Assembly (NCBI GenBank): GCA_013180625.2
Contig: SNVD02013716.1
Coordinates: forward strand, 1 to 64,000
Length of the DNA stretch: 64,000 bases
Direction of reading: 5' to 3'
Source: Boswellia sacra
Lineage: Eukaryota > Streptophyta > Magnoliopsida > Sapindales > Burseraceae
Position 1 is the first letter of the stretch. Each line of letters starts with the position of its first letter. This document shows, one piece after another, positions 1 through 64,000 of the stretch. The notes under the pieces are model-generated. The model worked only from the letters and a program-made list of their open reading frames with translations. It did not search any database and was not told where the DNA came from. The translations under genes were made by a program, and so were the position numbers.

Positions 1-1343
1 ATTGAAATGGAGAATGAGACATCTCCCAATCCAACAACGATTCTCTTACGGAGACCATTCTTGAAAACTGCTTAAACCAAGATTGATGTTCATGATGGCA
101 GTCTCACCATGGAGTTTGATGGTGAGGTGATCCATTTCAATATTTTTTAGGCAATGAGGTACCCTAGTGACTTATATTCTATTTTTGCAGTTGATGTTAT
201 TGATTCTTTGGCAAAACAACTTTTTGAGTTATCTCGCAAGGATGGATTGGAAGTAGCTATTAGTGAGCATGTAGGGATAGAAAATTCTAAAGAACTAAGA
301 AGGTTGATACAAGCATATAAAGAAGTAGAGGAAGCAATGGAAGCTTAAATAAGACTATAGCTATAACCATAAATAGGTATCATGTTTCTTACATTGAATT
401 GCCTTTATCTAATGAGAAACTTCTTCTTTCTATAATGAAAGCCCCTACCTTGGAGCTTAAGCCTCTTCCAGATCATTTGAAGCAAGTATTCTTGGGTGAG
501 AAAAATACTTTGTTGGTAATAATAGTGAAGGGCCTTACAACACTACAACAAGAGAAACTTATTTGAGTTCTTAGATATCACAAAATTGCTATTGGGTGGA
601 TAATTGCCAACATAAAAGGAATTAGCCTAAGCATATGCACGCATCGTATCATGTTAGAAGAAGGATCCAAGCCCACTAGAGAAGCACAATGGAGGTTGAA
701 TCCTCCTATGATGAAAGTTGCCAAGAAAGACATGCTCAAACTTTTAGATATGGGTGTCATTTATCCATTTCAGATAGCAAGTGGGTGAGCCCAGTCCAAG
801 TTGTTCCCAAAAAATCTGGTGTTACAATGGTTAAGAATGACAATAATGAGCTAGTTCCTACTTGTGTCTGAACTGGGTGACGAGTTTGCATTGATTATCG
901 AAAGCTCAATTCAGCAACTTGCAAAGATCACTTTCCCTTGCCATTCATTGATCGGATGCTTGAGAGGTTAGCAGGTCATTCTCACTATTATTTTCTTGAT
1001 GGTTACTTAGGATATAATCAAATTGTCATTACCCCTGTGGACCAAGAGAAAACTACACATGCCTGTTTGGTACATTTGCCTATCGACGCATGCCATTTGA
1101 TCCTTGCAATGCCTCTACAACTTTCTAAAGATGTATGTTAAGTATTTTTTCTGATGACTTTAGTGTTTTTGGTGATTCTTTTGATAAATGCCTTGATAAC
1201 CTTACACTTATACTTCAAAGATGTATAGAAATTAACCTTGTTTTGAATTAGGAAAAATGTCATTTATGATAGATCAGGGTATAGTTTTGGGACACATTAT
1301 TTTTGCTAAGGGTATAAAAGTTGATAAATCTATGATAGACCTT
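1..1343 (+). pseudogene. G1 pol part 1: protease end, linker and reverse transcriptase, broken
   Basis: Positions 1-350 encode the end of the aspartic-protease region and the linker (AMRYPSDLYSIFAVDVIDSL), nearly the same as G2 at 47805. RT starts near 690 with SKWVSPVQVVPKKSG, then CIDYRKLNSATCKDHFPLPF near 890 and FLDGYLGYNQIVITPVD near 995. A degraded FxDD catalytic motif is read as FSDDFSVFGDSFD near 1145. The motif order is that of Ty3/Gypsy RT. There are several stops (for example TGA near 870), frameshifts, and a short deletion just before the catalytic Asp pair, so no RT could be made. The block ends at the CTATG duplication, where the Copia element entered. Confidence 0.85.
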
Positions 1344-1559
1344 CTATGTGTTAACCCTAAGGCTATATGATAATTTTGATGATAACAATACACATTGATT
1401 CATTGAGATTTACTAATATATTTATTTATGTGCAAGAATAAGATTATTGAAATAATTATAAAATCAAGAAGGGGCTTATTAAAATGAAGTGTTGAAGCTA
1501 AGGAGAAGACTTCATGTTAAAGGCACCAAAGTTTAAGTACAAGGTTTGATTCAAGGAAT

Positions 1560-2340
1560 GTGATACATGAGTAATATTTAATCAATTGGTCATATATTTC
1601 TCTACAAATGCCCAAATTACGTGATTCTTGAGCCTTTGGAAAGCTTACCCAATTTATAACATTTCATATGTTTTAAAGAAATTCAAATTTTAAGTGCAAG
1701 ATCGTCCAAATCATCATGCAAGTTGAAAGACAAATGGAAGCAGCTGACATGAGCACTGAGTACTCGTTTGGACATATCTTGAGCTAGAAAAATCAGAATG
1801 ACTTGATTCTTGCGGCATTAGAAAGATGGCTTAATGGGGCACATTTAATATGTTTTGAAGAAATTCAAATTTCAAACGGAAGGCTGACATAATTGACATG
1901 CAATTCGGTGGACTGACACAGAGAAGAAAAATCAATTCACATGAGCACCGAATGGTGTTTTGGCCATATCCTAAGATAGAGATATCGAAATTCTTTGAAT
2001 ATTAATGTTTTGGAAATCTTATTAAAATATGAAGATCTTTTATGTTTTGAAGAAATTCAAATTGCAAACGGAAGGCTGACAGAATTATCATTCAAGTCGG
2101 TGGACTGACACATGGAGGAAAAATCAAGTCACATGAGCACCGAATGGTGTTTTGGCCATATCTTGAGCTACAGATATCCAAATGACTTGATTCTTGATGT
2201 GTTGGAAAGCTTATTCAAATGTACAGATCTTTTATGTTTTGAAGATTTTCAAATTTCAAACGGAACATTGACAAAAATGGCAGACAAGATTACGGTTTTT
2301 ATGGTGGGCAAAAAATTTGGAGATGGTGTCTTCACTTGAT
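1560..2340 (+). repeat. About four degenerate ~190-bp tandem units in LTR U3
   Basis: The phrase 'catgagcaccgaatggtg' and its variants recur near 1563, 1746, 1938 and 2130, a spacing of 183-192 bp. Each is followed by a 'ggccatatcttgagc'-like block and a 'gaagaaattcaaat' block. The same array is in the other two LTR copies (8450-9220 and 61100-61890). Its position upstream of the TATA box suggests amplified enhancer units, which is inference. Confidence 0.8.
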
Positions 2341-2359
2341 TAAGTTCATCTCATTTGCC

Positions 2360-2367
2360 TATAAAAG
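2360..2367 (+). promoter_or_regulatory. Probable LTR TATA box (5' LTR)
   Basis: TATAAAAG inside 'gcctataaaaggagcc', conserved at the matching place in all three LTR copies of this family. Transcription would start about 30 bp downstream, just ahead of the minisatellite. Confidence 0.65.
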
Positions 2368-2589
2368 GAGCCATTCTCCCATGCATTCAACAAGTGCAAG
2401 AGAAGCATTTTATCAAGCAAAAGCAAGAGAAATATCAAGTCTAGAGAGCTTTTATATTATTTATCTACTCTTTGAAGAGAGTTATACTTTTGTTGTAAAA
2501 ATTATCTTTGTTCTTGTATTGTTGTGAGAGTGAGATATTATTGTAAAGGATAATAGTTATCCTTGAGAGAACTCTTGTTGTGTGTTAGC

Positions 2590-2830
2590 AAGAGTTGAAG
2601 GAAGTTTGCCTTGGTGAGGTTGTTCATCAAGAAGAACTCTTGGTGTGGTGTTATCAAGGGTTGAAGGAAGTTGCCTTGGTGAGGTTGTTCATCAAGAAGA
2701 ACTCTTGGTGTGGTTTTATCAAGAGTTGAAGGAAGTTGCCTTGGTGAGGTTGTTCATCAAGAAGAACTCTTGGTGTGGTGTTATCAAGAGTTGGAAGATA
2801 AAGTCTTGGTGAGGTTGTTCATCAAGCAAG
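2590..2830 (+). repeat. ~65-bp minisatellite in the transcribed part of the LTR
   Basis: The core 'ttgccttggtgaggttg' recurs at about 2606, 2670 and 2736, with a variant near 2803. Each unit also has 'aagaactcttggtgtgg' and 'aagagttgaaggaag'. The array is imperfect, and its copy number differs between the three LTR copies of the family. Confidence 0.9.
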
Positions 2831-3159
2831 TTGTAAAGATTTCTACAACTTAGTTGAAAAGCTTAGCTCGTGGAGCTAGGAGCCCGTGGACGTAGGCAAG
2901 GTTTGCCGAACCACGTAAATTGAGTTTGCACTCTCTCTATCCCTATACTCTTTTACATTTACTTGCATTTGAGATTATTTATTATTGCTATTCTCTTGAT
3001 TGCATCTTAGATAACTTCTATTTTCATCTTCTTCACTTCTATTCTCAAAAGAAAAAGTGAAATAATTTTTATCTTTCAAGAAAAGTTTTATAAATTCGTT
3101 TTGATAAATAAAACCCAATTCACCCCCCCCTCTTGGGTTGTCATACCTGGGTCAACAAG

Positions 3160-3172
3160 TGGTATCAGAGCA
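3160..3172 (+). promoter_or_regulatory. Primer binding site (initiator Met tRNA)
   Basis: TGGTATCAGAGCA sits two bases after the 5' LTR. It is the standard Ty1/Copia primer site complementary to the 3' end of plant initiator tRNA-Met. Confidence 0.93.
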
Positions 3173-3225
3173 AGGTTGCTCAATTTTTTAAATCTTAATC
3201 GATTTTTGAGCTATGCAACTTTTAA

Positions 3226-4246
3226 TTTAACTTCATATGTTGAGAGACTTTCTATCTCTAGACCTCCATTTTTTAATGGAAGTGATTACTCTTATTGGAA
3301 AACTAGAATGAGTATTTTCTTGCAATCTTTTGATTATGATTTGTGGTTTATTGTTTTGGAAAGACCTTTTGTTCCTACCAAAGTTGAAAATGGTGAAAGC
3401 ATGCTTAAAGAACCTAAGAGTTTAGTGACGATGATAAAAAGAAATTGAGTTTGAATGCTAAAGCTATGAATGTGTTATATTGTGCTCTAGATAGAAATGA
3501 GTTTAATAGAATATCTACTTGTTCTACGGCACAAGAAATATGTCACACACTTGAAGTAACTCATGAAGGAACTAGTCAAGTTAAAGAATCCAAAATTAGT
3601 ATGCTAGTTCATAGTTATGAGCTTTTTAAGATGAAATCGGATGAATCAATTTCTGAAATGTTTACTATATTTACGGATATTATTAATAGTTTGAAATCTC
3701 TTGGTAAATCTTATTCTAATGTTGAAATGGTGAGAAAGATTCTTAGGTGTCTACCAAAATCTTGGGAGCCAAAGGTGACGGCAATTCAAGAAGCAAAGGA
3801 CCTCACCAAACTACCATTAGAAGAACTTATGGGTTCTCTCATGACTCATGAAATCACCATGAAGGAGAACGAAGAAGATTTCAAGAAAAAGAAAAATATC
3901 GCTTTCAAATCTTCAACAAAAGAAGATGATGCTCCAAGATGAAGGAGTGAATGAAGATCTTGCATTCATCACAAGAAAGCTAAAAAGGATGATTAGAAGA
4001 AACCAAGGATTCAAGAAGAACTCAAGAAGGGAGTACAAAGGGCAAAGCTCAAAGCAAGATAAGAAAAATGATCAAGTCATTTGCTATGAGTGCAAGAAAT
4101 CAGGGCATGTAAAGATGGATTGTCCTTACTTCAAGAGTCAAAACAAGAAATCCAAAGCAATGAAAGCCACAAATTAGGATGATAATGAAGCTAGCTCCAC
4201 CGAAGAAGAAGATTGCGAAGTGCCAAACATGTGCTTCATGGCTTAA
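3226..4246 (+). pseudogene. Copia gag with CCHC zinc knuckle, frameshifted
   Basis: This encodes the capsid-like Gag that packages element RNA. The N-terminal part reads RPPFFNGSDYSYWKTRMSIF, the usual start of the plant Copia Gag (UBN2-type) domain. The middle part (3445-3942) is one open frame with SWEPKVTAIQEAKDL and a lysine-rich tail. The knuckle is CYECKKSGHVKMDC near 4084, a perfect C-x2-C-x4-H-x4-C. Frames change near 3440 and 3935, so the protein is broken into three parts. Start codon not resolved. Confidence 0.88.
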
Positions 4247-4279
4247 GTGACGATGATGTAAGTTTATCCTAAAAACTTT

Positions 4280-5352
4280 ACAAAAAAAAATGAAAATCCT
4301 CAAACTTTCATATGATGGATTACTTGAAGCATTCCAAAATTTACATGTGCAAGTTGATAAACAAAATTCAAAAATCAATGCTTTCAAAAAGAAGTCAAAA
4401 ATCATGTTATCTCAATTAGAAAGAGTTGGTGGAAAGCTTTACAAAATGAAAATGAAATTTTAAAGCAAAAAGATTTTGAAAGTTTGGAAAGTCAAATACA
4501 TTTTTAAAAACCTGAAAATGAGATTTTAAAACAAAGAGATTTTGATAAATTAGAGAAAGAAAATGTTATTTTGAAAAAGGAAAATAATGACTTAAGAAAT
4601 ATTGTTGATAGTTTTACAAAAAGCACAAAAAATTTGAATTCTATGTTACAAAACCAAAAGTGTGTTTTTGATAAAAGAGGGTTAGGATATAAAAGTTATA
4701 AAAATCAAAAGTATTTTAAAAACTATTTTGTTCATGCATCTTCTAGGAATAATCCTAATCATTCATGTACTTATTGTGGGAGAAAAGGACACAATATGCA
4801 TTCTTGCTCCATTAAAAGAAATCCTAATTTGAAACAAATATGGGTTCCAAAAAGTATCACAACTAACCCCCAAGGACCCAAGAACCTTTGGGTACCAAAA
4901 AGTTGCTCTTTTAATGTTGATTGTAGAAACAAAGGAGTGACAAACACAAGTGGTACTTAGATAGTGGATGCTCAAGGCATATGACCAGAGATGCCTCCAA
5001 ATTCTCAAGATTAATCATGAAAAAAGGAGGATATGTGACCTTCGGTGATGATGCCAAAGGAAGGGTAATCGGACATGGTGATATTGGTAACCCTTCTTCA
5101 CCTATTATTAAAGATGTTTTGCTTGTTCATGTTTTAAAACATGATTTGATTAGCATTAGTCAATTGTGTGATAAGGGATATTTTGTTACTTTTGAGCCTA
5201 ATAGATGTGTGATTAAGGATGTTAGTCACAATAAGACATTATTTGTTGGTAATAGATGTGGTAATATTTATACAATTGATATTGATGTTAATGATCATGT
5301 AGAAATTGTTTCATTGTTAATCATGATGCTTGGTTATGGCATAGAAGATTAG
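4280..5352 (+). pseudogene. Copia Gag C-terminal coil, second zinc knuckle and protease
   Basis: Lysine- and asparagine-rich coiled sequence (4280-4700, with gaps) leads to a second knuckle, CTYCGRKGHNMHSC, near 4768. It is followed by repeated WVPKS-type motifs, a hallmark of SIRE-type elements. The aspartic protease begins near 4950 with the active-site motif LDSGCSRHMT. ISISQLCDKGYFVTFEPN follows near 5150. A stop sits right at the knuckle-to-protease junction, and the frame changes near 4960 and again at 5350. Confidence 0.85.
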
Positions 5353-6222
5353 GTGATGCTAGCATGGACACAATTTCAAAAATTTCTAAAAATGATTTAA
5401 TTGATGGTCTTCCAAAAATAAAATTTGAAAATGATAAGATTTGTGATGCTTGTCAATTTGGAAAACAAGTGAGAACTTCTTTTAAACAAAAGAGAAATTT
5501 ATTTCAACAAATAAACCTCTACATTACTTCATTTGGATTTATTTGGACCATCAAGAACTCAAAGCCTTGGTGGAAAGTATTATGTTTTTGTTATTGTGGA
5601 TGATTATTCAAGATTCACTTGGGTATTATTCTTGAAAACTAAAAATGAGGCCATACAAGCTTTTTCAAAATTTGCAAAAAGAGTCCAAAATCAAAAAGGG
5701 CATTCTATTGTATCCATTAGAAGTGATCATGGTGGTGAAGTAGACAATGTCGCGTTTGAAAATCTTTGTGGTGAAAATGGTTTTGAACATAATTTTTCCG
5801 CACCTAGAACTCCACAACAAAATGGTGTTGTTGAGAGGAAAAATAGGACTATCCAAGAAATGGCTAGGACCATGTTGCTTGAAAATAATTTGCCAAAATA
5901 TTTTTGGGCCGAAGCCGTTAATACCGCATGCTTTATAATCAATAGAGTCCATATTAGAGCTTTAATAAAGAAAACTCCTTATGAACTTTGGAAAGGAAGA
6001 AAACCCAACATTGGATTTTTTAAAGTTTTTGGATGTAAATGTTTTATTTTAAACACCAAGGATAACCTTGGAAAATTTGATGCAAAAGCCGATGTTGGAA
6101 TTTTTGTTGGCTACTCCAACCATAGTAAAGCATATAGAGTTTTTAACAAAAAGACTCTTACTATTGAAGAATCTATGCATGTTGAATTTGATGAAACTAA
6201 TGTATTTCTTCAAAGAATTTAG
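5320..6222 (+). pseudogene. Copia GAG-pre-integrase and integrase
   Basis: The pre-integrase zinc domain gives WHRRLGDASM near 5337 and CDACQFGKQ near 5440. The catalytic core is open from 5533 to 6222. The first Asp is in VDDYSRFTWV, the second in IRSDHGGE, and the Glu in QQNGVVERKNRT. LWKGRKPNIGFFKVFGCKCF and VGYSNHSKAYRVFN are the usual C-terminal motifs. The DDE residues are present, but the domain is out of frame with the protease. Integrase ahead of RT fixes this as Copia rather than Gypsy. Confidence 0.92.
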
Positions 6223-7997
6223 ATGATGATATTGTTGAGGTAGAAAGGCAAATCAAGGAATCAAGGCTTGATGAAAAGAGTCAAGATGAATTACAACTTC
6301 AACAAGAAAAGCTTGAGGAAGTAAATGATTCTTCCCAAGAATTACCAAAGGAATGGAGGTATGCAAAAGCTCATCCAAAAGATCTTATTATTGGTGAACC
6401 ATCACAAGGTATGAGAACTAGATCTTCTTTTAGGAACCTTTGTAATCATTTTGCATTTGTCTCTCAATTTGAACCAAAATATTTTAAAGAAGCCAAAAAT
6501 GACGAAAAGTTGGATTTTGGCTATGCAAAAGAATTAAACCAATTTGAAAGAAATCAAGTTTGGGAATTAGTCCCTAGACCCAAAAATCATTCTATTATAG
6601 GCACTAAATGATTTTTTAGAAATAAAGTAGATGAAAATGGCACCATTATTAGAAACAAAGCTAGACTTGTTGCTCAAGGATACAATCAAGAAGAAGGTAT
6701 TGATTATGAGGAAACCTTTGCACCGGTTGCTAGATTAGAATCCATTAGAATGTTGTGTGCATTTGCATGTTATAAAAATTTTACATTATCCCAAATGGAT
6801 GTCAAAAGTGCATTTTTAAATGGTTACATTATGGAGGAAGTATATGTAGAGCAACCTCTTGGTTTTCAAAATCATGATTTTCCAAACCATGTTTTCAAAC
6901 TCAAAAAGGCACTTTATGGCTTGAAACAAGCACCAAGAGCATGGTATGATAGATTGAGCAAATTTCTCATTGATAATGGTTTTGAAATGAAAAAGTTGAT
7001 ACTACTCTTTTTGTTAAAACAAAAAATGATGATTTATTAATTGTTCAAATCTATGTTGATGATATTATATTTGGTGCTACTAATATTTCTATGTGTGAAG
7101 AATTTTCCAAGTGTATGCAACAAGAATTTGAAATGAGCTTAATGGGAGAATTAAATTTCTTCCTTGGACTTCAAATCAAGCAATCAATGGATGGGATCTT
7201 CATAAATCAAGCTAAATACACAAGAGATCTTCTCAAGAAGTTTGGCATGGATAATTCAAGGACATATAACACACCTATGGGTACATTAACCAAGCTTGAC
7301 AAAGATGAGAAAGGAAAAGATGTTGGAGGTAACAAAATATCGAGGTATGATTGGCTCTCTTTTGTATTTAACTGCTAGTAGACCTGATATTATGTTTAGT
7401 GTGTGTATGTGTGCTAGATTTCAATCTTGTCCAAAGGAATCTCACCTTAAGGCTGTCAAAAGGATATTTAGATATCTTCTTGGAACCATAAATCTAGGTC
7501 TTTGGTATCCTAAGTGTGATAATTTTGATCTAATTAGTTATTCCGATGCGGACTTTGCTGGAAGTCTTCTTGATAGAAAGAGCACTAGTGGCTCTTGCCA
7601 TTTTCTAGGACATGCATTAGTATCATGGTTTAGTAGAGAACAAAATTCTGTTGCATTATCAACCGCGGAAGCCGAGTATATTGCAGTAGGAAGTTGTTGT
7701 GCACAAGCTCTTTGGATGAAACAAATTTTAAAAGATTATGGTGTGGTATTTGATCACATTCCCATCAAATGTGACAATACAAGTGCCATTAACATTTCAA
7801 AAAATCCCATACAACACTCTAGGACTAAGCATATAGAGATTAGACACCATTTTATTAGAGATCATGTGCAAAAAGGTAATATTTCTTTAGAATTTGTTCC
7901 CACCGAAAAACAATTAGCCGATATATTTACTAAACCCCTTAGTCAAGATAGATTTTGCATAATTAGAAGAGAATTAGGCATGTTGGATATATCTTAA
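6223..7997 (+). pseudogene. Copia reverse transcriptase and RNase H
   Basis: RT begins with [20 protein letters not shown] near 6660. It continues [20 protein letters not shown] (6795), [19 protein letters not shown] (6900) and the catalytic YVDDIIFGATN (7050). RNase H covers 7370-7990 with SYSDADFAG, STSGSCHFLG, ALSTAEAEYIA and LADIFTKPL. A TGA near 6609 replaces the tryptophan expected there, and frameshifts lie near 7005 and 7340. The last frame (7296-7997) is intact to the natural stop. Confidence 0.93.
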
Positions 7998-8232
7998 TTT
8001 TTCTTTGATAATTTTTGAATGGTAGCATATGTTAAGGGGGAGAATATATTTAGGGGGAGTAATTAATTTGATTACATCTTTTTGATGATAACAAAAGGGG
8101 GAGAAATGGTTGGATTGCTTGTATTTATAACAATTGCTCTCTTTTTGTTTATTCTTGATTTCATTTTCATTCTTGATTTTAGATATTATTTTAAAGCAAT
8201 CAATGGTTTGTCATCATCAAAAAGGGGGAGAT
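7998..8232 (+). promoter_or_regulatory. Copia 3' non-coding region with repeated polypurine tracts
   Basis: Four GGGGGA-type purine tracts occur between pol and the 3' LTR: near 8034, 8053, 8096 and, directly at the LTR, AAAAAGGGGGAGA at 8218-8231. The last is the primer for plus-strand synthesis. Multiple tracts before the 3' LTR are known from SIRE-type elements. A short hydrophobic frame overlaps this region, but I do not think it is a gene. Confidence 0.8.
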
Positions 8233-10035
8233 TGTTAGCCCTAAGGCTACATGATAATTTTGATGATAACAATACACATTGATTCATTGAGATTTACTAA
8301 CATGTTTATTTATGTGCAAGAGTAAGATCATTGAAATAATTTTAAAATCAAGAAGAGGCTTATTAAAATGAAGTGTTGAAGCTAAGGAGAAGACTACATG
8401 TTAAAGGCACCAAAGTTTAAGTACAAGGTTTGATTCAAGGAATGTGACACATGAGCAATGTTTAATCAATTGGTCATATATTTCTCTAAAAATGCCCAAA
8501 TTATGTGATTCTTGAGCCTTTGGAAAGCTTACCCAATTTATAACATTTCATATGTTTTAAAGAAATTCAAATTTTAAGTGTAAGATCATCCAAATCATCA
8601 TGCAAGTTGAAAGACAAATGGAAGCAGCTGACATGAGCACCAAATACTCTTTTGGACATATCTTGAGCTAGAAAAATCAAAATGACTTGATTCTTATGGC
8701 ATTAGAAAGATGACGTAATGGGGCACATTTCATATTTTTTGAAGAAATTCAAATTTCAAATGGAAGGCCGACATAATTGACATGCAATTCGGTGGACTGA
8801 CACAGAGAAGAAAAATCAACTCACATGAGCACCGAATGGTGTTTTGGCCATATCTTAAGATAGAGATATCCAAATTCTTTGAGTCTTAATGTTTTGGAAA
8901 GCTTATTCAACTATGAAGATATTTTATGTTTTAAAGAAATTCAAATTTCAAATGGAAGGCTGACAGAATTATCATTCAAGTCGGTGGACTGACACATGGA
9001 GGAAAAATCAAGTCACATGAGCACCGAATGGTGTTTTGGCCATATCTTGAGCTACAGATATCCAAATGACTTGATTCTTGATGCGTTGGAAAGCTTATTC
9101 AAATGTACAGACTTTTATGTTTTGAAGATTTTCAAATTTCAAACGGAACATTGACAAAAATGGCAGACAAAATTATGATTTTTATGGTGGGCAGAAAATT
9201 TGGAGATGGTGTCTTCACTTGATTAAGTTCATCCTATTTGCCTATAAAAGGAGCCTTTCTCCCATGCATTCAGTAGAGCAAGAGAATTATTTTATCAAGC
9301 AAAAAAGCAAGAGAAATATCAAGTCTAGAGAGCTTTTATATTATTTATCTACTCTTTGAAGAGAGTTATACTTTTGTTGTAAAAATTATCTTTGTTCTTG
9401 TATTGTGGTGAGAGTGAGATATTATTGTAAAGGATAATAGTTATCCTTGAAAGAACTCTTGTTGTGTGTTAGCAAGAGTTAAAGGAAGTTGCCTTGGTGA
9501 GGTTGTTCATCAAGAAGAACTCTTGGTGTGGTGTTATCAAGGTTGAAGGAAGTTGCCTTGGTGAGGTTGTTCATCAAGAAGAACTCTTGGTGTGGTGTTA
9601 TCAAGGGTTGAAGGAAGTTGCCTTGGTGAGGTTGTTCATCAAGAAGAACTCTTGGTGTGGTGTTTTCAAGAGTTGGAAGAAAAAGTCTTGGTGAGATTGT
9701 TCATCAAGCAAGTTGTAAAGATTCTACAACTTAGTGGAAAGCTTAGCTCGTGAAGCTAGGAGCCCGTGGACGTAGGCAAGGTTTGCCGAACCACATAAAT
9801 TGAGTTTGCACTCTCTCTATCCCTATACTCTTTACATTTACTTACACTTGAGATTATTTATTATTGCTATTCTCTTGATTGCATCTTAGATAACTTCTAT
9901 TTTCATCTTCTTCACTTCTATTCTCAAAAGAAAAAGTGAAATAATTTTTATCTTTCAAGAAAAGTTTTATAAATTCGTTTTGATAAATAAAACCCAATTC
10001 ACCCCCCCTCTTGGGTTGTCATACCTGGGTCAACA
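8233..10035 (+). repeat. 3' LTR of the Copia element
   Basis: TGTTAGCCCTAAGG to GGGTCAACA, 1803 bp. It contains the ~190-bp U3 units (8450-9220), a TATA box at 9243-9250, the ~65-bp minisatellite (9488-9710) and the poly-C run. In the first 100 bases it differs from the 5' LTR at about six sites, all transitions. It is followed directly by CTATG, the second target-site copy. Confidence 0.95.
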
Positions 10036-10376
10036 CTATGTTCCTCACCACCCCCACAAGTGTGCAGGATATTCGTTCTTTTCTTGGTCATGTAGGTTTC
10101 TATCATAGATTCATAAAACATTTTTTGAAGATAGCATTGCCCTTATGCAGACTACTACAAAATGATGTGACCTTTGAATTTGATGAGAAATGCAACAAGG
10201 CATTTGAAAAACTGAAGAAACTATTAACTTAAACTCTAGTGATCTAACCTCTTAATTGGAATAATCCATTTGAGATCATGTGCAATGCAAGTGACTATGC
10301 CATGGGTGTCGTCTTGGGCCAAAGAATTGACAAAATTCCATATGCCATTTACTATACATCTAAGACTTTAAATGAT
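10036..10376 (+). pseudogene. G1 pol part 2: end of RT and start of RNase H
   Basis: After the duplicated CTATG the Gypsy frame resumes with TSVQDIRSFLGHVGFYHRFI (10050-10120), then the PLCRLLQNDVTFEFDEKCN connection. RNase H opens with CNASDYAMGVVLGQ near 10280 and reads YTSKTLND to 10376. The next codons of RNase H are found at 35559, so the reading is interrupted exactly by the CACTA element. Confidence 0.88.
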
Positions 10377-10389
10377 ACTACAAGAAAAT
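10377..10389 (+). repeat. Left terminal inverted repeat of CACTA (first C missing)
   Basis: ACTACAAGAAAAT pairs with the right terminus at 35546-35558. The expected first base C is absent: the base before is the last T of the GAT duplication. 'acttgacg' and 'atatttgacact' motifs follow by 10500. Confidence 0.85.
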
Positions 10390-10599
10390 TGTAAAATACT
10401 TGACGCATCCAATTTTTTTATTTGAGGGTTTTCGGTGCTTCAGTCATATATAATATATGGTTTAGAAAGTCAACCTATGTTATCAAATATTTGACACTAT
10501 AATATTTTCAGTTATTTACGAAATTGCCATTTGATATAAAAAGGCAATTTCCCTCTTCATTCATGGATGCCCTCTGTTTTGCCCTAGCCGCTCTCCCTC

Positions 10600-10930
10600 C
10601 CACTCATCACTCTCATCGCTTTCACGCACGGAACCGCTCTCTCCCTCATCACTCTCATCACTCTGTCACTCAGTCGCTCAGTCGCAAACCAGGCACACGC
10701 CGCTCAGTCGCTCAGTCACGGAATCCCTCTCCGCTCTCTCCCTCATCACTCTCATCACTCTGTCACTCAGTCTCTCAGTCGCAAACCAGCCTCTCGCCGC
10801 TCAGTTGCTCAGTCTCTCAGCCGCTCAGTCGCAAACCAGCCTCTTGCCGCTCAGTCGCTCGCTCATCTAACCGGTCGTCGTTGTGTGCCCTCTCTCTGCT
10901 CAGTCAGGATAGCTAATTAGTAAGTGATTT
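10600..10930 (+). repeat. CT-rich leader L1 with splice donor, first of three copies
   Basis: CT-rich sequence built of 'cgctcagtcgctcagtcgc' and 'gcaaaccagcctctcgcc' tandem units. It ends in 'ttagtaagtgattttg', a good 5' splice site (GTAAGT). The sequence then runs into T-rich intron-like DNA. Shorter copies occur at 15214-15313 and 19640-19890. It looks like the untranslated first exon of a transcript started near the left end, perhaps that of the element itself. The 130-codon frame across it is low-complexity and I do not treat it as a gene. Confidence 0.6.
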
Positions 10931-11049
10931 TGTTGTTCATTTCAATTGATTTGTTGATTTTGTGCAAACTTCTTTCTTTCTTTCTTCTAAGGTTTTTCCT
11001 TCTTACATCTGCCTTTGTTTGTTTGACAAATTAAGCTTATCAACAAGCT

Positions 11050-13330
11050 TAGGTACATCCAGCAGAGTAGAAAAGAAATAAATTAAGCAAGTATAACAAT
11101 TACAAACTAATACCAGATCTAGCTGTTAGAATAAATTTGAAGTTAGATTTGAGTTTAATTAGATTCAAACTTTCAAGCAAACTATAGCAAAATTGATCTT
11201 GTAAGATCCCATTCCATCGGATCAGCTCATCAACAGATCAAGCGATCATCAATGATCTGTTGATGAAAGAGTACTTCAGTTCAGAAACTTAAGTGATAGA
11301 AAAAAAAATTAAGAATCCGAGATTGCCCTTCACTAATTTCTCAAGTCTTCTTCTTAGAGCACAATAAAAAGAAGAATAATAATAATGATACTTAAATCTA
11401 TCGGATAAGATTGAGTTAAAATCAAAAGACCAATTTGCTTTACCGAATGGACTCCTAAATGATACTTAAATCTGTTCATCGGGAGGTTGGCCTGGAAGCA
11501 ACCAATGGATGTGTGCAGAGTCATCGATGTCAAAAAAGTGGAAAACATAAATATTCTAAAGAAAAGTTCCTAACACTTTGGATTCAATGGGGTATCATTA
11601 ATTTCATTTACTAACTACTCTTCATGATATTTTCGTTCAATGCATAAATTAATATATGTAGACTTTGAATATTCTAAGACCTAAACAAAACTACTTCTTC
11701 TGAATTTCCCCATTTTATATTTCCTTGTTTTGCTGATTTGGTGTTAATGGAGTACCTAGCTGGCTTGATTTTTTCAGTTGTATGATTACCACTCACTTTC
11801 TCTACATAGATAAGATTCCATTGCTATTAAATCTATTAGATAAAAGCGGTGCATGCAACTTACTTGAATCTTTCTTTTTCTCATTTTTTATTGATTATAA
11901 TTTTTATAAGAATAATCATAAGGTTTATCCTAAAAATATGTATTAAATCCTATAAAAATTATGTAAATTTTCTTAAAATTCTGTATATTCTTATAAAAAT
12001 TACATAAAATTCATTAAATATACAAATTTTGAGTAAATCTATACAATCTTCAAAGCTTTAACATGTGTTTTAAAACACAACTTAAACTTAAAAGACTACT
12101 TTTTTTATAATATACTTTTACCTACGACTTGATGTTGCATTATTTTTTATCATATTATTTCTTTTGCTTGTTAAATTTAACTTTTGTGTTAATTGTATAG
12201 ATTATCAAACATTGTCTGCTACAACTAGTGATGTTACATGTCTACCATTATTACAATAATTAAGAGGAAAGGAGTCTTTGGATTATTATATTAATATTTG
12301 TTTTGTCGTTAGCTCTCAGCTTTGCAAATTGGGAAACCTGCCAAGTTGAAACCCCATTTTGATATTGGGCCTTTCTCCACCTCACATTCGTTTTGTTTGT
12401 TAGTCATAAAGCAATCTCGTGGAGAAAATTGTTAAATGAAAGTTGTCAAAAATGCTTTACCGCTCATAGGTACGACCATGGAAATAGGCACCATTCCACC
12501 CCACAAACAATTTAATAAATGTTTGTTTTATATTTACTTCAACAATTTGACAAAAAATAGTCATCCAAGGTTTAGCCTTGAATTTTATGTTTTGATAACA
12601 TGTATAACTATAAACCATGATTAATTAAAATTCAAACTCACATGTTTAATAGGAATCGATCTAAAGACTCAATTGGCTGGGAAGCAAGGAACAAGGAACA
12701 TTGAATCTGTTGCAAGTCTTCGAACTCGAGATTTAACTTTGTTTCTATTGAAATTGAATGTCTTGCATGGCTACAAAAAAGTCTTTCTAATACTGCAGTT
12801 TGATATATAGTTTGTTTCTATTATAAATAATTAATCAGTAGAGTTATAAGTGCTAGCGACATGCACCGTCCTGCAATTGAAGTAAATTAACTTATACAAC
12901 TTGAAAAAATAACAGATATTCGCTAGCATTATATTTCAAACTTTGCGTCGTCTTCTCTTGAGTGATTTTGATTTATTGACATTGATTTGCAATAAAATAA
13001 TGGAAATTGTTCAATACTTTATGTGAAAAAAGTAGCAAGACCAACATATTTATGATTATTGGATCTGAACAAATTAAAGTTAAAAAGGCTGCAACTTGTT
13101 CTCTCTACACCCTATAACTAGTATTAATTTTCCATTAGGGTTGACCTGGAAATTAAAATGCTTGTATGATCTATATATAATATGTAATTGGATTAAAAGA
13201 AAAGAGATTATATGTGTATATACGTGTGTGTGTGTGTGTGTGTTTGTGTTATGAGATTTTATTTAACTTATATATATATATATATATAAAATATTACTAA
13301 CATAATATAAGTAAGTGATCTCTATCTTTT
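11050..13330. other. AT-rich CACTA interior without recognisable genes
   Basis: I see no exon, RNA gene or terminal repeats in this stretch. It holds one strong hairpin (11228-11265), long AT-rich runs near 11880-12100, and (TG)n and (TA)n microsatellites at 13224-13290. The rest is unexplained. Confidence 0.5.
11228..11265. repeat. Perfect 13-bp hairpin with 12-base loop
   Basis: CATCAACAGATCA at 11228-11240 is the exact reverse complement of TGATCTGTTGATG at 11253-11265. It may be a relic of a small inverted-repeat element or a folded RNA. No duplication around it was found. Confidence 0.7.
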
Positions 13331-15213
13331 ATCTAGACTCCCCTCCTAACTTGAAGCAAACACCGCTGCCCCGCTGCCGCGAACTTGCCTACTCTCCAAA
13401 TATCGGAAGAACGACCACTGTTAGGTACTTCAATACCTATTTCACAAAGTTTTAACATCTTTATTAACTTATAGTTGCTCTTTAATGTTTTGTTTTCACT
13501 TTACTCTCACTTGAATGCGATTGCTTTTATGTGGGTAAACGGGGGTTTGGGGCTTCTGGCTGTGCGGTTGTGTTGAAAGAGGGTTGAGGAGATTCTGGTT
13601 GTGTGCTGGGTTGCACGACTTTGATTGTGCAATTGCAGTGCTCGATTGTGGGGGTCAAATTTGTTGGTTTTGATTTGTAGGGGCTTTGAATTTTCTGGGT
13701 TTATGATTGGTGATTGAATCTGTCCTTGTGTTTTATGGGCGTCGGCTTTTTAGTGTTTTCGACAAGTAATTGAATTTCTGGTGTTGTATGTTTTTGGCTT
13801 TGAGTTTTCTTGATTTATGATAAGAAATTGGAAGTTTTTTTTTTAATCATGGATTTGATATGTCCAAAACTTAACATGTTAGAAGACTTTTTTATCTTTC
13901 CCTTCCGCTTCATCAACTACTCTGTCGATTTAAAGAGCTAACAATTAATAATTTTTGTTTCTTTCATAAAAATGTGTCTAAGAAATCTGTTGACTTAAAG
14001 AATCTTGATATTATGCTGAAAAATCACTTGCTCTTAAGCTTTCAGGTAAAGATTAAAAATAATATTTTAACTTCTAAAAATAAATTTTTGTAGTTGTTGT
14101 TGGGTGGAGTCACAGTTACATAAGTAAAAAGAAATTGTATCTTTGTACCGTATATTCTTGGATTTTAATCATTAGTGTTTTCAAATTTCACTATTAATTG
14201 TAAGAATTTACTACATAAATTTAAAGAAAGAAAGAAATTATAAATTAAGAGAATTATTAGTTCAATAAACAACATTTTCGAGAATTGTAAGAGACCAATC
14301 GTCTGTCACATTTAGATCAACAAAAATCCCATCGAAGGCAAATCGATCTTTTTTGTATGCTTATGTAAATTTCATGGTAGTTTTTTCAAACAATGTGGCT
14401 ATTAAGGAGAGTTTGTAGAAATTAATTAGAATTTGTTCAATAAACGGGGGGCTTTTTGATTTTAAGATCATGAAATTAGCTAAGCCAGTGAAAATACAAA
14501 CTGCAATAAAATTATATGCTATGTCTTCCGGGCATTTCCGGTACGTACTTCAATACCTATTTCTCAAAGTTTTAACATCTTTATTAACTTGTAGTTGATC
14601 TTTATTAACTTGTAGTTGATCTTTATTGCTTTATTTTCACTTTCTTCTCACTTGAATGTGATTGCTTTCATTGTGTAAACAGTGATTTGGGGCTTCTGGC
14701 TGTGCGGTTGCATTGAAAGAGGGTTGAGGGGATTCTAGTTGTGTACTGGGTTACACGGCTTTGATTGTGCAATTGTAGTGCGTGGGGTTTAAATTTGTTG
14801 GTTTTGATTTGTAGGGGCTTTGAATTTTTTGGGTTTATGAAGATATGATTGAATCTGTACGCTTTTTAGTGTTTTTGACAAGTAATTGAATTGAATTTCT
14901 GGTGTTGTATGTTTTCAGCTTTGAGTTTTCTTGATTTATGATAGGAAATTGGAAGTTTTTTTTTTTAATCATGGTTTTGATATGTCCAAAACTTTATATG
15001 TTAGAAGACTTTTTTATCTTTCCCTTCCGCTTCATCAACTACTTTGTCGATTTAAAGAACTAACAATTAATAATTTTTGTTTCTTTCATAAAAATGTGTT
15101 TAAGAAATCTATTGACTTAAAGAAGCTTGCTATTATGCAGAAAAAATCACTTGCTCTTAAGCTTTTAGGTAAAGATAAAATTAATATTTTAACTTCTAAA
15201 ATAATATTTTTGT

Positions 15214-15313
15214 AGTCTTAGTCGCAAACCAGCCTTTCGCCGCTCAGTCGCTCGCTCATCTCACCGGTCGTCGGTTAGTTGCTGTGTGCCATCTCTCTAC
15301 TCAGTAAGTGATT
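15214..15313 (+). repeat. CT-rich leader copy L2
   Basis: 'gtcgcaaaccagcctttcgc', 'cagtcgctcgctcatc' and 'ctcagtaagtgattttg' match the 3' half of L1 (10830-10935), including the splice donor. It is fused directly to the end of the second internal duplication. Confidence 0.7.
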
Positions 15314-16806
15314 TTGTCTAGCTTTATAAATTAAAACTCCAAATAACTTAAAACTCCAACAAACAAGAAATAAGAAAATTAAAATAACATAGATTTATAA
15401 ATTACTTAATATTTTTAGTAAGGGTGAGACTATTTGCAGTAAGGGTGTTCGTCAATTCGAAACTAACATCTTAGTGAATGACCAAAAAATGGAAATTAGA
15501 AAAAGAGAGACTCATGCAAGACTTTCTTTGTCGACTTTTAAATCTGAGTTAAAAAACTGCAAATGGTGGCCAGAGTATTAATTAAATATGAGTTTTAGCC
15601 TGGCTAGGAATTAAATATTCTTGCATCCCCTTAAACATGACTGGGGAGTCATAATAATTTTAAATATGAATATATTTTTGAATAATTTAATTCATTTTTA
15701 ACAATAAAAGTTATTGATGGACATCAATTCTTGCTTGTTTCATTTCCTTGCTTGCTTGTTTTGTTCAGTTGCGTTGATTATGTATTTCTTAGTAGTTTTG
15801 TGCGTGGAATTGTATTGTTGATAGTTCTAATTTTGTGTTAAGTATGGAATTGCAGTATTCTTGTTTGTAATTGATTTTGATATGTGATATACTGTCACTA
15901 GTATTCTTGTATGTTATTGATCTCCTGTCATGCATCATTCGGAGTTGTGAATGTGGCCTATTTCTTTATGGCTTTTGGTGAAATGTTGAGGCCAAGCTGA
16001 TAGATTGAATAAAATAAAGAGAGAGAGAGTGTGTGTGTGTGTGTGTGTGTTTTCCCCCTTTTTTGCAAGTGAATACTAAGAAAAATTGTGGCTATTTTCT
16101 TATGTTAAATTTGGTCACTCAGTTGAAAATTTCTTTGTCAGATGTATTTGTACTTTGAAATAAAGAATTGCAAGGAGAAGTAGGCTTCAGTACCTGAGCA
16201 AATAGATGATGTGATTTTGTTTGTTCATAGCCTTTATAGCCTAGTAGAAAGGGAATTAGAGTGATATTGTATGAGATGCGTGTAGACTTATGAAAAAGAA
16301 GAATATCAACCAGGAATAACAAATCATTAAAAAGAACACACGTTTCTTGGTTACATGATGGACAATAATTGTATTGTCTTAATACGATGCATTCTTGTTC
16401 ATTTTGAGTGACGAAAAAGGCTTTGGACTGCAAAGCTGGTGCCTTCAAGGTGTAGATTTGTAAACAAAATTTATGTTATTATCCATATAGCCTCAGGGGC
16501 CTATCATTTTAAGGATGCATCAGTGACCTTGCTTTTAGTTTTTATGAACTCAAGTGTGGTTGATATTTAAGTGGTGAATACGAGAAAGTCAATATGGGCA
16601 TAGCTTCTATTTGATCATTTGGCAAGGATCTACCATTCAAATATTCTGCCTGTTTGCTAGAGAAATGAATTGAAGATTTTTTGAACTGCCATTTTATTCC
16701 AAATTTTTCTAATGTAACATTTAAAATCTTTTTTGTAACTTCCTCATATGTGATAACTGCTTACGCATATGAAGATTGAATGACAAAATTTAAGAACAGA
16801 ACTCAC

Positions 16807-16923
16807 TTAAGTGCGTCAGGTATAACCATCCTTTTCATCTTGTCATATGGCGAAGGGATTCCCTCATAAGCCTTCGACCGAGCAAGTGCAGCAGCACCTC
16901 GCTTGGTCTTATGCTGTATCATC
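16807..16923 (-). pseudogene. RPL13A: Captured exon of 60S ribosomal protein L13a (minus strand)
   Basis: On the minus strand a 117-bp open exon reads [20 protein letters not shown], then [19 protein letters not shown]. This is the conserved central part of cytosolic ribosomal protein uL13/L13a. It is bounded by a good acceptor (TTGTTGCAG, ending at 16924) and a good donor (GTGAGT, 16801-16806). It was therefore copied as genomic DNA with introns and not from mRNA. Neighbouring exons of the gene are not seen, so it is a fragment. It runs against the transposase direction. The reading frame is still open. Confidence 0.9.
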
Positions 16924-17813
16924 CTGCAACAAAATCAATAATAAAAAAATAAAAAAAGAACTTAAAAAAATATGACCCCTAAAAGAATCTAGTATAAACA
17001 TTTCAAGCCCCCCAACGACATTGTATTGGTCACATTATAGGAACAGTATCAACAAGTACCACACTATTTCACATCACATTCACACAGCATCGACAAGAAG
17101 CGAATGTAATACGCAAAGAGAGTTAAAGTTATGCTATGTTAATTTTAATCAGGGTAATTTAAAATCTTATGCTATGTTAGTGTTTGTTGACTGCATGACT
17201 CTGGTTTGCAACTATTTTTCTGTCTTTTGTTTGCTTCATGAATATTGTGTCAGATTCTTTGAAGGGAATCCAACTTTTTCTGTGTCATATGCTGTAAAAG
17301 TTGTACTGAGGAATCTCTGTGAAGTGAGTGTATAATTTATATGGTGGATCTTGGAATGGCTGTAACAGCTTGATCTGATGAAATATTTAAGTAGATGCCT
17401 ATGTGAAGGTTAATTTCTTGACGACAAATAAACCTTATGGACTGGAGGAGATTTCCTAACCTTTAAAAAATTTACTTAGAACGTTTAGAAAACTGTAGTA
17501 TGCTTTTAGCTTTAGATTTGATTTTTAAAGTTTTAACTTTGAATTTTAACTTGATAACAAATTAATTGGAGATTGGACTGTTCATCTATGTTATTTATTG
17601 CTTGCTAAGCATTTCTTGCATTCTATTATGTATACTTTTTGATATCAATCTAATCTTGGTTTGACATGAAGAGTTTAGAAATGCCTCTGTTTAACTATTT
17701 TTGCATTCTTTCTTTCTTGTTTGTGGATTCTTTTACCACGCAGTCCTGTCATACACTAGTGCATTTGTCCAATCCATTGTCTGTACTGAATTTCTTGCTT
17801 CTTATGATGGTAG

Positions 17814-17927
<114 letters not shown>

Positions 17928-19599
17928 TGAATTCAATTTTTATTGTTAGATCTCTGCCCCTTTTTTATCTTTCCCTTTACATGTTAGAACACTTTTTTAT
18001 CTTTCCCTTCCGCTTCATCAACTAGTTTGTCTATTTAAAGAACTAACAATTAATAATTTTTGTTTCTTTCATAAACATGTGTCTAAGAAATCTGTTGACT
18101 TAAAGAATCTTGATATTATGCTGAAAAATCACTTGCTCTTAAGCTTTTAGGTAAAGAATAAAATTAATATTTTAACTTCTAAAAATAAATTTTTGTAGTT
18201 GTTGTTGGGTAGAGTCGCAGTTATATAAGAAAAAAGGAAATTGTATCTTTGTACCGTATATTCTTGGATTTTAATCATCAGTGCTATCAAATTTCATAAT
18301 TAATTGTAAGAATTTACTACATAAATTGAAAGAAAGAAAGAAATTATAAATTAAGAGAATTATTAGTTCCATAAACAACATTTTCGAGAATTGTAAGAGA
18401 CCAATCGTCTGTCACATTTAGATCAACAAAAATCCCATCGAAGGCGAAGGCATCGATCTTTTTTGTATGCTTATATAAATTTCATGGTAGTTTTTTCAAA
18501 CAATGTGGCTATTAAAGAGAGTTTGTAGAAATTAATTAGAATTTGTTCAGTAAACGGGGGGCTTGTTGATTTTAAGATCATGAAACTAGCTAAGCCAGTG
18601 AAAATACAAACTGCAATAAAATTATATGCTATGTCTTCCGGGCATTTCCTGTGAGAGTGAATTGTACCAGAGAATATATGTTAAAGTTAAGCTCACATTA
18701 TAAGTTTTTTTTTTTAAAAAGTAATAAACTTAACATGATATTAAAGTGTTGTAACCTAATGATGGTAGGTTCAAATCCTCGCATGCATCTTTGAGAAGTT
18801 TCTTTTAATTTTAGTAAAACTCTATATTTTTTTGTTGTTTAATTAGTCAAGTATAATCATAAAAGACGAACATATATAATCTTTTCAAAATAAATTATCA
18901 AAAATCATAATCAGTCAAGTATAGTCATAAGATACAAACAGAATCTGTTCAAGATAAATTATCAAAAATCATAAAAAGAATGTTGTTGTCGAGTTGGCTG
19001 AGCGCTTGGCAACTCAGCTTTAGTTTGTAACTTGGTGTTAGCTCTATCGATATGACAAGTCTTTTATTAGCATGCGTAGATTAAAACTTATTCAAAATAG
19101 TATGCTCATGTTTTGATACTGAACTTGATTACCTATGAAAAATTAGGATTTTAAAGGAAACAGGAACTTCCCCCCAGATGAAAAAAATCCTTCTATTTAT
19201 GTAAAAATTTGAAACTTTAAAATTGTTTATAATTTATTAATTACACTCATAATCGCAGCTCTCCAAATTGGAAAAATTACTGGTAAGTAGGTTTAATGAG
19301 ATCATAAAGTGAGTGAGATATAGAGGACAAAAAAATGGAGCTGGAGTGTGTAGTTTGAGAACTTATAATTCACTAAAGATAACCTCATGTCACAATTAGT
19401 ATGGATTTGAAACAATCAACACACAGTAAATATATGTAATATCCAACTACTAGCACATACACTTCTTTGAATTCGATAATATTGTATATAGAAGGTCAAA
19501 ATTGTTCTGAAATTAAAAAAAGAAAAAAATCTATTTTATCGAAGTCATGCTCAGGTATGTCTTGTTTGAGCTTCCAAGTAGCTAGCTTATAAACTAAGT

Positions 19600-20040
19600 G
19601 CCACATGAGACATTTCAGTACTTGTTTGAGCTTCCAAGTACCTAGCCCGCTCTCTCCCCTATCGCTCTCATCATTCTGTCACTTGAAACACTCTGACAAG
19701 CCCTTTTACCGCTCAGTCGCTCGCTGCTCAGTCACCGCTCATCGGTTAGTTGCTGTGCACCCTCTCTTTGCTCAGTCAGCACAGCTAATTAGTAAGTGAT
19801 TTTGTTGTTCATTTCAATTGATTTGATTATTTTTTACAAACTTCTTTCTTTCTTTCTTCTACAGTTTTTCCTTCTTACGTCTGCCTGGATCTTTATCTTT
19901 TATCTTTGCATTCTTTCTTCTCCTTCCCAAATCATTTCCTTGTTTCTCTTTTACCAAGTTACTATCTCTCTGTGTCTCTCTCGCCTGTCTCTATCTTTGC
20001 TCGTCTCTTGATTTGATCTCTCTTTGTCTCCATTTTTATT
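19600..20040 (+). repeat. CT-rich leader copy L3 and following intron-like sequence
   Basis: 'accgctcagtcgctcgctgc', 'cagctaattagtaagtgatt' and the following 'ttcatttcaattgatttg' repeat L1 and its downstream intron start (10880-10995). The phrase 'cttgtttgagcttccaagta' occurs twice just before it (19560 and 19620) and again in part near 20210. Beyond 19890 the sequence is pyrimidine-rich and not coding. Confidence 0.65.
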
Positions 20041-23000
20041 TGTTTGTTTTTCTACTTTGTTGTTAGATACTAGGTTGTGTTTGCTTGATTTGGTAGTTTT
20101 TGCCACGTTTTTGTTGTTCTTTATTTTATTTTATTATTTCTTCACTTGAGGCTAGACGTGAGAGTAAGAAAAAATCAATTGTTATATTAAAGAGTCAAAT
20201 CAATTGTTATGAGCTTCCAAGTAGCTAGCTTATAAACTAAGTTCCGCATGAGACATGTCAGTAATTGTCATATTAAAGAGTCAAATATGTTAAACTAATT
20301 AAATTGTGACAACATTTTTTAACAATAATTTAAAAAATTGGACTCGTGATTTTCCTCTCCTCTTGTCTCACTTCAACTCTCTTATCTGTTGGTGTTCCCT
20401 TTCAATATTTTCCTTATTTCCAGATGAAGGATAGTAAATGATGATGAACAAGGGTTCATGGTAGTGATGGTTGATGCTGATGTGTGGCAGTGAAGATATC
20501 AAATTATTTTGCAAGTTAAAGTCTAGTATTATGAGGATTCAATTGGTTGTGATGGATATATAGATCAATGAGTATGGACTATGGAGGCCAGAGTCCAAGA
20601 CGTATCACTAATTTGGGAAGGGATAATTAAACTAGTAGCCAAGATGTTTTATTATTCTTTAAATCATTATTGTACTTTATTAACTTATATAAGGAAGAAG
20701 GGTATTTTAATCTTTTAAATGTAGACTATTATTCAGTTAACAAAATCTCTTAACATCCATCTAACGTCTTTGACCAGTAGGGATGTCTATGTTACTAAAG
20801 AAAAAGAATAATATTGCACTTACAATTCATCTACAATCGATCTCCATATAACTTGAGTTAGAGATATAATTATACTTGTTCATTTTTGTTTTTCTTCCTC
20901 CCGTGAATTTTTGCCCACTCATGTTGTTAGAAGAGTTGATTGTAAATGAGTTTTAGGTATAAAATTGCTGTTAACAAAAAATTAAAAAAAACAAAAAACA
21001 AAAAGCTTGAGGAATGCAGTGAGAAATTCCAAACAACAGAGGGGCTTTTCAACGTGCAATGGGCTGTTGCCGAGAAGAAATGACAAATCAGCAAATGTGC
21101 TGCACAGTTATTGATTTATCTTGTCTCCTACAGCCGTGTTTTAAACCTTCTCGAAATTAATTGTTAATTTTGATTCAGTTTTATTTATTTGTTTATTTAT
21201 TCTTTTGCAATAAAAAAGGTTAACAAAAGATTTAGATCAACTTTCAAAGATTTACCTTTAGAAAACTATTGAATAGTTGATGGTCTATTAGGTGAAGAAA
21301 ACCTTAAGCAAAGAGAAAAGTCAAGTAAGCTATGATGGATGGGAAAGAAATAATTATATATTTTTTTATACGAAATAATTTAGAAAAGATCTTCTTGAAG
21401 CACCTGTTGATCATATGCATAACATAACGTGCCATTATCGATCTGATGTTATAACCCTTGTTTTTTTAGTGTGTATTCTTTAGATTTTTTTTTTTAAATA
21501 GATTAAATGAGTGTGCATAACTTTATTCTTGTGCACACCAGCTTTATGAATCTTTTGGTAGTGGGAGATTAAGTGAAACGTTTGCTGAGAAATACTTAAA
21601 ATTCTAGATATACTATTATGCCAGTGATTTTTATACAAGTTTACATGATTTATAGGAGATTTGAAATCTAACATGTCAACACTTTAGACAAGCAATAACT
21701 AAATGAAAATTACAATGTAAAAAGATTTGAGTTGTTTTACAATTGCTAATAGCTTACTTTTAGAATAATTAAAACATATGATCCTTCATCTATATGCAAG
21801 TGCACGTGAGTTCTTTGCATGCCAATATGCATGTTAAAGACTTAAAAACTAAAATTAAAATCATATCTATCGTTGTAAAATATTATAAATGAAATATATA
21901 TTTGTTATTAAATTTTTTTCTTTGTTAAATCTGGAAACATAATTTTGTTAACTGTAGGATCAAGATTCATATTCTTATGTTTGACCTAACATAGTATTAG
22001 TAATTATTTCCATATTATAAACGATTATGGATTTCATGAAAGGTTACCTGTGTGATATATGGTGGTTGAAATTTTTGGATAATTTCATAAATAACCAAGT
22101 TTAAAGAGATTACTTTTAAGTTTAGTTAAACTTAGATCATTTATTGCTTAATAAAAAGTTAAGTTGAGCGGTTGATTAAGTGCCCCCCTATCACTGACAA
22201 AAACAAATCATTTATAAAAAATAATATCCAATAACCCACAAATGATATTTATAATTTGATAAGTGAGTTGTTCGTCAGTCATTTTGAAATGACAAGTTGT
22301 GAACTAATAAATATAATTTATTAGATCTGTTGGATTGTAACCAGCTCACTTTTAGTAAATCTTAAATTTGTTTAGATAAGTATTTTTATTATCGATAGAG
22401 AACTATTTACACAAAAGTTTTTGGCATGAGAGTTGTTCATATAGGAAGTTGTAAATATACGGATGATAAAGTAGCACATGGAACAGAGTACTTTATCATT
22501 TTGACTTGACTATTGCAGCGCTTGGTATCTAATTTCTCCTTTCTTTTCCTTATAATCTATTTGATTATTATTACAAAGTTATCAGCTGTCCATTTGCATT
22601 TGACTGCTTATAAACACTCAATTTAAGTTAATGATAGTTCCAGTAATGGCCCAGTGGTTGTTACCATAACCCATGGCTCTTATTACACAAGTTGAAACAT
22701 GATCTTTTGGTCAACAATACAGAGCACCAAGGATGATTATAAAAGTCATTCGGAATAAGCCACTTTACATATTTTCTTTGTATTGTGTCCATAGGTCAAA
22801 AATAGGGAGAAATGAATATATGCTAAGATGATTCTTTCTACTATTTTTGAGACTTATGCGCAAGATCGTAGCATGTATGATGATTTATTTTTGTTTTGTT
22901 TTGTTTTTGGGGATTGAAAGAAATTGCATTATACCTTCCAAATGTTTGTATTTGCTGTGTGCAATTAATATGTACTTCTCTTTTGTTTCTTGACTATCAA

Positions 23001-23183
23001 ATACGTAGTTTTGGACCATTGGCTTCTGAGCATATCAAATGATTAACAGATGATTCCGTGTCATAACTCTGGAAAAATTTCAATTCATTCAGTGATTCTC
23101 ACATGATTAGTTTTGAAGTACTCAATTGTGATTCTCGGATGAGTCATCTTGATGTCTAATGGCTGGCTTTTGGATTGTATTAG
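20041..23183. other. CACTA interior without recognised genes
   Basis: AT-rich sequence with no convincing exon. A purine-rich stretch at 21000-21085 reads KLEECSEKFQTTEG in one frame and could be a fragment of an exon, but I cannot assign it. The last few hundred bases before 23184 look like an intron of the captured RPL28 gene. Confidence 0.4.
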
Positions 23184-23344
23184 GGTTGGCAAACAAGAAA
23201 ACAGTTACAACTCAACCTGGGAAAGATCAATCTGTAGTGCTTGCAACTATTAAGTCTAAGAAACAGAGTAAACCTGCTGCTTTGCTTCACATATCTATAA
23301 GGAGAAAAGAGTTCCGCCGGATGGCAAAGGCTGTAACAAACCAG
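23184..23344 (+). pseudogene. RPL28: Captured exon of 60S ribosomal protein L28
   Basis: The 161-bp exon reads [20 protein letters not shown], then [33 protein letters not shown]. This is the central segment of plant cytosolic L28 (eL28). It is bounded by an acceptor (GTATTAG) and a donor (GTAACT). The frame is open. About 300 bp of following T-rich DNA is probably the adjoining intron. No first or last L28 exon is seen, so it is a genomic fragment and not a gene. It is the third ribosomal-protein exon within this transposon. Confidence 0.88.
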
Positions 23345-23907
23345 GTAACTAAAGATTATTTATGACTGATGGTTTTGATTGTTTATTATTGTGTAAATTC
23401 TCTATGTGTATATACCTGCTGTGGTTGATAAAAGGTATTGGGTAAAAGTTCATGTGGTCAATAGTTTTTTAAAGTTTAATAGTTTTGGAAGGGATTGTTT
23501 ACTGGAATGTTTAATTTATTTTTCCCTTCACTTTTTTATGGTGATTTGTGACTGGAAATCTTTCACTTACATATCACACTCATCTAATTCATACAATGCA
23601 CAAGAAATTCCTCCACGCTCTTGCTTTACTTGTCCATTTCACCTTTTGTTTTAAATTATTCTTGGTTCTATTTATGTGTTGAAGAAGTATTATAATATGA
23701 AGAAGGAAAGAAACAATGGCTATTTGCTGTATATATATATTTCCTCAATAAGGCTGGAGAATTGAGTTAATTGTTCGAAGTTTCAATAAGTAAAATTAAT
23801 CAAAACAACCAAATCTCTCTTCTTGAAGAGATGAAACGATACTCTTAATTGATTAAATAAAGATTGGTAGTTATATAATCAGCTCAGGCAGTTGTCCAAA
23901 TCAAGAT

Positions 23908-24214
23908 TTACTGCAGTCCATGTACTTGTTGCTGAGTTTGTTGCACAGTACTCCTATCATTTTGTGACTGCATTCCATGTACTTGTTGCTGAGTTTGTGG
24001 GACAGTATTCCTGTCATTCGATGAAAGCAGTTGTGACTGCATTCCATGTACTTGCTGAGTTTGTTGTACAGTATTTCTGTCATTTGTTGACTGAAGTTGT
24101 GACTGTGTTCCATGTACTTGTTGCTGAGTTTGTTGCACAGTATTCCTATCATTGGGTGATTGCACTTGAGACTGCATTCCATTTACTTGTTGCTGAGTTT
24201 GTTGTACTAATCCT
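23908..24214 (-). pseudogene. Glutamine-rich tandem-repeat exon, unidentified source
   Basis: Minus strand. After an acceptor (TTGATGCAG) an open frame of about 100 codons consists of four to five copies of a 20-28 residue unit such as NDRNTVQQTQQQVHGMQSQ, and ends in a stop. Units differ by a few residues, and one is shorter by several codons. The composition (Q, N, S, H, M) resembles activator or coactivator tails such as those of Mediator subunits, but I do not recognise the gene. It lies on the opposite strand to the transposase 0.8 kb downstream. It could be another captured exon or a minisatellite with an accidental open frame. Confidence 0.55.
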
Positions 24215-24995
24215 CTGCATCAATATATGTAACTTTTAAACTATCATAAAATTAAGATATTTGCCTTTTAGGAGTAATGTAGAACTATTTCTTGTTTCAC
24301 AGAAAATTATCAACACCAACTTCAAAGCTTTTTCAGTTTAAGCTTCAATATCAGCTTCAACAACTCGAGGATTAACATTAGCCAAATAGCGTGACCAGGT
24401 ATTTTTCTTATCAAAGTTATTGCTTATAATGATAAATCATATATGAAATTTGAAGTGTCAATAAAACTACATATTACCACATATTTTCTGGACCATGAAT
24501 GTTTGTTTGAGCTTTGAGATTATCTGTTTGGATTAATGTTATGTCTCATGCATGGAGTAATATTGTAAAGCACTGTAGATGACATGTATATAGATATATA
24601 CATGCTTACAATGATTATAATATTATTATTAATTATCTTTATGCCCAATTATACGTGCCTTTTTATATTTATTGAATGTTTAGGCATTTGTTTTAGATTC
24701 TTGTGGATATTATTTCACCCATTTAATCTTGTAAATTCACCCCATTCATAACACAAATCATTTCTTCGTTGCCACAACATTAAACTAGTGTCTATGTATT
24801 AATAATACATATGTTGCCTTTTAACCAAGAAAAATATACAAATAAGAAAATACAAATTAGAAAACTTAAGTATCTAGCAAAACAATGACAAAGACTTCAA
24901 AATGAAACCTGATTTGTCTTTACCAATTATATATTTTATCCCTAGAAACACTCTTAAGCTTAATTGCTTCAACAGGTGTTTCACCAATACAAGGA
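24215..24995. other. Region upstream of the tnp2 transposase
   Basis: AT-rich, no recognised gene. It should hold the last intron or leader of the transposase transcript; a pyrimidine tract and 'ttgcttcaacag' acceptor lie at about 24963-24975, just before the likely start codon. On the minus strand the stretch 24330-24400 reads RYLANVNPRVVEADIEA, which I cannot assign. Confidence 0.4.
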
Positions 24996-27029
24996 ATGGA
25001 CAAATCTTGGATGTGGAAGGATAGGTTGTCTACTGAGTATGACATTGGGGTTAGGAATTTCTTAGATTTTGCCTCTGCCCACACAATCAACACAAACTTC
25101 ATGAGGTGCCCATGCAATGCTTGTCGTTGCTTGGACTTTCATACTAAAAATGAAGTACATCATCATTTATTCTCCAACGGGTTTGACACAAATGACAAAA
25201 CTTGGATTTGGCATGGGGAAGCAAATCCAAGTAGGGAACCTAGTAACTTCATCAACTCATCATTTGATGAATGCTCTTTTCCTATAGATGATGGTATAGA
25301 TATGGTCAACGAGGCATTCAAATACTGTGACAATGATCCGAAATCTTTGAAAATTTTACTTGAAGATGCTGAGAAGCCTTTATACCCAGGAGGCACAACT
25401 CACACAAAATTATCTGAACTAATGAAACTTTATAATCTTAAAGGGACATTTGGATGGTCGGATAATAGTTTTTCAGAATTACTTAAAGTAATTTCAGAAT
25501 TGTTGCCACCGCACAATGAAATGCCTTCATCCATGTACGAAGCGAAGAAAACAATGGTTTCGTTAGGATTGTCATATGAAAAAATACATGCATGTCCTAA
25601 TGATTGCATTTTATATAGAAAAGAGTATGCATCATTTGGCTCTTGTCCTACTTGTGCATTGTCAAGATGGAAGAAAACGTCTAACAGCTCTAAATTTAGA
25701 CTTTGGTAGGGATTTAGGAAACTTTTATGGGATGATGGAGTTGATGTGTATGATTCTTACAGGAAGGAAACTTTTAACATGCGGGCCGTATTGTTGTGGA
25801 CAATCAATGATTTTCCAGCATATGGCAACGTTTCTGGGTGTTCTGTAAAAGGGTACTATGGTTGTCCAATATGTGGGGAAGAAACATCTTCATGTAGGTT
25901 AAAACATGGTAAGAAAAACATCTACATGGGTCACAGACGATTCCTTCCTCTAAGTCATCCATATAGGTCTAAAAAAAAGGCATTCAATGGACACCCAAAA
26001 CATGGTCTCCCTCCCAAACCACTTAGCGGGGAGGACATCTTACAAAAACTTGAAAATTTTCAAAATATTTGGGGGAAAAGTAAGGATAGGAAAAGAAAGA
26101 AAAGTGATGCTGATGAAAGCCAATGTTATAAGAAAAAATCAATTTTCTTCAGTCTCCCATATTGAAAACATTTATATGTTCGACACAACTTAGATGTGAT
26201 GCACATTGAAAAAAATGTTTGTGAGAGTATTTATGGCACACTACTAAATATTCCGGGGAAGACAAAAGATAATCTTAACTCTAGATTAGATCTTGTAGAG
26301 ATGGGTTTGAGGGAAAAATTACAACCATCCCATAAAAACAGTCGAACATATTTGCCTCCTGCTTGTTACACGCTGAGTAAGAAAGATAAACAGTTGTTTT
26401 GCCAAACTTTACATGACCTTAGAGTTCCTTTTGGATATTGTTCAAATTTTAGGAACCTTGTATCCATGGATGATTTAAAGTTGGTTGGTCTTAAGTCCCA
26501 CGATTGTCATGCTTTGATGCAACAATTACTACCATTGGCCTTGAGATCAGTGTTGCCTAAGCATGTTCGGTACGCCATTACTAAGTTGTGTGTCTTCTTC
26601 AATAACCTTTGCACCAAAGTGGTTGAAGTTCCTAAGTTACAGAAAATTCAAAGTGAACTTGTCATAACCTTGTGTTTGCTTGAGAAATACTTTCCACCTT
26701 CGTTTTTCGACATCATGGTGCACCTAACAGTACATCTGGTTAGAGAAGTTAGGTTGTGCGGGCCTGTCTATCTTAGATGGATGTATCCTTTTGAGAGATA
26801 CATGAAAATTCTTAAAGGATTTGTTCAGAATAGAAATCGACCTGAAGGTTGTATTGCTGAGTGTTACATTGCATCGGAGGCAATTGATTTTTGCTCAGAG
26901 TATGTTGGTGTTGTTGATGGACCTATGGAATTTGATGGTCCATTGCTTGGAGGTCGGGTGTTTTCTATTTCTCAAGATGAATGGTCACAAGCACACCTAT
27001 ATGTATTACAAAACATGGAAGAAGTGTAA
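24996..27029 (+). pseudogene. CACTA tnp2-type transposase (TNPD), catalytic core deleted
   Basis: The family's catalytic transposase. The start at 24996 gives MDKSWMWKDRLSTEYDIGVR, the usual transposase-associated domain, with a zinc-type CPCNACRC. The tnp2 domain follows with GSCPTCALSRWKKTSN. The frame then stops (25707) and resumes with LLWDDGVDVYDSYRKETFNM. In intact relatives about 130-150 residues lie between these two motifs, including part of the DDE-type active site, so this is an internal deletion. Further on are AVLLWTINDFPAYGN, CPICGEETSS and (from 26196) MHIEKNVCESIYGTLLNIPG, then the DUF4218 region with MYPFERYMKILKGFVQNRNR. A stop and small frameshift lie near 26163. It ends with a stop at 27029, close to an intron. 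Confidence 0.9.
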
Positions 27030-27129
27030 CCTTACATTGAGTAAGTATCTAATTTTCTTATTTCTTCGTATAATTTTAGTTGTTCAATTCCTTATTTTGT
27101 CCTATATATCTAACCAATGTTGTATTTGT

Positions 27130-28008
27130 TTTGCTAGAATGCATATGAATTGGTTGAAGACTCGTTTTCCTAGGCAAGTGAAAATGCAAAGTGGCTAAAA
27201 GATGAACACAACCGTACCTTTATCTCATGGTTTAAATTGGAGGTACATATTGGATTTCAACATATTGCCTTATGAATTAGTGTTTTCAGGTAAATAATTT
27301 ATCTATAGAGCTTCAATTAACATTTTAAGCATTGATCTTTAATAGGTTGGGAATGCTGTTAATAATAATGAGGACATCTCTCCCACATTGAAATGGTTAG
27401 CAGAAGGGCCTCGTCCATATGTGAGAAGTTATTCCGGTTACATCATCAACAACTGTCATTACCATACAAGAGAGCATGGGGAACACAAAGTCCATCAAAA
27501 TAGTGGAGTTAGCATTGTGGCATCAACAATGCAAATTTCTAGTGCCAAAGACAAAAATCCAATAGTTAGGGATCTAACTTTTTATGGTGTAATTAACAAG
27601 ATATGGGAGTTGGATTACCACTCCTTCAGCTTCCCTGTGTTTCAATGTGATCGGGTTGACAACAATGGGGGTGTTAGAGTTGATGAATTCGGGGTGCCAT
27701 TGGTTGATCTCACTCGTGTCGAACACAAGTCAGATTCATTTGTTCTTGCTTCGCAAGTTAAGCAAGTATTTTATGTGACTGACCAAAGTGATGAAAGATG
27801 GTCTATAGTTCAGTTCATCTCCGATAAATGTTACAAAATACATAGAAGTCAAGACGAAATACCTTTATTGGTTGAACAACATCCATTCACAAATGCTTTA
27901 CCTGCGGTTGACTCCATTGACACGTTTGAGGATGATGAGAGTAGGTGCCTTAGAGAGGATTTAGATGGCATATGGATTAAAAACAAAACTATCAAAAATT
28001 TGCAATAA
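27130..28008 (+). pseudogene. 3' exons of the tnp2 transposase (DUF4216 region)
   Basis: A short exon near 27138-27239 ends at a GTACAT donor. The next begins after TTTAATAG at 27343 and runs open to the stop at 28008. It reads LKWLAEGPRPYVRSYSGYII, then PIVRDLTFYGVINKIWELDY and the DUF4216 body (FPVFQCDRVDNNGGVRVDEF, QVKQVFYVTDQSDERWSIVQ). This is the normal C-terminal part of plant CACTA transposases. The short exon has a stop near 27166, consistent with the dead catalytic part upstream. Confidence 0.82.
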
Positions 28009-28183
28009 ATGTTAAAAGGTTCACCTTATCCAAAATTATAAATGGTTTTACTTTGTTTATTAATTGTATTATTTTGAACATCATTATTGTATTAGAGTAT
28101 ATTACATATTCCTTGGACATTCCATAGTAACAGGTGTATTTAATAGATTAATAAAATGTTGTGTATTTTTTTTTGCAGGACAG

Positions 28184-31100
28184 CGACAATGGAGGAGGAT
28201 GGCAATAAAGAATTGAATGATGGTCAGAATAGTAGGGAGGCACCAACAAAGCGCAAGAAAAGAGGCATATGCAAAGGAGTTAGAACGAACAGAAAAAAAT
28301 AAAGGTGTGAAGCTGCCGATTATAACTACCACCAACGGGGTGCCAATTGGGCAGAATAGGAATGCACTCATATCCACTATTGGTGTTTTGGCACGTGATT
28401 CAGTCCCTATTACATATCCAAGTTGGAGAGCTGTGAAAGACAACTATAAAAACAAGATATGGGAAGAAATTAAGGTACTCATCTAAATCTATTAACAATG
28501 TTGTGTATGTGTTTTATTTTGTTCTAATTGTTTAAAACAATTTTTGTAGAGCAAATTTGACATTGATGAGAAATGGAAGACTTATTTGTTGCAAGAAGCT
28601 GGTACAGCTTGGAAAAATTTTAAGTTTTGGTTGACTAGTAGATTCATTTTGCCAAATAAGGATGATCCCACAAAAGTGAAATATCCATCGAAGGAGTATC
28701 GCGGCAAAATTCAACAAGAAGATTGGGACAAATTTGTTGCAAACCGTGTGAGTGATGAGTTTCAGGTAAAGATTCTTATTTAATTTGTTTGCATCAGTTT
28801 GCTCAAATCTGGAATTTTAGCATGAGAGGTCATCATAACTTAAATTTATATGTTGGTGTGCTTTTTAGGTTGTATGTAAGAGAAGTTATTGAAGGATGAT
28901 GTAAAAAAATTGCATAAGTACATGCCTTATAACATCTAGCTAAGTTAATTAATGTTAGTTGAGTTAGATTAGTTTATTTATGTGAAAGACTAATTCATTT
29001 TCTGATCTGAATTTTGTTTCATTAAGTTGAGTTACACAGAATGTTTAATGATCTGAAAAAATTTAATGCTATAGGTTAATTTATTTTGTTATTTGTATGT
29101 AATGACATATGAAATTTATTACAAAATTTGAAGGAATATCGTGCAATTCAAAGCAAGAGAAGAAAGATAAACAAATATGACCATTGTACTGGACGATTAG
29201 GTTATGCAAAGTTGGAAGAAAAAATGGTAATATGGTTGTTTTTAGTTATGTGAGTGTTTATGGTTTTCATACCAGTGGTATTTAGCTTATAAATAAGATA
29301 ATTTATTTATTCCTTAATATGTGTAGCGAGAGAAATCTGGGGATTGGAGTTCACCAATTGATCGAGCTGATTTGTGGGTGCAAGCGAGAAAAAGAAAGAA
29401 AGATGGTAACTACCATCCGAACGTGGCTCCTATTGTGGAGAAGATTGTGAGTAATTCTATCTATTTAGCATTAGAATTTATGTTTTTATACTTGTTGAGA
29501 TAACCTGCCCAACAAAAAGTATAACTCTTACGTAATAATTTTGGTCTGTTATAGGATGAGTTAAAGGCACAATCAGCATCGGGCATTATAGACACTTCAG
29601 ATTGTAATGATATTCTTGCCCGGGCATTAGAGAGAGGCGAGCATAGTGGGAGGGTAAGGGGGGTGGGCAAATTTGTGACTCCTTCAAAGTATTTTTCGAG
29701 ATTAGATCGAACTTATGAAAGTGAAAAAATTGTGGAAGACTTGAAAAAATAGATTGAGGAAAGAGATGCAAAGATAGCCCTTCTCATCAGCCAAGTAGCG
29801 ACAGTTAAGTTGCGAGGGTCAAGTAACACAGTGCCAGAGGATCAATTCAATTTTGGAGTACATAAATCTGAGGACATGGTGAGAACTCCATCTGTGGCAT
29901 CTGACAAGGTCTCAAGTGAAGCAATACATGCAAGGAGCACTAGTAAAGTGGAAAAGGAAATGAAATTGGAAGATGAGAAGGATGGTGTGAAGGAGCAAAC
30001 TCCACATGCTCAAACTACACAAGTAAGAATATATTTGAGATTTAACGGTATAGATATAAATATTTTTTTGACCTTTTGTTTAGTTATGCAAAATCATATA
30101 TTATTTTCTAATTTGTTTCAGCCTAGATGGTGTAATTTAAAAGTGCAACTAGATGGAGAGACAAAGGCAATTGGAAAAATTTTGACGGATGGGGTTCCAA
30201 ACATGTTGGTATGCATTGAGGTTTGTTTTGATCGAGTTGCCATGCTACCTATACAGTTGAATGAAGATATACCGGAAACCATATATGATGCAGTAGGGGA
30301 ACATGTGGAATGGCCTGCACATCTTGTTGCTGAAACTGATGAGGTAATGAAGAATCAACATCGCTCAATTTGCGTTTTATCTATCATTTGCCTCAATTTA
30401 ACCTTAAATGCATGAAATTTACTTTGATTTTTTGAGATTTTTAAACATAGGATGCAACTGAATCAAGCCCACCAAAAAAGAAAGTCAGCCAGGAGTTGAA
30501 AGCACTGCAAAGGGATGAAGAAGAAGGTAAGAAGCAAATCCCAAAACCTGATGCAGTGGTGATGCTTGAAGGATTAGTGAACATTAGGGTGGACAAGGAT
30601 AAAGACATTAAAATTCAGTTTGAGGTTGGATTATTTGGGTATGATGTTGCAACGTATTTGTCTCATGGTGATATGAGGTGCATCATCGAGTACAAGGAGC
30701 TAATGCAAAACTGCATCTCAATTTATATGAGGTTTGAATATATTTCATCTTTTATGCCATTATTGATTAAGTTTACTGCTTGGTATTGACTATTATGCAT
30801 ATTGGAAATAATCAGATTTTAGGAAGATCTGTTTACATTTTCTTTTTATTTTTTGTTCTATTTTCATCATCATGCCCACATGCAATAATGCTGTTGATTT
30901 ATATTTTTGTTACGTGTTGATGTTATACTTTGGGAGCTTGACCCTTTACTTTGAAGGATTTTTTGGTACTAATTTGATTTTGAGATATTATATTGTGGAA
31001 ATGTGAAAGCCTTTTAACAAGAGAGGTTGTGCAATATAGCTTAAAGGCACAAGAGGGCTGTTTTTGCAATATTATGCATACCTAAAACATTATTGGTAGA

Positions 31101-32440
31101 TATGTATTCAAAATTTCACAACAGGTTTAAGTTTGATTATATCATATTCATTTGTCTAAGAGATATGTTGTTTCTATTTATAGTTACTTGTCTATCAATA
31201 TAGATGATGTTTTTTACTGTCGATACTTTAGTATCATGAACACATTTACTACATTTTAAGATATGTATTCAAAATTTCACAACAGGTTTAAATTTTCTTA
31301 TATCATATTCATTTGTCTAAGAGATATGTTGTTTCTATTTATAGTTACTTGTCTATGAATATAGATGCTGTTTTTTAATGTCGATACTTAACTATCATGA
31401 ACAACATTTACTACATTTTGAGATCAGTTTTTAGTTGCACTTTGAAAGTTCATTTATTTAATTAATTGATTTGCTCTTTTGTGGTAAGTGAATGGCAAAA
31501 GTTCATTGATTGTATTTGTTATTGTAGTTATCTATATGGGACATTAGAAGGAGGATCAGCCACACAACAGTTTGGCTTTATCAACCCCTCAACAGTCCTA
31601 CCAAACAAGCTTCAAGATGCTAATTTGCGTGCTGACATGTCTGAATCAATTGCGAAGAAGCTAAAAAGTTTCAAAGATAGGAAGTTTGTTTTTCTTCCTT
31701 ACAATCCAGGGTATATTTTCATTATTAACATGTGTTAATTTTATTTATATAGTTTGATTTCTTTTTTCCAGTATTTTGCACTACAATTCACTTATTATAA
31801 TTTGTTGGCAGCTACCATTGGACTGTGATGGTGTTTGACATGAAAGCCTTCAAAATATATTTTCTTGATTCAATGAGGGGAGCTATTGGTGAAGACGTTA
31901 AAGAAGTTATAAACCGGTATTTTCATGTCATTCTTAACATAAAACTATTGGTGTTTTGGAAGTTTATGAGTAATTAATGTTAATTATATGTGCTGGTAGG
32001 GGGTTTGCGTCTTGCCAATTTGTTGGAAATAAAAAGAAAAAGAAAGTTTATTGGATTTCAGTGAAGGTATAATTTTAATGGTTTTGGTACTCGTATGACA
32101 TTTCAACAATGTGTAAACACAATTATTATGTCAATAACGATTTATTTACGGATATATAGGGCTCAAGACAGGTGGGAAACTTTGAATGTGGGTATTACAT
32201 TCTAAGATATATGAAAGAAATCATGTTAGACCCTAGGATCCTGTGTGAGAAGGTGAGTTGGTGTCAATTTTACTTGTTTATCAAGTTTGGATATTGTTAG
32301 AGAAGTAATTATGCTTGATTATGTTGCAGTTCAACAAGAAAGAAAAATATAATGATGAAGAGATTAATGATATCATATTTGAGTGGGCAAAGCATGTTAC
32401 CCAACTTATATTATTGAAGCATGCCCAGGAAAAGGCTTGA
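28184..32440 (+). pseudogene. CACTA second gene: Transposase_24 domain fused to Ulp1 (C48) protease
   Basis: About a dozen short exons with good GT-AG borders. The first codes a basic N-terminus (THRKKRG-like, 28190-28290; one frameshift). Then GVPIGQNRNALISTIGVLAR, WKTYLLQEAGTAWKNFKFWL, WSSPIDRADLWVQARKRKKD and RALERGEHSGRVRGVGKFVT follow, the plant Transposase_24 (Ptta/En/Spm) pattern. The C-terminal exons from 31525 encode a Ulp1-type cysteine protease. Its catalytic His is in YHWTVMVF (31811), Asp in YFLDSMRGA, and Gln/Cys in RQVGNFECGYYILRYM (32165), all present. The stop is near 32438. One in-frame TAG (29749) and the frameshift are the only clear lesions. The DNA-binding protein of these elements binds subterminal motifs; the protease may act on SUMO-like conjugates. 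Both roles come from the families. Confidence 0.83.
31096..31421 (+). repeat. Tandem duplication of ~162 bp in an intron
   Basis: 'agatatgtattcaaaatttc' occurs at about 31098 and 31260, and the two units match over their length ('ttacttgtctatcaatatag' against '...atgaatatag'). It sits in the intron between the Transposase_24 part and the Ulp1 part. Confidence 0.88.
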
Positions 32441-34343
32441 ACATATGGTTGAATACAAGAAATAATTTAACTTATACATAAGGTTTTCATATTTGTCAAT
32501 TCTTTCTAACAAGTGTATTTCTAATGTTGCATCCTTGTAGATTGAAAAAGTTATGTTGATTGATTTTGTTGATATATGTGGTGTACAGTTGCTAACTTAT
32601 TTTTTGGGGATCGTAAATTGGTGGGTTAATTTCTTGTTTATGTTCTTTTTTTGATTATGTTATTTTAGTTTATTTTGTGTATGTATGTATATATATTGAT
32701 TCTTTTGTTTTTGGGTGTTGGTGTAGATTTGCTTGTGTAAACCAGACATCGAAGGTGCTTTTGGCTAGATCTCTTGTTTATATGGTATGTTGTTTATTTA
32801 TGTTGGGAGAAATATATATATATTAATTTGTAATGCCAACTTATGCTGATAAACTCTGCCAACTTATGCTGGACAGATTTGGACAGGACACCTGTTTACT
32901 TTTAGCTTAGCTTACAGCCTAAGTGAATAGAGCTCAAGTTTTAGTTTTCTTCACTCTTGTGTGGAAATTTTTATTTGGTTCTGATTTGGTGTTTTATTAT
33001 CGCAAAACTGGAGACTTTTAGGGTTTTGAGATTGCGTCTTACGTGGTGCCATTTTCTCTACCAAGCGGGTGGATGAATACAAGTGAGTTAATGGGTTGCG
33101 GTTTTGACTTCTTATATTTTCCATCTTTTTTATCGGGTTGGGGCCATTTGGGCTACGCGGTGTAGACGTTTTGTTTTTCTGAAGCTCAAGCGAAAACATG
33201 AGAATAGAGATAGACATCATTACTAACTAGTTGTGTAGCTCGTCATTTCACTGGCTTCTTTCTGCCACTAGTGGTAAAGTTTGTATCTTGCCATGTGTCA
33301 TTGGCAAACCTTCTTTTAGATGCACGGTAGCCATCTGCGCAAACAAGCAGCTACCAAAATTTAATAGGTCATCATAAATACTTTATTATTCTGTAGCAGT
33401 TTATTATAGTTTGGGACTGTCATGTAGCAATTTACAGGATTCCCTCTTCTATTTAAGGCTTCTTTGCTGTTTATTTCCATGCAAGCATATCGTTTTACCA
33501 CCTTTGTCACAAGAGCACTCTTATTCCTGTTATTTATTTAATTTCTATCCCCACTTAAGTTGCCATGAGAACATGAGGAAGTAATTGATTTTAAAACATT
33601 ATATGAGTGGTGTCTTGATTTATGGTTCTATTTTTCGGTTACATGTTGGGCATGCCACTGTCTTTGATGCCAAAATGTCTATGATCTTTGTCATGTAACT
33701 CTCAACCATATGAAAGCCTGAGAACAGACATAATATGCTGGGTGAAATAAATTCCAGATGTCTGACAAATTTTAAGGGTGTTGCCATAAGCTCAGCCTAT
33801 TATAGTGTTGTTTGGGTATTGATTTAGCATTAGTCCTATTGCATGAATGCTTAGCACATTATTAATTAATATTTGTAATGTCTATGATTATCAACTTGCT
33901 CCTCTTTCTAGTTTAGACAGAAGGCAGGGTTAATACAGATATTTTTGTTTTTTTCCTTTTTCTTTTTCCACTTTTATCACCTTTTTGCAATAGTAATTAC
34001 CCTAATATACACTTAGTAGAACAGAAAATATTATTTCAAGTTACATTTCTATTATGACAAACATTAAGATACAAGAGTCCAGACGTTTATAGGTCTTGAT
34101 AATTTTAATGCCAGTAAGGATGAAAGATTACTGTTTTAACAAGTTTTAGTTCTTGTTCTCCTATTATTCAATTAATGTAGTACATGACAAATCGATAAAG
34201 TCTTTTATGCTTGGCTGACATTTCAAATTGTGCGTGAAATTATGACTTTTGCTTTGTGGTCTATTTACATGGTTTTAAAAGTTTGTTGCAGAATGGGAAC
34301 TCCCACTTATGGTTTCTGATCTTTTCAGATTTACTTTTTGTAG
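32441..34343. other. CACTA 3' region, mainly non-coding
   Basis: No transposon gene is seen after 32440. It includes a possible minus-strand captured promoter and leader (32980-33210) and an ~80-bp block 'aattttaatgccagtaagg...' at 34098 that recurs at 34640. The sequence near 34000-34340 looks like introns of the captured AHL fragment. Confidence 0.5.
32980..33210 (-). promoter_or_regulatory. Possible captured promoter and first exon of a translation-type gene
   Basis: Read on the minus strand, 'gtagcccaaatggcccc' (33140-33160) contains site II-like GCCCA motifs. An ATG in 'aaaatggcaccac' (about 33050) is followed at once by a GTAAGA donor. An AAACCCTAAA telo-box lies 25 bp beyond (about 33017-33027). 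Site II elements with a telo-box are typical of plant ribosomal-protein and translation genes. The gene cannot be named from three codons. Confidence 0.35.
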
Positions 34344-34411
34344 GTGAATGGGTTGCATGCTCTGTTGGGGCTAATTTTACACCACATATCATTACTGTTA
34401 ATACTGGTGAG
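34344..34411 (+). pseudogene. AHL: Captured exon of an AT-hook nuclear-localised (AHL) gene
   Basis: After an acceptor (TTTTTGTAG) a 68-bp exon reads EWVACSVGANFTPHIITVNT, then GE, and ends at a donor (GTATGC). This is the start of the PPC/DUF296 domain of plant AHL proteins, and the exon ends at a place where AHL genes of the intron-containing type have an intron. The neighbouring exons are absent. AHL proteins bind AT-rich DNA in the nucleus; this fragment cannot do so by itself. It lies 1.1 kb inside the right end of the CACTA element. Confidence 0.75.
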
Positions 34412-34789
34412 GTATGCTTAGACCATAGCATGTGTCTTTGAGAAATTATTTCTTTCCATTTTCGCTGGCTTCATGGCTTCAATGCAAAATCTCCTAAATT
34501 TCATGGTAGGAAAAAGGAGGGTGGAGATAACAGCGAATATCAGTCAGGCTTTAGGCCCTTCCTCGCTTTGTCTTTCCCTAAAACCACATTTAACTTGTAT
34601 ATATGTTTGAGTATATATAATGATTGAAAATCTAAGTCAGAATTTTAATGCCAGTCAGGATGAAAGATTACTGTTCTGACAGGTTTTGGTTATTGTTCTC
34701 CTATTATTCAATTAATGTATCAACCAATTCTATTTGTATTATGTAGGAAGACTATAATTTTTTTGAAAAACATTTATAAAAATATATAT

Positions 34790-35545
34790 ATACATACTTG
34801 ACGGTTCAGGTTCAATGATTAGGCCATTTCTAAAAATTTGACAATAACAAAACCTGAATATGTCATATTTACCTATTAATAAACAGTCAAATATAAATTC
34901 TGTCATACATGACACTGTCTAAACCGACAAGTATAATAAACAGTCAAATATGAGAAGTGTCAAATATGAGCCAATAATATTGACATACTTGACGGTCAGA
35001 AGGAATCAAATATGGAAAAATTAGGTTTTCGTAGCTCACATATTTGACAGTCATAAGCAATGGAAAATTCGTTTTGTCATAGTCATACTTGACAGTACTA
35101 AAACGGTCAAGTATTAAAGTAATAATATTTGTCTGTGAAAAAGAGTCAAATATTATACATTTTGCTCATATACGGTCAGGTAAATTGCATAATACTTGAC
35201 GGTTATAAGCAGTCAAATTTTGAAACAATTCGACCGTTAGGCTTATAATATTTGACGGTTACTGTCAAATATTATTAACAAAATTTAAAAATTTGGACCG
35301 TTAGTTTGTCATATTTGACGGTTAATGTCAAATATTTCTTCAATAAATCGTCAAATAAGGCCTAAAATTTGAATCCCAGGGTATACAAACTTGACTGTTT
35401 TGTAAGAGTCAAATAATGATATAGTGAATATTTGACAGTTTGACCAATGGTCAACTATTATCATATTTGACAGTGACATATATGACACGTAAAAACCGTC
35501 AAATATTATCATATTTGACGCCTAAAAACCGTCAAATATTTACTT
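34790..35545. repeat. Right subterminal repeats of CACTA
   Basis: Many copies of 'atatttgacggtta' and its reverse 'aaccgtcaaatatta' in both orientations, for example near 35220, 35260, 35315, 35340, 35435, 35470, 35500 and 35520. Weaker versions begin at 34797. Such short subterminal repeats are the binding sites for the TnpA-type protein in En/Spm elements. The left end has only a few weak copies (10391-10500). Confidence 0.85.
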
Positions 35546-35558
35546 TTTTCTTGTAGTG
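35546..35558 (-). repeat. Right terminal inverted repeat of CACTA
   Basis: TTTTCTTGTAGTG, reverse complement CACTACAAGAAAA, the canonical CACTA terminus. It is followed directly by GAT, the duplicated target. Confidence 0.92.
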
Positions 35559-36790
35559 GATGCTCAGCTTAAGTATTCCACCATTGAGAAAGAACTGTTA
35601 GCGGTTATTTTTGCTTTAGAAAAGTTTCGTTCTTCTTTAATTGGTGCTAAAATAACAGTTTATTCTGATCATGCAGCCTTTAGGTAGTTGGTCACAAAGA
35701 AAGATGCTAAATCAAGTTTATTAAGTGGATACTCCTCTTACAAGAATTTGACTTGGAGATCAAAGATAAGAGGGGAAGTGAAAACTTAGTTGCAGACCAT
35801 CTTAGTCGCCTTATACATGATAAGGATGCACTACCATTGCAAGAAAGTTTTTCGGATGGACAATTAATGTCTCTGAGTGTAGCAGCCCTTTGGTATGCAA
35901 ATATTGTCAACTACTTAGTTACCAAGAAGCTATCATATAACTTGACTCAAGCTCAAAGAGACAAGATCAAAAACATTACCAAGCACTACATATGGGATGA
36001 TCCATACTTATGGAAGCATCGTCTTGACCAAGTAATAAGAAGGTGTGTCCTTGAATCTGAATTTAATTTAATTTTAACCTTTTGTCATTCATATGCGTGT
36101 GGAGGTCATTTTGGACCAAAAAGAGCAACCCTCAAGGTTCTTGAATATGGCTTTTATTGGCCAACATTATTTGAATATGCATGCCTATTTGGCAAAACAT
36201 GTGATCAATGCCAAAGAATAGATAATTTAAGTACCAAAAATCAAATGCCACCAACCCCTGCACTTATTGTTGAAATTTTTTATGTTTGGGGTATTGACTT
36301 CATGGATCATTTTTCTTCATCTTTTGGTAATGTTTACACTATTCTTGCTGTGGATTATGTTTCTAAATGGGTGGAAGCAAAAGCTGCGAAAACTAATGAT
36401 TCTAAAGTTGCTGTAATTTTGTGAAATCTAACATTTTTGCAAGATTTGGAACACAAAGAGCCATAATTAGCGATAGAGGAACACACTTCTGCAACATATC
36501 ATTTGATGCCTTGCTCAAGAAATACAAAATCACTCACGAGGTGTCTACTGCATATCATCCACAAACTAGTGGTCAAGTTGAAGTTTCAAATTGAGAAGTC
36601 AAGTCCATTCTCAAGAAGATAGTGAATCCAAACAGAAAAGATTGGAGCCTACGACTTGATGATGCACTATGGGCATATTGGACTACTTATAAGACACCTA
36701 TTGGTATGTCTCCATATAGGTTAGTCTATGGTAAACCATGCCACCCTCCAATAGAGTTAGATTACAAAGCATGGTGAGCAGTAAATTTTT
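35559..36790 (+). pseudogene. G1 pol part 3: RNase H end and integrase
   Basis: RNase H resumes as DAQLKYSTIEKELLAVIFAL and SDHAAFR. The tether reads FDLEIKDKRGSENLVADHLS (from about 35742). The integrase zinc domain is the His pair around HSYACGGHFGP with CDQCQRI (36080-36220). The catalytic core has the first Asp in VWGIDFMDHF (36285), the second in IISDRGTHF (36455) and Glu in SGQVEVSN (36570). [20 protein letters not shown] follows near 36715. Lesions include a stop near 35687, a +1 frameshift near 36420 and a TGA at about 36593. This is the full Gypsy order RT-RH-IN, so G1 was once autonomous. Confidence 0.9.
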
Positions 36791-37244
36791 GTAACATGGA
36801 GATGGATGCTATCGGTGAACAAAGGAAGCTTCAAATGTAATAATTGGAAGAACTTAGAAATGATGCCTAGGAGAATTAAAAAGCTTACAAGGAGAGAACT
36901 AAGGCGTTTCATGATAAGATGATCTCTAGGAAGAATTTCGAAGTGGGATAGAAAGTCCTTTTATTTCATTCTCACCTAAAGATATTTATAGGTAAGTTAT
37001 GTTCTTGATGGATTGGAGCCTTTGTTATTATTGATGTATTTTCTCATGGTGTAGTGAAAATATTTACCTTAAAAATAGGAAAAGTATTTAAGGTGAATGG
37101 ACACAGGTTGAAGCCTTATTATGAAAATTCAGTGATGTAGGACGTTGAGGAGGTACAACTCTATGAGTCAACTTATCTTGATGGGTGAGGGCAGGTAACG
37201 TCAGGTTGAGGACATTAAACCAAGCACTTATTAGGAGGCAACCC
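36791..37244 (+). pseudogene. G1 integrase C-terminus and start of post-pol tail
   Basis: The block holds degraded integrase C-terminal sequence (KAYKERTKAFHDKM-like, 36875-36920, and VNGHRLKPYYEN near 37095). It then has the non-coding phrase 'gacattaaaccaagcactta' and 'ggaggcaaccc', which also occurs in G2 at about 48380-48405. The last five bases AACCC (37240-37244) are duplicated at 62733-62737, where G1 continues with 'aatgttttta'. Confidence 0.85.
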
Positions 37245-37701
37245 TGTAGAGATTGAATTTTTGAGGTTCGACGAAGAAACAAATATGAATGTCAAGAGGT
37301 AGAAATGACCAAAATACCCTTGGAGGCCAATAAGAGAAAGGTGAGAAAGAATCGGTGAAAGGTCTTGAAAACTAACATTTGGCTTCAAAATTCACAGAAA
37401 TTAATCCATAAGGAATCTGATGATGAGTCATATACCATTGCGAAGCTACGAATATGTCTAGTTTTCATATAAATTTATAGATCACAAATTGAAGTTGAAC
37501 TTGAAAAGTTATATGCGATCGAACAGATGAAGGTTAGAAGGGACTGCATTACAAACTGGTAAAATATGAAGGATTGGAGTGTAAACAGTTGTGTCGGCTA
37601 TCAAACAGTCGCGTGGTTGTTCCCCTTTTATTTTTGGTAAATCTCATAAAAATCATTCCATTTTTGTTTTTCTCCTTCCTTTTTTCAACTCAACCCTTAA
37701 C

Positions 37702-37709
37702 TATATAAA
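37702..37709 (+). promoter_or_regulatory. Probable TATA box in the X LTR
   Basis: TATATAAA in 'aactatataaaccctcatcc', conserved at 59527-59534 in the 3' LTR and, inverted, near 39755 in the nested solo LTR. A CT-rich stretch follows about 40 bp downstream. Confidence 0.6.
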
Positions 37710-38364
37710 CCCTCATCCTTCTCAGTTTCAAGACATCTAGAAATCCTCTCTCTCTCCCTCTCTCTCCCCCTCTAGGACACATTTGTAAGAATTTCAAGGA
37801 ATTTTTTCTAGTCTAATATTTTTTGGGCATTTTATATTGCTCTGAATCCGAAAGGATACGTGCTGAGAGTAGTTTTCTCTTCTCCCTCTTATTTTCTTCT
37901 TTATTTTTCTTACATAGAATTAAGTATGTTTCGGTTTATTTATAATTAGTATAAGCATGTTTAGGATTTATTTTGATACTTAGAAGCATGCTTAAGATTT
38001 TATAGAATTATTAATCCTTTACTTGTTTTGCAAGGTGGAAATGCTTGTCAAGGTAAGTTATCTTTCCTTTCCTTATTTAGAAACATGAACAGGAATTTAA
38101 TTTTGTTTGCAAATGTCTTAGAATCATGCTTAGGGGCACACGATTAGAATCATGCTACGAGAATTTATGATTGCTTTGAAGTATGTTAGGAAATAGCATA
38201 GAATAGGTAAGAATTATCATATTACCCCTTTAATGCTTAGATTGGGCTAGAATAGCCTTGTTTGATTTTGATTATTTTTGATTGTTTGAATTAGGCTAGA
38301 AATACCATGATCCCTTGTGAATTAATATGAATTATGCCAGAATAGCAATAGGTAGAATGTCATG

Positions 38365-40294
38365 TGTGAACGGGACTTTAATCTCGCCAGAGTGTTTACG
38401 ATCACGACACTGTGTCAAAGCCTCTTTCGAGACTTAAGGGAATACAAACGAGCCATGAGCACGTATGGAGAATGAATTTGCCACCTGATCCCTTCCCATT
38501 GAGAATGAATAGGGGCAATCTGATCCTTTATTTCAAGACCTATGGGTTCAGGAAGTTAGATACGAGTCATCCGACCTGCCTGGATCAAAATCCGGTCGCT
38601 ACTAGGAAATACCAAATAGTAATATCTCATGCCATTACTTTGTCCATTTAATGTTGTTCATTTTATGCATACATTTCCATTTTATCTTCGTTAGACATTT
38701 TAGGTGATTATTCAATCAATGTCAATTATAAACATCCATAGAAAGAAAAAGGAGAATATATTACATTTCCGTTCAAACATAGGGGAAGGGGAAGAGGATC
38801 GCATCACTTTGTTCTTCAACAAATAAAATAATGGGCATTCATAATATAAATTCAAAATATAAAGTATAATTGATCCATTTGAGACCTAATAGTTGATGAA
38901 TTCCTAACCACCTTATGTGAGTCTATTCAACTTTTATTGAACCTCTACAAGTACATTCATTCATTTGAATATTCATTCTAAGTAATAGTCCCTCACCATC
39001 AATATGAGAGCACCACTACTTCATGGCATCACACAATTACACTTCTATCATAATACAAACATTCATACATTCACAAGTAAACAAATTATAAATCATGAAA
39101 AGCTATAATCTAGTATCATGGCATTCTAGCCTAGATTTGATAATTCTACCATGGCTTTTTAGCCTATTGATATTCTAGCATAATTCATATTAATTCATAA
39201 TTTCATGGCATTTGTAGCCTAAATATGACATTCATGGCATATTCTAGCCTAATTCAAGCAATTGAGATCAATCATAGCATCCAAGCATAAAATGGTAATT
39301 CTTATGCTATTTCCTAGCATTCGTCAAAGCAAGTACAAGCCTTCCTTAGCATGATTCTAATCATGTGCTCCTAAGCATGATTCTAGGCATTTGCAAAGAA
39401 ATTAAACTCCTAAGCATGATTCTAATAAAGAAAGGATAGCAGACTTATCTCGACATGTTTATCCATCTCGTAAAACAAACAAGAGTTAGAACAATTCATA
39501 ATAACCCTAAACATGCTCCTAAGCATAAAATTAAATCCTAAGCATGCTTATTCTAAGCAAGGAAAATAAAGGAGAAGATAGGAACGAGGAAAGATTTCTA
39601 CACTAAAGATGTACCCTTTCTAGGTTTAGAGTAATAGGATGCCTAAAAACTTTAAACTAGAAAAGACTCCTTGAGTTGTCAAGTATGTCTTCAAGAGGAA
39701 CAATGGAGAATTCTTTAGAATTATGTGAGTTGCAAAGTGAGAAGGGGGGAATTTATATAGAAGAGGGGTGAAGCTAAAAAAGGAAGAAACAAGACAAAAA
39801 GGAAGGTCTTTTAAGAAATATTCCAAAAATACAAGGGCAACAGCTGGGCAGCTATCTCCGAATAGTCAGCCAACCATCACTCAATAGTCAGGTGGCTGTC
39901 AGCTATCTAAGAGGCTGTTTTGGACAACTGGGTGGATGTTTGATAGCCGACCCACCGTTATCTCTTCGGCCCTTCCTAGTTTGCCATCCTTTAATGTAGT
40001 CCCTTCAGACCTCTGCTCATTTGATCACACATAACTTCTTGAATTCAACTTCGATCAATGATCTATAAATTTCTACAAACTAGACATGCGTAGCTTCGCA
40101 ACGGTATATGACTCACTATAAATTCTTCCTAGATTAATTTCTACGAATTTTTGAAGTCACATGTTAGTTTTCAAGACCTTTCACCAATTCTTTCTCACCC
40201 TTCTCTTCTTGGTCTCCAAGGGCATTAGGGTCATTTTCTTTGCTCGACATTCATCTTCATTCCTTCATCGAGCCTAAAAAATTCAATGTCTATA
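38365..40294 (-). mobile_element. Inverted solo LTR of the X family nested in the X 5' LTR
   Basis: Read on the minus strand it starts TATAGACATTGAATTTTTTA at 40294 and ends CCCGTTCACA at 38365, 1930 bp, matching the whole X LTR. It is flanked by TCATG (38360-38364) and CCATG (40295-40299), a target duplication with one change. There is no internal region, so it formed by LTR-LTR recombination. Together with the surrounding LTR it makes a long imperfect inverted repeat (37245-38364 against 38930-40294 and onward). Confidence 0.82.
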
Positions 40295-41087
40295 CCATGA
40301 TTTTAGATTATGGCTTTGTATTTTGATATAAATGAATTATGAATGTACTATGATTAGAAGCATGATTAGGATGATGTCATGAAGTGATGGTGGACTCACA
40401 TTGATGGTGATGGACCATTACTTATAATGAATGAATGTATAAGTACATGCTTAAAGAGGGTTAATAGATATTGAATAGACTAATATGTGGTGGTGAGGAA
40501 TTCATTATCTGTTGAGTCTCGAATTGACTATTTGTATTTGATATTTGAATGTATGATTTATGTGAATGAATGAATGTTATATTTGAAGTATTAAAGTAGA
40601 ATTTTCTTTATTTGTTGAAGAGCAATGTAATCCTCTTCTTCTTTCCCCCATGTTTGACAAAAATGTAATCCATTCTCCTCCTTCTTTTCTATGTATGAAT
40701 ATACTACTACTTTGATTAAATAATCACCTTATTTGCTTAAAGAAGAGAAAATGAAAATGTGTGCATAAATGAACCACTTATGCGAATTAAGTAACAATGC
40801 AAGCTATTCCTATTTGGTATTTGCCAAGAGGAGGCCGAATTTACATGCGGGCGGGTCGAGTGACACGTAACTAACTTTTTGAGCCCATCTCTGAATGGAT
40901 GAGGGTAGTTTAGGCCCCAAAGCGAGGGATCAAATTGCCTTCATTCATTCCCAATTTAAGAATTGGGTGGCGACTCCATTCTCTAGACGTATCCATGGCT
41001 CATTTATGTTTTCTTAAGTCACAAAAGGGGCTTTGACACAATTTCATGGTCGCAAACACTCTGGTGGGATAAAAGCACCATTCATAG

Positions 41088-41097
41088 TGGCGACTCT
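41088..41097 (+). promoter_or_regulatory. X primer binding site, tRNA-Arg type
   Basis: TGGCGACTCT begins one base after the LTR end. It is complementary to a GAGTCGCCA tRNA 3' end, as reported for Ogre/Tat elements. The tRNA identity is from memory of that group. Confidence 0.65.
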
Positions 41098-41910
41098 ATT
41101 TTGGATAAGAGTAGTTGATTCTGATGGGGATACCACATTCTAATACCTCGTGATGGTATAATAAGTCTTTACATTACTACACTTTTGCATACAATAAGCA
41201 TGAATTGCTTAAACTAGCCGTGTGGCATTGGCATAAGAAGTCTTTGGTTGTATTCAACCCCTAAATGACTTATGTTGGTGCAACCACCTTTGAGCACGTG
41301 CCATTAAATTGGTTAAAAAAGAGACTACCTTAAAAGGACGTCTCTCGCTCAATGGAGCGCAGACCATTGGACCCTTAAGGCTCAAGGCCATGTAGACAAC
41401 TCTAGAAACTTTCAATAGGATGAATATCCAAAACCTATGTTGAGATATATGTTTATGGATGTAAGATGCCCATAATTAGAATAATATCAACTTAGGCCTC
41501 ATGCAACCATGAACGAATGCCACATGTCAAGTCACCCATAAGAATAAAATGGGGGCATGTGTCAAAAGTTAAGTTTATCATGATGTTTAAGAGCCATGTT
41601 GTGATAATCATGGATAATCCAAACATCAACATGAATGTTAGAATTAGGAGAAAGAATCTCGCATTCCCATATCCCATGATGACGACTTGGGAATGAGGCA
41701 AAAAATTCTAAGAAAAGAGACTCGATCTCATATATGTGGGAGAAATAAGGTTGGCAGGCTGAAAGCATGTCTATGCCCTAGTATGAGCATATATCATATA
41801 ATGCATACATGCATGCAATCATGACAATAACACCTTTGTTTTCCAGCTCTCATAGTTTGGGTTAGACGAGGTGATCATTTGAGAAGGCAAGAAGAACCAG
41901 TTAACGAAAT
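41098..41910 (+). other. X 5' untranslated region
   Basis: No open frame. It has 'aaggacgtctctcgctcaat' and 'ggagcgcagaccattgg', a type of leader common in this group of plant Gypsy elements. It ends shortly before the first gag codon. Confidence 0.6.
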
Positions 41911-42776
41911 GTCTGACCCAATAACAACAATGTTGAAATGGCTTAAGTGAGGGCTGACATCATTGAACTTCAACAACAAGTGGCCCAACTTGTTGAAAAT
42001 TTACGGAATGGACCCAACCACATGAACGAATCTCCACATGAGGGTTGTGGTGGTGAAAATGGTGAGACTAGCCAAAGCAAAGATAAGGGAAAAGCCCAAT
42101 CAATTCGGAAGAACCCAAATCGGTCAAACAGTTGGCCAAGGGCATGGAAAAGATCCAATCTCTCTTGAAGAACAAGGAGTTGAAAGGGGTCAAAGACCTA
42201 GATGACATCTTGCTCATTGGGGACAATGACCTGCCTCTAAAATTTTGCCTACTAGATTTTCCTAAGTTCAATGGAGAGGGTAATCTATAGATACATTTAA
42301 GACAATATGCAGCTATCATGGCTACTACTCCTTTGACAAAAGAGCATATATTGAAGTATTTCATGCTATCCCTAGAAGATGATGTCATAGCTTGGTATCA
42401 CGACCTTTGTAAGAGAGTTTGAGAAGATTAAGAGGAGCTTTCCAACAATTTGTGGAGTAGTATCACCATAATACCCAACTAGGGGTAACCTTAAGGGACT
42501 TGGGGACAATAAGGCAAAAACCCAACAAAACGTTTTCAGGATATCTAGTTTGTTAGAGGCCTAAAGCTGCCAAGATGACCACTAGGCCTGTAGAGAAGGA
42601 CCAGGTTGACATAGTGGTCAATGAAGCCCATAGTTTCATCAGTGATAGATTGGCAGGTTTCCCTATTAAGACATTCGAAGACTTGTATTATTCGAGCATC
42701 CAAATAGAAGATTTGGAGGTCAGGCAGAAGAGAAGCAACAACAAAAATCAAAAGCAAATGACCAATTTAGCAAATT
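41911..42776 (+). pseudogene. X gag, degraded
   Basis: The first frame reads MSDPITTMLKWL and stops at once. A second frame (41947-42168) gives MRADIIELQQQVAQLVENLR, a short coil. The retrotransposon Gag domain follows in pieces: LLDFPKFNGEGNL, LTKEHILKYFMLSLEDDVIA, FQQFVEQYHHNTQLGVTLRD, and then the open frame 42575-42778 with MTTRPVEKDQVDIVVNEAHS. The order matches Tat/Ogre-type Gag. At least four stops or frameshifts are present. No CCHC knuckle, protease or RT follows. Confidence 0.75.
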
Positions 42777-44850
42777 AGACATTGAGGATGCATAAGTGTG
42801 TGGGAGAATCCTTGACCTAGGGAAAAGAATAATGGTGTTTTGAAATGTTTTGTCTTAAGAATAATATGAGAGTTGTGTATTCTTTTAATGATCATTGACA
42901 AAATCAACACTCATTGGAAATATGTTTTTGGTAATACATGAGATTGTGTTATTTGCATGCTTGACTCTTTTTGTCATATGAGTTCATTCTTGATTCTTTA
43001 ATCATTTGATCACAGTAGCCATGAATATGGAACTTTATATTTCTTAGAGAAACTTTATGTGAATAAAGCTTGGTGTTAAGATCTCGCAAGACTCTAGAAC
43101 CTGTTTGATCACCACTCGAGGCAAAATCATAGTCTTGACAACATAAAGCAAGTGATTTAGGCCTGCTTTGGAACAATCGAGCCTTTCAAGCCCACCTATA
43201 CTTACTTCATCATCACTAGTATACCCTATTAAGCCTAATCAAGCCTTTTCTTTGTATAACCATAAAATTTATCCTAAGACTAGAAAATTTTTTCTTACAT
43301 GAGTACCCTTCACACATAACATATGAATATTCTAGAAAAGAGTATTAAGAGCCATGTTTATGGGAGAATGAAAGGAAGTTGAGATTTTTTTTTTTTTGGC
43401 AATTTTGAGCTCCAAAAAAAAAAAAAAGAAGAAAAGAAAAGAGAAAAAGAAAAAGAGAGAAACGAAAAAAGAAGAAAAAGAAAAGAAGAATGCTAAGCCC
43501 ATTGCGTGTAAAGTGTAGGAGTGTAGCCACTCAAAATCAAAAGCAAAGCTAACGTGGTGGGTGAAAACTCAAAGTTTAGGGGTACAAATGGATGAAGTTG
43601 ATCATGTCAATCTAGAATGGTTGTATGATTTTGGGTAAGATAATCTTATAGGCTCCTTTATCATACCTTTACCCTAGCATATCATTATAAGCTTGATAAA
43701 GCCCTAACGATTCTTGATGTTGTGATGAGCTTACATCAGTAGAGAGTGGTGTGAAAGGCGGGCTTATGGTAGTCCTTCTATCTTTAGAGATTGATCACTA
43801 GTTTCTATTTGCACAAAGCTATCCAAGTCTTAACATATGAAGTATGATTAGCTATACTTGCACACACACAAAGAATCTTGAATGAAATAATTCTGGCATA
43901 GAGTCGAAATTGTGAAGGATCATGATGTCAATGCATTACCTTTGTGCTATTGAATTTGAAAAATCTTTGAACAATTCAAATGAGAATAAAATTGATAAAA
44001 AGAAGAAAATTTGCCAATAGTTTCCATTAATGGTATGAAAGAAGCAACTTGGCCACCAACGGTGAAAAAGTATGATATATGAAAGAAGTTATCCATTTTG
44101 GCTAGCATGGATGCCCATAAAGAAGGAGGAACAATACCTTTGGAGAAATTCCTTGAGACGATGCTAAACTCTTCATATAGGAGATAAAAGAATTACCCAT
44201 TCATCTTCAAAATTGAAAAGAAGTAGGGGACAAAGAGTTGTCCAATCATCTTGGGTAAGAAATTAAAGAAGGAAGCAAAGAATTGCCCTAATCATTTTGG
44301 AAATCATGAGAGGTGTTATCTCAATCATTGCAAAGAAAATGTAAGAAAGGGTACTAGAATAGATAGCCTATTTAGTAACCAAATCTGAAAAAAGGAGACA
44401 GAGAAAAAGCTAGCTAAGTAGAAAACCTGAAAAAGTGGCTTAGGCAAAAGTTAAGGCAAGTCCGCTAAGTTGAAAATCCAAAAGTACAAATTAGGCAAAA
44501 GTTTGGGCGTGAAAGAAAAGAAGAAAAAGCCTACTAAGTTGAAAACCTAAAAGGGAAACTTAGATAAAAGTTATGGCATGAAAGAAAAGAAGAAAAAGCC
44601 TACTGAGTTGAAAAACTGGAAGCGGCGGCTCAAGTAAAAGTTAGAGCAAGCTCGCTAAGTCGAAAACCCCAAGAAGGTGGCTTAGGCAAAAAAAAAAAAA
44701 AAAACAGAAAAGCATAAATAAAAAGAAGAAAAAGAAGAAGAACCCGTTAAATTGAAAACCCAAAAGGGCGACTTAGGCAAACGTTAGGGTTAAAAGAACA
44801 AAACTTGAAGAAGTAGAAAATTGCCACTAAATCTCTAACTCAGATCTATC
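42777..44850 (+). other. Athila-type 3' tail sequence inside X
   Basis: Right after gag comes 'gacattgaggatgcataagt' and 'gtgtgggagaatcc'. This phrase and much of the next 1.1 kb correspond, diverged, to the region before the 3' LTR of G2 (51470-52350): compare 'gatttaggcctgctttgg' (43154) with 'gatttaggccatctttgg', and 'aagcttgataaagcccta' (43688) with 'aagcttaataaagcccta'. X thus carries an Athila-like 3' untranslated region in place of pol. A purine-rich run lies at 43415-43490. No gene seen. Confidence 0.65.
44395..44815 (+). repeat. ~60-68-bp tandem repeat array in X
   Basis: Units share 'ctaagttgaaaacc' and 'ggcttaggcaaaagttag'-like blocks and 'gaaagaaaagaagaaaaagc'. They begin near 44412, 44460, 44528, 44596 and 44656 and on to 44760. 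Copies are diverged. Confidence 0.75.
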
Positions 44851-46262
44851 TGATAGGTGTCTATTTATGTATTACTTTCATATCAATTTGTCCATGTTTC
44901 TTTGCTATATTCCTTGGTATTTTTATGGTTTTGTGTGATTTTGATGTTTGTAGGAGTTTTGGAGCAACTTGCATAAAAATGGAGTAAAACCCTTCATTTT
45001 CACCTCTGCTAGTCAACCATCTTCTCGGATTTAATTGTATTGATATACAATGAACCCGATGACATATTATATACCGTTGGAAAGCTCTCGAAGTCTATTT
45101 TCTGGAGAAATTTACGGTTTATAAATCCATTCAGTGTACCAAAAGTTTAATCAAAACAGTGTGAGATGTATAGAAATATAATTCCACAAGCACTGTAGCA
45201 TGTATAATACGGGGCACTGTAGCAAGTCACTGTAGCAGAGTATTTTAACACATTTTAGGGTTTTATTTTTATAACTTGAAGAGGGGTAGAACGTGGTGGA
45301 GGCTGCAGCTCTGGAATTCTTTCATCTCTTGGAGTTCTTGAAGGAGAAAGGAAGCTTGGAAAGAGGAAGAACTACAATCCAAAGAGAATTACATCAAATT
45401 TGCTAAGTTTTTCCCTTCCCTTTCATTTTCTGGAATGTCTCCATGTTGTATTGTATTTACCACATTCTTAAAATGTGTAACTGAATCTGAATTGGTTGAG
45501 GGTGATTTCAAAGCCCCTGATATGGTTTTTGTAAGTTGATTGTGCAAGAAGTTGTTATCCAATTCTCTAATTGAATTTGCTTGTATTTTCCTATATCTAA
45601 TGCTTATGATTGCTTGCTGGATTGTATTTCGAATGGCCAACTGAATATAATCTGGTTGTTGTCTATTGCTAGATTAGAAATCTTGATCCGTAATTGTCTT
45701 GAATTTCTAATCATTAGTAGCAAAATTGTGATCAGAGATTGCAATTGGAGAATACAACCTAAGTTAAATAATCCGAGCTTGTGTGTTTATTGCTTAGATC
45801 AACCTATCTTTCTTATCGTAATGCATCCATTGAATTAAATTTAGAGAGCTTGTTCTAGGTTGTTTAATGGATAGAGATTAAATAAAGAGCTTGTTTTATT
45901 TAACAACAAAGTAAGGAAAGATTGGGATAACAGAGCTTGTTGTTATCTACGGTTGATAATTTCAATGGTGTAATTGGATGACAATTCTATGATTAATTCG
46001 CAAATCCATATCTTGTGGTAGAGAAGGATCCCTTAACCAGATTTCTCTCATTGATCTTTCAGTCAAATTAACTTTCTGTTTTGTTATTCTTAATTTGCAT
46101 TCTTATTTCATTTAGTTAATCATTCAACAAAACCCCCCCTGTTTAGTTTATTGTTGCTGGAAAATAACAAATTCAATTAGAATCAATCCTCGTGGGAACG
46201 ATATCTTACTTATCACTTTATTACTTGTGCGACTAGTATACTTGCTAGTTTCGAACGCATCA
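44851..46262 (+). repeat. 5' LTR of G2
   Basis: TGATAGGTGTCTATTTATG to CGAACGCATCA. It aligns across its length with 52590-53990, with scattered substitutions and indels (more indels near 53200-53300 and 53690-53830). It contains repeated 'cactgtagca' at 45190-45240. Confidence 0.95.
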
Positions 46263-46268
46263 AGTTTT

Positions 46269-46286
46269 TGGCGCCGTTGCCGAGGA
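46269..46286 (+). promoter_or_regulatory. G2 primer binding site (tRNA-Asp type)
   Basis: TGGCGCCGTTGCCGAGGA lies seven bases after the LTR, complementary to the 3' end of plant tRNA-Asp. It is the usual Athila primer site. Confidence 0.88.
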
Positions 46287-46444
46287 TTGATTTTCTAATC
46301 GATTTTTTATTTTGTTTTCATTGTTGATTCGTATTTTGTTTGTTTTTCTTTTCTGATTGTTTGTGTTTATGCGACATGGCAGTAAATTTCCAATAATTCA
46401 GTAGCCAATTTGAGCCACAATTACATTGGAGTGTAAATGAGGTA

Positions 46445-46909
46445 AGTACTCAGAACATTGAACAACAACTTTCTGAGCTAATCTCTCTTGTGGAAAATAT
46501 GGCTGTAGGAGATATGCAGAAATCTTATGCATGTGGGATATATTCTACCATGGAGCATCCAATCGACATGTTTCCAACTTTACAAGAAGAATATATGGAA
46601 CGAACCAATGCCATGGGTGGATTTTCAGGACAATCGAGGCAATGGTATGATCCCTTCTCTAATACTTACAATGCCGGATGGGGAGATCACCCTAATTTTA
46701 ATTACTGGAATCATCAACCAATCGCCCCAAATGCCATACCAAATCGGCGACAAGGTTTTAATCAGCCTAGAGTGCAACAACCATTTCAAATGCAACCACC
46801 ACCAATGCCACAACCAGCACCACAACCAGCTTCAGAAAACTCAGGTATGTCACTCCAGGATATTGTTAATGCACTTGCCACTAACACAATGCAATGGCTA
46901 CTAGCATGA
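46445..46909 (+). pseudogene. G2 gag, C-terminal part only
   Basis: The frame reads EQQLSELISLVENMAVGDMQ and then a zinc-knuckle relic, CGIYSTMEHPIDMF. Two of the four metal ligands (second Cys and last Cys of C-x2-C-x4-H-x4-C) are replaced by Tyr and Phe. Next comes YDPFSNTYNAGWGDHPNFNY and a Q/P-rich tail, the normal Gag C-terminus of this group. The main capsid domain expected upstream is missing: only about 180 bp separates the primer site from this part. Confidence 0.85.
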
Positions 46910-48357
46910 GCAAATTCGAGGGCCAATGCTCAGAAAAATTATCTTCTCAAACGGTGATCAATCCAAGAGAGAATGCTTGTGCGATAACTTTGCAAAGTGG
47001 AGAGCAAATTCAAAATGGAGAGCAAATGGAAGCTGGGGCAAGTATCCAAAACCTGACAAAGAAATTACAAACTGATGAAGAAAATGACATCACTTCCACC
47101 ATGAACAACACATCATCTTCTAAGGTAGATCTTAAAACTCAAATTCTTTCTTATGTTACTCCTCCACCATTTCCTAGCAGATTTGCAAAATTGAAGAAGG
47201 AGGAACAAGAACAAGAAATCCTGGAAACTCCTCACAAAATCGAGGTAAATATACCACTTCTGGATGCTATCGAGCAAGTACCTCGTTATATAAAATGTCT
47301 CAAGGAGTTATGCACCAGTAAGAGAAAGTTAAAAGGAAATGAGAAAGTAAGTGTAGGGGAAAATGTTTCAACTGTACTACAAAGAAAAATTCTTCCGAAA
47401 TGCAAAGATCCAGGTACGGTCACCATTCCATGCACCATTGGTAAAACCAAGTTTGAAAGAGCTATGTTAGATTTAGGAGCATCTATTTATGTCATGCCAT
47501 ATTCTATTTATGCTTCTTTAAATCTTGGACCTTTTGCGAAAACTGGTATTACCATTCAGTTTGCTGATCATTTAAATGCATATACCAAAAGAGTTGTGGA
47601 AGATGTGCTTGTGCAGGTGAATCAATTGGTTTTCCCAGCAGACTTCTATGTCCTTAAAATAGAGGATGAGACATCTCCTAATCCAACACCAATTCTTTTA
47701 GGGAAACCATTCTCGAAAACTGCTAGAACAAAGATTGATATTCATGATGGCATTCTCACCATAGAGTTTGATAGCAAGCTTATCCGTTTCAATATTTTTG
47801 AGGCAATGAGGTACCCTAGTGACTTACATTCTGTTTTTGCAGTTGACGTTATTGATTCTTTGCCACAATAATGTTTTGAGTTAACTCGCAAGAATGGATT
47901 GGATGTAGCTATTAGTGAGCACATAGGGATAGAAAATTCTAAGGAATCAAGAATTTTTATACAAGTGTCCAAACAAATGGAGGAAGCTGGGGCAAGCTTA
48001 GATGAGATCATAGCTATAACCACAAACAGGTATGATGTTTTGTACATTGAATTGCCTTTATCTAATGAGAAACTTCTTCCTTCTGTGATGAAAGCCAATA
48101 CCTTGGAGCTTAAGCCACTTCCAGATCATTTGAAGCATGGATTCTTGGGTGAGAATGGTACTTTGCCAATTATAATAGAAATGGGCCTCGCACCAATACA
48201 AGAAGTGAAACTCGTCCAAGTACTTAGAGATCACAAAATGGCTATTGGGTGGACAAGTGCTCACATCCAAGGCCCAGCCATATACGTGCACCATTTCTTG
48301 TGGAAGAAGGATCCAAGCCCACTAGTGAAGCACATCGAAGATTGGATCCTCCTATGA
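46894..48357 (+). pseudogene. G2 protease and pol linker
   Basis: One frame except for a TAA at 47869. It runs through ENACAITLQSGEQIQNGEQ, PPPFPSRFAKLKKEEQEQEI and VTIPCTIGKTKFERAMLDLG, with the aspartic-protease motif MLDLGASIYVMPYSIYASL (47465). Then come PILLGKPFSKTARTKIDIHD and the linker LELKPLPDHLKHGFLGENGT (48102). It ends in KHIEDWILL where RT should start (compare G1 at 690-720), then jumps to the post-pol phrase also seen in G1 at 37190. The frame is offset from gag by two bases. Confidence 0.9.
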
Positions 48358-48690
48358 TGGAACAACGTCGGGCTGAGGACGTTAAACCAAGCGCTTATTG
48401 GAGGCAACCCAATATTTTTTTAAAAAAAAAAAAAGAAAAATAAAATGAGGTAATAATGATCATTTTTGTGTCTCGAGGAGATTCCTTTCGTAGGCCATCA
48501 AATTGATCAGGTTTTATCTCTCTTTGCCATCTGTCTTATTTGTTTTTATATTTTTTTTACTTTTTTTTTACTTTTGTTTGCTATTGTATTGTTATCTCTT
48601 TATGTGTCTTTAGTTTCGTTTCTGCTCTTTTCTTTTCCTTCCTTTTGTTTAATTTGATTATTCTGTGCTTCGAATTCATTTGTGCAACAG
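48358..48690 (+). other. G2 deletion junction and pyrimidine-rich stretch ending in a splice acceptor
   Basis: 'acgttaaaccaagcgcttat' and 'ggaggcaaccc' match the G1 tail at 37211-37244. An A-rich run and a long T-rich tract follow (48480-48660), ending 'atttgtgcaacag' (48678-48690). The matching G1 sequence is 62738-63003. This looks like the 3' part of an intron, which would allow spliced expression of the post-pol ORFs. Inference only. Confidence 0.5.
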
Positions 48691-48771
48691 CTTGAGGAAA
48701 CATCCAAAAGGGAGTTGAAGCCATTGCCTGAAGGTTTGAAACGTGCATATCTTGGAGAAGAACAGACTTAA
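48691..48771 (+). pseudogene. Short pol-linker-like peptide at the start of the G2 post-pol region
   Basis: Directly after the acceptor-like CAG the frame reads ETSKRELKPLPEGLKRAYLG and ends in TAA. It is a diverged second copy of the protease-RT linker motif (LELKPLPDHLKHGFLGE at 48102). The same peptide is kept in G1 at 63004-63099, so it predates the split of the two copies. It may mark where the cargo block was joined from another Gypsy element. Confidence 0.6.
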
Positions 48772-48809
48772 TCATATTATTAGTAATATCTCTCTTTGTC
48801 TCCTCTTCC

Positions 48810-49364
48810 ATGGATGCTGATATCTTTCTGTTGAACCTTCGTAAATATTTCCCTTCACTTCCTCAAAATGCTGTGTTTAAAATTTATAAAGTATGGATGA
48901 CTAGACTTTGGGCATTGATGCTCCTAAATGTGCCTGCGGATATCCGATGGCTTATCGAAGCCAAGGTGAGATTGTCCAGTGAGCCGGACATTAATCTCGC
49001 AAAATACATGCTTGGTCTAGGAAAGAGCTACTACGCCAAGAGGCGAAGAGCGAAAAGGTTACAAGTATGTTATAAATGTGCTAGATGGAATTGTAACCAG
49101 ACTTGTCGTTCATTAGGTTTTGTGTCCAGGAATAGAGAAGATAAACTTTCATTTATTAAGAATGGTTTGAGTAATGAGTCGCTGGATAATGTTTTATTAA
49201 CTCTCGAGTCACATTCTTGTGGACTTGTTCAGCGTGAATTGCTTAATCTATGGACACAATTTCGTGATGAATTGCAGTGTTATAGTCTAGGGAATCTGAC
49301 TAAAAACGACCATGTTTGCCAGTTTATAAGAAAACTGGATGGGAAGCAAATCCCCGACTCATAG
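48810..49364 (+). CDS. 184-aa basic Cys-containing post-pol ORF, resembling carlavirus nucleic-acid-binding proteins
   Basis: Intact frame, ATG to TAG. N-terminal 60 residues are helical and hydrophobic (TRLWALMLLNVPADIRWLIE). A basic block GKSYYAKRRRAKRL (residues about 71-84) runs straight into CYKCARWNCNQTC (C-x2-C-x4-C-x3-C). A variable C-terminal part follows (SRNREDKLSFIKNGLSNESL). Arg-rich block plus Cys cluster after a hydrophobic helix is the layout of the small nucleic-acid-binding proteins of carlaviruses; the resemblance is by eye and not proven. The C-terminal extension is longer than in those. The related G1 frame at 63123 shows it belongs to this retrotransposon family. It lies 610 bp ahead of the LOG copy in the same direction. 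Function here unknown. Confidence 0.6.
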   Translation: MDADIFLLNLRKYFPSLPQNAVFKIYKVWMTRLWALMLLNVPADIRWLIEAKVRLSSEPDINLAKYMLGLGKSYYAKRRRAKRLQVCYKCARWNCNQTCRSLGFVSRNREDKLSFIKNGLSNESLDNVLLTLESHSCGLVQRELLNLWTQFRDELQCYSLGNLTKNDHVCQFIRKLDGKQIPDS

Positions 49365-49973
49365 AAGGCGTTTCAGCCGTTACTGGACGTAAAACCAGAG
49401 GAAGATGTGAGCCACAATCACAACTACTTGTATATTTGAATGTGTGTTGTTGTTGTTGAATTTTATTTTCTTCTTGTTTCGTTTGATCTGATTATCAATG
49501 TTGTTTTTGTGTTGTTGTTGTTTGTTGATTTTGTTTGTTTTAATTTCAAGTTTTCTTTTTGACAAACCATATACTACCCCATGACATAAGCACACGTGAG
49601 GGACAAGTGTGGAGGTTTTGTCAACCTCCGCCGAAAGTATATCTCTACTTTTCATGCTTCACGTGGGAGACAAGTGTGGCGGTTTTGTCAACCCCCGCCG
49701 AAAGTGTATCTCCATTTTCCATGCTTCACGTGGGAGACAAGTGTGTATGTTTTGCCAAACCTCGCCGAAAGCATATCTCATTTTTTCAAATCTTGGGGCG
49801 ATAAATCTGCATCGAGCAACTCCCACCAAAATTATGTCCCCATATGTCAAATTTGAAAGTTATATATCCATGCTGCATATTTTGAAATGTCATTTTATAA
49901 CCTGTATTGCACTTGAATCGCATAATACCGAACATACATCGTTGTCTTACACAAGTTTAGAGCACTTTTAGCA
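49365..49973 (+). repeat. Spacer with three ~67-bp minisatellite units
   Basis: Between the Cys ORF and LOG. T/G-rich up to 49560, then units with 'cacgtgggagacaagtgtgg', 'ttttgtcaacccccgccgaa' and 'gtatatctc' at about 49593, 49661 and 49728, ending near 49790. G1 has a single unit (63904-63960). No gene. The overlapping open frames here are artefacts of the repeat. Confidence 0.8.
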
Positions 49974-50624
49974 ATGGAGAAAGCACTAATTCGACGATTC
50001 CAAAATATATGCGTATTTTGTGGATCGCAATTTGGTAAAGATGGAGAGTTTACAACAGCAGCTCTTGATCTTGGTAGGACATTAGTTGTGAGGGGTATTC
50101 ATTTGATTTATGGAGGGGGTAGTCTTGGGTTAATGGGGTGTGTGTCGACAGTTGCCTCCTTGGGAGGAAGTAAAGTTCTCGACATTATCCCTAAACCATT
50201 AGCTGTGTGAGATATCGTATGCAACACCATGGGGGAAGAGTTGCAGGTTTCTAGTATGCATGAGCGTATTGCACATATGGTCATTAAATATGATGCATTT
50301 ATAGCTTTGCCCGGTGGCTATGGTACATTAGAGGAGATATTTCAAATCACCTCCTGGGCACAGTTAAACATCCATCGGAAACCCATTGGTTTGTTAAATG
50401 TCAATAATTTTTTTGATGGTTTGTTGTCTTTTCTTGATCAAGCTGTAGAAAAAAAATTCATCTCACAGTCGGCGAGGCAAATCCTGGTTACAGCTTCAAC
50501 TGCAAGGGAGTTAATTGATAAACTACAAGAATTCGTCTATTCGTCTGATTCAATAATGGCTCGGATAGATTGGTTTGGAGAAGGCAATAAGAGGCGTAAA
50601 CTGGATTTAACGCTCCATCTGTAA
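49974..50624 (+). pseudogene. LOG: Retro-copied LONELY GUY (cytokinin nucleoside-5'-monophosphate phosphoribohydrolase)
   Basis: LOG enzymes release active cytokinin bases from their ribotides in the cytosol. The frame has 216 residues, the normal LOG length, with no introns, whereas plant LOG genes have several. It opens MEKALIRRFQNICVFCGSQF, then LIYGGGSLGLMG and, after the stop, VSSMHERIAHMVIKYDAFIA, LPGGYGTLEEIFQITSWAQL (the PGGxGTxxE signature) and FISQSARQILVTASTARELI. A single TGA at 50208 (codon 79) interrupts it. LOG relatives have Arg there, so CGA to TGA is likely. No other lesion is seen, so the frame was kept until recently or is young. It lies inside G2, 2 kb before the 3' LTR, in the element's direction, and would be transcribed from the LTR. 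Confidence 0.9.
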
Positions 50625-52589
50625 TCTCTATCTGCTGGTTTGCTTTGTTTTTGTTTTGCTTTCTATTTATTGTGTTTATTTGAGAGTTTTCATGTTATTT
50701 CTTTTTAGCTTTTTCAGGTTATTTCTTTCGCCCCAGGTAATATTTTCTAATCATGGCTTTTAGAGTGGTGGCTTTAAAAGTTTAATTCCTCTTGAAACGC
50801 ATTCTGGATCTCTTCAATCCATAATGGCTGAATAAGGAGGCTAACTTCTAAACTTTTTAGACCCATTCTAACTGACTTATTTTTGTTTGCTGGCTTGTTG
50901 GACTGTTATTTTATGAGTAAGTTTAGTTTTGTGTAATTTAGAGTTGTTGTATGTTTTTGTCTATATCAGTTTCGATTCAAAAAAAAAAACATTGTGGAAA
51001 AACCTGAGAATGGCAGAATATGGGGTTTCCTTAACTGTTGAAACGCATTCTCTCTAAATAAATATGTAGTTTGTTTATTTTATGTTGTTTGAAGTGTCTT
51101 GTTTCTTGTTTTGTTCTTCATAATAAGGGTATATAGGCTGGAAACCTTAAGTCTGCGCGCTACTGGTCCTAAGGATTGTTGAAATATACAATCTTGACTC
51201 AGGTGTAACAACGCCACGTACCTCTTTTCTTTCATTTTGTGGGTCGATGATAAGATAATGATTGAATTAATAATAACTCTTGGAAAATGATAAATGATGC
51301 ATGGATCTGTGTACTTGAAATGTTTATTGGTTTTCGCTTTGCTTTTGATTCCTTGCGCAACATTGAGCACTGAGCTTTTATCACTGAGTTTTTTGTTCAC
51401 TTAGAGAAAGTTTATGTAATTTAAATGTTTCTTCAGATTTCAATGAATTCTAGAACTTGTTTGATGGTCCCTCGAGGCGAAATCCTAGACTGTGCAACAT
51501 TGGGGAAATGATTTAGGCCATCTTTGGACCGTTTGAGCCTTAATAGCCAACCTTGACTGAAATTGATCCCTAGTTACCCTTTGAGCCTCTGTAAGCCTTT
51601 TTCTTTGTTAACTCACTAAAAGATTTCCTAACCTCAAATGAATTTGTTCCAAACATTTATCCCTTACCTATGAGCATGTAGATCATTCACAATTAAATTT
51701 TGAGCTATGTTCTAGTTTTAGGAAGTTAGAGGAGGTTGGGATGTGTCATGAGCAATGCAAGTGAGTCCTATTGTGTTTGTAAAAAAAAAAAAAAGAAAAA
51801 AGGAAAAAAAGCCAATCTATTCTTATCATCCACGTACTTACACATTGAGGATAATGTGTTGTTTAAGTGTGGGGGAGGGGAAGTGTAATAAAAAAAAGAA
51901 AAAAAGAAAAAAAAGAGAACAAAGGAAGAAGAATAAGAGATCTATACCCTTAAGTGTTCTTAAAAAAGTGTGGTAGTGTAGTTTTCTTTTGTTTTCTGCA
52001 AAAAAAAAAAAAAAAAAGATTGAGTGTTCTAAATAAGTTTGGAGGAGTAACCTGGTGAATTGAAATAAAGTTGTGTTATAAGGTTGAGCTCTACATAGTC
52101 TTGAATGATTTATGTGTTTGTGGTGATTTGAGCCAAATTATTATCCTTTATCATACCTTCACCCAAGCCAAACGTTACAAGCTTAATAAAGCCCTACTTG
52201 ATCCTTAGTATTGTGCTTGTCTACATTAGTGGAGAGTGACTTGAAAAGCAGGCCTATGGAGTTCATTTATACACACATCTTCACTATTAAATATGATTAA
52301 TTTTTAAGCATAAACTCATCCGGGTTACAAGTGATTAGGTGATAATGGCTCTACACACACACACTTGAGGAATTGAAGTGAAGCGAAACTAATCTTAGAG
52401 ATGAAATTCTTGATCAAGTGCATTATTTTGAATTTTTCCTTGGGTTATAATTAAGTACAATCTTTGAGGCCTATTTGCAAGATGAAGCATTTGTGTGTTT
52501 TAATTTTTTGTTGATTCTGTTTCGGTTTAGTTTTATTTTATATTGTCGTATTTGCTCGAGGACTAGCAAAGTCTAAGTGTGGGGGAATT
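50625..52589 (+). other. G2 3' untranslated region and polypurine tract
   Basis: No gene. T-rich to 51100. Then it has the Athila-type phrases 'cattgaggataatgtgttg' and 'taagtgtgggggagggg' (51844-51890), and poly-A/purine runs at 51780-51810, 51890-51930 and 52000-52018. It ends in the polypurine tract 'taagtgtgggggaattt' at 52573-52589 directly before the 3' LTR. Confidence 0.75.
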
Positions 52590-53990
52590 TGATAGGTGTC
52601 TATTTATGTATTACTTTTATATCAATTCGTCCATGTTTCTTTGCTATATTCTGTGGTATTTTTATGTTTTTGTGTGTTTGGATGTTTGTAGGAGTTTTGG
52701 AGCAACTTGCACAAAAATGGAGTAAAACCCTTCATTTTCACCTCTGCTAGTCATTGATCTTCTCGTATTTAATTGTATTGATATACAATGAACCCGACGA
52801 CATGTTATATACCGTTGGAAAGCTCTCGAAGTCTATTTTCTGGAGAAATTTACGGTTTATAAATCCATTCAGTGTACCAAAAGTTTTAATCAAAACAGTG
52901 TGAGAAGTATAGAAATGTAATTCCACAAATCACTGTAGCATGTATAATACGGGACACTGTAGCAGGTTATTGTAGCAGAGTATTTAAACATATTTTAGGG
53001 TTTTATTTTGATAACTTGAAGAGGGGAGAACGTGGTGGAGGCTGCAACTCTGGAATTCTTTCATCTCCTCGAGTTCTTGAAGGAGAAAGGAAGCTTGGAA
53101 AGAGGAAGAACTAAAAACCAAAGAGAATTACATCAAATTTGCTAAGTTTTTCCCTTCCCTTTCATTTTCTGGAATGTCTCCATGTTGTATTGTAATTTAC
53201 CAACATTATTAAACATGTGTAATTGAAATTGAATGTTGAGGGGGGATTTCAAAGCCCCTCCTGATATGGTTTTTGTAAGTGATTGTGCCAAGAAGTTGTT
53301 ATCAAATTCTCTAATTGAATGTGCTTGATGTTTCCTATATCTAATGCTTATAATTGCTTGCTGGATTGTATTTCGAATGGCCAACTGAATATAATCTGGT
53401 TGTTGTCTATTGCTAGACTAGAAATCTTGATACGTAATTGTCTGGAATTTTTAATCCTTAGTAGCAAAATTGTGATCAGAGATTGCAATTGGAGAATACA
53501 ACATAAGTTAAATAATCTGAGCTTGTGTGTTTATTGCTTAGATCAACCTATCTTTCTTATCGTAATGCATCCATTGAATTAAATTTAGAGAGCTTGTTCT
53601 AGGTGTTTAATGGATAGAGATTAAATAAAGAGCCTGTTTTGTTTAACAACAAAGTAAGGAAAGATTGGGATAACAGAGCTTGTTGTATCTAGGTTGATAA
53701 ATTCCAATGGTGTATTGGTAACAAATTCTATGATAATCGCAAATCCTATCTTGGGAAGAAGAGGATTCCCTTAACCGGTTTCTCTCATTGATTTTTTCAT
53801 CAATTAACTTTATGTTTGTTATTTTTATTGCATTTAATATTTCATAATAGTTAATCAATCAACAAAACACCCATTTCTGTTTTCGCTTTCGAATAACAAA
53901 TTCAATTAGAATCAATCCTCGTGGGAACGATACTTACTTATCACTTTATTACTTGTGCGACTAGTATACTTGCTAGTTTCGAACGCATCA
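52590..53990 (+). repeat. 3' LTR of G2
   Basis: TGATAGGTGTC to GAACGCATCA, followed by the target duplication CTATC (53991-53995). It pairs with 44851-46262. Confidence 0.95.
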
Positions 53991-53995
53991 CTATC

Positions 53996-54840
53996 CTAAC
54001 ACCATCCAATCCAATCAAGTCTTAGCTAAAATCAAAGGAACAGTTGTGAAACCTGGGCTCATCTAAGAAATGATGATCACAAGACCGTCTAGAGAGATAA
54101 TAGAAACTGCAAAGCCAATATGATGCGTTTCTATCCATCATCTCAAGCAAAGACATAATAGAAGACAATGTCACTCTACCACTTCTAGTGTAAATGCTCG
54201 TGATAGAAATTAGAGAGTCAAAAAGTTAGCAAGACATTGATGGCGTTAGAATTGAATGAATGAAAAATGAATATGGCAGAGAATTCCTTATGTAAGGGGT
54301 AAAGCTCTTACCTATTGAAGCAAAAGGCATGACCATTCCAAAAGGTCGTGCAATCCTTGAGAAAGGGGATGTCGAGCTTTACATGTTAAAGGAATTTCAG
54401 ATTGCAGAGGCTGTTGGATTGGAGTTATTTCCAGTTGTCATCCTTTAGAAGCCTTAATAGAGGCTAGAGAGTCTTGGAGGAAACCTTAGACATATTGAAA
54501 TATGAGAAAAGGCATTAGAAGGTGTGAAGGGAAGTAGAGGGGAAAAAGAATAGCTGATGATGTCAGTCTTCACTTATCATCACTATTATTATCAGTATCA
54601 AGAAGTAGTGACCTAAGCCTGAAGGCATTTGATTCCTCACTCCAAATGAGCATTTTCTTGATGACTTGTCTAATTTAAGCAAGAAGGACATAGTTGTAAA
54701 AGATAATTAAAATAGATTTCATGCGTAAATGAAACATAAAATATTTTTTTGCAGGTTGCACAATTCAGAATGGTATACAATTTATAAGTAATCGAGTATA
54801 ATTACAACACAATGTGAAATACTAGCAATAACTGCAAAAG
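53996..54840 (+). other. X interior resuming after G2, non-coding
   Basis: Continues X after the CTATC duplication. No recognisable gene or repeat up to 54840. Confidence 0.5.
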
Positions 54841-54849
54841 AAATTGGCT

Positions 54850-55117
54850 CAACACCTCAAAGAGATCCAGTAGAAGTAGCACAATATGCAACTCAGTCTC
54901 GATGAGACTCGATCGAAGCAACACAAAGTGTAATATGCCTAATCCAGGCAGTATGAGACCTAATAAAAGCAACACGATGAGCAATTCAATTATGATAAGC
55001 TCTAATAGAAGTAGCATGATGTGCAAGTCAGTATCGATAAGACCCAATAGAAGTAGCATGATGTGCAAGATATTCTCGATGAGACCTAGCAGAAATAGCA
55101 CGATGTGCACGTCAATC
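54850..55117 (+). repeat. 42-bp tandem repeats in the X 3' region (first part)
   Basis: Units like 'gagacccaatagaagtagca' plus 'cgatgtgcaagtcaat' recur every ~42 bp from about 54858 to 55117 and continue after the LINE at 57247-57335. The array was therefore present before the LINE entered it. Because 42 is divisible by three, it makes a spurious leucine-rich minus-strand frame. Confidence 0.85.
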
Positions 55118-57246
55118 TTTTTTTTTTTTGGAAAAGTTACTTAATAATATAAATCCAAAAAATAATGTACAGGAATCCGAGGGGCATACCCCAAGAATTA
55201 CAGTAATGACATAAAGTCCAACAAGAAATCAAATAAAAGGCCATAGACGGCCTGAACAAAATAGCTCTCCAAGGACCATAAATGGCCTAAAAAGTAAAGA
55301 AAAAAACAATAGTGACAAAAAAGGTTCAAACATAAAGGAGAGAAGTCACGTCCATAATAATGCTCTAACCCTTTTACTTCTTCTTCTTCTTACCCTTCTT
55401 TGTAGGGGTAGTCGGGGTGTCCGAATGAGTTTGATCAAGCCTAGGAGATTGATCCTCATCACTTAGCCTATTAAAAGGGTCGAAAAGAGGTTGTCCTGCA
55501 TCAATCCGCCCTGACGAAATAGATGCCTCACGATTGATAGAACACTGGATGGTACCCAAAAGCCTACCCTGAGTGGTAGCAAAATGAGATAAAGAATCAG
55601 AATTTGAGATTGACTTTGCAGTCAAAACTTTAGCAGTCGTAGGAGGCACAACTTGAATTGCAGAATTTACCGGAAAAGCAACAGGTTTTGAACTCTCAGC
55701 GACATGGGTCATATCCTCACCTGTATTCAAAGGGGCGCTAACAGAGGGATTTGCCTCATTCTTTCCCTTACCTGAAGTCTGTGCTAGTTCTAGACAACGA
55801 TGCCTAAACATACAACATTTGGGGCAACGTTTTGCAATCCATTCATATTCAACCCAAATTTGGATGGGCTTTGGAGAGAGTTTGTATCTGAACTCAAAAT
55901 TCTGAATCGGAGGGTGGTTTGCATCAAGAGGAACACAGACCCTCGCATACTCCAATCTATAAAGATCAGAAGTCATCTTGTCGCAAGAAATAGGCTGTCC
56001 AACCATGCTGGAAACAATGCTAAGGCCGTTGGTTGTCCATAAAGGAAACGGCAGGCCATATAAATGGATCCAAATGGGAAGCTTCCTTACTTGATCTGCA
56101 GTAAAATCCAAATATGGGTGCCATGGCTGTAAGAGAATGTTTTTACCTCCAAACATCCAAGGACCGCGAGCAATGATAGCATGAACCTCATCCTCAGTTT
56201 GAAAACAAAAGATGAGAAATCCCGTGTCTGTGGAGTAGATGTCCTCTAGACCGCTAGATTTTCATGCACGCATGTCCATCGAACGTGTAGCATGAAACGA
56301 CATCACATATCCTGGAAAGACGCTGATAAGACATCTATACTATTCGGCCACATTCTCATTGACAATCTTATCTGGGATCTCAAGGACTGTACCCAATTGC
56401 TTGAGAGTAACCAGATTCAATTTGTAAAAAGTGCTCGAATCAGTGATCTTAATTTTATCAATCCAATAATTAGCAGTTGACTTGGGTAGGTCCATCAAGG
56501 GAATTGCAAATCAAGGCAATGAAAACCTCATAAAAAAGAGATGGAAAACAAAAGCAAACCAGGCACTGAACGGGGCGGGCTTGTGAAGTCATCGTCGCCA
56601 CTTTATAATCGATAATCCGTGAGAAATCAGGGGGGCGGCCCAGAAGCAAAGTTGCGTGGTTTAACCTGAGGAACAATCTAGTCAAGTTGGTGAACAGTGT
56701 AGGCCGGAAGAACAGTACCAGCGGTGGTGAATAGTGTCACCCGAAAGGAAGAAACGGCGATTTGAGGTAGTTGTGGTAGGAATTGAATGACGGCATGGAA
56801 GGAAAAGTTGATCAGCATTGCGCGATCTACAAGATGATGGTGGAGGTGAGAAGCCACTTGCCGATCGCTGGAAAGTGGCGGCGGTGAGTAGTGAAATGCT
56901 GAACTTTGTTACCGTAGATGGAGGAGTTGCAGGGCTAATCAGGTGGTGGTGTTGAAGGCAAGGTTGTAGATCAGGGCAAGGCCAACACGATGGTGGGGGA
57001 GATGACTATTCACTTGCTCGTCGACGGTAGATGAATAGTAAATCCAATCACTGTTTTTTGCGATTTTGATCGCCTTCTGGTTGGAATTCAAAGAGGGTCA
57101 AGAAGGAAAGTTTACTCAGGGTACTCTGATATACAACATATGTAAATCTCAAAGGCTATTTCGCCGATTAGCTGGAGTGAACAGTAACTCCGGCCACCCT
57201 AGTTGAGAGAAAAATTTTCTCCCATCCAAGCTCCCTAGACCCTTGT
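55118..57246 (-). mobile_element. LINE (L1-type) carrying ORF1 only, minus strand
   Basis: A 12-base poly-T at 55118-55129 is the poly-A tail read on the other strand. A 9-bp duplication ACGTCAATC lies at 55109-55117 and 57247-57255. On the minus strand there is a GC-rich leader, ORF1 (DUF4283 plus zinc knuckle), and about 250 bp of 3' untranslated sequence. The endonuclease/RT ORF2 is entirely missing, so the copy is internally deleted and was moved by another LINE's enzymes, or is a naturally short derivative. Confidence 0.87.
55374..56252 (-). pseudogene. LINE ORF1 (DUF4283 RNA-binding protein with zinc knuckle)
   Basis: Minus strand. The frame enters DUF4283 with FLIFCFQTEDEVHAIIARGP, then PWHPYLDFTADQVRKLPIWI, IHLYGLPFPLWTTNGLSIVS and YARVCVPLDANHPPIQNFEF. 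The zinc knuckle is CPKCCMFRHRC (about 55800). A Ser/Thr-rich tail ends in a lysine run and stop at 55374. The N-terminal quarter upstream of 56252 is broken by stops and frame changes. The protein would bind LINE RNA in the RNP. Confidence 0.85.
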
Positions 57247-57256
57247 ACGTCAATCT

Positions 57257-57800
57257 CAATGAAGCCCAATAGAAGTATCACGATGTGCAAGTGAATCTCG
57301 ATGAGACCCATCAGAAGCAGCACGATGTGCAAAAGTATCTACCATGAAGAAGACGTCAACCTTGAAAAGGCATCGCCTTTGAAGAAGGAAGTTCACTTTG
57401 AAGAAAGAACTTGAAGTTTACCCTAAAGAAGGGATTTTGAAGAAGAAATTCGATGTTCACCTTGAAGAAGGAACCTCCCCTGAAGAGGGCATCCACCATG
57501 AAGAAGGCGTCCCACTTGAAAAGGCATCTCCTTTGAAGAAGGAAGTTCACCGTGAAGAAGGAACTTGAAGTTTACCCTAAATAAGGGATTTTGAAGAAGA
57601 AATTCAATGTTCAACTTGAAGAAAGAATCTCCTTTGAAGAAGGGATCTTCCTTGATGAAGGCATCCACCATGAAGGAGGAATCTCCTTTGAAGAAGATGG
57701 CATCTTTGAAAAAGGAATTTGTAGAAGAAATTTGATGTTCATTTGTCTTGAAGATGAAAGGTCATCTAGAAGAAAGCATTTGAAAAATAGTAAAAGATTC
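57257..57800 (+). repeat. 42-bp repeats (end) and GAAGAAGG-type nested repeats in X
   Basis: The 42-bp array ends near 57335. A second array of 'cttgaagaaggaa' words follows. It has a longer ~153-bp period: 'gaacttgaagtttaccctaa' occurs at about 57408 and 57560. Apparent open frames on both strands are products of the repeat. Confidence 0.8.
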
Positions 57801-57837
57801 ATAGTCAGATAGTTGGAAAGGTAAAAGGGTAAAAAGG

Positions 57838-57942
57838 TCACGAAAAGAAAGAAGAAAAGAAAAGAAAAGAAAAGAAAAGAGAAAACAGAAAAGAGAAAAG
57901 AAAAAGAAACGAGAGAGAAAGAAGAGAGAATAGAGAAGAACA
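57838..57942 (+). repeat. Purine-only microsatellite (AAAAG)n
   Basis: About 100 bases of A and G with 'gaaaagaaaagaaaagaaaa' cores and only one or two pyrimidines. It may serve as a polypurine tract for the element, but it is 1.2 kb from the LTR. Confidence 0.85.
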
Positions 57943-58627
57943 CTTTAAATCGACCTTAAAACATCAAAGGAATCTTTGAACAACTCGGTGAGAAGCACTT
58001 GGCAATGCCAACAATTTAACAACTCACAAAAAATGATGAATGACATCAACCAATGTAATCTATGACTGATTCACATAGAAGAATTCCTCTAAAGACTAGA
58101 AAGAAGCATGTTGAAGAATTCAGCATACGAGGTAAAATTTGAATTGGTTCAAATCATGAAGATGTGTAATATTTTGCAAGAACTTGCAAGAGCAAGGGAA
58201 AGATCCCTAGTGAGTCAGAGAATCAACAATATGATAAGAATTCCCCAATGAAGACCATGAGGAATATAAAAGAAATCGAGAATAAAGAACATATCAAATC
58301 AAGAAATTTTCCCAGTGGACTAGAAGAAATCAGGAATAGAAGTAACAGTACTTGGGCATGAAACCCATTAAATTCGAAATTTGGAGTAGATTAAAGAAAC
58401 TTGAAGAATACTTAGAAGACGAGCATGAAAACCAACGAACGCAAGTTCTAAAGAAATCATAGAAAATATGAAGGATACTTAGTCGAAGGCATGAAGAATA
58501 AGAAGGTCTAAAGACCATGAAGTAGTACATGAGAGAACATTTTCTCAGTGGGCATATATTAGAAGGAAGCCCTAATAAGTAGGTGCATTTAAATAGAATA
58601 AGCACAAGCCTTGAGAAGAGGCATACT
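57943..58627 (+). other. X 3' region between repeat arrays
   Basis: A/G-rich, no gene. Words such as 'agaagaattc' and 'gaagaaatc' recur loosely and may be decayed repeats. Confidence 0.45.
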
Positions 58628-58780
58628 AAAGAGTGTTGAAATCCTAAGAAGTAGGTGCATTGAAGAGTGTTAGAAATTCTAAGAAGTAGATGCACTAAGA
58701 GTGTTAGAAACCCTAAGAAGTAGGTGTACTGAACAGTATTAGAAATCCTAAGAAGTAGCTGCACTGAGGAGTGTTTTATC
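58628..58780 (+). repeat. ~35-bp tandem repeats in X
   Basis: Four units of 'gtgttagaaatcctaagaag' plus 'taggtgcactgaaga' start at about 58631, 58667, 58701 and 58736. Confidence 0.85.
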
Positions 58781-58802
58781 GTAGCATCATAAGTATGCTT
58801 TC

Positions 58803-58985
58803 TAGCCCTTGAATGGGCACATCTACCCTTAGATGGGCACATTGGCCCTTGAATAGGCATGTCCCCCTTAAATGGGCACATCCAGCCTTAGATGGGCATA
58901 TTAGCCCTTGCATGGGCACATCCGCCCTTAGATGGGCGTGCTAGCTCTCGCATGGGCATATCTAGCCTTAGAATTGGCACCTCAG
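58803..58985 (+). repeat. ~20-bp tandem repeats in X
   Basis: 'cccttagatgggcacattgg' and variants (about nine units, alternating 'ccttgaatgggcaca' and 'ccttagatgggcaca'). Confidence 0.88.
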
Positions 58986-59146
58986 CAGTTGAAGGGACCT
59001 TTTTGTAGGAATAGAATAAGAGAGAGAGAGATGATGAGAAAGTCTATATAAGAAGAACGAAGGTGAAGAGGGAAGAAAGAAAGGGGAAGCAAGAGTACCT
59101 TGTTAACTTTTGTGTCTCACAAACCTCTACAAAGTAGTAGCTATGC
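58986..59146 (+). promoter_or_regulatory. X 3' end with polypurine run
   Basis: A purine-rich run at 59058-59094 ('gaagagggaagaaagaaagg') lies about 50 bp before the LTR start instead of touching it. It is the best plus-strand primer candidate. 'agagagagagag' also at 59022. Confidence 0.5.
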
Positions 59147-62100
59147 TATAGATACTGAATTTTTGAGGTGCGATGAAGAAATAAAGATGAATATCGAGAG
59201 GTAAAAATGACCAAAATGCCTTTGGAGGCGAAGAAGAGAAGGGTCAGAAAGAATCGATGAAAGGTCTTAAAAACTAACATGTGACTTAAAAAATTCATAG
59301 AAATTAATCCATAAGGAATCTAATGATGAGTTATATACTATTGTGAAGCTACAGATGTCTAGTTTTCATATAAATTTACAGAAACAAATCGAAGTTGAAC
59401 TTGAAAAGCTATATGTGATTGAATAAATGAAGGTCAAAAGGGACTGCACTATAAAGTTGCAAAATATGAAGGTTCAGAGGTCAATAACCGCCCAACTGTT
59501 AGCCAACAGCCGCCCGACTGTTAAAATATATAAACCCTCATCCTTCTCAGTTTCAAGACATCTAAAAATCCTCTCTCTCTCTTTCCCCCTCTAGGATCCA
59601 CTTGTGAGAATTTCAAGGAGTCTTCTTTAACCTAATATTTTTTTGGGTGTTTTTTATTGCTCTAAACCTAGAAAGGTTACGTCCTGAGAGTAGTTTTCTC
59701 TTCTCCCTCATATTTTCTTCTTTATTTTTCTTGCTTAGAATTAAACATGTTTAGGTTTATTTATGCTTAAAATAAGCATGTTTAGGATTTATTTTGATGC
59801 TTAGAAGCATGCTTAGGATTTGATAGAATTGTTTTATCCTTTGTTTGTGTTGCAAGGTGGAAATGCTTGTCAAGGTAAGTCTTTTTTCCTTTCCTTATTT
59901 AGAAACATGAATAGGAATTTAATTTTGTTTACAAATGTCTTAGAATCATGCTTAGGAGCACATTATTAGAATCACGATAGGAGAATTTACGATTGCTTTG
60001 AAGAATGCTAGGAAATAGCATAGAATATGTAAGAATTACCATATTGCCCCTTGAATGCTTAGATTGAGCTAGAATAGCCTTATTTGATTTTGGTTGTTTT
60101 TGATTGTGTGAATTAGGCTAGAAATGCCATGATCCATTATAAATTAATATTAATTATGCTAGAATAGCAACAGGTAGAAGGCCATGATAGAATTATCAAA
60201 TCTAGGCTAGAATGCCATGATTCTAGATTATGGCTTTGTATTTTGACATTAATGAATATATGAATGCACTGTGATTAGAAGCATGATTATGATGATGCCA
60301 TGAAGTGCTGGTGGACTTACATTGATGGTGAGAGACCATTACTTATAATGAATAAATGTATAAGTATATGCTTAAAGAGGCTTAATAAATATTGAATAGA
60401 CTCACATATGGTTGTGAGGGATTCATTATCTATTAAGTCTTGAATTGACTATTTATATTTTATATTTGAATGTATGATTTATTTGAATGAATGAATGCTA
60501 TATTTGAAGTCTTAAAGCAGAATTTACTTTATTTGTTGAAGAGCAATGTAATCCTCTCCCTCTTTCCCCCTTGTTTGACTGAAATGTATTCCATTCTCCT
60601 CCCTCTTTCTATGTATGAATATAATACTGTTTTGATTGAATAATCACCTTATTTGCTTAAAGAAGATAAAGTGAAAATGTGTGTATAAAATGAACGACTT
60701 AAGCAGACTAAGTAACAACACTAGCTATTCCTATTTAGTGTTTCTCAAGTGGAGGCTGGATTTACATCCGGGCAAGTCAAGGAACTTGTACCTGACTTTT
60801 TGAACCCATCTCTTAATGGATGAGGGTAGTTTAGGTTTCAAAGTGAGGGATCAAACTGCCCTCATTCATTCCCAATTGAAGAATTGGGTGGCGACTGTTA
60901 GCCTTAAGGCTACATGATAATTTTGATGATAACAATACACATTGATTAATTGAGATTTACTAGCATGTTTATTTATGTGCAAGAGTAATATCATTGAAAT
61001 AATTGTAAAATCAAGAAGAGGCTTATTAAAATGAAGTGTTAAAGCTAAGGAGAAGACTACATGTTAAAGGCACCAAAGTTTAAGAACAAGGTTTTATTCA
61101 AGGAATATGATACATGAGAAATGTTCAATCAATTGGTCATATATTTCTCTACAGATGTCCAAATGACGTGATTCTTAAGCCTTTGGAAAGCTTACTCAAT
61201 TTATAACATTTCGTATGTTTTAAAGAAATTTAAATTTCAAGTGTAAGGTTGTCCAAATCATCATACAATTTGAAAGACAAATGGAAGCAGCTGACATGAG
61301 CATCAAATACACTTTTGGACATATCATGAGCTAAAAAATTCAAAATGACGTGATTATTATGGCATTGGAAAGAGGACATAATGAGGCACATTTCATATGT
61401 TTTTAATAAATTCAAATTTCAAATGGAAGGCTGACATAATTGACATGCAATTCGGTGGACTAACACAGAGAAGAAAAATCAACTCATATGAGCACTGAAT
61501 GATGATTTGTCCGTATCTTGAGATAGACATATCTAAATGCTTTGATTTTTAATGTTTTGGAAAGATAATTCAAATATGCAGATCTTTTATGTTTTGAATA
61601 AATTCAAATTTCAAATGGAAGGCTGACAGAATTATCACTCAATTTGGTGGACTGACACAAGGAAGAAAAATCAAGTCACATGAGCACCGAATGGTTTTTT
61701 GGCCATATCTTGAGCTACAGATATCCAAATGACTTGGTTCTTGATGTGTTGAAAATCGTATTCAATTGTGTAGATCTTTTAGGTTTTGTAGATTTTCAAA
61801 TTTCAAAGAGAACATTAAAAAAAATGGCAGACAAAATTATAGTTTTTATGGTGGGCAGAAAATTTGGAGATGGTGTCTTCACTTGATTAAGTTCATCTCA
61901 TTTGCCTATAAAAGGAGCCCTTCTCCCATGCATTCAACAAGAAGTGAAGAGAAGAATCCATCAAGCCACAAATAAGAGAAATATCAAGTTTAGAGAGCTT
62001 TTATATTCTTTATCTACTCTTTGAAGAGAGTTGTACTTTTGTTGTAAAAATTTTCTTTGTTCTTGTATTGTGGTGAGAGTGAGATCTACTTGTAAAGGAT

Positions 62101-62732
62101 AAAAGTTATCCTTGAGAGAATTCTTTCCTTGGTGAGGTTGTTCATCAAGAAGAACTCTTGGTGTGGTGTTATCAGGGGTTGAAGGAAGTTGCCTTGGTGA
62201 GGTTGTTCATCCAGAAGAACTCTTGGTGTGGTGTTATCAAGAGTTGGAAGAAAAAGTCTTGGTGAGGTTGTTCATCAAGCAAGTTGTAAAGATTTCTACA
62301 ACTTAGTGAAAAGCTTAGCTCGTGGAGCTAAGAGCCCGTGGACGTAGGCAAGGTTTGCCAAACCACGTACATCGAGTTTGCACTCTCTCTATCCCTATAC
62401 TCTTTACATTTACTTGCACTTGTGATTGTTCATCATTATTATTCTCTTGATAAAATATTTGATAACTTCCAATTTCATCTTCTTCACCTTCATTCTCAAA
62501 GAAAGAGTAAACTAATTTTGATATTTCAAGAAAAGTTTTACAAATCCTTTTTGATAAATAAAAACCCAATTCACCCCCCCCCCCCCCCTCTTGGGTTGCC
62601 ATACCTGGATCAACAGCGACTCCATTCTCCAGACGTGTCCATGGCTCATTTGTGTTCTTTTAAGCCTCGAAAGGGGCTTTGACACAGTGTCGAACTAGTA
62701 AATGCTCTGGCGGGATGAAAACCCCATTCACA
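59147..62732 (+). repeat. 3' LTR of X (split by a Copia solo LTR)
   Basis: It starts TATAGATACTGAATTTTTGA and ends AACCCCATTCACA. Without the nested solo LTR it is about 1.86 kb and aligns with 37245-41086 and 38365-40294. TATA-like TATATAAA at 59527-59534. Followed by the duplicated AACCC. Confidence 0.87.
60896..62615 (+). mobile_element. Solo LTR of the SIRE-like Copia family
   Basis: TGTTAGCCTTAAGG to TGGATCAACA, 1720 bp, matching 1349-3157 and 8233-10035 throughout. It is flanked by the perfect duplication GCGAC (60891-60895 and 62616-62620). It has the ~190-bp U3 units, TATAAAAG at 61907-61914, only about two of the ~65-bp minisatellite units (62127-62270), and a longer poly-C run (62574-62588). 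No internal sequence remains. Confidence 0.95.
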
Positions 62733-62737
62733 AACCC

Positions 62738-63003
62738 AATGTTTTTATTTTAAAAAAAGGGAAAAGATGGCTTATTTAATGATAAATTTTTTTTTTTTGT
62801 ATCTGGAGGAGATTCTTTTTGTGGGATCTATCTGTCATAATTGATCAAGTTTTATCTCTCTTTGCAATCTGTCTCATTTCTTTGTTGTTTATTTTTTAAT
62901 TTTGTTTGCTGTTGTGTTTTTATTTCTTTTTTGTGTCTTTATTTTATTTTATTATCTTTGTTCAATTTGATTATTCTGTGCTTTGCACTCATTTACACAA
63001 TAG
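62738..63003 (+). other. G1 post-pol region resuming after X
   Basis: Starts 'aatgtttttattttaaaaaa', the continuation of the 'ggaggcaaccc' phrase left at 37244, and aligns with G2 48406-48690. T-rich, no gene. It ends in 'tttacacaatag', where G2 has the acceptor-like 'tttgtgcaacag'. Confidence 0.8.
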
Positions 63004-63099
63004 CTTGAGGAAGTATTCAAACGGGAGCTGAAGCCATTGCCTGAAGGGTTGAAATGTGCTTATCTTGGAGAAGAACAGATTCAAATGCATTATCGGTAA
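63004..63099 (+). pseudogene. Pol-linker-like peptide in G1
   Basis: Reads EVFKRELKPLPEGLKCAYLG and continues five to six codons further than the G2 version (48691-48771) before TAA. Conserved position and sequence in both family members. Confidence 0.6.
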
Positions 63100-63122
63100 T
63101 ATCTTTCATTTTCTCCTCTTCA

Positions 63123-63641
63123 ATGGATATCGATAGCTTTTTTTCAAACCTTCGTAAATATTTCCACTCACTTCCTCAAAATATTGTGTTCAAAATTTAT
63201 AAAGTACAATTGACTAGACTTTGGATGTTGATGTTCTTAAATATGCCTGCAGATATCCGACGGCTTATCGAAGCTAAGGTAAGATTATTCGGTGAGCTTG
63301 ACATTAATTTTACAATGTACATGCCTAGTCTAGGGGAGAGCTATTATGCCAAAAGGCAAAGAGAGAAGGGGTTACAAGTATGTTGTAAATGTGTTAGATA
63401 GACTTTTGAATAGAGTTATCAGTCATTAGGTTTTGTGCCCAAGAATAGAGAAGATAAAATTAAGTTCATTAAAGATGGTCTGAGTAATAAGTCTCTGGAT
63501 AATATTTTACCAACGCTTAAGTTACATTCTTGTGGACTTGTTCACTATGAATTGCTTAAACTATGGACACAATTTTATGATGAATTGCAGCAGTATAGTC
63601 TAGGAAATGTGAATAAAAAGACCCTATTTACCAATTTATAA
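63123..63641 (+). pseudogene. G1 copy of the Cys-containing post-pol ORF
   Basis: Collinear with G2 48810-49364. By eye most residues match: NLRKYFHSLPQNIVFKIYKV, then SYYAKRQREKGLQVCCKC, NREDKIKFIKDGLSNKSLDN and LLKLWTQFYDELQQYSLGN. Two in-frame stops (TAG at 63399 and another near 63411) fall in the Cys cluster, but no frameshift occurs over 173 codons. The last Cys pair is lost. The C-terminal end is shorter than in G2. It predates the G1-G2 split, so the ORF is a family trait and not a chance capture by G2. Confidence 0.75.
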
Positions 63642-64000
63642 GAAAACTAGATAGGAAGCAAATCCTTGACTTATATAAGGCATTTAAGCCATTGCTGGAT
63701 GTAAAACCAGAGAAAGATGTGAGCCATAATCACAACTACTTATATATTTGAATGTGTTTTATTATTATTAAAATTTGTTTCTCCTATTTTGTTTGATTTG
63801 TTTATTGTTTTTGTCTTTGTGTTGTTGTTGTTTATTGATTTTATTTGTTTTAATTTCAAGTTTTCTTTTTGACAAAACACACGATTACCCACGAAATAAG
63901 GACATGTGGGAGACAAGTATGGGGGTATTGTCAACCTTCGCCAAAAGCATATCTCAATTTTTCAAATCTTGGGGCGATAAATATGCATCTAGCAACCCCA
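63642..64000 (+). other. G1 spacer leading toward the expected LOG position
   Basis: Aligns with G2 49365-49815, with one minisatellite unit (63904-63960) where G2 has three. It ends at 'ctagcaacccca', which corresponds to about 160 bp before the LOG start in G2. Whether G1 has a LOG is beyond the window. Confidence 0.7.

Follow-up and report, generated by a model that had tools for sequence, protein, structure and literature searches.

The question raised by this locus was how a frame coding for a cytokinin-activating LOG enzyme came to lie inside an LTR retrotransposon of Boswellia sacra, and whether it represents a stray copy of a host gene or a part of the element itself. The DNA analysed, hereafter the window, is a stretch of 64,000 nucleotides of contig SNVD02013716.1. 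The frame was located within a single LTR insertion (44851-53990) bounded on both sides by a perfect 5-bp TSD, CTATC. The LTRs start with TGATAG and end with GCATCA, that is, with TG..CA termini, and paired LTRs together with a TSD identify the insertion as an LTR retrotransposon. Alignment of the two LTRs (44851-46262 against 52590-53990) gave an identity of 92% and a K2P distance of 0.089, corresponding to an insertion age of around 3.4 or around 18 million years if 1.3e-8 or 2.5e-9 substitutions per site per year, respectively, are assumed. The features recognized in the insertion were the following (window positions, with the evidence in brackets):

44846-44850, no strand: TSD CTATC, left copy (sequence ends compared)
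44851-46262, plus strand: 5' LTR (TGATAG...GCATCA), 1412 bp (LTR alignment, ends and TSD)
46269-46286, plus strand: PBS-like stretch TGGCGCCGTTGCCGAGGA (position just inside the 5' LTR)
46397-46909, plus strand: presumed gag remnant, so called by likeness (Pfam scan without match)
46885-47871, plus strand: protease region (match to Asp_protease_2 at E 0.0021, which falls short of the curated cut-off)
47872-48357, plus strand: stretch that we take, by likeness, to be the pro-RT linker (matches another Ty3 element at window 223-708)
48712-48768, plus strand: second, short copy of part of the linker, immediately 5' of ORF-X (63% aa, E 0.007)
48810-49364, plus strand: ORF-X, upstream of LOG, uninterrupted, coding for a viral-NABP-like protein of 184 aa (Pfam, family alignment)
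49593-49793, plus strand: three 67-nt tandem repeats, hairpin-capable, between ORF-X and LOG (z -2.2; folding equalled by 3 of 200 shuffles)
49974-50624, plus strand: LOG frame of 216 residues, pseudogene (frame translation, Pfam, structure match)
50208-50210, plus strand: in-frame TGA at LOG codon 79 (frame translation)
50589-50621, plus strand: C-terminal tail of LOG, with a basic patch and an EAR-like LxLxL (tail comparison)
52577-52589, plus strand: PPT-like stretch GTGTGGGGGAATT (position just before the 3' LTR)
52590-53990, plus strand: 3' LTR, 1401 bp (LTR alignment, ends and TSD)
53991-53995, no strand: TSD CTATC, right copy (sequence ends compared)

Since the PBS-like and PPT-like stretches stand at the expected ends, LOG is in sense with the element, which confirmed the placement between the LTRs described in an earlier note on this DNA. 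A chromosomal LOG gene spanning the LTR borders, the finding that the note had named as speaking against a retro-copy, was ruled out, because 49974-50624 falls wholly within 44851-53990 and its matching TSD. The main frames (46397-48354 and 48810-49361), when scanned with Pfam, yielded neither RT, RNase H nor integrase. The whole window was also queried by tblastn with Ty3 fragments lying outside the insertion (partial probes: two RT pieces, 86 and 81 aa long, and one RNaseH-INT piece of 237 aa), and no RT or RNaseH-INT match fell in the insertion. This agrees with the loss of these enzymes pointed out in the note; the insertion does not have the complete gag-pol of an autonomous element and is a defective member. 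Its lineage appears to be Athila-like, judging from the PBS, the 3' placement of the extra ORFs and the linker, which is 58-71% aa alike to that of a different Ty3 element in the window; the PBS-like stretch presumably resembles Athila/tRNA-Asp sites. An Rfam scan of 44700-54100 gave no match, and no tRNA was found by the tRNA scan. The 67-nt hairpin repeats could be important for expression of the downstream gene; the last of them, together with its flank, is also matched at 63903-63999, in a second element described below. The duplicate of the linker at 48712-48768, next to the NABP-like frame, is a possible scar of gene acquisition or splicing.

Other mobile sequences were present elsewhere in the window. 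A Copia-like element (1349-10035; rve, SH3_retrovirus), with LTRs at 1349-3157 and 8233-10035 that are 96% alike and a TSD CTATG, sits inside a pol of Ty3 type (RVT_1 at 881-1138, with E 3.3e-4 not reaching the cut-off); the sequence after 10035, which we take by likeness to be the continuation of this pol, gave no Pfam match. A solo LTR at 60896-62615 is 88-90% like the copia LTRs and has the TSD GCGAC. CACTA-type transposase pieces (Transpos_assoc, Transposase_21, DUF4218, DUF4216) occupy 24906-28005, a Ty3-type RNase H-integrase fragment lies at 35711-36421 (Integrase_H2C2, E 4e-8), and a repeat has copies in both orientations at 37244-41084 and 59143-62732. On the minus strand, 55374-56261 contains a frame with DUF4283 (E 2.5e-26), a domain that frequently accompanies LINE-type elements of plants.

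With the stop written as X, the LOG frame matched Pfam Lysine_decarbox (E 1.3e-35) and At2g37210 (PDB 2a33, E 2.5e-63), by which a chance frame was ruled out. The domain, the PGGxGTxxE motif (PGGYGTLEE in the window) and the catalytic Arg of LOG phosphoribohydrolases were all present, these residues having an active-site role; the whole frame with one stop, as reported in the earlier note, was recovered. Apart from the stop, only one of the 60 positions at which the family is at least 94% uniform deviates, and the family residues at the stop site (residue 79) vary, so that the CGA-to-TGA change proposed in the note is a putative origin of the stop. Under neutral drift since insertion a mean of 1.2 stops was expected and one was observed, which agrees with a frame inserted intact and drifting neutrally ever since. 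No frameshift occurred in LOG plus ORF-X, as compared to 4.2 to 6.8 expected from the LTR indel rate (P 0.015 to 0.001), a signal that we hold to be weak because LTR indels cluster. The window copy is dead, and as a pseudogene it is expected to have no effect on its host; the influence on host growth suggested in the note is thus not to be expected of it.

Relatives of the frame were examined as the best 120 of 7821 protein-search matches, obtained with a query that itself has the tail. These 120 showed an aa identity of 54-72%. The named sources among the matches listed were Pterospermum, Reevesia, Diplodiscus, Xanthoceras, Melia, and Populus; Pterospermum belongs to Malvales and Xanthoceras to Sapindales, and we take Reevesia and Diplodiscus to be Malvales and Melia to be Sapindales. 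Many-member clusters occurred among these matches (327 sequences in Pterospermum, 205 in another cluster, 39 and 35 in Xanthoceras), whose sizes are not strict copy numbers, as members may come from several assemblies. A tree of the LOG core was built from 62 sequences: the window LOG, 31 of the relatives listed, 16 canonical LOGs taken from the 120 listed, LOG8, 12 bacterial sequences and one from IMG/VR; LOG5, LOG7 and rice LOG were left out. In this tree the 31 relatives and the window LOG formed a clade (UFBoot 99) beside the canonical LOGs of plants, and the sequences from plants, 49 in all, also grouped together (UFBoot 99). The canonical set came from a single search with a LOG3-type query, and its member P0121 was only 52% identical to the window frame. 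Judged from this tree, the lineage of the window LOG split long ago from the canonical LOGs sampled, so that the parent gene of the earlier reading is not recent. A LOG carried by an LTR element thus stands; for the LOG types included, the tree rules out its origin as a recent retro-copy of a living host LOG.

Active-site residues were conserved across the relatives of 190-235 aa: Arg98 was kept in 109 of 114, Glu121 in 110 and the PGGxGT residues in 109-112. The predicted model of one relative, P0004, had the LOG fold (pLDDT 84.8; best PDB match 2a33, E 4.9e-24), with low confidence in the last 15 residues. Living copies of the clade are putative LOG phosphoribohydrolases that would release active cytokinin. 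The relatives are also likely to be situated in LTR elements, judging from the linkage to NABP described below, the cluster sizes, the consensuses published for Citrus and Populus, and the window copy itself; taken together, the relatives suggest that a LOG in an LTR element is not a one-off. In the viral collection a one-protein query gave no match and an alignment query gave 26 loci, at most 49% identical, with no plant element; in the genome collection the best 80 of 583 matches had bacterial titles, with no plant element among them. The 26 viral loci (L001-L026) are IMG/VR contigs coding for LOG-like proteins that are 24-49% identical to the LOG family.

A C-terminal tail distinguished the relatives from canonical LOGs. 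Of the 120 relatives listed, 96 had LxLxL within their last 20 residues and 109 a basic patch within their last 24; the corresponding counts for the 120 listed canonical LOGs were none and one. Among relatives of 212-229 aa, 95 of 107 had LxLxL in the final nine residues. The Leu columns of the tail are nearly fixed and the alternate columns variable (S/T/N; R/S/H), as is typical of a peptide motif. LxLxL is reported as one form of the plant EAR repression motif (PMC6283911, PMC9956375), and this form is found in the window tail and in the same 96 relatives; LxLxL/EAR has also been reported in plant pathogen effectors. Four deep members among those sampled (P0031, P0049, P0060, and P0082) end before LxLxL, which may mean that the tail reached its full form only after the clade arose or that these deep members lost it.

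Contrary to the view of LOG as the lone accessory gene of the element, ORF-X, missed in the earlier note, lies directly upstream. It matched Viral_NABP (E 3.5e-10) and Carla_C4 (E 1e-5), each above the curated cut-off, and thus contains a carlavirus-type NABP domain, with a basic stretch followed by C-x2-C-x4-C-x3-C (Cys 87, 90, 95, and 99). PF01623 was found in 113 of the 120 ORF-X relatives listed out of 138, and in a set of 35 sequences (34 relatives and the window) Carla_C4 appeared in 33 and Viral_NABP in 32 (E <= 0.01). The predicted model of ORF-X was weak (pLDDT 62.7). Three of its four best matches in a viral library were nucleic-acid-binding proteins or an RNA silencing suppressor, at non-significant E values of 0.2 to 1.0, from the flexuous plant viruses Fig latent virus 1, Red clover vein mosaic virus and Sweet potato chlorotic fleck virus. 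For ORF-X, 1.3 stops were expected since insertion, with a probability of 0.28 of finding none, and the uninterrupted frame was accordingly dropped as a sign of selection. The window contains a second copy:

62794-63999, plus strand: second related element, the counterpart of 48463-49823; its copy of ORF-X (from 63123) is broken

This element is cut by the window end around 150 nt before the expected LOG start. Differences between the two ORF-X copies of the window were spread without bias over the three codon positions (32/31/33), with a dN/dS of 0.58 vs. 0.57 and 0.80 in control frames, so that the copies offer nothing for selection.

Evidence for linkage of the two genes came from other plants. 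The NABP part followed by the LOG part occurred in one gene model in P0313 (Rhamnella, Rosales), P0329 (Orobanche minor, Lamiales), and P0354 and P0356 (Citrus); in all four the LOG part scored higher against the tailed-LOG set than against the canonical set, and three of the four ended in LxLxL. Orobanche is a parasite, and its copy may have been received from a host plant. Three contig sizes above 2 kb (8723, 2425, and 2128) were common to the NABP and LOG lists vs. 0.18 expected (one of 2000 trials as high), with the 2-kb limit chosen after the lists were seen; over all sizes the coincidence was weaker (eight pairs vs. 3.6 expected, 66 of 2000 trials as high).

We consider it likely that Athila-like Ty3/gypsy elements carry LOG as an old accessory gene, paired with a gene for a viral-NABP-like protein, and that the frame in the window is a decayed copy of this LOG. 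The models and relatives above suggest that such elements have long carried the NABP and tailed-LOG pair in several plant groups, and the pair probably favors the element in dividing cells. Living LOG copies would free active cytokinin from its riboside monophosphate, and the cytokinin would favor cell division where the element is expressed; the basic, EAR-like tail might bring LOG to the nucleus and to TOPLESS-type corepressors. The NABP-like protein, in turn, could blunt RNA silencing or alter host transcription by analogy with carlavirus cysteine-rich proteins, which are reported as silencing suppressors (PMC8839810, PMC8742542), that of chrysanthemum virus B being linked to uppL and cell proliferation (PMC8839810). 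More tentatively, and with doubt prevailing, the two genes may form a host-manipulation module kept across eudicots, in which a nuclear, cytokinin-making and TOPLESS-recruiting LOG acts with a viral-type silencing suppressor, expressing cells stay dividing and poorly silenced, and new copies reach the germ line.

Other explanations were weighed against the accessory pair. LOG might have been transduced once, long ago, and carried without function ever since, intact frames being merely young copies; the stop in the window LOG and the divergence of the two ORF-X copies without codon bias agree with this. Drift, however, is not expected to keep the Leu positions of the tail while their neighbors vary, and frames 54-84% identical to P0035 keep near-equal length and active-site residues (in a protein database that lists mostly intact frames), so we regard a functionless passenger as unlikely. 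Somewhat less improbable, though still doubtful, is an enzyme kept for a role other than cytokinin activation, acting for instance on other nucleotide monophosphates, or serving as a scaffold that binds TOPLESS and could do without its active site. LOG-fold structures have been solved with AMP bound, and the tail is the new trait of the clade, but the active-site residues kept in 95-98% of the 114 members speak against such a role.

The least probable alternative, in our judgment, is that the tailed LOGs constitute an ordinary expanded host subfamily captured by elements occasionally. Some relatives are annotated as LOGL10 in Populus, and LOG5, LOG7 and rice LOG types, absent from the tree, leave room for it; nevertheless, clusters of hundreds of sequences (327 and 205), the NABP-like linkage in the Rhamnella, Orobanche and Citrus models and the LTR-flanked copy in the window all speak against it.

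Compared with known systems, the locus combines familiar and new traits. The frame shares the fold, PGGxGTxxE and the catalytic Arg with plant LOG1/3/4 types and LOG8 (At2g37210, At5g11950), and it differs from a canonical plant LOG in its identity of only around 52%, its uninterrupted frame (plant LOG genes contain introns) and the extra basic LxLxL tail. Two Athila-like elements with LOGL4 similarity were reportedly described by Steinbauerova et al. in 2011. A later survey reports a YgdH (LOG) domain in consensus Ty3/gypsy elements from Citrus sinensis, C. clementina and, when its filter is not applied, Populus trichocarpa (PMC9289625). The two accounts agree. These consensuses likewise have a LOG-like extra ORF inside an LTR element, and LOG within Ty3/gypsy elements is therefore of a known kind; as far as the accessible main text of that paper goes, partner gene, tail and clade are not described, and Carla, NABP, PF01623 and PF05515 do not appear. 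No report of the tail, the NABP-like partner or the LOG clade was found in the open-access literature. The same study describes Ty3/gypsy elements of Phalaenopsis that encode an AlkB m6A demethylase, a captured enzyme that was kept and whose activity was shown in vitro; that enzyme is a different one, was restricted to Phalaenopsis in that screen and was called a recent acquisition (PMC9289625). ORF-X has two Pfam matches in common with carlavirus cysteine-rich/NABP proteins and, like the jasmine virus C protein, a basic stretch directly before the C4 finger (PMC8839810). Its finger spacing, C-x2-C-x4-C-x3-C, departs from that reported for jasmine virus C (C-x2-C-x12-C-x4-C; PMC8839810) and is thus not the carlavirus one; it differs, moreover, from carlavirus NABP in having further conserved N- and C-terminal parts and in being encoded by a retrotransposon.

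A retrotransposon lineage with a cytokinin-activating enzyme that ends in a repression-type tail, and with a plant-virus-like NABP, could manipulate both the hormone state and the silencing of its host, in parallel with viruses and gall-forming bacteria, which would be unusual for a retrotransposon. If true, this would mean that genes have passed between LTR elements and plant RNA viruses or the hosts of these viruses. Some annotated plant LOG genes may then be transposon genes, distorting the counts of the LOG family.
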